Assembly: GCF_021134715.1 (NCBI RefSeq)
Contig: NC_060017.1
Coordinates: forward strand, 6,014,001-6,078,000
From: Daphnia pulex
Lineage: Eukaryota; Arthropoda; Branchiopoda; Diplostraca; Daphniidae
Reading direction: 5' to 3'
Length of the DNA stretch: 64,000 nucleotides
Both the position numbers and the translations under genes were made by a program. Positions 1 through 64,000 of this stretch are shown here, in pieces. Below the pieces are notes generated by a model, which was not told the DNA's origin, ran no database searches, and saw only the letters and a list, made by a program, of their open reading frames with translations. The first letter of the stretch is position 1. Every line of letters starts with the position of its first letter.

Positions 1-2379
1 AACAAGCCTTTAACAACGACCAATCATGTGTATCCACTCAACTCAGCTGCATTATAGTTAAGAACCCTTGATAGGTTTTAGACATAGACACATTTCTCCA
101 GGCTAATATTAGACATGGAGGGAAAAAGTCAACGCTAATGAGAATCAAAGATAATCAACCCGATCATAGACTTCGCGTGAACTGCGACAATGACGTCAAT
201 GTCAAACGAAATGCTTTTTATTTTGTTTGAGAACGAAAAAATGAGTTTGGCGTGATATTTTTCGTGATTGACGAAAAGGTCACGTTAGACCATCACGCAA
301 GTTTAAAATTCAAAACGCTCATATGATACTTATATAATACAGCCGACGCGAGAATGAAATTGTTACGTCTGTCGCCAACGCTACGGAGAAAAGCGCTCGT
401 ATTTTTCATTCCTGTTGCCCAATTTCTTCGATTTTCTTTTTTCGTCACAAACTTTCATATTACTTTTGAGTCGTCTCGCCTATATTGTTTCTACAGTTTT
501 TTTTTTTCCTTTTTTATGATGCCAACAGGTATCTAATCAATTTTGATCGTTTCCCTGGAATTGTTCCGATCTTTTTTATTTTTATTTTTTGATTCCGGGA
601 GAAGAAGGAAAAAAATAAGACGAAAGATTATTCGTCTAAAAGTTATCGACGCGTAATACATCTGAATCGCTCGGTGATGATTCCGGGTGTCTGGCTGGAA
701 TTCGGCGTCGATATCGGAAGAAATATGAAATTTATGTATACAGCGATCGGAACTGCTGCAGCGCAGCAGGAGTAGAGAGAGAAAAACAAAAAAAAGTAAT
801 CAAAATGAATGAAAAGTTTCCAACTGCCTCCGCGGATGCAGGATAGAACCAAAAGAGAAAAAAACGGGCCAGACATTGTGGAGGAAGAAGGAAAAATCGA
901 TGGGCCGCGGGGCGTGGGCAACCGGGAATCCGGGAGTATAGTACCGGCATATATCCTCTCCGGCTGATGACGGCCCATTCTTCGTTGTTGTCGAACAGCC
1001 AAAAAAAAAAAGAAAAATCAAAATGGGAGGAGAGACTTTTTTATTATTGGAAGTTTCATCGGAAGCGCACAACTTTTTTCTCAAACGGAAATGGGAGCCC
1101 ATGATGATGGATGAAGTGAATCGAATAGGAACTGAGACTGCGAGTGGGGTGGAAAGAAGAAATAAATAACAACAACAAAAACCAAATGACAAATGAAGTG
1201 CGCATCTTTTCGGGCTGTGTGTGCTGTGCTGGCACGGGGAGAAGAAAAAAGAAGAAGGGAAGAGATCCTAGATAATGTCGGCGAGAAAGAGGAAGTCGAT
1301 GAATAATAAGAACGATCGTTTCCGGTACCTGTCACACCTAGTCGCATTGGCAGTTTGGACCGAAACAAGTTGAAAGTTAAACCGTCCGAGTCCATTGAAG
1401 AGAAGCTGATAATGTTATAAGAAACAGCAGAATTTCTAGATGGGAAAACGTCAGCACCATCTATCTGATAATGCTGGAGGGGGGCAGCTGGAATCGATTT
1501 TCGCCCTTGTGTCATTTGAGCCAGAAAATCAGCCAAGCGGGGCAATATAATTTCATCCATCCAACAGCATTACGCAGGTCCCGCGCTCTCACCAACTTCC
1601 TCCTTTTTGCCCACACCATTTCCTATATTTCTTCTTTCATTTATTTCCATCTCTCTTCTTGATCGTCATCATCATCATCATCATCGAGGGCGTGTCTATG
1701 ATTCTCTTCTTTTTTATTCGTCAACTCGATTTTTCTTTTTCCCCCTTTCGGATCGGGTGTGTGTGTTTCTTCCCCCGCACACACACACACACCCCGACGC
1801 CCATCGGAACTTTGGTCGGCGTCGGTCGGCTTGGCTATGACGTCGCCATCTCGGAGGATAACTTTCAACAGTATGCGCGGAGCTGGGCAGACAGAGAAAT
1901 GAAGGTATACAGCACATATACACACAGGATCGATGATCCGATTGTGCTGTTTTATTGATTTCGCCCAGCCAAAGGAAGGAAGGAAGAAAAGAAGAGGAGA
2001 GAGAGCAGCTATATAGGCTTTTCTATCAAATGGAAAACAAAAGAAAAACGACCAAGGTCTCTGCAGCAGCAGCATATATATAGGCCTCCTCCTCCTTTTT
2101 CGCCCAATAACACAAAGGCCTACAAACACAGTTTACGCAACCCTGGAAGCGCCATAGGAATTGTTTTTTAGGTTCTTTTTTTAAAAAAGACTCTCATCTC
2201 CCCTTTTGTTGTTCCTGTGCCAAAATGAAAACGCGACTCACGACGCTCCTTGCAGCGGAAAACATTCAGAAAATGACGTCATACTAAAGAGAGAGTGCTG
2301 ATTGTTATGATCGATATTTGAGCGGAGAGCCTTTTAACCGAGTTTTTGACGCTTCTATTGTTTGGTTATATTTTTTCAG
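1..2379. other. Upstream part of RGS gene: intron or 5' region, no coding seen
   Basis: No convincing coding exon is visible. The stretch ends in a pyrimidine-rich acceptor (TTTTTTCAG, to 2379) that joins the RGS exon. It has a (TCA)n run at about 1666-1685, CA-rich DNA near 1780, and two perfect palindromic cAMP-response elements, TGACGTCA, at 191-198 and 2274-2281. A TATATAA box at 331-337 lies 130 bp after the first of these and could mark an alternative promoter. The small open frames here are low-complexity and match no family I know. Confidence 0.5.
191..337 (+). promoter_or_regulatory. CRE palindrome plus TATA-like box, possible alternative promoter
   Basis: TGACGTCA (191-198) is a perfect CREB/ATF-type site and TATATAA (331-337) is a good TATA match in the same orientation as the downstream RGS exon. 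The combination is suggestive only. No start site or first exon could be fixed from the sequence. Confidence 0.25.
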
Positions 2380-2574
2380 GTGAGCCTGGACTCGCGGGTG
2401 CGCGAAATCGTCAACCGCAACATGGTCGACCCGACGCCGCACACGTTCGACGAGGCCCAGCTGCAGATCTACACGCTGATGCATCGCGACTCGTACCCGC
2501 GCTTCGTCAATTCCACCTACTATAAGAAACTCGCCCAGCTGAGCAGCACCAGCCGGAAGGAGAGCTCCGCTTGA
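2380..2574 (+). CDS. Regulator of G-protein signalling, RZ subfamily (RGS17/19/20-like), last coding exon
   Basis: This is the 3' coding exon of an RGS-box protein, a GTPase accelerator for G-alpha subunits. The 64 residues start in frame at a TTTTTTCAG acceptor and end at TGA (2572-2574). They cover the last helices of the RGS domain: the run SLDSRVREIVNRNM, then DEAQLQIYTLMHRDSYPRF and a short serine-rich tail. DSYPRF is the conserved end of the fold, and the exact wording resembles the RZ group (RGS17, RGS19, RGS20) more than R4 or R7 as I recall them. The upstream two thirds of the domain is not in the window, so the cysteine string of the RZ group could not be checked. It is GC-richer than its surroundings. 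Confidence 0.85.
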   Translation: MSLDSRVREIVNRNMVDPTPHTFDEAQLQIYTLMHRDSYPRFVNSTYYKKLAQLSSTSRKESSA

Positions 2575-5500
2575 ATTCATTCACCCAAGACCAAACAGTA
2601 TAACTCCAGTCACATACAAAACCATTTCAAAACCGCCCCCTACCCCCCCCCCCCAAAACCAAAGTGAATTCGCATTTTTAAAATAATTACAAGACGAGCC
2701 GATAGATAAGGAACAAAAAACAGGAGCCGAAATCAAGCGGGAAAAAGGCTGGTCGGGTGGGCGAATGGACGACTCTAATGTTGCGGAAGAAGACGGGCGA
2801 ATGATCAAACGAAGAAAAGTCTATCCATCTGAGCTGGGCTGGGCAAATAAGTAAAAAGGAGGGTTGAAGAAGAAGTGGGACGCAAAGTTTGCGTGTCCTG
2901 CCAGCAGACGACGGCGGCGGCGGTTAGGATCGACCGACGCTGCTGACGCCCGACGCCCACACCATATTAAGTTGATTTATTACACAGGAGGCAGGAGGAG
3001 GAGGAGGAAAACGTTGGGTTCATCATGTCGAGGTTGGCGGGTTGCCCGGGAGGCTATCAAAAGAGATGCGCGCGCGCGGGCGGCCTTCTACACTCAGCCC
3101 AGCGATGATCACGGCAGCAGTTCAGGCAATCGTCCAAAGGAGCCACCCCACCACCCGCTCCTTCTTCTTCTTCTTTCTCAAACCCTTCGCTTCTATCCAG
3201 CCGCTGCTCTATACACCGGAGGAGGAATAAATCCCTCGTTCCTTATTCATCTCGCCGCCGCTCCCGCTCATTTTCCAACGGTAGAAATCGAAAGAGCTGC
3301 GTGAATCACAAGACATTTTAGCGACTGGGGGGAATGAATGAAAGGCGTCGATCTTGTTATTATCACAATCTGATGTGACACGAAATAAGGAACGACGTGA
3401 CAACAAAATAACTGCACACACCCCCAAAAACAAAAAAAAAATATTTCAATTAAGTTTTAATCGCTCGTTCCGCCTTTTCTGGCTCGTTACAACTAATATT
3501 ATACATATTTAATATCTTCCTTTTTCTCTCATTTTTTTCTCTCTTTTTCTCTCTCTCGCTCATTCTTTTCTATCTCTTTTAAAAAGAAAAAAAAAAAAAC
3601 GACACAATTAAAATTAAAAAAAGCCGCCGCCACCACACGGAAGTGACGCAACATCCTCCGCATATGCTGGCCGGAGCGGCTCGAAAGCGAAACCGCAAAC
3701 TCTTTGATCTCAATTCCTTTTTCTATATTTTGATAACCAATGTTTTATACGATTGACAAAGCCAAACACACAAAGCGAACGAAACACGAAAAACTCTTGT
3801 TGTTTTTTTTTGTTGCGTCATTTAGAAAATTGAACAATTAAATCCCCTCCCACCGGAAAAATAGCAACTAGAAAAATTCTAATTAACCGGCAAACGCACA
3901 CAGTATTTGACTTGATTAGAATCTGTTGAAAGTTGGGCCTCTCCTTCATTGACGTAACGATAAAGGACCGCCAATTTTCTCAGCACCCAGAAAAGGTCAT
4001 CCCAATTCCTAGTCCTGTCCCCTTTAATTCATTCAACCAATCAACCAAACTGTTTGTTTTTATTTAATGTGCTATCAAATTCAACCCGAATCCCGAATTT
4101 TTTAATTTTGTACATTACATAGAAAATTGCGAGGTGCAAAAAGTCATTCCTCGAAAAAAACAAAACCATTGAGACATACAAATGGAACACGTTTGTGTGT
4201 GTGTGTGTGGGGTGTGTGTAGGCAACATGTATGAGATTAGGTTGATTTGCCTCGATCGTTGTGTGTGTGTGAATTTTGGCTCTTCTTTCCCGGGAAAAAG
4301 AAGTGAGGAATTGCACGTGACAAGTCTAAACGAACGTTGATGTCAACTGCCATCACAAACAGAACGCAACAGTGAGTGTAGAAGAGAGTATCGTCGCTAT
4401 ACTTGTCATTTTAGCCCCCCACCCCACGGCGCAGTGTTTTGTATTATTTGACGCAGTTCGACAGCTCACAAGTTTTTCAGTTAAGCAGTCACGCACACAT
4501 CAGTCGGAATATTGCACACACAACACATGTATACGTACGATGATGGTCCACGAAATCCAACAATCAACTGCTCCGCCCCGCCACAATCCCGGGCAACTGT
4601 TTGTTTGTTTCCGTCGAACGTATATTATTATTATTCTAATATAACCAATGGAAAACTTCGTCACTCCAAATTTACAAAAACAAACAAATTTCTTTTTCGT
4701 TCACGCTTGCACTCACGCACAAAAGAAACAAAAAACACGTACAGAGACAAAAAAAAACTCCCGAAATATCTAAATTGTATGGCTTTTTTTTTCCTGAATT
4801 TTCGAAATGAATAAGAATTTATTGTGTATTATTGACGACAACAAAAAAGTTAAAAAAAAACAATAATTTATAATGAATTAAATATTAATAGGACAAAGAA
4901 AAAAAAAACAATTTTAAAATCGCTTCGATGCAGCGCGTCCTGATCGCGACAAGTCGTTGACGACTTCTCACTAATTATAGCTTCTTTATTTTTAATTTGG
5001 ATTTCGATTTGACCTTTTATTTCCCCCCTCCCTTATTGTTTCTTGTTTGGAATTAAATTTTGGGTTTTTTTTTATATGCGAATGCAAATTTTACAGCCGG
5101 AATCTTTTTATTCACGTTGATACGATAGTGAATTATAATAGACGAACGAGCGCGCGTGTGTTATTGTGTATAATAAATTGTAATGTACATGAAAGGAAGA
5201 GACACACACACACAAACAATACCAAAACAACAAACAAAAACCATTTAGACGACCACGATCTGAAAGTGCTCATCCGTAGAGCGAATGTTGTTTCATTTCA
5301 ATTTGACGTGAGATCCCCCATAATCTTGTAATGTTTGTTTCCTCTCTAAGATATAAATTCGTTCTCTCCTCCTCCCCCCCAGACGCACCCCTTCCGGTGC
5401 ACCTGCATTTGTTTTGTTTATGTCGATTATTTGATTTTATTTTTTTGAAAAGTTCTTCACGCCATTTTGTATTTACGTTCATCAAGAGTGTTGAAGAGTT

Positions 5501-6823
5501 GTGTCCGTTTTCGACTTCCTTCGTCATCAACTTCTTCTTCCTCCTCCGTCATCTACTGCCCCCCCCCACCCCTAATCCAGCTCCTCCCCCCCCCTTTAAA
5601 AAAATGATTTGTATCAATGTAAACCAAGAGTTAAATTCTTGGGCAACGTGTTTTGAAAAAAAGAAAGAAAAAAAGGAAATTAAGTCTAGAAAATGTCACC
5701 TTCTTCTCGACTGTCATGTCGTTCGTGCTCTACTACACCATTTTCATCGGTTTATCCGCCCCCTTCTTTTATTCTCCTTTTTCATTCACCGTGGGTGAAA
5801 ACCAAAAAAAAAAAAAAAAAAAAGTGTCTAACCTAGTCAAATGATCTTTCTCTCATTTTCGAGTGTAATACCTGTATCGCTGCTGTGTTCAACCTACTAA
5901 GAAAAGAGACAAAAACAAACAAACAAACCAACAAAACCATTTTTGACGACTTCTTTATTTCGTATTTAAATGAGACAAGTGTATTTTCATTCTTACATGT
6001 CAAACCAGAAATAACTATTCAACTCCTCATTTATCGTGTACGTCACCAACAATGAACGAACCAAGGGAAACTTCGTACAAATGATCTGAGTAAGTTGACG
6101 TTAAATGCTGATTCAAATGTTGCTCAACCTTTACGAATGCGTTCAAAGTTTAATTTGTCTACTCCCCTTCATCTCTTTCTACTTCTGTGACTGGAAATCG
6201 TCTTGAGAAAAGGACGACTGTACACTCGTTTGCCTTCCGTTTTTGATTTCGCACAATAGATTAGGACTCCCCAGGCGACGATTCGATTGAAATTTCCGGG
6301 TCGATAAGTACTACCATCGAGTCACTTGAATAGAAACGAGGAGAATGGTTCGCAGAGATATAAGTTCCCTTCGCCCCCCGCCCCTTTTCTTGTGCGTCCG
6401 TCTCGGCAACTTGAATGTGCGTTCACAATGATCCCAGCCAGCGACTTGCACGCTACCTCGTGAGTCCAAAAGCCATTTCTTAAGACCTCCCTATACACGT
6501 TCCCGATTTCGTTAGTGATTGCCATTCATTTGACTAGATAATTGCTTTTACTCTGAGGCCGTAGGATCTAAAATGAATTTACTTGCAGCATTCTGGTAAC
6601 AAACTGAAAGATTCCGGATCAAAAGCAAAACATGCCAAAGAATCAGCGCTTTGCCTATAATAATTAAAGAAAGTGTTATGGTACATTTACTGAGTCCTTC
6701 CCTCTCTCAGCTACAGGATCGTGTATTTATTGTATCTGTACAAAGCAAGAGGGGGATAGACGCTAATTTTGGGTTGATTTTCCTAGAAAGATGTTCACGA
6801 GTAGTGACCGTCTTTGAACGAAA
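2575..6823. other. RGS 3' flank and intergenic DNA, no gene recognised
   Basis: AT-rich, low-complexity DNA with homopolymers, CT- and GT-rich microsatellites and long A tracts (for example about 5802-5822). The proximal part is presumably RGS 3' UTR, but I could not choose a cleavage site among several AATAAA-like sequences. No exon with conserved coding, tRNA or snoRNA signature was seen on either strand. The part nearest 6823 is presumably the 3' UTR of the Rieske gene on the minus strand. Confidence 0.5.
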
Positions 6824-7941
6824 TTAACCAACAACTAGGGTGTTTTCATCCACAAAAGTGTGAATTGGGATTTCCAAGTTCAAAGGAGCTGGGCCTTTGC
6901 GGATTCGGCCAGAAGCATCGTAGTGAGAACCGTGGCATGGGCAATAATAACCTCCAAATTCGCCTGTCAAAAAGAGAACTCGTTAAAAGCTTTTTTTTAC
7001 GTTGAAATATTATTGAAAACGTACCCGAATTTGCGATTGGGACACAACCCAGATGGGTGCACACTCCGAGCAAAACCAGCCATTCGGGACGCTGGGCACG
7101 GTCGGAATCAAGTTGTGGATCACGCAGTGTAGACATATCAACTTTGCTTTCCGTGTCGATTTCCTCCTAAAATAATGGGGGAACAATTGTCGATCAGCAA
7201 GAGTTATTTACGAGTCACAATCATAATCAATACATACCGCAGTGCGATGCCTAATGAAAAGGGGCTTTCCACGCCATTTGAAGGTAACGTTCTTACCCTC
7301 AGGGATGTCGTTCAGTTTAACTTCAATTTTAGCCAAAGCCAAAACATCAGCTGAAGCACTCATGGAGCCCACAAATTCACCAACAACAGTCTTGGCAGCA
7401 TAAGCACCACCAACTGCTCCACTGCCAACAATCAGATACGAGAATCCTTGTCGGCTAGGTGCGCTTGATTTGTTATCAGCACTGCTGTCTTTAAGATTGC
7501 TGCGTCTGTAGGCAGAGAAATCTGGGACTGAGACATCAGTGTGAGCAAATCGCACCTGGCTAGGACCTAAAAGGAGAAACAAAAAAAAAAATGCAATTGT
7601 AGCTTGAAAATGTAAGAGTGTCGACATTCAACATCGAAATTAAAGGCCACCATTTTCTGATGAAACAAAATTTTTTGTCTTGGCCCAAATTATCTAGAAA
7701 CAGTTTTATACAAGAAGAAAAAAATATTACCTCCAATTGAAACTGATGCCCTTATCGGATTAATCGGCAAACCAGCCGTTAAAGAGTTGGTCGTTAGTTT
7801 TTGGGCTGGTGGTGGAACTAGAACTCGTTCAATGTTGATGGTAACGGCCGGAGACAGAGCTTTCGAGCCATTTGCTACCGATTGTGTGGCAGCAACAGTT
7901 ACGGAAGATAAATTTGCCGAACGAGCAACAAAACTAAACAT
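6824..7941 (-). CDS. UQCRFS1: Cytochrome b-c1 complex Rieske iron-sulphur subunit, mitochondrial
   Basis: Catalytic subunit of respiratory complex III: its 2Fe-2S cluster takes an electron from ubiquinol and passes it to cytochrome c1. Four exons on the minus strand, 7941-7731, 7566-7238, 7166-7025 and 6963-6824, join with GT-AG sites in consistent phase to 273 residues, the normal family length. The N-terminus is a presequence without acidic residues at first ([13 protein letters not shown]). A hydrophobic glycine-rich membrane anchor follows ([19 protein letters not shown]). The cluster-binding boxes CTHLGC and CPCHGSHYD lie in exons 3 and 4, with the cysteine and histidine ligands intact. 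The protein ends ...[10 protein letters not shown]. Intron 2 and intron 3 are about 70 and 61 bp. Drosophila calls this gene RFeSP. Nothing is broken. Confidence 0.97.
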
Positions 7942-9251
7942 TTTTAGGCCGAGCTCACGAAGTTTTCGAGAGATTTTTAGTCGAGCAAAATGGACGAAGT
8001 TCTTGTCTGCAAAGAAAAGTGAACGATCGCTGCGTTGCCGGATTCTTTTTATAAAACGCGGTAACGACTTTTTCTTTTCGAGTCGTCGTCCGACAAGTTT
8101 TGAGGTCTACAAAGTAAACCTTATGAATTTTTACTTGATTTACTGCTATTCATAAACTAGAAAGCCAATATTGCATGCCGTAAATTAGATCGGGTTAAAT
8201 GTGGAGACGATTATATTTGACTGATTATTTATTTATTTGTCATGGTAATTGAAATAGTACAACGAATTCATCTCCTATTCTTTTTTTGTTGGCAACAAGC
8301 TCGTTATAATAACAAAGAGCGCTCCAAAGACGTCGATCGTCGAGTTGACATAACACATTACACACAAATAGGGACTTATGTTCAGCGGAAATGATGAATT
8401 CAAATGACCTCGACAATGTAACAGACAAGATTTAAGAATGCTAAAACTACAAATCAAGTCTCCGATTGATTTACTATCACCGTCGTAATAAATGTAAAAA
8501 GTCACATATTGAGTCTGTATTCCTTATCTGGCATTAGGTGTTGTTTATTATTCTTGTACTGCTCAAGTTGTCGCAGGCTTGTCAGTTAAGACAACAGTTT
8601 AACTTTTCAAAACTTGTGTCTGTATTGCACCTGTAAAAAGTTGCATGAGTTATTGCCTTTTTTACTCAACTTTGAAGCTACCTTTTCTTTTTGCGTTTTC
8701 CAGATTACTTGAAAGATTACTTTCCAGATTCAATGGGAAGCAAATATAATTCACCTTTATTTTTTTTTTAAATGTTTTTCTTTTTCTCGCGCGGTTGTTC
8801 GCGTTGCCATTTTTCATTCACACTCGAGTTGAGATGTAAATAATGATAAATTAGAATTCATATTTCATTCTAGTGTCTTTTTATAATTTTGAAAATATTG
8901 TGTTGAAGTTAAAGTCCCAAAATACAGTATATAAAAAATATTAGTCTATTTCAATATGAAAATTATAAATCTGGCACATTCAATTTTCCGAAGGATGGGA
9001 AACTCACCGGTAGAGGGAATTCGTCATACTCAATGAATGAAGTGACAACCACGTTTGAAATCACTTGAACATCGGCAATGAGACAATCAAGGTCTACTGC
9101 ATCTAAAGTTAAAATTGTTTTTGAGACTTGTTAAATGTTACATTCTGTTAATTTCGTTAAGTTAATTGAAGGGTGCGCAAGTTTTATTTATCATATTTAA
9201 GTATGCTTGATTTCTACGTGATTCACATTGTTTCCTATTATATCACCGCCA
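7942..9251. other. Intergenic: Rieske 5' flank and upstream region of the snoRNA host gene
   Basis: This gap between the divergent Rieske (-) and snoRNA-host (+) genes shows no coding or RNA gene. A pyrimidine-rich start region around 9231-9257 (CTTCCT at 9254-9259) precedes the first donor of the host gene and could be a terminal-oligopyrimidine start, as is usual for snoRNA host genes. Confidence 0.45.
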
Positions 9252-9296
9252 TGCTTCCTAAACGTGGTAAGTAATTTTCTGGGTTTTTACAATCCT

Positions 9297-9380
9297 GCTA
9301 GATGATGATCTCTCGAGTCTCGTTCGTATGAATTTGACAAGGTCATTTTATTGATTCCAAACTTAACTCATCTGATTTTT
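9297..9380 (+). ncRNA. Box C/D snoRNA, U30-like (predicted 18S target)
   Basis: C box ATGATGA at 9302-9308 and D box CTGA at 9372-9375, 74 nt apart, in the first intron of the host gene. The segment 9315-9327 (GAGTCTCGTTCGT) sits directly before a D'-like ATGA at 9328-9331. It is complementary over 13 nt to the conserved 18S rRNA stretch ACGAACGAGACTC. By the D+5 rule the methylated base is the second A of CGAA, the same A as human 18S A1383 guided by U30. The terminal stem is weak. Confidence 0.8.
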
Positions 9381-9527
9381 TAAATACTGTCTTCACTTCC
9401 ATCTTTTTTTTCCCATCCAACTAATCTAAGCATTTTTATTTAGATGATTCAGTTGTGGGAGATGTAACTTCATGAAACAAGCTCTGGAGATTTGCCATGG
9501 TAACTTAACTTTCATTCTGGAAAGAAA

Positions 9528-9614
9528 TAAATGAGTGATGAAACAACTTACCCAATCTGAGGTGGAATGATGTATTACTTAATTCATCCTTACCTACATT
9601 CTCTGAAGTGCATT
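9528..9614 (+). ncRNA. Box C/D snoRNA, predicted 28S target (AATGTAGGTAAGG)
   Basis: C box GTGATGA 9535-9541, D' CTGA 9557-9560, C'-like ATGATGT 9567-9573 and D box CTGA 9603-9606. The guide before the D box (9588-9600, CCTTACCTACATT) is complementary over 13 nt to 28S rRNA AATGTAGGTAAGG, a conserved stretch shared by human and Drosophila as I remember them. The predicted methylated base is the U in AAUGUAGG. AAATG before the C box can pair with CATTT after the D box. I do not know a named homologue. Confidence 0.75.
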
Positions 9615-9917
9615 TTAATTTAAAAATAGTGTTGTCCATCCCAGTTCTTATACATGTCTCTTCTGATAGGTTGTGCGTCAACCTGTCTCATGCTGTGAAG
9701 AAAAATGTAGAGGTGTGTATCATTTTCAATTCTAACTCGTTTTCTTGTACAAACTCGTTTTCTCATTGACAATTTTTATTTTGGTTTTATTTTCACTTTG
9801 GTTGAGTTTTTTAAGGTCTTAATGTGGTCTTGTTTTATTTTTGCAGGATTGCCTTTTTTGTTGGTGCTGGGATGTTGGATGACAGGTAATAGTACAATCT
9901 TTTTCTAAATCATTTTT

Positions 9918-10010
9918 TCTTTAATTGATGATAGCTAAGTACGATGCATCCGTTATACGCGATGGCTCTGCAACAAAATCATGAAATATCTTGCCCTCAC
10001 TGAAAGAACG
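9918..10010 (+). ncRNA. Box C/D snoRNA, SNORD103-like (predicted 18S G601 guide)
   Basis: C box TGATGA 9926-9931 and D box CTGA 10000-10003. The flanks form a clear terminal stem (TTCTTT before the C box with AAAGAA overlapping the D box end). The guide CTTGCCCTC (9990-9998) lies one base from the D box and pairs with 18S GAGGGCAAG. The fifth position is the middle G of GGG, which counts to human 18S G601, the SNORD103 site. The guide match is only 9 bp, but its register is exactly right. Confidence 0.75.
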
Positions 10011-10384
10011 ACTTTACTGAATAGTTGGACTTGGGTAGGAGTTTACTTAAATTATCCTCTCTTACTTCAGTTGTTTGCGGCTTGATTTCCTGGACTTCAT
10101 TCTGTGGAGGCTTGTGTGACCGGATGGTGGCTTTGCAGTTGATGTGATCGTGCGTCTTTCAGGTACTGAGTTGGTTAAGGAAAATATTTGGGCTGTGGTG
10201 TTAAGCATATGCCTGATAAACCGCACGGTTTTGATGTTAAGCTGGATACTGAGCTCATTACTTTAGATTTCTAAGGGTATTTCCATCTAACTATGCATTT
10301 TATTGTCTCAGATGATGGTGTGCAGCTTTTGATTCTACGAAGTAGAAATTTTTGAGGTAATTGAAATTCCTGTGTCAAAAAATC

Positions 10385-10523
10385 ACTATTCCGATCGCCA
10401 CGCCTCCTCCTCAATCAATGGGGAGGAAGGTGCCTAAATTTCGAACGGGGAAATTATGGTCACGTAGGAAGCAACTGAGATTGTATTGATCTTCAGGTTG
10501 TGCCTTAAACGGAGACGACAATG
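10385..10523 (+). ncRNA. Possible H/ACA-type snoRNA in a host intron
   Basis: This intron lacks C/D boxes but holds two hairpins. The first pairs CCTCC (about 10402) with GGAGG (about 10422). The second, near 10464-10510, has nested pairs CGTAGG/CCT..ACG, GCAAC/GTTGC and TGAGAT/ATCTTCA. An H-box-like AAATTA (10451-10456) lies between them and ACA (10518-10520) follows. The order matches hairpin-hinge-hairpin-tail, but spacing was judged by eye only and no pseudouridylation pocket was assigned. Confidence 0.3.
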
Positions 10524-10663
10524 GTGGTAGACGGGTGTAATTATAATTACTTTTTTTTTTAATTTTATCAATTTACCTTTTATTTCAGTTTTACTTAACC
10601 GTATTATGCCGCCGCGGGAAAATTAGGGAGGTAACTATTAATTTTCTAGTTTTTCCACTTAAC

Positions 10664-10732
10664 GTTCCATATGATTTTTCATCTTTCGGGTCTGAATGTA
10701 TTTGGATGACAACTTATTATTGCTGATGGAAC
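10664..10732 (+). ncRNA. Box C/D snoRNA, yeast snR39b-like (predicted 28S Gm guide)
   Basis: A perfect 6-bp terminal stem (GTTCCA 10664-10669 with TGGAAC 10727-10732) encloses a degenerate C box ATGATTT (10671-10677) and D box CTGA (10723-10726). The internal D' CTGA (10692-10695) is preceded by CATCTTTCGGGT (10680-10691), complementary over 12 nt to 28S ACCCGAAAGATG. The predicted target is the G of ACCCG, two bases 5' of human A1511, which corresponds to yeast Gm805 guided by snR39b. The C box is the weakest of the set, but stem and guide are strong. Confidence 0.85.
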
Positions 10733-11213
10733 ATTGCATCAAGTTTCAACATTTCTTTTATATGAAACTTTTTAACGCGGTTCAATTTTTCGAAAGGTTG
10801 CGGTGTGGTGCGATCTGTCACTGGCTTTGCTAAGGCGGATCTTCTCAGGTAATGTGTACAGGGCTTGCTGGTTGTTGCGTTTGTTTCGTCTTGTTGCCGA
10901 ATGTGGATTGTTATGTTAGTATTGTAAAGTGGAAACTTGTAAACTCGAGAAATTTTGTTTGTGTGTAATTTTTGCGTACACTGTATAGTAGTTCAATTTA
11001 AACTGGCTAGTCTATTTTAATAGTATCAACACTAAGTTGAAATGCTTGTAATGCTCATCTTGTATCTCACAGAATTTCCTTTTGGTGTTGACCAGTGAAT
11101 ATTTGTCATCTAGCTGGTTACCCTAGAACTGGGAGATGAGACTGGAAAATTGAAGGAGATGTACAACAAAGGCACAAAGGTGATTAAATGTTACCATCTT
11201 TCTAGTTTCTACA

Positions 11214-11286
11214 GATTATTGTGATGTTTAACTCAGACCTGTTCTGATTGATTTGAGGACAAATTGTTTTATATCTGAATTACTTA
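11214..11286 (+). ncRNA. Box C/D snoRNA, U25-like (predicted 18S G1490 guide)
   Basis: C box GTGATGT 11221-11227, D' CTGA 11244-11247 and D box CTGA 11275-11278. The D' guide CAGACCTGTT (11234-11243) is complementary over 10 nt to 18S AACAGGTCTG. Position five is the first G of AGG, equal to human 18S G1490, the target of U25 (yeast snR56). The terminal stem is poor. Confidence 0.75.
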
Positions 11287-11403
11287 AAATCAAAATGATG
11301 TTATAATGCTAGTTATTTTAATTTCAAGTTTTTTTGTAGGTGTAGAGGTCTTCTGACGGATATCACATGTCGGGTAACAAGTAAACTACTTTAATTGAAC
11401 TTA

Positions 11404-11490
11404 TTTCCAGTGATGATCATTCTTTCTGATGTGCACAATGTTGCTTTCTGAAGTCAATCAAAATATTAGACATGCATGACTCTGAGGAAA
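11404..11490 (+). ncRNA. Box C/D snoRNA a, copy 1 (18S 5'-region complementarity)
   Basis: C box GTGATGA 11410-11416, internal CTGA at 11426 and 11448, D box CTGA 11482-11485. TTTCC before the C box pairs with GGAAA after the D box. The D guide contains TTAGACATGCATG (11466-11478), complementary over 13 nt to the conserved 18S 5' region CATGCATGTCTAA. The predicted methylated base would be the A of GCCAUGCAUG (about human A50), with a mismatch at guide position 3. I know of no reported methylation there. Copy 2 preserves this guide. Confidence 0.85.
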
Positions 11491-11645
11491 GCTATTTTTT
11501 GCACATCCTGATTCCTATTAATCCATGTGCTTTGAAACATTTATATAGGCTCCAATAAGATGAGGTTGCTTGGGGTTTCCTGTGAGATTTCTTTATTATG
11601 TGAAGGTATATTATATGCTCATTCTAGCAAGGCTCAGTGTGTTAA

Positions 11646-11727
11646 TTTTAAGTGATGTCACAAGATTTCTGTGTCCAGGCCAATGATCATTTGTGATATA
11701 AACTATTTTGGTGACTACTGATTTTTG
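11646..11727 (+). ncRNA. Box C/D snoRNA b, copy 1 (target not recognised)
   Basis: C box GTGATGT 11652-11658, C'-like ATGATCA at about 11683-11689 and D box CTGA 11718-11721. The sequence between the boxes is almost identical in copy 2, including ATAAACTATTTTGGTGACTA before the D box. No rRNA match came to mind for either guide, so it may target rRNA at a site I do not recall, another RNA, or nothing. Confidence 0.65.
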
Positions 11728-11910
11728 TTAATTGGAAAAACTAGTAGCCATCTTCTGCACAATATTAACTGTTTCTATTTGGGTGTTAGGTTCTTTTTGG
11801 ATATGTAGCCTGGCGGACTTTATCATATCCATTAGCCCAGGGTATTGCTGCTGCAATTTAGACAGATTTCACAGTTCAGGTAATCAAGTAAAATACTTAA
11901 AGTGAACATA

Positions 11911-11998
11911 TTTCCAGTGATGATCATTCTTTCTGATATGCACAATGTTGCTTTCTGAAGTCAATCAAAATATTAGACATGCATGACTCTGAGGAAAG
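11911..11998 (+). ncRNA. Box C/D snoRNA a, copy 2
   Basis: Paralogue of the snoRNA at 11404-11490. C box GTGATGA 11917-11923, D box CTGA 11989-11992, and TTTCC/GGAAA terminal stem retained. The D guide with CATGCATG is unchanged, which argues that it is under constraint or that the duplication is young. Confidence 0.85.
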
Positions 11999-12172
11999 AT
12001 ATTTCTTTGTATTGAATGAAGTCTTGACTCCTATTAATCCATGTGCTTTGAAACCTTCATTCATTTAGGTGCCAAGAATTAAGAATAAGAGGTTGCTTTG
12101 GAGTTTACTGTGCATCTTCTGTATGATGTGAAGGTATGTTTTGTACTCATTCAAGCAGGGTTCTGTGTTGAT

Positions 12173-12253
12173 TTAAAGTGATGACATAAGATTTCTGTGT
12201 CCAGGCCAATGATCATTTATGATATAAACTATTTTGGTGACTACTGATTTTTG
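12173..12253 (+). ncRNA. Box C/D snoRNA b, copy 2
   Basis: Paralogue of the snoRNA at 11646-11727. The C box is canonical here (GTGATGA 12179-12185); D box CTGA 12244-12247. The guide-side sequence before the D box is the same as in copy 1. Target not recognised. Confidence 0.65.
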
Positions 12254-12430
12254 TATATTGGAAAGACTAGTAGCCATCTTCTGCACAATATCAACTGTTT
12301 CTATTTGGGTGTTTGGTTGTTTTTGGGTAATAGCCTGGTCGACTTCAACCCACAGGAGCTGCTGGACGAACAGGCTAGTATGTTGCTGCTGCAAATATTC
12401 TGGTATGTATAGTTACAATTTATTCGTCGA

Positions 12431-12502
12431 TTTACCCATGACGATATCATATTTCCAGAGATACAATGGTGGTACAAACTGATTTATTGAGACTGAGGAA
12501 AC
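12431..12502 (+). ncRNA. Box C/D snoRNA, U57-like (predicted 18S A99 guide), weak C box
   Basis: D box CTGA 12493-12496, preceded by a guide (12477-12491) that pairs with 18S CTCATTAAATCAGTT except for one mismatch at position 6. Position five is the A of CUCAUU, which counts to human 18S A99, the U57 site. A variant C box ATGACGA (12438-12444) and flanking TTT.CC/GGAAA can form the terminal stem. The non-canonical C box may mean a partly decayed gene. Confidence 0.6.
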
Positions 12503-12663
12503 TACACTTGACAAAATACGAGGATTTTTGTGTAACGGGTTTTAAGCGATGTTTTTACTTTTTTTCAGTCGGCCGTGCATCTCTAGTACTACTGCTACTG
12601 CCAAATTGCAAGCGATATCGTCTTTTTAAAGGTAATGCGATTCAGCTATAGATATTGAAATCA

Positions 12664-12740
12664 CAAATGAATGATGCATACCATTAATATTTTGAAGATT
12701 CTAATGATAGTTTAATTTTCGTCACTACCACTGATAAAAT
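12664..12740 (+). ncRNA. Box C/D snoRNA, SNORD70-like (predicted 18S A512 guide)
   Basis: C box ATGATGC 12671-12677 and D box CTGA 12731-12734. The guide TTTTCGTCACTACC (12716-12729) is complementary over 14 nt to 18S GGTAGTGACGAAAA. Position five is the A of GGUAG, which counts to human 18S A512, the SNORD70 site. The terminal stem is weak. Confidence 0.85.
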
Positions 12741-12932
12741 AACTTAAAAGTTTTTTATTATATCTGGAATTGCTATTAACGGTCTTCCTCTTGCAGGCTA
12801 GAAACAGGATGTCTCAGTGATTCAACTCTCGGTTTTCTGGAATCCCCTTTATCCTTAGCAGGTCGTACCTAGCTGTCGTGACATAGTTGGAAGTTAACGA
12901 TTAGGTAATTATCAGAATAGTATGAGTTAAGA

Positions 12933-13020
12933 AGTTAAAATGATGGATTGTATAACTTTCTGACATCTCTTCTGAGTTCATCATTGAAGATATTTTTACA
13001 GCTGCATACCTGAATAAACT
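12933..13020 (+). ncRNA. Box C/D snoRNA, U60-like (predicted 28S G4340 guide)
   Basis: C box ATGATGG 12940-12946, D' CTGA 12972-12975, D box CTGA 13010-13013, with AGTT/AACT available for a terminal stem. The D' guide (12957-12971, TTTCTGACATCTCTT) pairs over 15 positions, with two G-U wobbles, with 28S AGGAGGTGTCAGAAA. The predicted base is the G before GUGUCAG, equal to human 28S G4340, the U60 target. Confidence 0.8.
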
Positions 13021-13158
13021 AATGTAGTTATGGAGTGAGGCTTAGATAATGGTTTAAAAATTTGTTTATTTTCAGGTCAATACTTCGCAGCTTCATCTGT
13101 CACTACCTTACAGCGTGACCTGCATATACGCGTGGAATGCATTCAGGTTGGTAGAAGT

Positions 13159-13306
13159 TTGTTGGTATACCCCACTAATTAAGCCGATTGATTAAGTCCT
13201 TAACTGGCTATTCTTTGGTATACGGTGGGAACAGTAAATGCTAATCCGTGTAAGGTCTTCTACCCAATTGCTTGGTGGGTTATTTAAGGGTTGAATCAGC
13301 AATATT
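13159..13306 (+). ncRNA. Possible H/ACA-type snoRNA in a late host intron
   Basis: A first hairpin pairs CCCAC (13171-13175) with GTGGG (about 13225-13229), with inner GCC/GGC and TTAAG/CTTAA pairs. An H-box match ACAGTA follows at 13231-13236. A second, weaker hairpin runs from TGCT (about 13239) to AGCA (about 13298) with an ATA tail. Length and order fit an H/ACA RNA, but pairing was only assessed by eye. Confidence 0.35.
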
Positions 13307-13760
13307 ATAATAATAAGCTTATTGTTATTTTTCGTATTTTTGTTTAAAGTTCTTCGGAGATTGATATTCTTTCTTGGGATGTGGTCTGAGCCTGTGAGCC
13401 GCAATCTAGTTCACGCTTGGATACCATTCCATCGATCTCTTGAAGTAAAACTTGAAAATCACATAATTGACATAGTTAATTTTTTGTATCATAACTTTAT
13501 TTCTCAAATACCAATTTCAGCGGGTCTCTAAAGTGTGTGTCGTTGAAACTCTTCAGTCTCTTATGTGTTCTATGAGTGCTATGATTGTTCAGAAACATTT
13601 GGTCTATTGCAAAGTCGATTGTGAGTGTCAGTTCGTATTGGTCGCTCTTTACGTTGTCGATCTTAGCCTAACACGTGAGGCCGGATATCCTGAGAAGCTC
13701 GTTGCAAATTTACTTGTTAAAAAAAATAACCTTATTAAAAATTTGAATTTGGTTTGTTGA

Positions 13761-16700
13761 AAAAAAATTTGGTTAGTATGTTTTGGATATTTTCCCTCAA
13801 GACTAAATAATTTTTTGTTATCACATGTTATAATTTACCTTACTCCACTCACTTTCAACGATTCTGTTATATGTCGTCTTATCACCACTACCTACCACTG
13901 TCCACTTTAAAAAAAGGGTCCCAGGTGTTTGATTTCCAACCCAACCTGCACCCTAAGCTGATGCTGTTAGGCCTCATTTGCCCGTCTCTTCCCCTCTTGG
14001 ATTGACGAATAAAAAAGTAGTAGACGTAGCCAAGTCGATAGGAATTATTGTGGAGATGATTGCAGGTGTTTCGACAATACCGTGAAAAAACCTGAATCTT
14101 TGAGTGTATTTTACTTAAGTCTATTAACAAATGATGTCAAATATGGTTTTACGTGAGGAGTAGCCTGCTAGGTTTCGGTTTCGCAGTTGATTGGTAATGT
14201 CAAGGTCGTCTTGTTTTCCGCTCTGATTGGGTGTTCAGTCGTTCCCCACGCTATCCAACGATGACGTTTCTGATAAGACAATGAACGAAGAAAATTAATA
14301 GCAATAATCGACGGAAAAATTTGTCAGTGTGATAAATCATGGTTTGATCAGCGCAACTGATTAATCCACTGATAAATGTTAAATATGCGTGCCATAATTC
14401 ATTTTTGTTCAACTATAATTGAAAAAATTCATCCTCGCTAGTCTGCTGCCATCTGAAAAATAACTATAATTGTAATTGTGTCGCGTTTAAAAACCTATTT
14501 TTTTTTTCGTTTTTTTTTCATATATACCGTGAAGATTTCAAAAAAGAAACTGAAAACGCATTTGATGGTTACAATGTCCTGTGTATTGTGTCAATCGAAG
14601 TGTCGAAACGATTGCAGGTTGCCAATAAAAAAGAGTTTTATCTACGTGTGTTACTTTTACTTTGAGATAAAAGAAATTAAAAGAAGCTTATGGCACTGCA
14701 ACTGATCTCTGGCTGTCCGTCTTATCTTTCAGTATACCTAGGACCCTCGTGACTTGTCAAGACAGCGTTCTTGAGGAACTACTGCTGTCGTCACCTTTTT
14801 GTTGCTTCAAAAGTACTATGTTTCGTATTTTAACTGAAAGCTAAACCCATGAAATTGTTAAAATTAGTTAAAAATTTGGTTGTAAAATTTGGTGAGTTAA
14901 TGTTAATGCAATACCCCGCTATCCTAACACTTAACAGCAGTGCCTTGTCGAAGGCAGATTTTACGTTTGACTCTTGAATTTGTGGTTGTAAATTGAATCG
15001 TCTGCACGATATTTATTTTTTTCTTAAATTATTGTTCAATTTTCGTGTTGAGGTGTTGTATTGTCAAGGTAATCGTGTAATACATCCTGGGATTTGAACA
15101 TTTCCATATATTTGGAAAACGAATCCATCAGGCTCGACCGCTCGATCAGGCTACATTTTGACTGAGCAATTTTTTTTTGCGAAGAACCCTAATGAACTTA
15201 CGTTTAAAATGCATTTCTGGTTGCTAATTCGTCAGCAATATTTTCCGGATCCATCGCTTCCGATCCGGAATCCGACGCTTTTTTAATTACACATTTTCAA
15301 ACCGACGCTTTTTTAAATACACATTTAACTTTTGTACTGAGCGGAAAAGTTTCGAAATCCATCACCAGGTGCCACTGCAGTTTAATAACAACAATGGCTC
15401 CATTGTTACTGCATGAAGCGGTAGTCCCTTCATGGTTGCTGTTGTGTCTTACGTTTCGATGCAGTACTTAACCTATAACGTGATCTATTAAGTATTTCAA
15501 AGTGTTTGTTAAGTAGCATAATGTTGTAAAGCAGATAAGCTTTGACAATTTTCATCGGTCGTTGTCTTGTAGATTCCATGAAAGTCATGCATATTCAAAG
15601 TTGGCTCAGTTAAAGTGAGTATTTAAATTGAACCTGAAGAAAAGAAGAATGCATCTCTGCAAATATTGTAGATCAAAGTATTCTTTCTAATTAGGGCTAA
15701 TCCATGTGAAATATGAATTGAAAGATCTTAGCTGTTCTCCTGCTAACAGTTGTATGCCTAGTGAAATAAGTGAGTCATGCTGGTATTGCCAGCAAATTGA
15801 AAGTTCCACCAGATAAAGTCAATGTTAACTGCTGAATCTGGAGAAAAGAAAAACATAAATCATATTGTGTCTATCGTCAACTGTAACCTACATTTACAAA
15901 ATTCTTCTTAGTTAATTTAATATTTTGTATTTTTAAAATTTCCTCCACTTCTATTCCCACATGAAAAATAGCTATTAATGTCTGATTTCTTGTAACAGTT
16001 AAACAGTCCATGTGGGAAAAAATATTTAATAATCCAGACTGTTCATCTATTACCAGTTTTATATGAAGTAAATTTAGACTGATGTCTGACACAAAGGCAA
16101 AATATCCAACTAAAATTCTCTTCATAATTGTGGTGTCCGCGGGTGTACGTTTATTGTAAAGTTTATACTAATTCCTGTTATTTTTCCTTTAGGTGATGAT
16201 CAGATATATGGAAAATATTCTAGGGAATGACGCCTCAAAAGAAAGAACTGTGGTTGCAATCTTCAACAATCTTGCGTGAGTCAAGTTTTTTTTATTTATT
16301 TTTTTTTCTGCTTGTTATTTTTGTTTCTAATTTTAGTAAGTCTCGATTAGCTAGAGCAGGGATCCTTTTCATTTTACTGTTTTAAATTTTAAACATTTGT
16401 TGTTTACAACGCTAGATGGTTATACGATGGCTTAGATTGTTTTCAGCGGTAAAAAACATTAGTTTCAGTGTTTCAGTGTTTCAGTTACTTTTACTATACA
16501 CTTTTCTTGTTTGTTTGCAAAACTGAAAAAAATCATCGAAGAATTCTTCGTCAACGTCAATTTTGTTAATGCCAAAAAACAGTGCAGGAAGAATTCATCC
16601 CGTTAACGCTATTTCGTGTGCCCTGACATGCAGGATACGAATTGCTTGTAATCTAAAATTGAGCGAAGATGATGGACAAGACTCACAAGAGTAGCAACGC

Positions 16701-18640
16701 AGAAGCTGCTCACCTCTGGAAGCTGGCGTTGAGCGAATGAAATCAAAGTAAATTGCAGTTTGTTCCGTGTCTTCCACTTCCAAATCAGTCGCTCTTCTCA
16801 GAGCCTGATTGAAGTGATTGACGAATTTGGTAAATTGGTCCACCCATCAAAGTGTGAAGTTCCCTTGATGTATTTAGTCGTAATAATTTTTTTTAAATTG
16901 TTATTGTTGTTGGCACCATGTTCCATGTTGTTGGCTGAGACACTGAAGATGACATCTTGTGGCCAGGTTTGTCTTCAGTTGTTGGGCGTAGGCTAGCCCT
17001 TTAGCCCCTACCTTCTTGGTTCTTTGTTAGTTGAATCAGGAGGTTCTGAGAGAAAGAGTCGCCATTTTTATTTGTTTGGGGTTTTGATGTTATCTTAATT
17101 AACTGGAGTGCTACTTGTTAGGCATTTCTTAAAATTTGTGATGGGTTTTAGTTGGTTTGGGTCGGCGGTTCGTGAGCTTGCTATTATTCTTGGTATAATT
17201 TATTCGATTAAATTCTATTGCATGTTTGAAAGTGGCCTGAAAGTGTTTAATTTCATTTTTTATTTGTAGACGAATTTTGATGCTGAAAGACTTGGAAACC
17301 ATGCTGTCCACCACGCCGAGAAGCTGAGTAACATTCTGCTTGTACAATGGTAAAATTAACAATTAAACTGATTGAAATATATGTGGATCATAACATTTGT
17401 AATGTTTGATTGCAGGCGCCTCTTAATAAAAGGAACTTGAGCCATCCAATCTAGGGCTTCCATCCAATCGTGCAGGCTGCATGGAAGTCACATTTACCTT
17501 TGCTGTGAACATCATGAACACATACACTATTTGAAGGTGACAATCTTATCCAGTTTAGATTTTACAATTAAAATGTGATAAAGCTTTGCATCCATTGGTT
17601 AGTTTTAACATTTTGGGATTTCATATAGTTAACAGCTATTTCCTTCAGGGTTGTGTTATGGATTTTTTAAAGGGGAGTTTGTTGTATGCAAGAAAGGCAA
17701 ATTCCAAAAGAAGTTTTGTTTATTTGTTCCATTGTTGAGTATCCTTTAAAGTTTAAATGAATTTGTATTTAAATCTTAAATTAGTCATCTAGTTTCATGT
17801 AAATTTATTAATTTAAGTTTCCACGATAGGTATAAGATAATGTTGCCATATAATATTTGGGTTGAATATTTGAAGTGATATAATGAAGCATATTATTTTT
17901 AGTTTCGTACAGGATTTCCAATGATGCTGAAGATTAATTTTATTTTGTTTATAGGTTCATGTTTATGTAACAGTGGTGTTGTTGCAGCCTTTGGTGGTGA
18001 AAGATATCTGCATCAAGTTGCTGTTCCTGTCCAAGGTGGTGTGTTGTTGCAGACTATGGTGGTGAAAGATATCTGCATCAAGTTGCTGTTCCTGTCCAAG
18101 GTGGTGTGTTGTTGCAGACTATGGTGGTTAAAGATATCTGCATCAAGTTGCTGTTTCTTGTGCATCCAAGGTGTTGGTTTTGTGCTACAGAAGTGACATC
18201 CAATATTGTGTTTAATTGCTATTCGTGTCTATGCAGTTTACCTTTTACATGTTGATAAGAAACAAAAAAAGTAATATGGGGAGGATTATGTCAAACAAAT
18301 AATAAACATGTCCGGGATGGGGAAATGAGGAGGAAGTTGGGGTGGGGTATTTGGTTATGATTTACTAAAAGAAGTGAGGTATATTTGTAATGAATATGCT
18401 GTACTTTGTTATAAAAACTGTCGTTAACCTATACCTTCCTGTCAACCTATACCTCCCCTACTTCCACTTACACATCTATTCCTAAAACCACATAAGCACC
18501 AACATCAAATCCCACATATCCACTCACATCCATTCCTAAAACCCCACAAACACCAAACCCCCACCATTCACACAATTGTTGTATATGTATAATTAAATTT
18601 TAATAAATAAAATGCATTGTATATAACATGTGTGTAACTA
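13761..18640 (+). other. Region with scattered exon-like segments, no coding gene recognised
   Basis: No canonical C/D snoRNA was found after 13020. Splice-like segments occur, for example a TTTCCTTTAG acceptor before 16193 with a GTGAGT donor at 16274, and a TTTATTTGTAG acceptor before 17271 with a GTAAAA donor near 17350. They contain short open frames that do not continue in the next segment. Overlapping AATAAA signals at 18602-18611 may end a transcript. The stretch could be the 3' part of the snoRNA host RNA or a separate non-coding gene. Confidence 0.4.
17977..18175 (+). repeat. 65-bp tandem repeat, about three copies
   Basis: The motif AAAGATATCTGCATCAAG begins at 18000, 18065 and 18130, giving an exact period of 65 bp. 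The first two copies are nearly identical and the third diverges at its 3' end. A period that is not a multiple of three, with the reading frame shifting between copies, argues against coding. Each unit contains a TGTTGTTGCAG acceptor-like sequence. Confidence 0.9.
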
Positions 18641-18711
18641 TATTTATTCTCGAACACTTGCAAAATAAAAAATTCATTAAACAGAGCGTCCGGTTCAAGA
18701 CAATTTTTTTT

Positions 18712-19230
18712 GTGCGAGGCTTTTTAGCAAGCAATCCGCCACCCAATTCGACAAAAAGTGGTAGTTTGTTTTCACGGAAATTGCGTCAGACGGTTAAAAA
18801 ATTTCTAGTTCAACAATCTCATGTAGAAATTAGCATCTAGTCTACTGGTGCAAATTGCGATTCTTTAAGCTTGATTAATTTAGGTGATGTGTTAAAAGCA
18901 ATTGTGGGTTGCTAAATAATTGGAACTAATCCACTTTTTCTGAATATTTTGGTTTTAGATCACTTTGTTATTTTTAAATTTTCTTGTGATCTCTCTTCAA
19001 ATTATTCTGAAAAAGCGAATTAGTTCAATATTGGCTACTCACAATAGCTTTTAACACATCACATAAATTAATCGAGCTTAAGAATCGCAATTTGCACCAA
19101 TAGACTAGATGCTAATTTCTACATGAGATTGTTGAACTAGAAATTTTTTAACCGTATGACGCAATTTCCGTGAAAACAAACTACCACTTTTTGTCAAATT
19201 GGGGTGCGGATTGCTTGCTAAAACTCGCAC
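18712..19230. mobile_element. Foldback (inverted-repeat) element, MITE-like
   Basis: Two long arms, 18712-18963 and 18986-19230, are inverted copies of each other with scattered substitutions and small indels. They meet around a 22-bp AT-rich spacer bounded by GATCAC and GTGATC. The outer ends are GTGCGAG and CTCGCAC. No coding capacity and no clear target duplication were seen. In RNA the whole element would form a hairpin of about 250 bp, a possible source of small RNAs. Family not identified. Confidence 0.9.
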
Positions 19231-19500
19231 ATGCAGTGTCGGCGTAGATCCAGGGAGATTACCTGGAAATGGAAGAGGAGAGAAGAGTGCGAGGCAAGTT
19301 TTACTGGGGAGCGATTAGTCACTACTAGGCTTCCGGGTTAGACTCATGATATAGATCATGCGCCTTCCAAGTCCCCGTTCGACCAGAGCCCTCCCCTCCT
19401 CCTGGTTTCACAGCGGGTGAGTGACCACCGGCGGGCGTTGGTTAGTGGTTAGTTAGGGAAACGGGGCCGCAGAAAAGAAGGGAGCCCAGATAATATGCAC
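19231..19500 (+). repeat. SINE-like sequence with a tRNA-type B box
   Basis: GC-rich compared with its neighbours. It contains GTTCGACC (around 19378-19385), which resembles the tRNA B box, and an upstream GATTAGTCACTACTAGG that could be a degenerate A box. This is the layout of a tRNA-derived SINE head, but no poly(A) tail or target duplication was defined. Confidence 0.35.
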
Positions 19501-20162
19501 TTGTAATTTATCTAACAACTACACAATTTATCAGTCTTGAATTACAGCATTCTCTCGTCAGCTTTCATCAATGGATGAAGTCGGGTCCAGTGGATGATCA
19601 GTATCGAAGGAGTTACCCTGTACGCAGAATGAACATTTATTTGGATGACAATAATTTTCAATAAGATTTTAGCGACAGAAAGCAATACCTCAATTAAGAG
19701 GGCCCGTTTAAGGAAGTAAAAAGGGAGATTCACAGGTAGCAGCCAACGGGTTTTCAAACAGGGACCTTATTGACTGTGTAGTTCTTCAAACGACATGGCT
19801 TCTCATAAAGTCTGGTATTCAAATTTATTAAAATAAAGTCATCTTGTTTATAATTTGTTGTTAATGTGCTTGGATCTCACCTTGTCTATAATTTGTTATC
19901 AGTGTGCTGGACGTCTAGATCTAAAAGATTAATTAAACAGTTATTAGTATACACTCCACATAGTCTCTTAAACATGGATAAACTTGAGTGCAAATTAATA
20001 CTTTTAACACTCACAAGACTTGAACAGCACAGTTTAATTAACTTCAGCAGCCTAGACTGACACACTGAGAACACTTCAGGATGACATCACCGCTACAGAC
20101 TGCTTACAGCAGCTGCAGCTCAACTTGAACTCCCTTTTCACTGGGTGGCTGCAACAAAACCA

Positions 20163-20760
20163 TCTGCATGACAGCAAATATTACAAAATAAATTCAAGTA
20201 GATTAGAAAATGGACTTTATGAAAAGTAAAAACTTTCACGATTCACTTACTTGCTGAGTTGTTCACTTTTGTTTCAGCTTGGTTGAAAAGCCAAATCAGA
20301 CCTTAAGAGGTTGTTAATCCTACTTGGGAAAAAAATCAATTACTACCAGAAAAAAAAGTCATGCGTGACATAACAAAATGACAGAGTCATAGTTAAACTA
20401 AGCAATCTCTAAGATGAATTACATTCACAAACATTACAAAGGAATCGACAGTTGTCAAGCTTTTAAAACTGAAGTTCTTAATACTAATGTCTTAACTGAA
20501 AAGTCAACAGATATAAAGCAAAGAGCTAGTAATCAACAAATTAAATGTGTAGCTTACTGTACAAAAGTTTATCAACTTAATTACTTTAAATTGGTCTGAA
20601 GTGTTTCCGTATGTGACGAAAGCTACAACTTCTTTTTCAATTATCTTAAACTCAACTGCATAAATTTTTTAATAAATTAAAAACAACGCAAACATACAAG
20701 ACCGTACTGACTTCTTCCTTTCGAACTTCAAAGAATGACACTGACAGGTGCCATCTTAGA
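20163..20760 (-). ncRNA. Possible spliced non-coding RNA, minus strand
   Basis: Three exon-like pieces on the minus strand have good splice sites: one ending at 20698 before GTATGT; one at 20319-20251 between an AAGTAG acceptor and a GTAAGT donor; and one starting at 20163 after a CATGCAG acceptor. The middle exon has stops in all three frames, so the transcript would be non-coding. Its 3' end is not defined (perhaps near a minus-strand AATAAA around 19840). No snoRNA was identified in it. Confidence 0.35.
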
Positions 20761-22619
20761 TTTGCAACATTGCCATATCCGAATAAACAGATTGCAATAA
20801 CGTGACTAACGTCCGCTACCCGCTAGATCAGAGGGGGATTCAGAGCTATAGATGATTATATGATTATAGACTATAATAGATTATACATCTATAACTCTGG
20901 CTAGATGACGTATTACCCGTATGGAAAATTACATTTCGTGTCATGTTAACACATGTCATTATGCGCTTTTTCTTGTCAACAAGTAAAATAAAATATAACT
21001 CGATTTCATTCCAGCTTATTTACTACAGTTCACAGAATATGAATATCATAGTGCTTCGTTTTTTGCAAATTCCTTTTAATGGCCGATGAGTGTTCTACGG
21101 GTTTACAATTTAAAGTTACGTACTTTCGTTTATTCACATTTTACGTAGCCTCCAATTAGTAGATCTTGTTTCAATAGACGGATGATACGCACCGTTAAAC
21201 GGAACAAAGAAAACTGTGAATATTTGGTGCAATGGCACAAAAGCATATGAAACCGTCGATAACGCAGCAGTTGAGGGTCGTATAAATACGAAGATTGGAA
21301 CCAAAAAAATGTGAGACATGAGAAGGTAGAAAAAGATAAACCAACATAGTCAATAAAAAAACGTTATCGTATAGGCAACAAACGTAATGAAACATGCAAA
21401 ATGGGGAAGGTGCACAACAAGGGCGCAAGAAATTTTTATCTTACGCCACAAAAATAAAAAGACAAAATAAGAGGAACATAATGGGGTTTGAATTGTTCTC
21501 TTATTGGAGAGGCATTATTGACCTGGACAAATATGTAGCCTTGATGGGTCTTATCAGATCTTGAAGGTGATTGTACGCTGCCAAACGATCAATTGAGTTT
21601 TTAGAATGGTTCTTTAAAAAGTTGCGCAACGCCCGTCATAGCAGACAGCCATTTTGTTTTGTTTTCTCTTACGACTGAATAATTCACAAAATCTAAATAC
21701 AAAAACATCATAGACAAGAGACTGCTTGACGCCGATGGTGCCCATTCAAAGTGGGGGGAAATGAAAACTTATTTTCGGGAGTAGAGTGTGCGGGCGAAGT
21801 TTATTGGCAGGTCAATTATTAGAGTCTTAAAGAAAATAAGATTTCTTTTTTTATAGTCGTTTTCTTCACGTCCTGTTTGTGTTTTTCAACTTTCAGATGC
21901 ATAGTTTAAAACAGGACAGACAACTGGCGAAAGGACCCAAAATGACTTGAAATATGTTTACAAATATTTCACGCTTACACACAAAATGATTGGATCAATT
22001 TAAAAAAAAAGCAAGGACAGCAAATGTGTAAATGGGCATCCCCCCTCCACCCTTTTCTTATTGAATAAAAGCCGAAAAATTGGTTATTTGAGAGAGCCTA
22101 AACGTGAAAGACCAATTAGAGGACCTCTTAATTTAGTGTTTCTTTAATATTTTAGGGCGGGAGAGCAAAATGTAATTTCCTATACTGAATAGATATGGCC
22201 AATTAAGCTGGTCCATGTCAAATACAGGAGGAGATCGAGTCACATTTTTCTTAAGTACATATTAAAAATGTGAGAGAAATTTTTGTCGAGTGCGCTCATC
22301 AAAACGAATATACAACAATACCACAGTGGTGCTGTGTACAAGAGACCAGCCACTCCATTTTCTGTTGAAATAAAATGTCACGGAGTGAATGAAAACATCA
22401 ACTCGATAATATGACTTACAAGAGTGTGTGCCTGATGAAGAAATTAAATAAAACGGCACTGGACAAACAAAATTTTGCTGGACGACAAATGACAAGTGCA
22501 AGTTTACAATCTGACTATTTTCTAACATTAGCGTCATAATTTTTCATTTCAAAATCTCCATGACGAAATAAACTAACTGAATTGCCACTCTTTCAATAGT
22601 ATTAATGATAGCGTATAGG
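20761..22619. other. Gap: 3' flank of bab-like gene, nothing recognised
   Basis: AT-rich DNA with only short, unconserved open frames. The part nearest 22619 must include the 3' UTR of the bab-like gene on the minus strand. Several minus-strand AATAAA signals exist (TTTATT on the plus strand), so the cleavage site is not assigned. Confidence 0.4.
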
Positions 22620-25600
22620 CTATTCTCCAAACAGCTGTTCCTGCTGTTTAGAGTGTACGGGATTAGTGACTGTCGGGTTATGATGAGCGCTGAAAGATGC
22701 CAGGTGTTGAACGGCATCCTCGTCGTCGTCGTCACCTTCGTCATCTTCGGCTACGGTGACGTCGTCGGCCGCCAAATCGACGATAGGCAGTTGACCGCTG
22801 AAGCTGCTGCTGGGACCGAACCAGGCGGCTGCCTCCAGGGCGGCAGCGGCGGCTGCGGCTGCGGCTGGATTTTGAATGCCACTGGCAGCTCGTTGCTGGT
22901 TGCACGACACGCCCAGTCCAAAGTTGTCACCTGGATGATCACGTCCCGAAGTTAAGCAACGCCCAGCATGATGAAACCGCGACGTACCTTCCAGTGAAGT
23001 CATCAGACGCTGAGTCATGGCATTCAGAGCGGCCAATCGAGTCTCTTCGGCAACTTCCTGTTGCAGAGCGTTGAACAGCGACGACGATGTCAGGCCGCCT
23101 CCACTCAGGCAACTTGTACTGGATCCCGATCCACCTTGCATGTTGTTGTTGTTGTTGTTGTTGTTGGAGCCATTGGTCGCTCCGGCCATCAAATCGGCCA
23201 TGAGGCCATTCGCTGCATTACTGACGCCAGACGACGGCCCGGCTGTCGAACGCATTGACGGATAAGCAGATCCACCGGCTAATAGCGATCCTCCTATAAT
23301 CAGCGATTTAAACATAAATGAAGAAATAATTTAATACATTTATTATTAAAACTAGTCGGAATGAAGGCGAAATGGGAGAAAGTGTGCAAAAAAGTACCGT
23401 GAGTGAATGTGCCAGTCATGTTGGAGGAAGATGGCAGTGCGAATTCGTGATTATAATTGTGGCTATTACCATTATTCATGGCCGAATGGATCAACCCGCG
23501 CATTCCAGATCCACTGCCGCCGCCAAGTTCGCCCTGTTTTCCAAAAGTGACGTTGCAGTAATTTTTTTAAATAAATAAATAAACTAAATAAAAACCTGAA
23601 TTGTTTGCTGATGAGCCGGATGAACAGTCAGCAAGCGACTCATACTAGAGCTGGCGGCTGATCGGTTAGCGGTCAACTTGCTGGCATCTTCGCGGTCAAT
23701 GTGACGCGGGAGGCTGCTCGGATCGCGGAAAACAACGGCGCGGATGACGCCGTGAACGTGATCTTCTGGCCAAGAACCGGTCAGAATTCGTTGCGGTCTG
23801 CCACGACCTTTTGGACGCAATTCTACACACACACACACACACCCGCAAGAAAAATAATCTTATTGGCTGACACACAATTAGTAATGTTGTTGAAGTATTA
23901 GTTGGCAAGTGTAGGAAGTACAAAAACAAAGTCATAAATTGTTTCTTTTTTTTATGGGCGGGCGCATTTACACCTGCGCATCGAAATTACCCACAAACGT
24001 CAATTGACTCGGGCAGTAAACTTTATGTGGGAGCCAGCTGCTGGTGAGACTGTGAAACTCATTCATCATCTTCAAACCAGTTTGAAAAAAATCAAATTCT
24101 ATCAGATTTCAAATGTTTACTGAGGAATAAAGATGTCAGGAAGAATTGATCTAAACTACTGAATTGCATGAAAAAACTGGGCGTTGTCCTAGTTTGACCG
24201 TGAATGACAAATTGACAAGTGGATCGAGTTTGGTCTTAAATGTGCGGCTGTATAGACGAAATGTTGGGCAACATTTAAAAAAGAGAGGGGGGGGGGGAGA
24301 AAAGCAATGCAGCAATTTAGTCACGAGTTGATTACCTGGTCCACCATCAGCCGAAGGCCCGAGCATGTTATTCACGCGGTTGGCGTACAACACGAACGTC
24401 GGGTAGGGAATGTCAAATTTCCTGGCAGCCTATTAGCATATGCAAATCAGACCATTATGAGCTCGCCTCGTACACACACTTGGGAGAGAGACGTTGATGT
24501 AGATTAACAGTTTCTCCGCGCGGCAGACACACACACAAGCGCGCATTCCCTATTCAAATGAATTCATCTAATAAAGAGCGCGTCGCCCAGCGTCGCCGTC
24601 GTGGGCGTCGTCTTCGAGTGTGTGTCGGTTCGACTCCTGATGGCAGCTCCTCGTCGGTATATGAACGCGTGATTACAATTTCAATAACGACTCCAGCGTC
24701 CCTCCAGCACTCGTTGGGAGGAGAAGGAGGAGTTTGAATACTTGATGCAATTCGCCATTAATCAATAGGAGAGAGAGTTCTAGTGCGTGTCCCCCCGCGC
24801 TCTCTCCTCCGTTTGCTCATTAACCATTCGAAAGCAATCTTATATAGAATAGAGTACAGTAGCTCTATAGAGAAAGGGCGACTCGATGTGTACATTGCAT
24901 ATTAGACAATCAACATCATCAGCAAATCATCAGATTTCTCTCTCTCTCTTCTTCCTTGATGACAAGTTTGAGAAATCAATAGCCCCTCGATATAAGACGT
25001 CAAACTCACCAGGCAGCAACGCCACGAATATTCTATGAGACTACAATCGTATGCACAATGAACAAACATCCCCCAACAACTGCCCTCACAATAGAAAAAA
25101 CCAAAACCAAAATTAATTTGATGAAATTATACCTGGGAGAGTGACAATCCCTCACGGAGAACGGCCATGATAGCTTCGGCCATAGTTTCTGGCCTCCAAG
25201 TTTTGAAAGGACCGCGCTCACGAAAACGCAAGTTCTGCATGACTCCTTGGCCGGTAGCCCAGGCTTTCTGCCACAGCGCCTGTAATTGGTACTGGTACGT
25301 GTCTGTAACAGCAGCACACGCCCCAAAGTCATTTTAATATTTGACCCAAAATGAAACCAAACCAAACCGAGCATTTTAAAATACAAATAAACGCACACGA
25401 TGTGAAATGAGCTGCTGGAAATGTCATCAAGTATTAGCCGCTTGTTTCAATCAACGTCGCTCCCCCTCTATTTATTAACAAAAGAGACCAAGAGCGGCCA
25501 CAGTCAAATATAATACACTAAAAAGCGGGAGGAAATAAACTGGCAGCTCGATTGATAAAAGCCCGAGTCTGAGCCCATTTCTCTTGGTTATATGGCGGCC

Positions 25601-28600
25601 TGGCGTTTTGTGTTTGTGAAAATACAAACCAGCGGGACAGGCACTGGCCGTCATGATTATTTCAGAGCCTTCAACATTATAAATTATTAATCTACTTTCG
25701 GCCCGTTTCCAATGCTGATCCGATGATCCTGAAAGCATGTGCATGGACCTGTTTGATGATGGAACGGGGTTCGGAGGCATCTATAGGCGAACGAATGTTT
25801 TATAGTCCCGCGTCGGCTCTCTCTCTCCCGGTAGTCTTCGGACGTTCCGCAACCTGATGACGTACAACACCCGATGACAAAGTTTTCCAAGGCATACCCC
25901 GGCCTCCTTAAATCAAAGACTACCAAACCCCCGAGTTGCAGAGTCTTGTGGCTGGCTACTAAATCATTTAACTGACTTTTCAATACATTCACGACGCAGT
26001 TTCAAACTCGGGAATTTAACTCTTTCGGACCCCCCCGGCAAGAGCGTCACTTTGCGCCACTCACGGCAGACTATCAAATAATTCAGATGCCGATTTTTTA
26101 CAGAATGGAGATCGGTTGTTTTTTTACATCTTTAAGTAAAAAGTCACCAACGAACTAGAAAATTGGGGAATCTCAGCCAGAACGGAAAAAGTTTAAATCC
26201 TGGATAGCTAACGTTTATATCCATTTGGGTTGTTTTTGAAATTGGGAATGCATGATTGATACGGCTTTCGTGACTCTCGCTACTTAAAGTGATAAGGTCT
26301 TGTGAAAATTTGATTCGCTTAAGAGCACAGCAAATGCTGGCGGAACCGAAAACAATCTCAAGCAGCTAATACTTTAATAGCACCCAAAAGTCTCATTTGC
26401 CATTACGTCCGTTGACCCCTTAAATGGTGATAGTAATAACACATAAAAGGTCTAGAAAAATACAATCATAATTGTTGTACTTACCCCGGTAGCAGCATCC
26501 GCCGTCCGACCAAACGAAAAACACGACCACACAAAACACTTACGTACACGATCACGCACAATCAAAAATGGCGACATGTTCGATCCATTATTGTATTTGT
26601 TGACAAGGATTAAGGCGAGATGATGCCAGCAAAACAGCAAAAAAAAATGAGGAAAAATTAAACAAATGATACCTGGCAAAACACACACGAAAACGTGAGC
26701 AAAAGAAATTAAAGAGACGTAGAAAGATAATTTTTTTTTCGGGTAAAAAATAAACAAACGTGCAGCCATCGATTTGAGGACGATCGAGCGAAATAAACGG
26801 ACATGAAAAAAATATTAGTCCTCGATGCGAGAGAGAGATTGTCACAAGTGCAATTCGAGAAACGTTTTCAAGAGAAAAAATAATTGGCGACATCTTTTGG
26901 CACCTAAACACGACAAATAAATCGACGACTTGAGGAATCGCTACTCGCTACTACTCTAGACCGAAAAAAAAGAGAAAGATGACAACCAGACGCTTTTTCT
27001 TCGAAAAAATGATAAAAAAAATAATTGTAAAAAGATGGAAAACGAGATGAAAAACATTGGAATATGGCCGCCGAATTGGCACAGTGCGTTACGGGAGACT
27101 CGAATTGGCCTGGGAACAACAACGAAAAAAAAACATAAAAAACACACACACGACACTCGATTGGCACAAAATTGGCCAACAAGGTTATTTCGATTTGATT
27201 GTCGCCTTTTGGCAATTCTTTCATCACGACCGGTTAAACGGTCATTAATTTACACGCAAAAATGGGTAACAGTTTTTAGAGAAAAACAAAATGAGAAAAA
27301 GAGTGGAAGACTGGAAAATAATTTCTTTTTTTCAAAGGAGATGGAAGACCGATCAAGTATTGCCACTCTTTTTTAAGACACGAAAAAATCAATCACGAAC
27401 AAGGGGAATGTAACAAGCTCTCATAACTCATATATCCAAAAAAATAAGGAGAGCGAAACTACTACAGTCAGGAGAGGCTATTAAGAGAGAAGAATAGGCA
27501 GAAAAAGAAGAAAAATATATAAAACTTTTTCTTCTTTTTTTTCCAAGTGATCCCTTACCGAAAAACTTCCGGAACGAATAACAACAACAACTCGACTCCG
27601 CCTCCTACTCTTTCCATTATTTTTATGATTATTTTTATTACAACCCCCCTTATTTCTCTGCTCCTTTCCCCACTGGTAAGTCACCGCTCCGCACACACAG
27701 AAAACCCGCTACAGAGAGTGTGTCGTTTCAACAGAAAAATCGACACAAGACACATAATAATAAAGACAAATAATTTTTTGAGCGATAATTAAGGCACAAA
27801 CAAATTCTACCCGAGAAAATTTGTATACAATGTCAAAAATTGAGGAGGTATTTTGGGGTGAAAAAAAAATAACATGTTTTGATGGCTTTTATCTCTTTTC
27901 CCTTTTCATTATTTTTCTCTCAACTTGTTTTCTTTTTTCCTGGTTCTCGAGGTACTATAAATCAATCAAATTTCAAAAAATACCCTTGTTTTTTAAATGT
28001 TGTTTGAATATTGCTGATGTAAAAGAAAGAAATTCATCCGCGATGAACCGAGAGGTTCTCCGGTTCGGGATCGCTATCGTCTCCGTGGTCGTGATCGACA
28101 CTGTGCGTCCTACTCCTCAAATTGTGTCTGTGATTCTGTCTCTGCTGCTGGAGGAGAAAGGCATGACTTAGCTGAAACGCCTGGCTCAAATGAATGTTGT
28201 TGTTGTTGATGCTACGGAAAGCCGACGCTGCTGCAGCGGCAGCAGCGGCCACTGTCATGTGATTCCCACCACCACCACCACCAACGGGCAGTTCCTCTTC
28301 AAAAGGTTTTGACAAATTCTCAGGGATCAACTCATCGGGTGGCGAGGGTGAGAGGTTATTGTTGTTGGATGAGCCGGACGAAGCGGAAGAGGCCGAGCTG
28401 GGTGACGAGCGATTATTGTTGTTGTTGTTATTGTTGTTTTTATTCTTGCTGGACTTGTTGTTGTTGTTGTTCTTGACGTAGAAGAGCGACACAATGTTGT
28501 GCTTCTTGCAAAATGCCCACCACCATCTGAATCCCATCAAGTTGCCCAGTTTGAAAGAGGGCTGGCCTTTACTTTGTTTCAGCTTCTCCACGAATGCGAC

Positions 28601-31600
28601 GATGGACTCGAGCGACTTATTGGTCCGCCGGTTGTACGGCATGACGCTAGTCTCGCAGCAAAAATCCAGCACAGCTTCTTCATCCTGGGCGTCTAGGCCG
28701 AGCTCGTCCAGGACCAACATGCGCTTCGATTTCCCCAAAATGTTGTCGTACAATGTTCCTTTTGGGATGTTGAAATGAGACGAGGCCTGAGTGAAGCGCA
28801 TTTTCTGTGTCACTATCGAGTTGATGGCCTCCTGGAGCGTCTCCTTTGACCAGGAAGGAGCTTTCGAACGCCACTGGACTAGCGACTCTTCACATTCGAA
28901 CAACAAAATGCGCAGGGGGGGGGGGAGAAAAATAGAAAAACAAAAAAAAAACAAAAATGAAAATAAAAACCAAAACATAAATCAATCAAAATCAAATCAG
29001 AAATCAAAATGGAAGAAAAATAGGTCCCAAGAAGAAAAGAAAAACCATGAAAACAAGAGTGTCTTGATGAATAGATGATTACGGGATGGGTGGCGGTATA
29101 TGAGTCGGATGATTCCGACGAAGGAAAAAAGTCGAATGACGACAAAGATCAATTTCAAATGAATTGAATGAGTGAAATGTGTCATTCATTCAGAGACATT
29201 CGAGGACACAATGAAACGGTAAGTTTTGTCATGCGAAACAGACATGCCAGATCTACTAATGAAAACCTCTCGTCATGGCGGATGCAACAACAACTACACA
29301 GAGATTCTTTTGTTCGTCAGTCCCGTGAAAAATTCAAACTCCAAGGGAGGAGCTGACGGACAAGAGAGATAAAGCATGCCCTTACCCTGTCACAGTTGTG
29401 TGTGTAGACCCAAATTTGTTTCAAAAGTAGAGGGGAAAAAAGAAACCAGTAAAAAAAAGAAAAAGAGAAATAAATAAATAGGCAGTCCGGTTCTTACCTG
29501 AGAGCACCGACGGTGAAGCGGTCAACCACGGGTGAGTCCCTTCCAGCATCCGGGCCTGTTAAATTTAAAAGAAAAATTTAAAAGATGGCATATAGAAAGA
29601 TGGGCTTTTTTTTTAATTTTTCTCTTTTGCTTCATGGCGAAAAATAAATTCCTGATTTGAGATTTTTAAGGTAAATCTTTCCATAGTCCACAGGTAAAAA
29701 AAAAAAATTGGCTATGGGGTTTCTCACGATCCTGTAGGCTATTAAAAAAAAAGAGTTGCTCAATAGAAATTGGGAGCGTCCACACAACAGAACCGGCGTT
29801 ACGAGGCCGATCCATCAATAAATGTGAATTCAGTTTGGGGCTGTCCGGTATTTGAAGAAATGGTGGAAAGGTTTTTTTTTTTACTTCCTTTTTCCAAAAA
29901 AAGGTAAAAATATAAAAATGTTGGGTTTCCTAGTGACATATCCCCCCGAAGAAACGACGGAGATATGTACATATATATATATTGAGGGTTCTCTATCTTT
30001 TTATTATTATTAAAAAGAGGAAGGGGAGGCTCATAAAACATGTCCCTTTGGAAATTGTACTGGCTTTTTTTTTTAATACTGGTATTTTATGATTTTTTAC
30101 AACTTTCCGAGAGAGGGAGCAATGAAAAACAGGTTGCAAAAAAGGAAAAAAAAAAAAAAGAGAACGGTACCCACCACCTCAGCGGGTGGGCAATACCCAC
30201 CCTACCTACCTACCTCTCCTTTCTTTTGGCTTTTATCCCTCTTCTACCTTTAGTTGTATATATACTTATATACTTCTACTTACACCCCCTCGTTTTCACA
30301 AAAGAAGAGGTATTGAAATGATGGGGGTACTTTACTCGTTTTCTCTTCTCGACTCTCTCTCTCCCCTCATATATATTTCTATATTACTTTTGTAGAAAGA
30401 AGAAGAAGAGTCGTACACAGAAAAATGCCTGGTTAAGTTCCAAGTGGTCAATGCCCCAGTGGACCGAGTCCATCTTTCTCTCTCTCCTGTAAGGTGCAGG
30501 AACAAATACTATTTTTCTAGAGATGAAGCGGATGGCTGAATCTCGACGACGACTCATTAAAAATGCAAGTGCTAATGACAAACAAGGTATATTGATTGAT
30601 ACCTCCCTCTATTCTATCTTGTCTGAAATGTTGCCATCGATCCAAACTGGGAAAAGAAAAAGAGCTGCAATTGTTTTGTTGGCAGCATCCAATAAGGACG
30701 TGATGAAGTTGTACCATAGGAAGCACTACTACTACTACTACTACAACAACCAGCATATATGTAGATATAAATATACACCCTTGGAAAAAAGAAAACTAGC
30801 TGCGTCGTTAACCGTTTTACAGCTTCACCGAGTCGAATTGAGCTGACCTCCACACACGAGTCTCTCGAGAGATCTCGACTCGATGGGGAAGAAAAAGGAT
30901 AACCATCATGGACACAATTCTCTCCAGGTAACAAGACCAATAGAGAAGAAAGACGCTTTAAGGAGAGCGTGTGTGTGTGAATGTCATCAACTATACCCCC
31001 AGACAGGTGTCAATATAATAACGGAGGGTACCATATTCTTTTAGGGTTCGGAAAAACAAGTGGCAATAACACCTTTTTTCCCCCCTCTCGTGTTCCTCAA
31101 TTGTTTTTCCAACGACCTTCGACTGACTGATGTACCAAATACACATTTTTTTCGTCCTGTCAAAAAATAAAGCTTGACATTTCTTCGCTCGAATCTCCTA
31201 ATCTCTCGGTCTATACTAAAAAAAAAGCTAAGTTGATATAATAAGAGCTACATTTTATAATCATGCGACTAGGGGGAATTGGGATGTGATTTTGGAAATA
31301 AAATAAACAAAACGACACGCTCTAATCACGTCTTTTTCCAGGTTTTCCGAGATGGGAAACTGTGCACCGATTTTTTTCTTCCTTCCGTTGAGTGAACATG
31401 ATAATAATAAAAAACTACTATTCAATAGATGATTGTGAACGACTTGTTTGTTGTTCTTCTCCAACTGGCAACAACACATCGCTTAGCTTTTTGAAAGATT
31501 GAAGAGACGGAAAGAGGAGGTAAGATTAATGATACCACTGTGTGTGTGTTTGTTTCCAGCGGGTCTGCTCTTCTATTCCGGTTCCCGAATAACATGGATC

Positions 31601-33799
31601 GATGGTGTTTACCTCAAGACGTTCACAATGTATCCATACACACAGTTGAATATTATAAAATATCAAAAAGAGAATAAAGAACGACGGCGACGACGACGTC
31701 GGCTCTCAAAAACAGGAAGAAGCGCATTTTCGCAACGGATCCTTCCGCTGGATCGCCCCGCAATAGACTCTCTCTCACAAAAACTTTTGACAAAATGCAC
31801 AGACAAATAAAGAGACTATCAATGGATGTCGGCGTCTATTGTGCTCCCAAGCAGGTATTCCTATGTAATCCATCAGCCGAGCGATATCATTTTCAAGCTT
31901 CAATGCATCCCAGGATTGCGGAGAAACATCATTGAAACTTAACGTACTGTGGCTATATGGTTTGTTTGTTGCCCCGTGTACAAAAACATTTCCCCATTTT
32001 TTTTGTCTTTAATGAAATTCGGGCTCATGTTGTTCGTTTCCCATTAACGGCCAACAAAAAAAAATCCTGGAAGGAGGAGGGCAAAAAAAAAACGGCGGCA
32101 TCGACGAGAGGTCGAAGGGATTTTGGGACCTCAGCAGGGGGTGTCGGGACTGGTCACCTTTCAACCTTAAAAGAACAAAAAAAAAGAGGGGGGCCTCGAA
32201 GAAGAAGAAACATTTTCAGCCCTCGAGTGAACATCAAGGCCATCGTGCACCACCAAAGCGTCTTCAACTCCCCACCACCATCTTCTCCAACCCCCATAAG
32301 AAAAAATACCATTTTTTCTATTTTATTTTCAACATCTCCGGAGGGAGAGAGCTCATTTTTTTCTTCTTTTCCAGTTTCCCTTTGGTTTTTTAACAAGCGT
32401 CGGAATGTGGCGCCGAGGGCACCATCTATATAACTTTTCCCCCCTTCTCGAAAAATATATATAAGAAAAACAACTTGTAAGAATAATAAATACAGAGAAA
32501 TTCTAATATTTATCGGGTTCTGTTTTTGGAAGGCGTCGCGACGCTAGACCTCATTTGAGAGAGAATATTGGGCGTCTATCGACCTTCGAATAAGATAAAC
32601 AACCACGGGTTTCCTTTTTTAATAGACGGCGGATGCAGTTATATTCTTTCGAAATTCAGATAAGATTTTTCTACTTAACTAGACTAACTGCTTATCAACT
32701 TCCGGAAAAAAAGTGACGTCTAAGTTAAATAAAAATTGACAAAACTTACCCTCTCCTCTTCGCGGATGAGTTCTGCGATGCCGGGCTTAATATCAAGGTC
32801 ATCCGAGTGGGCCAGTGGATGTTGATGGAGAGAAGATGGAGGAGGCGGTGCCTGGGTCAAAGCCTGCGGCGCCAACGAGGCGGAGGAGGCGACCGGACTG
32901 TGCGGCGGTGGTGGTGGCGGCGGCGGCGGCGCTTGTTGTTGATGACCAACCAACGAGAGTGGGCCGTCGTGATGGTCCAAACTAGCCTCTTCGTGATGCT
33001 GATGATGCATTCCCGGAGTCGAAGCGGCTGCCGGACTCGAGGCGCCACCGATTGGACTTTCAGACCCCGAAATGCGACGTCGTTTGACGCCAGACGATCG
33101 AGACGCCGGAGCAGGAGTGGGCGAAGGGGTAGGCGTCGTAGCCATTTCTTCATCCATGACGTGTCCAGGCCACGCCGGTTGTTGCTGCTGCTGATGATGA
33201 TGAATTTGATGATGATGATGATGAGGCAATGTTGGCCATGTCGGACTGTCCGTCTGTCTCCTGACGGCTGCAGCCGATGAAGATGACGACGACGTCGATG
33301 GGCCGGCCGTCGGATGAATGGGAATCAGCGGACTGGATTCGCTGCGATCATCGGCCGTAACGGCGGCAGCAGCAGCGGCGTGTCGGTCGCTGTTGAGCTC
33401 CGAGAGTCCTCTGATTTTGAGCGTCTCGGCGACGCGTAAAAGGGACGTCAGTTCCTCCTGGGCGACGGAGATCTCGCCGCGGTACATGTACTCGACGATA
33501 GCCTTGAGTTCTGGCCAGCGGGTGTCCTTCAAAATGACAATGGGATGCTGGCAGGGATTGTCAAAGAAGAGATGCTGGAAATAGGGCGAACAGGCTGACA
33601 GGACCATGCGATGGGCCTTGATGGCGTGTCCATCGGCCGCCAGAGTGACGTCGACAAACGTCTCATTCTGCAGCAGTTGATCAAAGACGCTGGTCAAATT
33701 GGACTGGTAGTTGTTCCAGCGGAGGCACAGGTGCGGCGACGAGCCGCCAGACGCCGCCGATGATGACGACGACGACGTCGAGGCCATTTTCGATGACAT
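22620..33799 (-). CDS. BTB-Psq transcription factor, bric-a-brac-like, isoform with BabCD (Psq plus AT-hook)
   Basis: A nuclear sequence-specific regulator; in Drosophila, bab1/bab2 pattern legs, ovary and pigmentation. Exons 33799-32750, 29555-29498, 25302-25133, 24429-24336, 23822-23596, 23533-23398 and 23293-22620 join in phase to 802 residues. The BTB domain (about 24-130) begins LCLRWNNYQSNLTSVFDQLL and contains VLSACSPYF and NPCQHPIV, for dimerisation. Poly-Ser, His, Gln and Pro linkers follow. A Psq motif (about 403-446, WRPETMAEAI then DIPYPTFVLYANRV) is followed by an AT-hook (KGRGRP); together these form the Bab conserved domain. The tail has Asn8, Ala9 and an acidic stretch. The last exon may lose a 57-bp in-frame intron (22987-22931), giving 783 residues. 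The 5' UTR continues upstream past the acceptor at 33823/33824. Symbol left empty because bab1/bab2 orthology cannot be decided here. Confidence 0.85.
22931..22987 (-). other. 57-bp optional intron or insertion containing a 5S-rRNA-like 16-mer
   Basis: Read on the minus strand this starts GTACGT and ends ATCCAG, and removal keeps the frame (19 codons). The open frame also reads straight through it. On the plus strand it contains CCGAAGTTAAGCAACG, which matches the conserved internal control region of arthropod 5S rRNA as I remember it. A preceding GATCAC also matches with a 3-nt insertion. It is too short to be a 5S gene. Confidence 0.5.
25303..28033 (-). other. bab-like gene: intron between alternative 3' exon and BabCD exons
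   Basis: No additional coding exon recognised. The part just below 28033 would be the 3' UTR of the isoform that ends at 28034. Low-complexity and poly-purine tracts are frequent around 26.6-27.9 kb. Confidence 0.5.
28034..33799 (-). CDS. Same bab-like gene, alternative 3' exon: BTB plus Psq/CENP-B-type HTH and two PENLS motifs
   Basis: Exons 33799-32750, 29555-29498 and 28887-28034 also join in phase, giving 653 residues and a different C-terminus. The alternative exon starts after ATGTGAAG and stays open to its own stop at 28034. It encodes a Psq motif (about 381-422, WSKETLQEAINSI then NIPKGTLYDNILG). An HTH-like region follows (about 430-505) with NRRTNKSLE and RWWWAFCKKHNI, resembling the CENP-B/pogo second helix-turn-helix. 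Then come Asn, Ser and Ala-rich tracts and two PENLS motifs, which fit the PxDLS-type CtBP-binding consensus, the second just before the stop. Using this terminal exon or skipping it to 25302 would give two DNA-binding versions behind one BTB domain. The acceptor is imperfect and splicing is inferred. Confidence 0.65.
28888..32749 (-). other. bab-like gene: introns around the 58-nt exon 29498-29555
   Basis: Apart from the 58-nt coding exon (starting ARMLEGTHPWLTASPS), nothing coding was recognised. The DNA has C/G homopolymers (28915-28924), A tracts and (TA)n-like runs (about 29970-29982). Open frames on both strands are low-complexity. Confidence 0.5.
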
Positions 33800-34231
33800 T
33801 CTCTCTCCTGATTGTTATCCTCCTGAAAAATTAATGCAAAATGAACGTTGTAGACTCAAGGACTAGAGAGTAATGGGCTGCAGGTGCACGACATGAATCA
33901 AAAAATGAAACTTAAAAACAACGTTTGACTTTTTAGGTGACCGACAAAAAAAGAAATGGCGGACGTTCCTTTTTGGCGACCAATAAAAACAATGGATGGC
34001 CGTCAGACACAAAAAGAAGAAAAAATATCCTCCAACCAAAACAGAAAAACCTGTTTTCATTTTCTAGACCCAACGCACGCACAACTCGCCCAACAAAAAC
34101 ACACACATTTTGTGAATAGGAATTCCCCCCACTTGCTACCGGCGTCGTCGTCGTCGACGAGATTCTTTTATTTAAAATATATCAAACAAAATTTGTGACA
34201 ACCGGCTAAAATTTTCAAATAGCTATTCACC
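33800..34231 (-). other. bab-like gene: 5' UTR part of the BTB exon and a candidate upstream 5' exon end
   Basis: The BTB exon continues to an acceptor at 33824/33823 (AATTTTTCAG), leaving 23 nt of 5' leader before the ATG at 33799. A good donor, AACAG followed by GTGAAT, at 34231/34230 could end an untranslated first exon. The first exon's 5' end and the promoter are not defined. Confidence 0.35.
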
Positions 34232-37200
34232 TGTTTTCCTGATGTGTGCCGATCAAATCCTGGAGTCACACTTGATAATACACACGAAGATTTTGATTTC
34301 AAACTGTGAACACGACGAGAAAAACCCAAAAAAGACGATAAAAAGAGAGAGAGAGATAGAATAAGAAAAGAGAGGAAAAAGGAAAAAAAAGATAGAGGTG
34401 ATGGTGTGTACGACCGCTCTTGTGGACACTTGTCGGTCGAATGGGCTCTAGAGCGCCACCGGCGGCCACCAACACTTGGGGAGAGAGACGCGCGGCGTTG
34501 GCAGCGTCTCTCCTCTCTTTTTGAGAAGAGCTCCTCCCCTCTTTCTTTTTTTCCATCCTCAGGTGGTTTTTATCCACCTCTCCCATCTCCTTCTTTCTCT
34601 TTTGTGGAAAAATCTCTCCGCGCGCGCCAAGACGCTCTGCTCTCTCTCCGAAAAATATTGAAACCAAAAAATCAAATTGACGATTCATCAACGAGGAAAA
34701 AATTATTGTTTTCCCAACAGCGTCGCCATTTTTACCTTGATTATTTTGGAAAGAGAAAAAATAAAAAGGCAAAAGAAAAATGGTTGACCACCCGGCAACG
34801 CACTGGGTCCTCCCAACAACAAACGAAATCAGACAGCATAGAAAAAGAGAGTCAGTGTGTGTGCGGACTGACCCCACCGTCCCCTCTCCTTATGTGTAAG
34901 GTGGTTTTTTGAAGGGGTCGGTGGGGTTGGGGGGCCCAACGCATTCCACTAGACACGGGTAGGTAACCCCCCCCTCTCTCCAACTTCTTCTCCTCCTCCT
35001 CCCCTCTTCCATGATGGCCGCGCGTCGGGGTCAAAAACTCGTCCCCTACCCCCTGCCACCAAAAGATACCCATCACCCCTCATGGGCTTTTCTTTCCAAA
35101 CGTCGTCTGTAAAAATAAATACAAAAATCCGGTTTTTCTGGGTGAGGAAAAGAAGATTTAATTCCATCCCAGCAGCAGCGAAAAATTCATTCACATCTCT
35201 CTCACACAGAAAAAAACAACATGTGTAATTTATATATATTTTTACCAAAATGAAAAGTGAAGCAGAGCGATTGGGAAACCGGCGCGAGGCCAACGAGCGA
35301 TAAGATATCAAAACGGCGGCGGCGTCTGTCCAGTTTTATTCCGCCCTGCCCTCTCGCCCACTAACCGACCAACCGAGGTTAAGCTTTTTTGAAAATATTA
35401 CATAGAAAATAAATAATGAAAAGATGTTGTTGTTGCTTTTATTTTTTTGAAGGGAGGAGCCACACGACGTTGGAGCCGAAGGTGAGAATGTCGAAGAAGA
35501 AAACAAAAATCTCTGAAGAAAAACTGGACTTGGTATATAAGAGGCCCTCGGGTGAAATAAGGAGGGGCTGCTAGTGGTGGGGGGACTTGGCCACCGACGT
35601 CGAAGAAGGCGGCCGGCCCAACCTTGTGACGTCGTGTCCGGGTCGCAGACTTTTCAGCTCTCCCCCCAAAACACCAACTGTTTGTGTGGTTGGGTCCAGA
35701 TCTTTTTTATAATTCAAAAACAATTTCCCTTGGTCCGGAAAACAAATGACACTATCCGTTTTTCTAATCGAAAAAAGAATGCATCCAACTTTAGTTTGTT
35801 GCCTTCAATTTTTCTGTCTGACCGTCGTTTTTCAACTAGACATGCTAGACGAGATTTTTCAAGATGGCGCTGCTCCCCCCTCTGTCCAAAGTCCGAGTCG
35901 AGGGCGTCTCGGGTTTGAAAGAAGAAAAAACAAGATAAACTTGACCGGCGGCGACGACGACGGCCCCAACACAAAAATAAAAGAAACAAAAATCTTTTTT
36001 TCATTTTATTTTTTTTTAACCTAATCTTTAATAGTCAATGGAAATGCAAGAAAAAGTCCCGACGACCACCTGACGACAACTATCGTCTTACGGTCGTCTG
36101 TTACCAATCGACAACATCAAAATAAAGAAATTGAAACGGCGGCGCGTTGCCAGTTTGAATATGATTACAGCTGAGGATTTGGTGGTTGGGCAGAGAAAAT
36201 CATCTGTAACAAACCGTGGGCCATTCTCGTAAAATTTAACGACGGATATACACTCTTTTCTTTGATCGTTACGCGCGCGCCATCTTTTCTATGTGGCGCT
36301 CTCACCTTCCGGGCTTGTTCGTTCGGTTCGGGAAATATATACAAGAAGAAGAAGAAGAAGAAGCTGACTGGGCTGGCTGCCATGAAAATGGATTAAGAAA
36401 TAGACGACTGTGGTGTAATGCCTCCGTGTGTGTGTGTGTGTGTGGCTGGTTGTTGGGTGGGTGTAGACAATCATTTTCTGCAGGTGTTCGGCGGCTGACT
36501 TTTGTTGGAATCTCGTGGAACGTCCGGCCAGAAACCAAACAAAAAATGAGAGAAAAGAAAAGGGCGTTCTTTTCTTGTTTCGTACGAAAAAGAAAAAAAA
36601 AGATTGGCGTGGCCATTTTAAATAGTAACGCCACTAGCAATCATTCGGAAAAAATGATATATTTTGTTTTCAAAAATAAATAAATCGCCATTAGCGTTTA
36701 CTCCAAGATCTGATCTGGGGCCTGCGAAAAAAATAAATAAAAATTCCATGGACCCAATCTCCATGGCAACTGTGCCGTTCAACGACCGTTAATCTCTTCT
36801 CTTTGGGTTATCATCATTTTTCCAAGGAAGAATGTGTGTTCGATTGAAAGGGGGGGGGGGATTGAGAGTCTCCATTTATAGATGTAGGGGACAGACGACA
36901 ACGAATCACCTGCTCTGCCCCCTACAGGACACACACACCTGACGGCGCACACGTTACGCATTCCTAATGGCGACGGCGTCTCGCCAAACGCTCGTCGCTC
37001 CCAACTCACCAGACGTCCAATCTTTTACAATTTTCAATGCACTCAGCAAATGAATCATCGGCTACAAAGTTCACGTGCTCGATTTCAAAAAAGCTCAACC
37101 TTTCAGCAGTTATTTCGCTAAAAATACAGAATTAAATCAAAATCAAAACAGGTTCAGTTCCACACAGTTTCCCACACGGCACCGAAATAAATCCCCCCCC

Positions 37201-40200
37201 CCCCCCCAAACAAAAAAAAACGGCCGAGAGTTCAACACCTTTGTGATGTTTTTCAAAAGGAGAAAATAAAAATACAAAAAAAAAAAAGATGAGGAATAGT
37301 TTTCTCTCTCTTTTTTACTCTCGGGGCGTTTTCTATTGTTCCTTGTGTGAGCCATGAGGCGTCCGTGACGCGTCGCATTCCTTTTACTCTTTTTGTGCTG
37401 GGCTTGTGAAAAAGACGCGTCCGACCCACCCCTTTTTGTGTTTACGTGTACATGCCGGTGGTTGGTGTGGTGGTGGTTGGTGGTGTCTAATAATTCTTTA
37501 TCCACCCCTCGTTGGTCGGTGGTGGTTACAACAGCCAGTCCAGTGGCGGTTCATTTATATTTTTTTTTGTTGATTATTTATTATTTGGTTGTGTGTGTGT
37601 GTGCGATCAAAGTTCAGAGCGAGATTAGAGCGTCGGCTATCAGCTGACTAAACACACTTTTCGTCTGGTAGTTGGGTGTAGTTGTGTGTAGGGTTGTTGG
37701 TGGTGGTTGGAATTGAAATCCGACGCCTTCTCTCTCTCTCTCCATGTTTTTTATTTTTCCTTCTACTGTCGATCATCTTCACCTTTGAACTCCCAACTCA
37801 CTGAACTCTCTATTTCATTCGGTCCGAAAATGATTAATATTATTTTTAAAAGCAACAACTCGAGGGCGTCGGATGACTTCATCGGTTTTCTTCTTGTTTT
37901 ATCATTGCGCGCCTGCAAGTTGTTGCTCAGAGGGCTACTCCCCTTTTTACACCATCAGATCATCACCATCGACGACGTCCGAAACGATTTTGGTGTCCAT
38001 GGGCGCGGCAAACTTGCTGGCCAGCAGCAGCAGCAGCAGCAATGTCATGAAACAAAAATTCGTGGCGCCAATCACTTGCCTTTCATCGTTTCGACCGTTT
38101 CGTTGGAATCGTTTTCTACATATAAAAGACATGGCCATCATAACTGCCAAATATCTTTTCTCTCTCCCCCTTGTCTTTCGTTGCGCCGAAAAAAATAAAA
38201 AAAGAAGAATAAAAAAATCCATTTTTTAAAAAATCATTTCCAAATGATAGCGGTTATGAGGGGGGTAGATGAGCGCCCTCTATATAGCTCTTGGGGGGAT
38301 CTCTAGTTACGTCAATTACACGTTCTTGGCATCGTCTTGAAGAGAAAAGAAATTAAAACGAATTATACGCACACAACTGAACCACGCCCACTGGAACACA
38401 CACAAAAAATGGCCCTCATATTCTTTTTGGGTGAAGAAGAAGAAGAAACGAGGCCGTTGTTTTTGATCTACTTTGTGTGTACCACCACCACCACCTTATA
38501 TCATCGATGTGAATGATCGAATACCCAATCCGCCCAACAAAAAATCGGTACATCCAAAATTGTACAACTTGTCCCCGGGAAAAAAAAAAAGTTTCTTGCG
38601 TTTGATTTCTGTTTCGTCTGTCGAACTGGAAATCACCAAAGACAAAATTCAATCAACAAGAGCCGGATATACCCACCCGAAAATTTTTTTCCCTTTTTTA
38701 TTTGTGGGACTTTAAATAATTTCTTTGTCTCTCCGCCACTGGATTTTGGTCGCCCCTCCTTGTTCTCTGTGTGTGTGTATTATGGAACACGAGGAATAAA
38801 TGGATTAGATACTTTCTCTACTACTACTGCTATACACGGTGGTGGCCCTGGTGGGCGGTATAAAACGTCAAAGAGGTCGAGTCTCTTCCGGAAGCGATCG
38901 TCCAAATGTCGTTAGACATCCGGAAAGCCAGACTCTCTCTCTTTTTCTCTCTCTCGCTTTGTACTTTTTTCTCCCTAGCGACTTAATGAACCGCGCCACT
39001 TCTTCATTTCCTTGGCGTTTTCTATCATTTCGGGAAAAAAAAACTGAAATCTTCCAGATTTTAGAAACTGGAGAGAACTGAATTCGTACCCCTTATATAT
39101 TCCCATCAAATAATAATTAAAAAGAAAATAATTGGTGAATTATTTTATTTTCCGTTTTTTCATTCGCCGGTTTTCTTTTATTCATTTTGTCAAAATTCCC
39201 GTTCAGAGCCATCTAGCGTCGCCCATATTAAACTAGAAATTATGGCGCGATATTTGTTTTAAATAAAATCAGGTAAACGGACAGACAGACAGATAAGAGA
39301 TTCAATGGGTGTTTTACACGAGTAGGAGAATCTCAAATAGACTCTTGCGCAAGTTGCAAAACGAAGGAGGGAACGCTTGATTTGCATATCTACGAGCCAT
39401 CGATCGACGCCTAACGTTTGGTCTCATCTCGGCGACGGAGGGTGGTAATGGGATGGGGGCTGGGAGTTTGATGAGGAGGACGTCATCCCAAGTCGCAGTA
39501 TATAATATAGATAGAGAGAGTCTATATATATGCGCAATATTCATAGTTGAGTTCATCTAGTGAACATCATTTTTTCGTCTTATTTAATTCAATAAACCCT
39601 CTGACCCCCCCGTTCAACCACTTTCCACCGTATCCCCCCCCCCCACCCCCCAAACATGTTTCGACGACGACGAAAGAGATAAGAGTTTCTCCAGGGATGT
39701 GTGCGGGAGAGGGGGGACTATATCGTTCGTTTTCGTGTGACAGCTAAAAACGGTAGATTTCTCCTTCCTAACCTCTGTCCCCCTCCCCCCTCCTTTTTCA
39801 TCAAGTTTAATTAGCGCGCGAGCGCGAGAGACCATTTTCAATTATAATATCCTCCCACCACCCACCCACCCACCCAACCTCCATGTCTTGTCGTAAGTTT
39901 TCTCCCCTTGGGCAAATGAACCTCCTATATTAATTTGACCTCCTCCTCCTCCTCACCTCGCCCTTTTCTCTTTTGCATATTATAATCGATATTGCAGTCA
40001 ATCAAGATTCTCCGAGGGAAAATAATAAAAATGAAAAGAAACGACATCAAATTCAATTTTGGTGATGGAAAACATTTTTGCGCATCAAACATTTGGCCAG
40101 CGCAGTTTAAATATCATTTGAGCGATGCTGATGAGCAATTCATTTCGCGTATACGTGGGCGACACAATATGTCTAAAACGATCCCCGCCACACACGCATC

Positions 40201-43200
40201 TTATTTATACGTGTTATAATGTGAATTGAACGCTGAGACTGGCAACGTCGGGGGAATCATTTTATAATCTCCGCAGACGACGCCGACGACGACCAACCGC
40301 AGCGCTGGTTGAAAATTTAAAAAATCAAAAAGGGCGTCGCCAGGAAGTGACTCCCAACAAATATTTTAGTATCAACATTTTCATTTGATTTCCGGCTATT
40401 GCGCTCACTTGTGAATATTATCTAAAAAGATTGAAATCAAATTAATTTTAAGAAAATGAATCATCCCCAATTAATCGATTGGTAATAGAAATTATCTATT
40501 GGTGCTGCTAAGCCGAGTAATTGCGATTACAGTCAATGTAACGGAAAATGTAGAGTGAAGCATTCCACCATTCTCGGAATATATATTGCGTCACGTCGAA
40601 TTATTGTTGCCTGTATGCGTGCCGAATAATACACAGTGTAGAACAGAAGATTAGCATTTGGTTTTTTGGGGAATTTTGTGTTGGAACGTCGGTCAGGCCG
40701 CCGTCGCTGGGTGGGGGGTGGGAGTCGCTGGGTGTTGGCAAATTAGTATTTAATGAAGCGATATGGATGGTTTTTCATTTCCTGCTTTAATCCTAGTGCT
40801 CGCCTGATTGCACGCACCGTCTCTCTTGACTCGCATTCCTAACGCGGGGTTTTAGATATAAGAGCTAGGGGGGGGGGACTTGATTAACCCAGACTTGATT
40901 GAAATCCATTCATTTTGACACAGTCTCACGCCATTGGCTAAAAACACGCTCGCATCGACAATTTTTGAGAAAAACAAATAATCAACGACATAAATTTCCT
41001 CCCCTTTCCCATAAAAAAAGAAGAAGAAGCGGAACCGGTCCGGAGAAATGAATAAATCTCCGCTCTCGGTGTGTGTGTGTGTGCTGACGAATATGAATTG
41101 CTCAATAACGACCCAAAAAGTCCAAATAACCAATTGAAAATGGAAAAGCGCAAAAACTTGTTTGTGCTCGGCACGGTCCATCATAATAAATGCAAGAGTC
41201 CCTCCATACCTCCTCCTCCTCCCCACCCCGACCAAATCGTTTCATTTCCGGCTCTTTTGACGTGTCCGCCATTTCACGACTTACGCGCACCTCGCATTAT
41301 TTCGTCCGACACGATGAAAATCTTTTAATAAATAAATAATTTAAAAAAGAAAAAAAAGGAAAGAAATTCTTATCATATCCTGGATGGGACAAAACGTTTC
41401 AATCCATCGATTTCGATCGGAGTAAATCAAAAAGAAAATTGAAATTGTTAAAGCCTGGGGGGGATGTGTCGAAATTCGATGTGGAATCAATCTATATATA
41501 AACGAGATGTAATTTGGATCACGATAGACTCTTTATCTTTTAAAGAAAGAGAAAAATTTCTAAAAAAATGGAAATATTTGGCGGGGCTCTTTTTATTTTC
41601 CAGCGGATGTAAATTGCGCTTGGTTGATGCGCACCGCCAACCGTAAGTACTTGTATACAACGCTCTCATCCAATTCTCTCTCCTCTCTCTCCTTTGGTTC
41701 GTTCGTTCCTGGTGGATTAACTCAAGTGAGCGCTCGCTCTTCCTAGCTAGATCCTATCGCATGTAGAGTGTAGAGCAGATCAGAGAGAAATGATTGAATC
41801 GAATCATTCCGCCACCGCCAGCAAATTCAAATGTCTCTCCTCTCTCTATATACGTGTGTTTCTGGCCTCGAGCGTTTTCATCACATTCAACCCCATCACC
41901 TCTTTTTCCTCCCTCTTATTTTTCTGACATTTTATTTTTTTTTTATCAAAATAAATTTTGATGTATTTCACATTAAGAGGCCAAAGCGAATGACAGATCG
42001 GTCAGGGGTGCGGGACCATCACCGCCTCGGGTGCCGCGAAAACAACTCACGCAAGATGAAAATAACAAACCGATTTTTTTACGTCGACGTTAAATAACAT
42101 TTTTTATTATTTTTCCGTATAGCGGAATTTTGTATTGCGAATGCAGTTGGAAATGTCAAAATTTGTTTGTACGCGGGAAGAATTCAAAGAAAAAAAAAAC
42201 TGGAAAAAATGTCTGACTCATCATCATCACCCATTACGTCATGATGACAAAGAATTCGCTAGCGATGGTATTTTTCCTCCTACCAAGAACCGGAAATGAA
42301 CGAAAATAATATTTCCACATGAGGATCGTTTTTTAAAACACAAGCATCCGCTTGTGTGTGTATACATACACACACCAGAGTAAAAGAAACCCAATTTTTG
42401 AAAGAAAAATGGCGAATATCTTCACAAAAAGTCGTGGGAGGCAATGAAAAAATAAACTTTTAAGAGTTTAGAAAAGAAAAAAAAATGTCTGTTCTTATAT
42501 ATATATATATATATATCTATTTCCCCCCGTCGGGAGGGGAGGCCTGTACATCCAGTGTATATACACAAGAGTGACTCCCTCTGGTCTTTGGCTACTACAA
42601 CAAACAGGAGGAGAAGGCTGAAGACTTGCATGGGTGGTGGTGGTGGTGGAGGAACACAGACACACACATATATGTGTGTATATAAATATATAAATATATA
42701 AAACAACGTTTATTTATACAAGCGTCGGCAGAGAAGCGCAGCAGCAGCAGCAGCGTCGTCGTTATAAACACAGCGGCCCCCGAAAAGATTTTGACGAGCC
42801 AAAAACTTCCATGCGCGTTTATATAGGCGAAAAAAAGAAGAAGAAGAAACACGGACCCCCTTGAAATTAAAATCAATAACTCGCACTGCACTCTCAACCC
42901 CCCCCCCTTGCTAGCTCTCTCTCCCAGTTTGAATATATATAAAATATATATAGATATATATATTTTATGCATATCTTATATGTAATATGTATATGAGTGC
43001 CGCTGGGATGAAGGGGAGAGAAAATTTAATCATAAAATCGACCCTTCCACATTCAACCCCTTCGCAATGCTGCGCGTTCTTTATTTTCATAGACTTGCAG
43101 AGGAGAAAAAGAAAAAAACTACTCAATTTTTATTCGACTCGTTAAATCTTTTCGTGCAAAAATAAAAAAATTCGGGATACAAAAGACTTCCGCAGCAGCA

Positions 43201-46200
43201 GCAGCAGCAGCACCGGAAGTCATAAGACATTTTGCGGGGTTGAAAAATAATAATTTATAAAAAAACATTTCTTGTTTTAAAATAAATAAGAAATGACCCG
43301 TTTCATTTTTTCAAAAGAAGTAAAATTCTGATTTGTTGATTGGAATCAAAAGTTATTTCTATCATTTGGGAGACTGTGGTTGTCTATACATTGAAATTCG
43401 TCAATCAAAAATTCATTCGCCGGATCCTGTCGGATATACATTTCGTCATGTGCACGAATGGGACGAATATAGAAGAGAGACAGATAAATAATAATTTCAA
43501 AGATCATGTATGTAGTATACACAGCGGGTCCATGCATAAGTCAGATATTTTTTTTTAAGGAAATGGTCACCGCTTGTCCGTCCACAATACCAACAAAAGG
43601 GTTGCCCGGGCGACAACCAGTTCGCCACCCAACCCGTTGCGTATACACCACAGGAACTGAACTACTATGTGTCTAGTATAAATACATGAGCCTATTTAGT
43701 ATAGAAAATAGAATCCAATCTATATGTTTGGTAGTGGCCGGCAGCCAAACAATTGACAACGAGTTACATCCGATGCATAGGCATCGTTAATGAGTCCAGG
43801 ACACGTCACTCTGGCGGCAACTTATTTTATCCCATTCAAAGCTTAAATACTCTTGTTTGCCGGCCAGCATTGTAGAAAAAGAGGGAGCTGGCCGGCCGAC
43901 AGATGCCTGATCTGAACACAGTTTCTCGTGAACCGGTTGAATAGTTGAAAACTATACACGTCACCAATGAATTTTTCATTGAAAATGATGGAAGTCCATC
44001 GATTTCAATCAGTTTCAAACCTCCCCCCACCAAACCACTACCCCTTTTTCCACCGACTAGGTGGAGCTTGGCCATTCTTTTGTTTCTCTGCTGTGACATG
44101 CTGTACGATTGTGCATTATACAACTCGTCGTTGTCGCTGCACATCCACCACTGTGGTGATGAATTGACAAAAAGGTCCCCAGCTACTACTACTACTGCTA
44201 CTGCTACCCTCCAGCTTGCATGATTGACTATCGCTGTCTAGTCAACTCCGCCACTGGATAGTACAGAACAGACACTCGTCTACTATTTGGACAAAAGGAC
44301 GACAAATGCCGACCAGGGAAACACGGACGGACGGGTGGGTGGTGGGGGTTATTCATTACTGTTGTGTTCTGTATTACACACAACTCCTTTGGCTTTGATG
44401 ACCGAAAGTGTGGCGACACGATCTCGTTAGCCGACAACGGAGAAACCAACCGTCGTCGACTAAAAACATTTTTCTTTTTTTCAAAGATGGCGCGCGCTTG
44501 ATTTGCTATTCAGTTGAGTCTCTCTATATTATTATTATTATCAAAATATAGATATAGATGTATATAAAACTAGTACCATACGGTTGAAATTGGGAAAGTC
44601 GGAAGAAGCGAAAGAATTTCTTATTCCACCTTTTTCTTTTTCCCCAATCTAATTTTGACTTTTGTAGTCGCGTCGCTGTGCTGCCTGCCGCTTCATTTCC
44701 ATGACAAACAAGTGCAGCAACTAGACAGTGTTGTCTCCTAAGGGCTAAGAGAGAAAAAACGCCGGCAGCCCCCCTAAATAAAAGTCAATCCGCCCGGCGC
44801 GCATCCACCATCGTTACGTCTGCCTCTTGTTCTCTCCGTTGAAAAAACTGTGTGTGTGTTGAATCGTCAGCAGACGAATAATCAAAAAAGATGTTCCCTC
44901 GACTCTCCGATCTAACGCAATAAAAGCTCTTCTTCTTCTTTTCTATTTTTTCCTTTTTAACTATAGCATTAGATATACTTCCGTATGTATATACTAGGGC
45001 TTTTTCTTGATTTGCCTCCCTTCTACTACTTATTCCCATCCGAGTCCATGAATATTTGGCAGTGAATGAGAGACGGGAGGGTGGGGCAAATTACCATCGC
45101 AGCTGGGAGGAATCAATCAATATGAGAAGAAGAACACGCACGGAATATGCAAAAATGATCAACTTCCGTATATATCTCTGCCGACATTTTTTCATTCCAA
45201 TTGGACGACAAACTGGATCAGAAAGCAATCGAAATCAGCCCGTCTTGCAATCGTCTCTGTTTTTTTTTCTCTTGGCATTTGTGTAAAAACAACAAGCGAA
45301 TAACAAACAAACGAAATTGTATTATAAACTCTAGCGAGAGAGAGAGAGAAATGCTATTTTTTTTTTCGGGAGGGAATTGATGATTTATAACTTCAATGCA
45401 TACACACAGCCGTCGCTAGCGATTTATTATCGAGGGGAAATGACGACAAAGATTTTTGTTTTGTACCAAAATAAAAATTTCACGAAGAGATAAAAATCGA
45501 TGGTATAATAATTTTCCAAGCAGGGCCAATTTCGACGTTGGGTATAGAGCTATTTACTCCCATAGTCATGGCAATCGAAAAAATAGATGTAAGTAATATA
45601 ATTAAAGAAGATACCGAGGCCACGAGACCATGCCCTATATGGAATTCATAATGGATATACCGGGGGACTATATTAAGGATCGGGAGTTTGACAGTCATTC
45701 CAGTCACGGCTAGATATATATATATTTTTACTGTGTACATCCATCTTTTTGTTGAACTGAAACAAATGAAATTCACCAAATAAAAGAAGAGTTCCTAACG
45801 TTATTTATCAAAAGGGAAAAAAAATCTTGAAGCGAAATTGAGCGAAAATTTATCGACAGTCATGTCAATGCATTTGATTGTACCTCCAAAAAAGGCAAAA
45901 TAGGAAAAAGAGAAAAACTCACGCCGAAAAAAAAGTTTAAATAGAGTTTTGAGTTTTATTGGATTGTCCCGAACTGTGTTCCCTTTAACCCCTCCATATC
46001 TTCTTTTTTTCCTCCAAAAAGTGTCAAACAACAACAGGAAAGAAAAAAGATTCTCTAGTTATTGCAGTTATTTTGTTGTTGGAAAACCATTTGTTTTATA
46101 GACAAGGGTGAGAGAGAGAGAGAGACGAGGGGTGAGCGATGTCAAACGGGCGTGGATGTCATTTATTTGTGAGACTTTGTTCCTTTTTTCTCTCTCTTCT

Positions 46201-49200
46201 ATTTATATATAAATATATCGGCTAGATATATATCTACGCACTCTCTCTGTGTGTGTGTGTCGTATAAAATACATCAGGAGCCCTCCCATCGTCTATATAG
46301 TTGGTGGTACGGGGAGGAGGTTATCAAAAGAGACTCTCCCCCCCCCCTTCGCCCTATAAACTCAGCCTTTCTCCATACATACATATTAGATGGTAGATCT
46401 AGTCTATGCATGCGCGTTTATTATATATATAGTATATATAGACGAAATATTAGATATGTATATACATGCACTGTGTATATGTACATGGAAGAACGAGTTA
46501 GAGCGGCAGCAGCACACCCCTCCACACACACACACAGAGCAGAGCAATCAATACTGATGCAACACAAAGCGCACTCGAATAACAAATGTAAATAGATAAC
46601 ACGAACTATGCGAGTGTGTGGAGGGGAGAAACACCAGCGCGCTCGCGCAATTCCAACCCATTTTTTACTTTTATTATTATTTTAACGTGTCCCGCCAACA
46701 AAATTGATTTCCCGCTGAAAAAAGAAAAAACAAATTGGTCGAGTCTTGAACGGTGAGAAAAAGAAATGGACGGCATGTCGTGAAATTCCCGAAAAATCCC
46801 GCAGCTCGGCGGGAGTCTCGTGTCTGACGTGAACGTGCTGCGCATCGGGCAACAGGTTATAGTCGGCGCCAGTCGGCCAAAATAACAAAAGGGAATAGAC
46901 ACAAAAAAAAAAGAAAAGAGAAAAAAGTGTATGACGGCATATCCGGATTGATATTTCCGCCCTATAAATCACGCGCGGTCATCTTCGTAGTCAACAGCTG
47001 TCGCTTCTGTTCCCAGTCAATCAACGCAAACAAATCTCTACCCCCCTCTTTCAACTTGCCGATGGATCGGAAATGTTCGTCTAAATATTTAGACTTTCTT
47101 CTTCGTTTCAAAAATAGAAAAATGGTCATCCGATATTACAGACATTCCGGAAGTTGAATGGTGGGCGGACTAATGATGAGGAATCAATTGGAAATTTACC
47201 AAAACAAAGAAAGACGATTGTCCTTGAAAAAAGAAATGTTTTTTGGACGCGTGTCACGACTCTCAAGATGGCGATGAAATAGACACACTTGAAGATGAGG
47301 CTCGTGCATCAGCTGCTGCACACACACCCCTCATATAGGCCTTTACAGTGTACACGCTTCTACTGTAGTCTAAGGCCTTATAGCATTGCTTATCCGTACA
47401 TAATGTATCGATTCGAAATTATGTATGAACATTGTTGATTTATTAATGAAGAGAATGTTCTCCCCGGTCGGAGACTCTCTTTGCTTCTTGAGCTGCTCGG
47501 CCATTTCATAATTAATCTAGAATTCGCATATGTAATATCAACGGCGATATATATTTGTATATAGCTCCCGCTGCTGCTGCTATACTGCCGTCAGGAGTAT
47601 AGCAGCAGCATGTATAAATAACAACAGTGTACAGCCGTATAGTATAGTACCAAAAGGGGGTTGGGTGGTTGGAGGGGGGGGGGAGTTGGCAATTGAATTA
47701 TTGACGATTTTCAGTCCCCAATCCTTCTGTGTCTGTCTGTCTCGCGGCTATATAACCCAGCAGCAGCAGCACAGTCCTAGCTAGATGTGTGCATTATTAA
47801 CGCGTGGCATAATGAGATTCATGCGAGCAGCAGACGGCCTAACTAACCCGTTGTCGGCACGCGAATAAAAATACAAAAGGCACCAGCAGAGTCAAAGTAC
47901 TACAGTCCAGCTACACAAAACTTGAAGGGGTAGACTCTCTCTCTGTGAAATGACGTTAAGGTTCTGTCGTGAGCGGACGGGATTGGTGCGATGACAAACG
48001 AGATGAAGCGCAGCGCAGTGCTCTGATGGAGGATTACATCAGATGCAAATGAGATGGGCGAGCGCGTGCAACGCTGTCGGAATTAGCCCCCAACGACAAC
48101 AATGTCTGTCGGTTGTTCACCTGAGTTTCGAAATTCGACGGGATTTTCAATCGACAAAATTGGAACAGAGGACTCTAGCTCTGCGTACACACTCTATTTA
48201 TATATAGTTGCTGCTTTATTATTACTAAATAATGTTTGCAACAGACTTGAGAAGGCGATATATAAAATATCCAGGGCGTACATCCACTTTTGTTATTATT
48301 TTTCCGTCTGCATAATAGAAAAGGCCTAATCTACTCGCGGGACCGCAGAGGGTCTCTGACATAGCTACCAGACCAGAACGCGTGAATTTATCATACAGCA
48401 GCTAGAACGTACATACGAACGTATAATAATAATAATAATACAGTCAGACGGATATATATATGTGTGGCAGGGGCGAAATTCAAGTCTAGACATGAAAAAC
48501 AAAATTGTGGAAAGAAAAACAAAAATTTTGTTTTCTCATCCAGCTTCCATCGACCACGTGATGGCCAACCTGCTGAATAACACGCCCCCTTTATCTAACC
48601 CTTCCCTATTGCTGACGTCACTCAATCCCCCAAAAAAGAAATGAAATAAAATGTATAGGACTTACCCCCAAAATTTAAATGAATCAGCAGGGCTCACAAT
48701 AACCGCGAAAATATTAACCGAAGAGGAGAATATGCCAGACGCGTCCTCTCTGCTCGGATGCCGATCGTCAACTGGTCCGGAAAAAGTGTGGCGTGCGGCG
48801 TGTGTGGAATATAAGAGCGGCGTCGCCGGGCGCGCCAAAATAAAAATTTTCCTCACCCTTCCTTTCTTTTTATTTTATTTTTTAAAAATTTTTATATCTT
48901 TCGACACTCTCAACTCGGACGTGATGCTGCTGTAATCAACCGGCAGTGTAGATATAGCTATTGCTCTGTTTGAATAGCAAAGTGATTATTAAGTCTGCAC
49001 GCTGTCGTTTATTTTGTTTCACGGTCGTAGACGAGGAATTATCCGTACACAGCAGCATCATCTATGTAATCATTTTTTCTTCTTCTTCCTCCTTTGTTAT
49101 TCCTTTCATAATCTAGAACACACACGCAGCAGCCGGCAGCAGCTGGCTAAAAACACAGCATATATATATTTATAGCGAATGTTGTTCTCGATCCGTATTA

Positions 49201-49558
49201 AAAAAAAAAAGACAAATAATCCAAAAACGTGCACAAAGTTCAAAGACTGTATATTATTGTTCAAGATCATGCATGATGGGCTATATATTTATACACGGTG
49301 TGTATCACAAACAATTTTCTCTTTGCAACAACAACAAGACCAAGCGAAAAGCGAGAGGAAATTTGTAGTCTTCTTCAATCAGGATAGGCAATTTATTTTT
49401 ACCAGGATAGATAAATCATGCAAGTATATATCATTTATTGATTCCAGAGATGAAAGAGATTTGTTTACGAGAGGGAAAATAGGATAGTTTGATATATAAT
49501 ACTGAGAGATATAAATAGGAAAACAAACAGCATTATTAATTTTAAGTAACTGGCATAT
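34232..49558. other. 15-kb gene-poor stretch upstream of bab: microsatellites, no coding recognised
   Basis: All open frames here are low-complexity or frame shadows, with no family signature on either strand. Simple repeats are dense: (TG)n at about 36425-36444, (TA)n at about 42496-42516, (CAG)n at about 43192-43212, (GA)n near 46107, poly-C/G runs near 37193-37207 and 47674-47683, and AT-rich TATATA runs near 42930-42962 and 46204-46230. Large upstream and intronic regulatory regions are typical of developmental BTB factors, so this is a reasonable place for bab enhancers or 5' UTR introns, but no specific element can be supported. Confidence 0.45.
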
Positions 49559-50206
49559 TTAATCTTTGATTTTGCTCCTTCCCATGCTCAGTTGAGGGAA
49601 CGTAGATTTCTGTGGAGGTGGGTTCAACCTTGAGGATAAATACACAAACGGTTCTATCAAGGTTTGGTGGTCGAAAACTGAGATCTCAAATAGTCTAACA
49701 CGTTCCTTTGCAGCCCACAGGGAAGCCTGAGAATAGTCCACTTGTCTTTCTTCAACCAAGTCCAACTTGTTCCCCAGCACAATTATCACTGCATCTTTCT
49801 TCTCTTTGTTTCGGTCAATGTCTTTTTTCAAGGAATCCATGATGATGAAAGAGTCATGACTGTTGATTCCATACACTAGGACGTAGGCATCAGCTACACT
49901 GAAATAATGACGAGGAACTTCTTTGTTTTTGGAGGTGATGCCTCCCAAGTCGTAAAATCTCACCAACTCTTTGACTCCCCGATCAGTGTCCACATAGCAT
50001 TCATATGTATCTTCAATAGTAGGGTAGACAACCTAGAACATTTGAGAATATATATTTATTTAATTAAAGACATTAAGCGTTTGCTACTCGGAAATAGTGC
50101 ATGTTACCGTATCTCTGGTGACGTGTCCGTAAATCAGTTGCTCTAGAATTGCACTCTTTCCTATCTGTTTGGCTCCACATAGCAAGACTTTATTGATTCT
50201 CACCAT
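49559..50206 (-). CDS. NKIRAS: NF-kappa-B inhibitor-interacting Ras-like protein (kappaB-Ras)
   Basis: A small atypical Ras-family GTPase that in animals binds I-kappa-B and restrains NF-kappa-B signalling and Ral activation. Two exons, 50206-50108 and 50032-49559, join in phase 0 to 190 residues, the normal length. Visible motifs are the P-loop GAKQIGKS (11-18), DLGG (61-64) in place of the DTAGQ switch II motif of Ras, and NKLD (121-124). The altered switch II is characteristic of kappaB-Ras and explains its tendency to stay GTP-bound. There is no C-terminal CaaX box, also as in the family. The start MVRINKVLLCG follows a short leader. It lies head-to-tail with RpL7, about 430 bp downstream of the RpL7 stop. 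Confidence 0.95.
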
Positions 50207-50640
50207 CTCCTAATAACCTAAACACAATTGTAACTGTGGTGGTCGTCTCGGCTTTTCTCGTAAATCTCAATCACTAACATGAAACTTGTAATAAAAACAA
50301 TAAATTGCTTCCCTCGTTACCAGGCAACCGATAAAACCCTTAGATCCACCCCACATCCGTGCCATCTATGAGATTATCATAACACTTACTGTCGCAGTGT
50401 CGCTACTGTTTATATTTTGAGCTTTTATTTCGTCATTCAGAACGAGACGTCATCTTATCTACACCTCTTATGTATAAATATCCTTATAACTTTACCAAAT
50501 AAAGTGTTATTTTAAATTACTGATTTATTTCACAAATTTCATGTTACTAGAATACCAGAGACCAAAGAAATCAAACTTTCGAGTCACGACCTTTGTATTT
50601 CCAACAACGCCATGACCAATCGACACCATTATAACGTAAT
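50207..50640. other. kappaB-Ras 5' flank and RpL7 3' flank
   Basis: No gene seen. A minus-strand AATAAA (TTTATT on plus, around 50524) suits the RpL7 poly(A) signal about 115 bp past its stop; the rest is presumed promoter of kappaB-Ras. Confidence 0.4.
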
Positions 50641-52242
50641 TTAAATCATTCGGCGGAGGAGCTCGTTGATCTTCTCCTCGCGGTTACCGAAGTCACCGCC
50701 TTCGACGTAATGGTTTGTCTTCTTGCGCCAGCCTCCAGTAGGAGTGTTCAACTACAAATTAAAAGGTTTGGTTAAGTAACTGTCTTTCAACAACGTTCAA
50801 ATAAAGAAATTGTAGCGTAGCTTTCCACTCCCCAAATCTATAAACACCAGATAAGGCGAAGGATATACTACGAACACTAATTTTTGACCGCAATCGTGTG
50901 CACGAAACAAATAGAACCGCCACTAATAATATTTACCGTCATTCAAAAAGTAATAGTTTTAGAAGTAATTACCTTGAATGGCCAGAGGAAGTTTGAGGCG
51001 TGTTTGAAGTTGTTTCCAACAGTGAAGATGGAGTGGACCAAATCCTCCATACAGATGACGTTTCCTGATCCTAAGATGTTAAAGAAAGGTTAGACACTGT
51101 TGAATCGCTCAGGTTAACATTTTCCAAATATTTACCAAGCTTTCGCTCGATGATGTCGTTGCTGGTCAAAGGAATGCGACGTCCGCGGGCCTTGGCGAAA
51201 CCACGTTTGTAGATCAAGTCGCGAACGCTCTTGAGGTTAGGGTAACCCCAGGTAATGTAAGGTTCACAAATACGCAACATGTTCAAGGTAGCCTGTAGAA
51301 TAATGATTGAAATGTTAAATTCTGAGTGACCTTACTATAGATAGCCAAAACAACAATATGGACATCAGATCTCCAAGGTGAACAGTATGGATTTTGTTTC
51401 ATTATACTTCAAAAATTGAGTATCATCATATAACAAATGGTACTATTAAATCATTCATTTTATTTACCTTGTTGAGCTTGACAAAGACACCATTGTTGAT
51501 CTGTCGCAGCCTGAAGAGTTGAAGGGTCTTGCGGACTTTGGGGGCAACTTGGTTAACACTATTGGGGAGAAAAACAATCAATAAGATGCAACAAGACCAA
51601 TTAACGAGAACGTTCTGACTTACCCTCGAATACGGATGACAAAGGCCAACTTAGACTGAGCAGGCACATAGAAGTTTCCTGCTTTCTTGGCTTGACGGGC
51701 CAACCTGATTTCATCCCTCTCCTTGGTCCTGTATTCCTTAATGTATTTTTCAGCACGTTTGAAGATTTCAACACGTCTGGCGCGACGAGCCTTAAGGTAC
51801 TGTAAAAGCAGAAAGTCTCCCAGTCAAAATATGCCGAACGCGAAAACATGATTTAACACTTACAGCTAAGGCTTGTTCGAGCCTCTTGGTACGATCGGCC
51901 TTCTGCTTCTTCCTGCGTTTCAGCAGTGACTCGGGAACTGCTGGCAGTTTAGACTTTGAAACCACAGGTGCTGGGACCACCTTGGCCGGGACTTTCCTAC
52001 ACAATTTAAAGAATAATGATATAACATTGGCCAAACCGAATACATCCAACACATGTTGTTCTAGTCGGCAACAACACTACCGAAAAAACTCGTATCTTGA
52101 CAGGTCCCATTCACATTAAAACTACACTTAACACAAGGAAAGAATTTCTACTACTTCAATTGTAACAGAAATCTCAGGTTGGCTGAACGATGAATTAGAT
52201 GTTTTGAGATGAAAACTAAACTTACCCTGTAGTGGCTGACAT
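50641..52242 (-). CDS. RpL7: 60S ribosomal protein L7 (uL30)
   Basis: Cytoplasmic large-subunit ribosomal protein. Seven exons (52242-52226, 51996-51864, 51799-51624, 51558-51468, 51292-51136, 51070-50973, 50751-50641) join with consistent phases to 260 residues. The very short first exon (MSATT) and a basic N-terminal extension with [12 protein letters not shown] are typical of eukaryotic L7. The body carries [19 protein letters not shown], then [32 protein letters not shown] and [10 protein letters not shown]. Introns 2, 3 and 5 are about 65 bp. Intron 4 (51293-51467) hosts a box C/D snoRNA. The leader begins with a pyrimidine tract, as expected for a translationally regulated ribosomal protein gene. 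No damage seen. Confidence 0.97.
51358..51436 (-). ncRNA. Intronic box C/D snoRNA in RpL7 (predicted 28S guide)
   Basis: On the minus strand, C box ATGATGA (51429-51423) and D box CTGA (51368-51365) are 65 nt apart within RpL7 intron 4. The guide next to the D box contains CTGTTCACCTTGGAGA, complementary over 16 nt to 28S TCTCCAAGGTGAACAG. A G-U pair adds one more position at the D box. The D+5 rule points to the C of GUCUC in that rRNA stretch. The terminal stem is poor. The host gene and the snoRNA at 9528-9614 both relate to the same 28S neighbourhood. Confidence 0.85.
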
Positions 52243-52262
52243 GTTTGAGCCTTCTTAACGGC

Positions 52263-52271
52263 AAAGAGAAG
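52263..52271 (-). promoter_or_regulatory. Probable 5' TOP start of RpL7
   Basis: CTTCTCTTT on the minus strand, about 20 nt upstream of the RpL7 start codon, fits the C-plus-pyrimidines start of terminal-oligopyrimidine mRNAs. The exact start site is inferred. Confidence 0.5.
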
Positions 52272-52755
52272 TCTTCTAAAAAGAAACCACTCTAGACTTG
52301 CCAGACTACAACGTTGCCAATAAGATAGAGAACCTAGCTCGTTTGCCAACTCTTCTAAAGTTATTTTTTTATAAAGAATTTTTATTTATTGATAGCAAAA
52401 ATAAAATAAATCACATTCTATTTTTGTTAAAGAATTTTTGCATCATATTTCAAATAAAATGTTATAAAAGTATGAACAATTTTGTTAAGCTGGGGCAGAG
52501 CAATAGATACCTGGTCGGTTCTCGCTGTGTTGGCTTCCCTATCCCGGTTTTAGGGTAAACGTATCCCCGATTTTCAGACATTTTAGGGCGGAGCTTGTCA
52601 GAAGTTGTGAAGTGGTAAAAATGAGACAGCGCCATCTAGTGATAAGACGTTGACTTTCAAATAATACTTTCGGCGGCCATTTTTGTGTAATATGTGAATA
52701 CGGCGGCCATCATCGTGTATTACGTGAATGAAGCCTAACCATAATTTCTGTAAAA

Positions 52756-53856
52756 ATGGTTGGCAGGTGTGCTGTTCCTGGTTGTAAATCAACATATTTC
52801 AAAGGAAATCAAAAAGAAAACGAGGTTACCCTGGTTGCAATTCCTAAAACTTCATTATCTAAATGGCGAGAACTAATTCCATGTAGTTATTTGACGAGCA
52901 CCTCACGTATTTGCTCCCGTCATTTTGACGAAAGTGACTTCAAATCAGGGATTTAAATTTTGAACGTGTTCCATCCTTTCAAACGTAGGAATCGTAATGC
53001 TGGAGCAATTCCCAAACATTTTCTGATAAATGGTATTGATATTACATTTCCTGTATAATCTGTAAAGCACAGAAACTGAACCATTTTCATTTTAGATACA
53101 CCTAGTCGACAAGCAATGCAAAATGTTGATGGTTTCAAATGGAGAAATAACATTAATGGTATTTTTAAATATATTTATTTTGTTTAATATCAAATAACGC
53201 AATTCTTAAATATGTATTGTAGTGGAAACAAATGCTAGCAATGCATCAGTAAGGAAACGACCAAAAGTAGACAAAATACCTACTACGTCTAAGAGAAAAA
53301 AATTTGACAGTACAGGTATTGATAATAGTTCTCGTTACATTTTATTTTTAAGAGCAATTGCTTTAAATTTTATCTGATAGCACCCTCCATGGAAATTACC
53401 TCTACTATTAAAGAATCAATCAACATTCCCCAGGCTGCTGAAGAAGCAATTTTTGATCCACTTCCAGATTCAATCAAGGAAAATCTTGCTGTTGTCATGG
53501 AAGATACGACAGTTGCATCACCTTCTGTGGAAGCTACCTCTACTATTCAAGAATCAATGGACACCCACCAGGCTGCTGAAGAAGCAATTTTTGATCCACT
53601 TCCTGATGTTATGAACGAAAATGTTGCTGTTGTCATTGAAGATTCGACAGTTACATCACCTTCTATGGAAGCAAGCTCTACTAATTTCAAGTCTAATTTT
53701 GTGACATTTCAGTCACTAGTAACTTCATCAATGGTACCAAAGAATTGGACATGGTATTTTGATCAAATTAAACAAACGATTTTTTGCATTTCGATGGATC
53801 AACTACCAAATGAAAATTATAATGTGAAAAGTGTACACTTTCAAAACAAGAAGTAG
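52756..53856 (+). pseudogene. THAP-domain protein of the transposon, interrupted by one in-frame stop
   Basis: Exons 52756-53032, 53096-53158, 53223-53315 and 53381-53856 join in phase to 303 codons with good GT-AG sites. The THAP zinc finger is clear: MVGRCAVPGC, the tryptophan in KWRELI, CSRHF and, after the interruption, AGAIPKHF in place of the usual AVPxxF. Codon 67 is TAA (52954-52956), splitting the domain between HFDESDFKSG and the rest. No alternative splice repairs the frame. The last exon holds a 46-residue tandem repeat (twice, plus a start of a third) containing QAAEEAIFDPLPD. The end resembles the region that precedes the transposase core in THAP transposases (PKNWTWYFDQ), and the core itself is absent. 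It could be a decayed transposase, or a real short protein with a sequence error at one base. Confidence 0.75.
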
Positions 53857-53874
53857 TGTATTATGTCAACGGAA

Positions 53875-53992
53875 CAATAAACAATTTACACAACCAAACA
53901 ATAAAATGTAAGAATGTTTGGACACTTACAAAGAATAAACAATTTACGCAACCAAACAATAAAATGTAAGAATGTTGGGACACTTAGAAAAG
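53875..53992 (+). repeat. Direct repeat of about 58 bp, two copies, after the THAP gene
   Basis: AATAAACAATTTACACAACC and the following bases recur almost unchanged (AATAAACAATTTACGCAACC), each copy ending in GACACTTA. It lies inside the transposon between the THAP stop and the right inverted repeat and contains possible AATAAA poly(A) signals in both copies. Confidence 0.85.
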
Positions 53993-54359
53993 ACCTAGAG
54001 GTTTGACAGTTGGATACTTCTACCTTTTTATTTTGTTCACTTCTTGTAGAAAAGTAAGCTGTGATTGGTCAATGAGTTTTTCATAGACCCTTCCTGATTG
54101 GCTGGCTTCACGTAGTACCTGACACACTCACTAGAGGCGCTCATCATTTTTTCCAAATCGGACCACGTTTACCCTGAAACCGGGATAGGGAAGCCAACAC
54201 GGCCGAGAACCGACCAGGTATCTATTGCTCTGGCTGGGGTGAAACCGTGAAAGCAAAAATGTAAACCCCGTCCGGCACGGCAGCGGTTTGTAGAAAATTT
54301 GTTTTGGAAAACACACGTGTGTTCGTCTGTCAAGAGCTCAATAATTTAACGAATTAAGA

Positions 54360-54930
54360 ATGAAACTTTTAACTCACAATATATTGACTTCTAAATGTCT
54401 GAAAGGCGTAACAGTTGGGTATCCTCTAGGCATTGTTGTAAGTACTCTTTGATTAATCATTTTTTTTACCAAAATGAAATACTTTATATGTTTTACAGGC
54501 AAAAGAAGTTAAAGTGAATGAAGTTGATTTCAACCCAGAATTCATTTCACGGATGATTCAAAAAGTGGACTGGCCAGCTCTCTGTAAAGCTGCAGAAAAT
54601 GTAAAAAGAAATCACGATTTGAATGCTACCCTTTAAAAACGGTTAAATATGTGTTGATTTTCTGTTTCTACATTATCTAGCTTGGACACACTGATGAACT
54701 TCCCCCAACTGTTGTAGATGACTATGAAAATAATGAAGAATTCTTGAAAAAAGCTCACCACTTTTTAATGGAGGTAATAATCTTCTTATTTTATTTATGT
54801 TCCATTTTTTTATTTACCATTTATTTAGATTGAAGTCATGAATGGAGATCTGATATGTCCTGAGACAGGGAGAAAATTCCCTGTTACTGATGGAATTCCA
54901 AACATGTTAGCTAATGAAGATGAAGTGTAA
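54360..54930 (+). CDS. TRMT112: Multifunctional methyltransferase subunit TRM112-like
   Basis: A small activator subunit that stabilises several SAM-dependent methyltransferases acting on tRNA, 18S rRNA and release factor eRF1. Four exons, 54360-54437, 54499-54600, 54681-54773 and 54829-54930, each a multiple of three, give 124 residues (human protein 125). It starts [17 protein letters not shown] and contains the conserved [34 protein letters not shown] and [20 protein letters not shown]. All introns are 55-80 bp. The stop lies 55 bp from that of TSEN34 on the other strand. Upstream, a THAP transposon ends about 120 bp before the start codon. Confidence 0.97.
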
Positions 54931-54985
54931 CTGAAGTAGAAAATACAAGTCAATTCAACATGTGTCCAATTTTTTAAATAGTGCT

Positions 54986-55955
54986 TTATTTTCCATTCCA
55001 ATTCACAGACTGATAATTTACTTTATCATTCTCATCCAAGCTACACATTAAAACAGTTTTCTTAACACTTGTTCCCAGACGACCTTTTTGTATCAGAAAC
55101 CAAGGAGTCAACATCTGATGCTCTTCAACACACACAGCTATGAAATGTGAATGAAATTTTAATGGATCACCAGGATAAACCAAGTAATCACCACCAAATT
55201 TCTCACCAGATGTTATGTAATAACCTTTCTCCCACAAGTCACTGAACACTTTACACCTGAGAGTTGGTCTAACATTATAATCTAATGGCAATACTGATTC
55301 CCCCTGACATGTCCAGTGAGGCCCTACAACAAGAACAAAAAAGTAGATCATTCAAATGATCATTCATCACAACATTATTTATCTGATAAAGACTGATAAT
55401 ATTATTTCTTACTTGTAAAAATTTGAACCATCATCAAATCTTTAGACATTTTAGGAATTTTGTCTATTTCTTCTTGAAGGGCTATTTTCTCATCAACAGT
55501 CTTTCCATTCATTTTTCTTCTCTTGCCCTCAATGATTTTATCTGCCATTTGTAACAGCTGCTTGGTTCTTTCTTCCTTAAAGATAACTTCTTGGTCAGCA
55601 AAGCTTGCTTTGTGCATTTCCTCTATTTTCTCCTTGTTTGGTCCTTGAGCAGGAAGGTTTAGTTGTTTGAATTCAACTAATTTAACAATTCCCCGAGAAG
55701 TTAAGTGATAAACCTCTTCAATCATTAACTCCATTGGTAACCCTAACATCTGATCCTGCCTTGGTAAAGATGGCAAGCATCCAATGAAATTGCCAACAAT
55801 TCTATGTTCTGAGCGTAATCGGTGAACATCTTTAAGAATAAAAATTATTAGGACATGTTTTAAAACTTGTAATATTAAGATAAGAAAAAGTTTCTACCTT
55901 CGAAATTCCAAACCAAGAAAGAACCATTACAACAACACAATTCGATCATCTTCAT
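54986..55955 (-). CDS. TSEN34: tRNA-splicing endonuclease subunit Sen34
   Basis: Catalytic subunit of the nuclear endonuclease that cuts the 3' splice site of intron-containing pre-tRNAs. Exons 55955-55898, 55829-55413 and 55323-54986 join in phase to 270 residues (human about 310). The N-terminus is CCCNGSFLVWN. A central charged coiled segment (EERTKQLLQMADKIIEGKRR) separates it from the C-terminal nuclease fold. That fold carries GYYITSGEKFGGDYLVYPGD, FHSHF and GRLGTSVKKTV, which supply the tyrosine, histidine and lysine of the active site; all three are present. An AATAAA poly(A) signal overlaps the stop codon (54990-54985). The gene is tail-to-tail with TRMT112. Confidence 0.95.
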
Positions 55956-57786
55956 AACCGAATAATCATACTATTTTGAACTTCTCGATTTATTCGGAGA
56001 TGTTCATGAATTTTGTATTCGATTCTGTTAATTCTATTGGTTTTGAAACTTTGCGTCGTCTGCTGAGGAATAATGGCACGTGCAGGTGTCAGTCACTGGA
56101 CGTTGCTAATACAATAGTAAATAGTGAACGGGTAAACGGCTAAACGCGTACCGTGTAGCGCGTGTACCAGTGAATTGTGGGAACTGCACGTGGAATCACG
56201 TCCCCCTAAAAAGGGGGAGCCAACTCGCGTGAAATGGCCACTAACATGGGACTTCGTGGAAAAAAATACCGGGGAAAAGAACATGAATAAATGCACGAAG
56301 ATGGCGTCGTCGTCTGCAGTCTGCTTGTCTGGACACTTCAAATTTATTTGGCTGGCGATGGCAAATGGCAATGCTGTCATCTTTGCCAAAGACTAAATTG
56401 CGGGGCAAATCAAACTTGCTGTAATTATTTCAAAAAACTTGCCAATTGGCAATTACGAAATTTTCTTTTGATAGAGATAAGCTATTTTTTTATATGGTTT
56501 CGGAAAATATCAATGAAATTAATTATGAATGGATCAATCAATTTTGCTAAAAATATGATGCATGCAGTACGATTGAATCGCAGCCCATCGTGGATCGTGC
56601 CAACCAAACTGCCTCAAGACCATGAAATACATCGGATGACTTCATACCAAAGCGGTCAAAACCGTCTACTAGCAAGACATATTTTGTGTCAATAAAAAAT
56701 GACTATTGTCACGGAAACTTTGATCCTTAAATTGGGGCATTAAATGTAATTAGAATTAGGGCTGTTGCCAGCACGACATACCCCCAAAATTTCCTTTAAA
56801 TGAATGTACTTAACGTAACCTAAAAAATTTAGCAGGGCATTTCATTACTTGTTATAGTTTACGTAACGCAACATAGGAACAAGACGCACGAGCGGTTGAA
56901 ACGACAAACGAAAAAACAACGATAATTGCAAAGAAAAATGTTGTTAAAAAATCATGAAAAATATTTAAATATCTACTGAAGGAGAAAAAAAAACTTAAAG
57001 AGCCTGTGACAAGTTTTCTATAAAAAGTCTACTGTAGAAAGGACCGGAAGCACAGATTGAGCTTTGATCAGAGCCGTGCTAGTAGTAATATAGATAATAT
57101 CACTGCTGTTAGAACTCTAGAAGTGATATTGTTATTCATATAACACTACATATATAGCACCCAGAAGCTAAAAATGTATGTTACCTCTTGCTGCATAACT
57201 GATAAAAGCAGTGAACCTTTCCGCCTCCCTAGAGAAATAGAAAAAACTTAATATTCGCTAGTTATATAAAGTTATATTCACTCACCAAGGACACCATCGC
57301 CATTTCAAATGAATTGGCGAAAATTTGATAGATGAGCTAGATCTTGCCTCACGTGTACACTGTACAGACCATTCGTGTGAAATAAACAATAATTTTGGCG
57401 AATACGTACGTTCTTGACAGTTGTCCACAATTGTATTATTCCATTCCATCCATCGCACGTGATCCCAACGTGCAGTCAAGTACAGAACACAGAATTCTTT
57501 TAAAAACAGTTCTCACTTCAGTCCATTTCAACAAAAGAGACATCAGCAGCATCAGAATTTCCTTAAAAATGGAGCCCGGGTCAAGTGATTTTTCACGAAT
57601 CATACCCCTTCCCCATCTCATCAGCTTTCAAACGAAACTTTGTTAAATTTTGGGCAGACAAAAAAAATACGACGGGCAAGTCTTGCTTAATAAGGTGCGA
57701 AAAATGCTGCTCTCCTACCTCTGTTTTTTTTTAAATAAAAATATTATGGAAGTGGAAACTGTAAATGTGTCTGTGGCATCATGAAG
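55956..57786. other. Gap between TSEN34 and PABPN1, no gene recognised
   Basis: Open frames in this stretch are short and match nothing I know. There is a small GC hairpin (CCCCC/GGGGG, 56202-56217). The part nearest 57786 must be PABPN1 3' UTR. One exon-like piece on the minus strand (starting near 57230 after TTTCTCTAG) could be an alternative last exon of PABPN1. Confidence 0.4.
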
Positions 57787-58696
57787 TTACCTAGGTCTCC
57801 TCATTGGTCTGAATCCGAAAGAAGGGAACGCACGAGTTCCTCTAGCCCCACGACCTCTAGCACCTCTTGGAGGTCTATTGCTAGAACTGATTCCTGGTCT
57901 GTTGGTACGTTTTAACATGACCTAAAGTAAACCAAATTTATTTAAGTTAAAATATTGGCATTCTTTCATGCAAGAAGATCACAAGTTGTTTATATATACT
58001 TTGATCTGTCGGCCCCGAAATAGAGATTCATCCAGTGCCATGGCAGTTTGAACAGAATCTTTGTCTCCAAATTCAATATAGGCAAAACCTTTAGGTTGGC
58101 CATCCCATTTGTTGCAGAGTATGGTAACTCTGTTAATGGAACCACAGCCATGGAAATGTTGTTCTAATTCTTCTGCAGTTGCCCCATAATCAACCTAAAT
58201 GAACCAGTGAATGTTTCGTGTCAAAACGATGAAATGCATTGACTAGTAAACAGTAACCTTACATTTCCAACAAAGACTGAGCGGGCATCAACTTCCATTT
58301 TTTCTTCAACTGACATATTGGGTGAACTTGCTAAATATTAACAACACAAAATTAAGGTTAAGGTATATTTATCAATGTGCACTGTGTGAACTTACCAACA
58401 CCAGTTGGACTGTTGATTTGTTTCTCCACCTCTGATTGCAGCATTTTTAGTTTTTCAGCTTCTTCCTCCATCTCCCTTACACGAGCCTTGATTGCTTCCA
58501 GCTCCTGCAGAGGCAAAACATTTGAAATGACGTTTTCTATTAGCTAATACACTATAACACTCACAGGGTCTTCCATCATGGAATCAGTATCTCCAGCACC
58601 ATTATCCCCTGTAAAGTCACTGGTGTCTTGGAGGTTTTCTGATTCATATGCTTCATGGTCTAATTCCTCCATCTTTAGTTGATCAACTCCCGCCAT
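57787..58696 (-). CDS. PABPN1: Nuclear polyadenylate-binding protein 1/2 (PABPN1, Pabp2)
   Basis: A nuclear RNA-binding protein that coats growing poly(A) tails, stimulates poly(A) polymerase and sets tail length. Exons 58696-58565, 58504-58396, 58330-58263, 58194-58000 and 57921-57787 join in phase to 212 residues. Domains in order: an acidic N-terminus ([20 protein letters not shown]), a coiled coil (about 45-80, [20 protein letters not shown]), one RRM with RNP2 SVFVGNVDYGA and RNP1 KGFAYIEF, and an arginine-rich tail with [10 protein letters not shown]. The tail ends RPMRRPR at a TAA that overlaps a splice-donor-like AG/GTAACT. Known family members end in an SPY- or APY-like tail, so a further alternative exon near 57.2 kb is possible. 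No N-terminal poly-Ala is present, as in other invertebrates. Confidence 0.93.
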
Positions 58697-59810
58697 GGAT
58701 CTGAATTAATTTAAGATACTGACAAAATAATAAATAAAATTTGTTGACGTATTAGAGATTCGAAAACTATTAAAATAGACCACGCATTTCAATCCAGACG
58801 AGCGTGAAAAACTGTAAACAACTCGCACAAGAAACCCTAAAGGATTCAACTGCAACTTTTAGAACAATTGTGCCCCTAGAATCTTAATTAAAGATCTCTA
58901 CCTTTTCTCTCACCAAGTTGCCCACTAAATGTTGTATTTAACCAATATAACTTTCACGCCGGTTCCAAAATGTTTAAGAAGATTTTTTTTTCGGCGTTTC
59001 TGACGCCATGCGGCGGGGTTGCCTACCTCTGATATGGTTTCTTAACATTTCCCTAAAAAAGAAAATTAATTTCATCCACGTGTAAAGCTTTTAAATTGTA
59101 AAACAAATGTGAATTACTTTTTTATAATCATAAATTATCATAAAAATACTTATGGAATAAATTTTAACTAGTTAATTTTTTAGATTTTTTTTTACAAATT
59201 TCACCTTTTGGCATGACAGTTCTCACAATTAGTTGTTAAATTTGAACAGAGATGGCATGCGTGTCTTTTTTGTCGCGGGTTTACCTCCTAGACAATTTGG
59301 AGTTGAACGAACCCATGAACGAACTCAGTAACTCAATAATCTCAGTTTGGATTGATTATTTTCGCCGCTACTATACATTCATCAATGTATTAAGTAGAAA
59401 TTAATTCGCGATCTAAACATTGCCGTAAGAGACTATAAAAACAAATATTTAGGCCTACATACCTTAAAACATGTTCTCAACCAACGAGAATTTCAAAAAC
59501 AATTTTTTATTGATTCATTTATTAATTTTTTAATATATAATAGAACTAGGTAAAAAGCCTAGTAATTTTACTTAACGTGTATCTATTGACAATATGTTTC
59601 TAAAAATTTGTAGATATTACAGATTACCTCAGTTGCGGACGGAGAGATTAACGACACACATATGATGGTATTAGAACATTTTCTAATGCAATAGATAATC
59701 AAGCTAAAAATAGATTTTAAGTATGATCAGATGTGACTGAATTGAAAAAAATGCTAGTTGACGGGGGAAAAAATAGTTTTAGCTGAATGAAAATTAGAAC
59801 ACAAGTATCA
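58697..59810. other. PABPN1 5' flank and DNAJC22 3' flank
   Basis: AT-rich DNA with nothing recognised on either strand. The first ~200 bp left of 58900 are presumably the PABPN1 promoter and leader; the right end includes the 3' UTR of the wurst-like gene. Confidence 0.4.
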
Positions 59811-61326
59811 TTAATAATCTTGAAAAGAATTGTTTTTCCTAGCACGACGAGATTTAATTTTTGAAATGGTTTCGTATGCAGCGCTAAATTCCATGAACTT
59901 TTCTTGGGCTTCTAGTTTCTTATCGGGGTTTACGTAGCGATCAGGGTGCCATTCTTTGGAAAGCTTTCTCCACCTATGATATTCACACATATTGTACATA
60001 AATAATTATTAATTTTACCTACGAGTTGTACAACATACCTTGCCGTGATTTCCACTTGTGTAGCGTTACTCTCAAGCCCCAACACCTTGATTAAAATAAA
60101 ATGAAAATGTCCGACTGTTTCAAATAAAGAATTGATTTCACCTTTAATGCTTGATGTTCCCCAAATGGATCTAAATCGTCCATGAATTGCTTCCAAGTTT
60201 CATGCCATCCTCGAGTCCACAACGATGTGATTAAAGTGTTAAAAGTGCGCTTGAAATCCGTCCATAGCGGTGAGGTCAGGAAATTTGCCACACCTTTTAA
60301 TTTAGAAATAATTTAGATTTACTACATTCAATGTTGGCATTGATATACTAATTTACCATCGCGGAACTTTATTGATTCGCCAGAAGAGTCTGTCATTTCA
60401 GCATTGAAATATAAATAAGAAACCCACAGACTGGAATACAAAAGTACACATATTCCAAGATAAGACATCCGCCTGTTAGTTCAAAAACATATTTTGGTTG
60501 AGTATTATTAATCATTATTTAATTGGTAACCATATTTTACTTGCAAAAATTGGGTCTTGGGTTTGGAGTCCTCCTCCACTGAGCACCTTTTGCTTCAAAA
60601 AGCATGGAAGAAAGGAAAGCTGCTATTGATATGCCTTCAACATCAAAGAATTTCAAAAATAATAGAGAAGAAGCCCCTATCAAGGGATAGAGAAAAGACC
60701 CTTGAATTCTTCCAACATTTCCAACAGTATGCACCCCTACAAAACATTTTTAAAAATTATATAACACAGTAGTTGTGAAAGTACAATTTCAATTATTATA
60801 CTACCTAAAGCAATGGCAACTGGTATAAATAATTCAAGAAAACTTAAATTAATGCCAAACACTGTTTCTTCTGGAATAGCTAATTGGAAAATCCAACCCT
60901 TAAACACAAAAATAATTTGAATGTATAGTGTACAAATATAGTCTATTAAACAATATTTGTATTACCCAAAGGTTTCCAACAATAACTCCCCCAAACTGAC
61001 GGAAAATATTGTAGGGAGGCTGCAAAAAATGTTAGAGATGCTAGAGGTTTGTTCAGACACATGTATTTTTGTAAATAATATCTTACTTTTCGTTTTTTCT
61101 TCATATTTTTGATCAGTTCTTCCATGTATCCTGGATCTTCATTGGCATCCTTCACATATTCAGGAATCCTCCACAAATCTCTGAGTAAACCAAACCCTAA
61201 ATAACCGGCTGCCGACGACCAGATTAGAAATGCATGCCGATCTCGCCGCAAATAAATCTGATGCAAGCCAAACCATCCTCCTATCAACCACAGTAAATAA
61301 GTTACACAGACACTTTTTCCAGCCAT
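59811..61326 (-). CDS. DNAJC22: DnaJ homologue subfamily C member 22 (wurst)
   Basis: A multi-pass membrane J-protein. Drosophila wurst is needed for clathrin-mediated endocytosis and airway clearance. Eight exons (61326-61087, 61019-60966, 60898-60805, 60736-60541, 60472-60357, 60293-60142, 60085-60039, 59973-59811) join in phase to 353 residues (human 341). The N-terminus is a TM2-like domain with GGWFGLHQIYLRRDRHAFL. Several hydrophobic segments follow (for example LSFLELFIPVAIAL and SYLGICVLLYSSLWVSYLYF). A C-terminal J domain carries VLGLESNATQVEITARWR and the HPD motif in KEWHPDRY, needed to stimulate Hsc70. Putting the J domain after the membrane part is the signature order of this family. 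No damage seen. Confidence 0.95.
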
Positions 61327-62197
61327 TGAGGAAAATGTAGCGAAAACTTGGCAGAATTTTGACAGTTCTGACTCAAACCCGGTTTGTTTTCATACTGATT
61401 CGTTTTCCTTGCTCTAACCACACCTGTTGAGGAAGCCTCTTCTTCTATGCGCTACGGACTTTTTATTGTTCGTATTTCCTACTTCCTAAGGGCAGTGAAG
61501 TTCACAGGTCTGTGACACCTACGCCAGATATTTGTAACGGTTACGGTATACAGATACAATTATACAAATAGTTGTTTCGATCATTAACTAAGGTTGTCGC
61601 TATGACACATGTTTGGCCTTTTTTTTTATTTGTTTCTTTCCATCAGGAAGGTAGCAGGAGTGCGCTGCATAATTAAAGAAAAAAAAATTGTTTTGTACTT
61701 GTGTTGTCCTACAAAAACTATAACCTACTCAGATATATCATAACATGAAACTTGAAAGATCCCGTTAAAAATTCGACGACCGCATTCAGTATTCGCGCCA
61801 TCAAGACAATAAAGGATAATAAAACAATCGGATATTTATGATTATTTTGAGAAGGAAAGAAAGATATTTTATCCAAAGCCATTTGAAATTTGATTGTTCC
61901 AAATAACTGTAAAATGTGTCCACTATATTCAATCTTCCCTGTATTCACCAACAAATTGCTTCAAATAACTGACGTTCAAACGTTCGTTCTAAACAGTAAA
62001 CTTTAATAAATATGCGAAAACTTGGAAAAGGCACTCGGAACAAACTAGAAATGACAGAAATTTGAAGAATCAAGCAAATGTCAGAAAGATGAAGAAAGTA
62101 GTCTAATCTTACATCGAATGTGGATAGCATAAGTTTAGGGGAGACTAGGACTCAACAACAAAATGGTGGGAAAATTTATGACGTCCATAAACACGTT
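61327..62197. other. Gap between DNAJC22 and MROH1, nothing recognised
   Basis: Contains the DNAJC22 leader and promoter at its left end and the MROH1 3' UTR at its right end. Small open frames (60-80 codons) on the minus strand show no family signature. Confidence 0.45.
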
Positions 62198-64000
62198 TCA
62201 TCCAAACATCAAGCTGATGGCACTCATCGCTTGAAGCCGAACGGATTTCACCGGATCATGGAGCAAGCGAATTAAACTCAACGAAACATTCCGCTGCTGA
62301 GACGCGATAGTATTCGCCTGGCTTGCTCCACAGAGCAGACCCACAAAGAGCGCGGCATTTGCTCGCAGCTCGGGGGCTGAACTTTTGAAATAAGACGTCG
62401 CAGCGGGCAGATAATTGCTACTGATCCATTCCTCACAATCAACAGCAATTAATTTCACCAAATCAGTCAGAAAAGTGAGGTAATTCAGGCGCCCCTCATC
62501 AGGCAAGTGTGCTTGAAACATGGCGCTAATTCTACCCATACCAACTTTGTCAGCGTCGAAGCTACGGTCCAGCAGAGGTCCAGCTTGACGCAACGCCAAC
62601 TTGCAAGCTCGAATAACATTGGGATCGGACTCGTTCAAATGAAGAAGAAGACTAGTTAATGTCGCATGTACCTAAATTGAGAATGCAAAAATTATAAATA
62701 TTAAACTGATCAAACGGACTTGATAGTGAATGTACCAACCTGTTCAGCAAGTTGGGCGCTAGCCGACTTTGTCGACAAAGTAGATCCTGAAGTAAACAGC
62801 TGGGCAAGCAGAGCTATCGCTGCCTGACGAACTTGAGGTAGTTCATGTTCGAAAAATGGACGAACACGTAGGGCTAAGCGAGAAGCCAGTCGATCTACTT
62901 CATGCGAAGAAACTACTGGAACCAAACGTAACAGTCCTTCTAATGCTTCTCTAGCCGTGCCAGAATTTCCTTCATTAGGTTCGCGCCCATCTTCTTCTAG
63001 GCCTTCCATTAGAGCGTTCAGAACAGAAGGTGCAAGTGCTTCCAAATGACGAGGATCACATTCCCCTAATGCTCCCAAGCCCTTGAGCGCAATGCGTCGG
63101 ATCAACAAAGACGAATCCGGAAGCGATGAAGTCAAACCGCGAATAACTCCATCAAGGTCTCTGCCACTGGCTCGTTGATGAATTAATTCGGCATAGAAGG
63201 CAACTGCTGCCAATCTGTGGCGTTGGTGACTACTCTTAAGCGCAGTGTTGAAAGAGGCGATCATGTACGGCAAGTTCGCTGTTGTAAAAACAGTGCAAAG
63301 CGCTGTCATGCTTGCAACTAAAGCGCAAAAAGCGTTAAGATCTCCTGAATTAGTCCAGTGACGGTGTTCCGTGAGGGGTTCCATTAGGGGATCAAGTTGG
63401 ACGCAAAGAATCACGGATTTAAAAGTGTCGGCACACATTTGATACGGATTTAAGCGATATGCCTCTCGATTTACTGGCACGAAGGAGAGCTGGTCGGTGC
63501 CAGTAGTTGGGAAATGAATTGGTGGCGATGCACCAAGCAGACAGCTCTGTGCCAAAATTAGGAGGCAAAACACGTGTGGAAAGCGAGTCTATTAAAATAC
63601 AAACGCAAATTAAATGACACTTAATTAATATTCAATCATTCAATGCGTGGAAAAATGACATTTTACCTGTAAAGCGCTGGAAATTTGCTGAACGAGACAC
63701 ATCGATTTAAGAGCTGAGATGGCGGAAAGGAGACGGAATGAGACGATAGCCTCGTTTGCATGTGGCCCACGTTCCTCGTAGGGGGCGGCGTGAGTCAAAA
63801 TGTCAATTAGATGGTCCAGGATAGCCGTAGATTGGGTCGGATCAGCGGCTAAGGCTCTCCAGCAATCTGATATGTCCTCGTTATGAGGCAAGGAATGTGA
63901 GAGCAAAGCTGACGCCACCGTGTCCCGTTGGTGAGAGGCTAACAAACAAACGCCGTTCAGGATGGACCGTCGCGTTTGCGGGCATTCAACATTCCTTAAG
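62198..64000 (-). CDS. MROH1: Maestro heat-like repeat-containing protein family member 1 (MROH1), 3' part
   Basis: A large HEAT-repeat protein; vertebrate MROH1 has been linked to lysosomes. Three exons are visible on the minus strand: from beyond 64000 to 63667, 63588-62740 and 62671-62198, joined in phase 0 and ending at TGA 62198-62200. About 550 residues of the C-terminal part are present. Helical repeats are evident, for example LIRRIALKGLGALGECDPRHLEALAPSV (shortened here as LKGLGALGECDPRHLEAL), QVRQAAIALLAQLF and SVRLQAMSAISLMFG. The segment PYEERGPHANEAIVSFRLLS and the final DPNVIRACKLALRQAGPLL suit MROH1. Most of the protein lies outside the window, so its start and full length are unknown. 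Confidence 0.85.

Follow-up and report, generated by a model that had tools for sequence, protein, structure and literature searches.

Within the window, the 64-kb stretch of Daphnia pulex DNA that we analyzed, a dense series of box C/D snoRNA sequences occupies positions 9254-13720 of the plus strand, and we built by hand a model of a single host transcript across this interval, with 19 exons, 18 introns and predicted start, end and splice sites. The modelled exons, all on the plus strand, lie at 9254-9266, 9444-9499, 9670-9712 and 9847-9885 (exons 1-4), 10071-10162, 10312-10356, 10497-10534 and 10589-10630 (exons 5-8), 10797-10848, 11073-11179, 11340-11373 and 11549-11605 (exons 9-12), 11790-11879, 12069-12133, 12334-12402 and 12569-12631 (exons 13-16), and 12797-12904, 13076-13146 and 13521-~13720 (exons 17-19). 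Every intron of this hand model has GT..AG ends (18/18), and the predicted transcript start falls on a CTTCCT at 9254 that looks TOP-like by eye; UHG/SNHG hosts are expected to have a 5’ TOP start and to be expressed constitutively. Twelve introns appear to contain a well-supported C/D snoRNA and one more probably does so (a U27-like candidate that lacks a clear C box); no C/D snoRNA was recognised in the other five (5/18). The snoRNAs of such hosts generally lie about 70 nt ahead of the acceptor. With acceptors chosen by hand, with the snoRNAs in view, the D box-to-acceptor distance was 59-86 nt for all 13 snoRNAs and 59-76 nt for 12 of them. An automatic acceptor picker placed 7/13 D boxes at 55-80 nt, compared with 2.8 expected (21% of random points).

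Reading 5’ to 3’ along the plus strand, the series opens with a U30-like snoRNA (9297-9380; C box 9302, D’ box ATGA 9328, D box 9372), whose D’ guide pairs over 13 bp at 18S A1383, followed by a SNORD34/snR62-like snoRNA (9530-9611; C 9535, D 9603) with a 13-bp D guide to the 28S sequence AATGTAGGTAAGG at U2824, and a U103-like snoRNA (9920-10008; C 9925, TTGATGA; D 10000) with a 9-bp D guide to 18S G601. The probable U27-like snoRNA, the weakest of the 13, lies in intron 5 (10168-10257; D’ 10213, D 10249), lacks a canonical C box and has a 10-bp D’ guide to 18S A27. Two further D’ guides belong to a SNORD2/snR39b-like snoRNA (10664-10732; C 10671, ATGATTT; D’ 10692, D 10723; 12 bp at 28S G1509) and a U25-like snoRNA (11213-11284; C 11221, D’ 11244, D 11275; 10 bp at 18S G1490). 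Two snoRNAs that we call snoA and snoB then alternate: snoA copy 1 (11403-11491; C 11410, D 11482), the SNORD66-like snoB copy 1 (11646-11727; C 11652, D’ ATGA 11683, D 11718; the guide at D’ targets 18S C1272), snoA copy 2 (11910-11998; C 11917, D 11989) and the likewise SNORD66-like snoB copy 2 (12172-12253; C 12178, D’ 12209, D 12244). The series closes with a U57-like snoRNA (12433-12501; C 12438, ATGACGA; D 12493), whose D guide makes 14/15 pairs at 18S A99, a SNORD70-like snoRNA (12668-12736; C 12671, D 12731) with 17/18 pairs between its D guide and 18S A512, and a U60-like snoRNA (12935-13018; C 12940, D’ 12972, D 13010) with a 15-bp D’ guide to 28S G4340. The positions U2824 (SNORD34), G1509 (SNORD2) and G4340 (U60) follow the human 28S numbering.

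To set these boxes against chance, we scanned region 9201-13760 for C boxes matching RTGATGA at 6/7 positions or better, followed at a spacing of 50-100 nt by a CTGA D box, with 30 dinucleotide shuffles as control and strong guides defined by a score of at least 24. The scan returned 16 C/D pairs, which come down to 11 distinct snoRNAs once 5 pairings that are redundant or overlap are set aside; the shuffles averaged 3.47 pairs. Strong D guides numbered 8 (including one at 9663 that we reject below), against a shuffle mean of 0.3 and maximum of 1, and strong guides at either D or D’ numbered 14 against 0.73. Two more snoRNAs lie outside the filter and bring the total to 13: the SNORD2-like one, whose C box matches at 5/7 positions, and the U27-like candidate, for which there is no good C box. 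Of the 13, 11 have a C box of at least 6/7. Applied to both strands of the whole window, the same cut gave 14 pairs within 9000-13500 (+), a bin of 4.5 kb, and 11 across the other ~123 kb of strand. By eye, a terminal stem was clear in the SNORD2-like (7 bp), snoA, U103-like and SNORD34-like snoRNAs, and weak in the U30-, U25- and SNORD70-like ones.

A covariance search had been suggested as a check, and it gave a divided answer: no Rfam family matched at its gathering threshold anywhere in the 64-kb window, but sub-threshold matches fell on the same families. These were snR56 (37 bits) and U25 (22.7 bits) at the U25-like snoRNA (11217-11280), SNORD2 at 10664-10732 (31.4 bits), SNORD70 at 12668-12736 (30.6 bits), SNORD57 at the U57-like snoRNA (12433-12499; 29.7 bits), SNORD33 at the snoA copies (11910-11998 and 11403-11491; 25.7 and 25.2 bits) and SNORD60 at the U60-like snoRNA (12935-13018; 24.9 bits), with a weak snR62 match at the SNORD34-like snoRNA (9563-9638; 24.8 bits, E 5.6). 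The U27-like candidate had no SNORD27 match in Rfam. Since Rfam at its own threshold is blank here, such genes are easily overlooked in annotation.

Several further candidates were rejected. A U14-like match at 13386 makes 16/17 pairs to 18S 455-471, but it has no C box in the scan, its D box is 131 nt from the acceptor, it lies inside a stable hairpin (z -2.96), and its D+5 would be C459 and not the U14 target C462. A second D box for the SNORD34-like snoRNA at 9663 (10 bp to 28S) falls in the presumed polypyrimidine tract. An H/ACA reading of 13158-13310 had a folding z of -0.01, and H/ACA snoRNAs are not claimed there, in intron 6 (z -1.86; 9/200 shuffles as stable) or in intron 9 (z +1.57). 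Intron 18 searched alone against Rfam gave 3 matches, none convincing. We took as chance a match to 18S downstream of the host (14258-14357) and matches scoring at least 28 at 17138-17237, 33194-33261 and 55194-55096.

A C/D guide pairs over at least 9 nt upstream of D or D’ and sets its fifth nucleotide (D+5) opposite the residue to be methylated. Guides were matched to human rRNA, with spot checks against three eukaryotic rDNA loci and the Rfam consensus. Against this human rRNA, D+5 fell on a known conserved site in 10/12 strong snoRNAs, and on an unlisted site in the two copies of snoA; among distinct 18S predictions, 6/7 were known human sites (binomial P 7e-10, with a list of 40 sites). 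All seven guides named in the preliminary description were recovered in D+5 register, including that of the U30-like snoRNA. Exact copies of the U30, SNORD34, U103, SNORD2 and U25 target strings are present in one or more of these rDNA loci. The other six tested strings were inexact in all three, with best counts of 1 mismatch for U27, 2 for U60, 3 each for snoA, SNORD66 and U57, and 6 for SNORD70. Searches of the Daphnia pulex genome with two rRNA patterns gave 0 matches, as did 28S and 18S patterns against viral contigs and a 28S piece against phages; the 28S piece hit 46 plasmid records, with short matches only.

Against human rRNA, the U57- and SNORD66-like guides each carry one mismatch, at D+6. 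From the guides we predict an A after 18S A99 (target CTCAATAAATCAG) and a U after 18S C1272 (target GGCCTGGACAC) in Daphnia pulex rRNA; should both bases be as in human, these guides do carry a D+6 mismatch. The locus supplies ready predictions of rRNA methylation sites, including one candidate new 18S site. Table 3 of PMC6466398 includes the 18S sites 1383/SNORD30 and A27/SNORD27 as well as SNORD66 and U25, and U103 (Table 1), snR39B, HBII-234 (for SNORD70), U57 and U60 are covered for chicken (PMC2653536). The SNORD66 guide is on the D’ side in both Daphnia pulex and chicken, whereas the U103 guide is on the D side in Daphnia pulex and the D’ side in chicken (PMC2653536).

The alternation of snoA and snoB reflects a tandem duplication on the plus strand, in which copy 1 (11374-11879) spans intron 11, exon 12, intron 12 and exon 13, and copy 2 (11880-12402) spans intron 13, exon 14, intron 14 and exon 15. 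The snoA copies are identical at 88/89 aligned positions (99%) and the snoB copies at 78/82 (95%), whereas the two exon pairs share 74% and 72% identity, with 1 and 29 gap columns. Overall, 166/171 positions of the snoRNA cores (97%) but 95/131 exon positions (73%) are identical between these two copies within one genome (P=6e-10). In this duplication the host exons have drifted, whereas the snoRNAs next to them have stayed nearly constant.

The sole new lead of the locus is snoA, which is present twice and hardly varies. Its D guide pairs perfectly over 13 nt with positions 49-61 of human 18S, with D+5 at A50, and we know of no listed methylation in this segment. Tentatively, snoA could guide an undescribed 2’-O-methylation at 18S A50 (human numbering), or act as a chaperone there, a reading to which we give somewhat less than even weight. 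It is weakly SNORD33/32-like, and may have originated from a U32/U33-type guide.

The sequence itself shows the boxes, the D+5 register of the guides, the possible borders of introns and the spacing to their acceptors, an ORF of chance-level length and a greater change of exons than of snoRNAs; transcription, splicing, processing and methylation at this gene we infer. The locus is very probably a UHG/SNHG-type non-coding snoRNA host gene of a crustacean, a further example of an already known class. A Pol II transcript would begin near 9254 and then be spliced, its spliced exons being discarded or inert, and one C/D snoRNA per intron would be released from 13/18 introns by debranching and exonuclease trimming; the snoRNAs, as stable small RNAs bound by fibrillarin, NOP56 and NOP58, would direct fibrillarin 2’-O-methylation of conserved 18S and 28S rRNA sites. 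The dense non-coding host with at least eleven C/D snoRNAs of the preliminary description is thereby upheld and was slightly understated, with 12 well supported and probably 13; the SNORD34-, U27- and SNORD66-like guides and the tandem duplication were absent from it.

Direct orthology with human UHG/SNHG1, in which the U25-U27-U30 linkage of the bilaterian ancestor would have been retained, would supplement the host-gene explanation rather than replace it, and we consider it unlikely. That part of the linkage may be ancient had been suggested from the sharing of U25 and U30 with human UHG; U25- and U30-like snoRNAs are both present, but two shared snoRNAs are compatible with chance (hypergeometric P 0.13-0.26, or 0.03-0.08 with the U27-like candidate, for assumed family numbers). 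The order here, U30, U27, U25, is moreover the reverse of the human order (U25, U27, U30). According to Table 3 of PMC6466398, the human gene is also a non-coding host of U25, U27 and U30, matching the joint presence here of U25-, U30- and probably U27-like snoRNAs. However, the Daphnia pulex gene adds guides hosted elsewhere in vertebrates, the chicken hosts of five of them being PUM1, EIF4A2, EIF4G1, NOL5A and NOP5/58 (PMC2653536), and the ongoing snoRNA mobility described by Hoeppner and Poole (PMC3511168) also argues against kept linkage.

A protein-coding host with intronic snoRNAs, like ribosomal-protein or NOP58 genes, is very improbable. Coding hosts house many vertebrate C/D snoRNAs (PMC2653536) and the 19 short exons look gene-like, but no ORF of the hand model exceeds chance, the longest spliced one (55 aa) being equalled in 161/300 shuffles, and the duplicate exons have diverged, with gap columns, while their snoRNAs stayed nearly identical. 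Slightly less probable still is a decayed array of former snoRNAs, now partly pseudogenes, as the deviant C boxes (ATGATTT, TTGATGA, ATGACGA), the U27-like candidate without one and the uniformly sub-threshold Rfam scores might suggest, since guides are intact across 9-18 positions and in register at conserved sites, and the snoRNA cores were kept in otherwise diverged copies.

Among known non-coding hosts, the Drosophila Uhg genes are described (PMC4430873 and PMC13228274) as having as many as 16 introns that hold one snoRNA each, and those described earlier as encoding 48 snoRNAs combined. The Daphnia pulex gene resembles them in being non-coding with one snoRNA per snoRNA-bearing intron, and differs in its 18 model introns, of which 5 have no C/D snoRNA that we recognised. 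Fly Uhg1 has a CACGTG E-box in its promoter, whereas none lies near the inferred Daphnia pulex start, the nearest being at 4314 and 13672. The snoRNAs that we recognised and those listed for the chicken gas5-like transcript (mRNA CR387333) have no member in common (PMC2653536). The gene is nonetheless like gas5 in being a non-coding host of many C/D snoRNAs (PMC2653536). A TOP-type start is reported for gas5, and the CTTCCT at the predicted Daphnia pulex start may be of this type.

The region 9252-13760 was read directly over its full length, and 9201-13760 was scanned for C/D pairs (C box at least 6/7, D box CTGA, C-D spacing of 50-100 nt), which returned 16 pairs against a mean of 3.47 in 30 dinucleotide shuffles. 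These pairs comprise 11 distinct snoRNAs and 5 redundant or spurious pairings, bearing out the preliminary description of a dense host gene with at least eleven C/D snoRNAs. D guides scoring at least 24 numbered 8 in the region and 0.3 in shuffles, and across the whole window, on both strands, 14 C/D pairs fell within the 4.5-kb host-gene bin and 11 elsewhere. Covariance search, proposed in the same description as a check, gave no C/D snoRNA match in the window at the Rfam gathering threshold. A permissive search of 7000-16000, with E allowed to rise to 5, yielded 12 matches. Nine of these are C/D snoRNA matches that lie, in part overlapping, within the region on the + strand; of the other three, one is an H/ACA match to the - strand and two are miRNA families beyond the region. 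The top sub-threshold match was snR56 (37 bits), in the same place as U25, with SNORD2 (31.4 bits), SNORD70 (30.6), SNORD57 (29.7), SNORD33 (two matches, 25.7 and 25.2) and SNORD60 (24.9), all sub-threshold and on the + strand.

A hand-built model of the host transcript (9254-13720, + strand) has 18 introns, all 18 with GT..AG ends. With acceptors picked with the snoRNAs in view, 12 of the 13 D boxes lie 59-76 nt upstream of their acceptor; the exception, at 86 nt, is the second copy of the SNORD66-like snoB (12172-12253), where alignment of the copies places TTTG at the copy-1 acceptor TTAG and the next AG was taken; an automatic acceptor picker placed D boxes at 55-80 nt in 7/13, compared with 21% of random points. 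The spliced model spans 1,284 nt and its longest ORF is 55 aa, a length matched by 161 of 300 shuffles, in keeping with the proposed non-coding host. No C/D snoRNA was recognised in introns 3, 6, 7, 9 and 18. Intron 6 carries a strong hairpin (10400-10434, CCTCCTCCTCAATCAATGGGGAGGAAGG, z -1.86), and intron 18 a stable one (13347-13452, folded over 13335-13480, z -2.96) that contains CTTTCTTGGGATGTGGT, complementary to 18S 455-471, and has no C box.

Guides were matched against human rRNA rather than Daphnia's own, and this human sequence was compared with the Rfam SSU/LSU consensus and three divergent eukaryotic rDNAs. The latter (L030, L054 and L106) lie within GTDB prokaryote MAG records, presumably as contamination. 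D+5 positions could be predicted for all seven guides named initially (U30-, SNORD103-, snR39b-, U25-, U57-, SNORD70- and U60-like). In 18S, the D' guides of the U30-, U25- and SNORD66-like (two copies) RNAs and, weakly, the U27-like RNA predict A1383, G1490, C1272 and A27, and the D guides of the U103-, U57- and SNORD70-like RNAs predict G601, A99 and A512. In 28S, the SNORD2-, SNORD34- and U60-like RNAs would target the G of ACCCG, the U of AAUGUAGG and the last G of AGGAG, which we take to be human G1509, U2824 (presumably the SNORD34 site) and G4340.

Each of the U30, SNORD34, U103, SNORD2 and U25 target strings occurs without mismatch in one or more of the three rDNAs. For the others the fewest mismatches are 1 for U27, 2 for U60, 3 for snoA, SNORD66 and U57, and 6 for SNORD70; for these inexact targets the claim rests on the human sequence, on the Rfam family match in the case of U57, SNORD70 and U60, or on the consensus in the case of U57 and snoA. 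The SSU consensus contains the U25, U103, U30, U57 and snoA strings nearly letter for letter. We take HBII-234 and HBII-142 to be SNORD70 and SNORD66. Six of the seven distinct 18S predictions in the strong set, all except that of snoA, coincide with entries in a working list of 40 human sites (P = 7e-10). Table 3 of PMC6466398 pairs SNORD25, 27, 30 and 66 with the predicted sites, but prints the U30 site as C1383 rather than A1383. Table 1 of PMC2653536 lists, in chicken numbering, the pairings of U57, HBII-234, U103, HBII-142, snR39B and U60, with the same guide side as here for all of these except U103, whose side differs.

The initial observation is confirmed and was well interpreted, and the probable host gene is of a known kind: non-coding snoRNA hosts are described in human, mouse and fly (PMC2653536), and the Uhg genes of Drosophila reach 16 introns, every intron carrying a single snoRNA, for a total of 48 snoRNAs across these genes (PMC4430873). 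Among the 15 of 70 papers listed for Daphnia and snoRNA, none was seen to be a host-gene study. U25 and U30 do share this host, as had been noted, and the ancient linkage proposed from human is suggestive only, with P of 0.13-0.26 for U25 and U30 sharing a host here as in human SNHG1 (0.03-0.08 with U27), the ranges reflecting assumed family numbers; snoRNAs are mobile between hosts (PMC3511168).

Within the host gene, two introns and two exons are tandemly repeated (11374-11879 and 11880-12402). Between copies, snoA (11403-11491 and 11910-11998) is identical at 88/89 positions and snoB (11646-11727 and 12172-12253) at 78/82, whereas the exons match at only 42/57 and 53/74 ungapped columns (1 and 29 gap columns; Fisher P = 6e-10, snoRNA versus exon); other intron segments are 77-92% identical. 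The plain reading of these sequences is that the snoRNAs would be under purifying selection while the exons drift. Gene conversion could conceivably produce the same contrast, if confined to the snoRNAs. The contrast itself is clean, and is one of two testable surprises, beside snoA. In chicken, almost all snoRNA paralogues arose by intragenic duplication (PMC2653536). The 62 nt after snoB (11728-11789 and 12254-12315) are 92% identical, above other non-snoRNA intron segments. Next to the SNORD2-like RNA and snoB lies an 18-nt inverted repeat (10646-10663 and 11727-11744, 94% complementary), which could have arisen by chance.

The D guide of snoA pairs with human 18S 49-61 (CATGCATGTCTAA) over 13 nt with zero mismatches, a string present in the SSU consensus and with 3 mismatches in the divergent rDNAs. 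Pairing starts at D+4, and D+5 would be A50, a methylation absent from our list of human sites. It is likewise absent from the chicken table (PMC2653536). The Rfam family closest to snoA is SNORD33, below threshold, and the corresponding pairing, with 18S 1324-1334 (10 pairs, one mismatch), would place D+5 at G1328, the U32 site (PMC6466398). Given the unlisted A50 pairing, the sub-threshold SNORD33 match and the G1328 pairing, snoA may guide methylation at a new site, pair with 18S in a chaperone-like way, or be a U32/U33-type guide that has degenerated.

A separate C/D candidate at 51368-51429 (- strand; C box 7/7) has a 17-bp D guide to 28S GTCTCCAAGGTGAACAG, whose score of 40 was the top in the two-strand scan of the whole window. 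By spacing to U2824, its D+5 would fit C2791, presumably the U39/U55 site, in the numbering we assume for both. Among ten window ORFs, Pfam matched seven (HTH_psq, BTB, Ras/Arf, TM2, tRNA-splicing endonuclease and UCR_TM, with HEAT below its cut-off) and left three without a family. The Rieske transmembrane (UCR_TM) ORF at 7208-7627 is on the - strand and so runs against the direction of the host gene, and the BTB and HTH_psq ORFs share the - strand at 28034-33814, possibly forming one BTB-Psq transcription factor gene.
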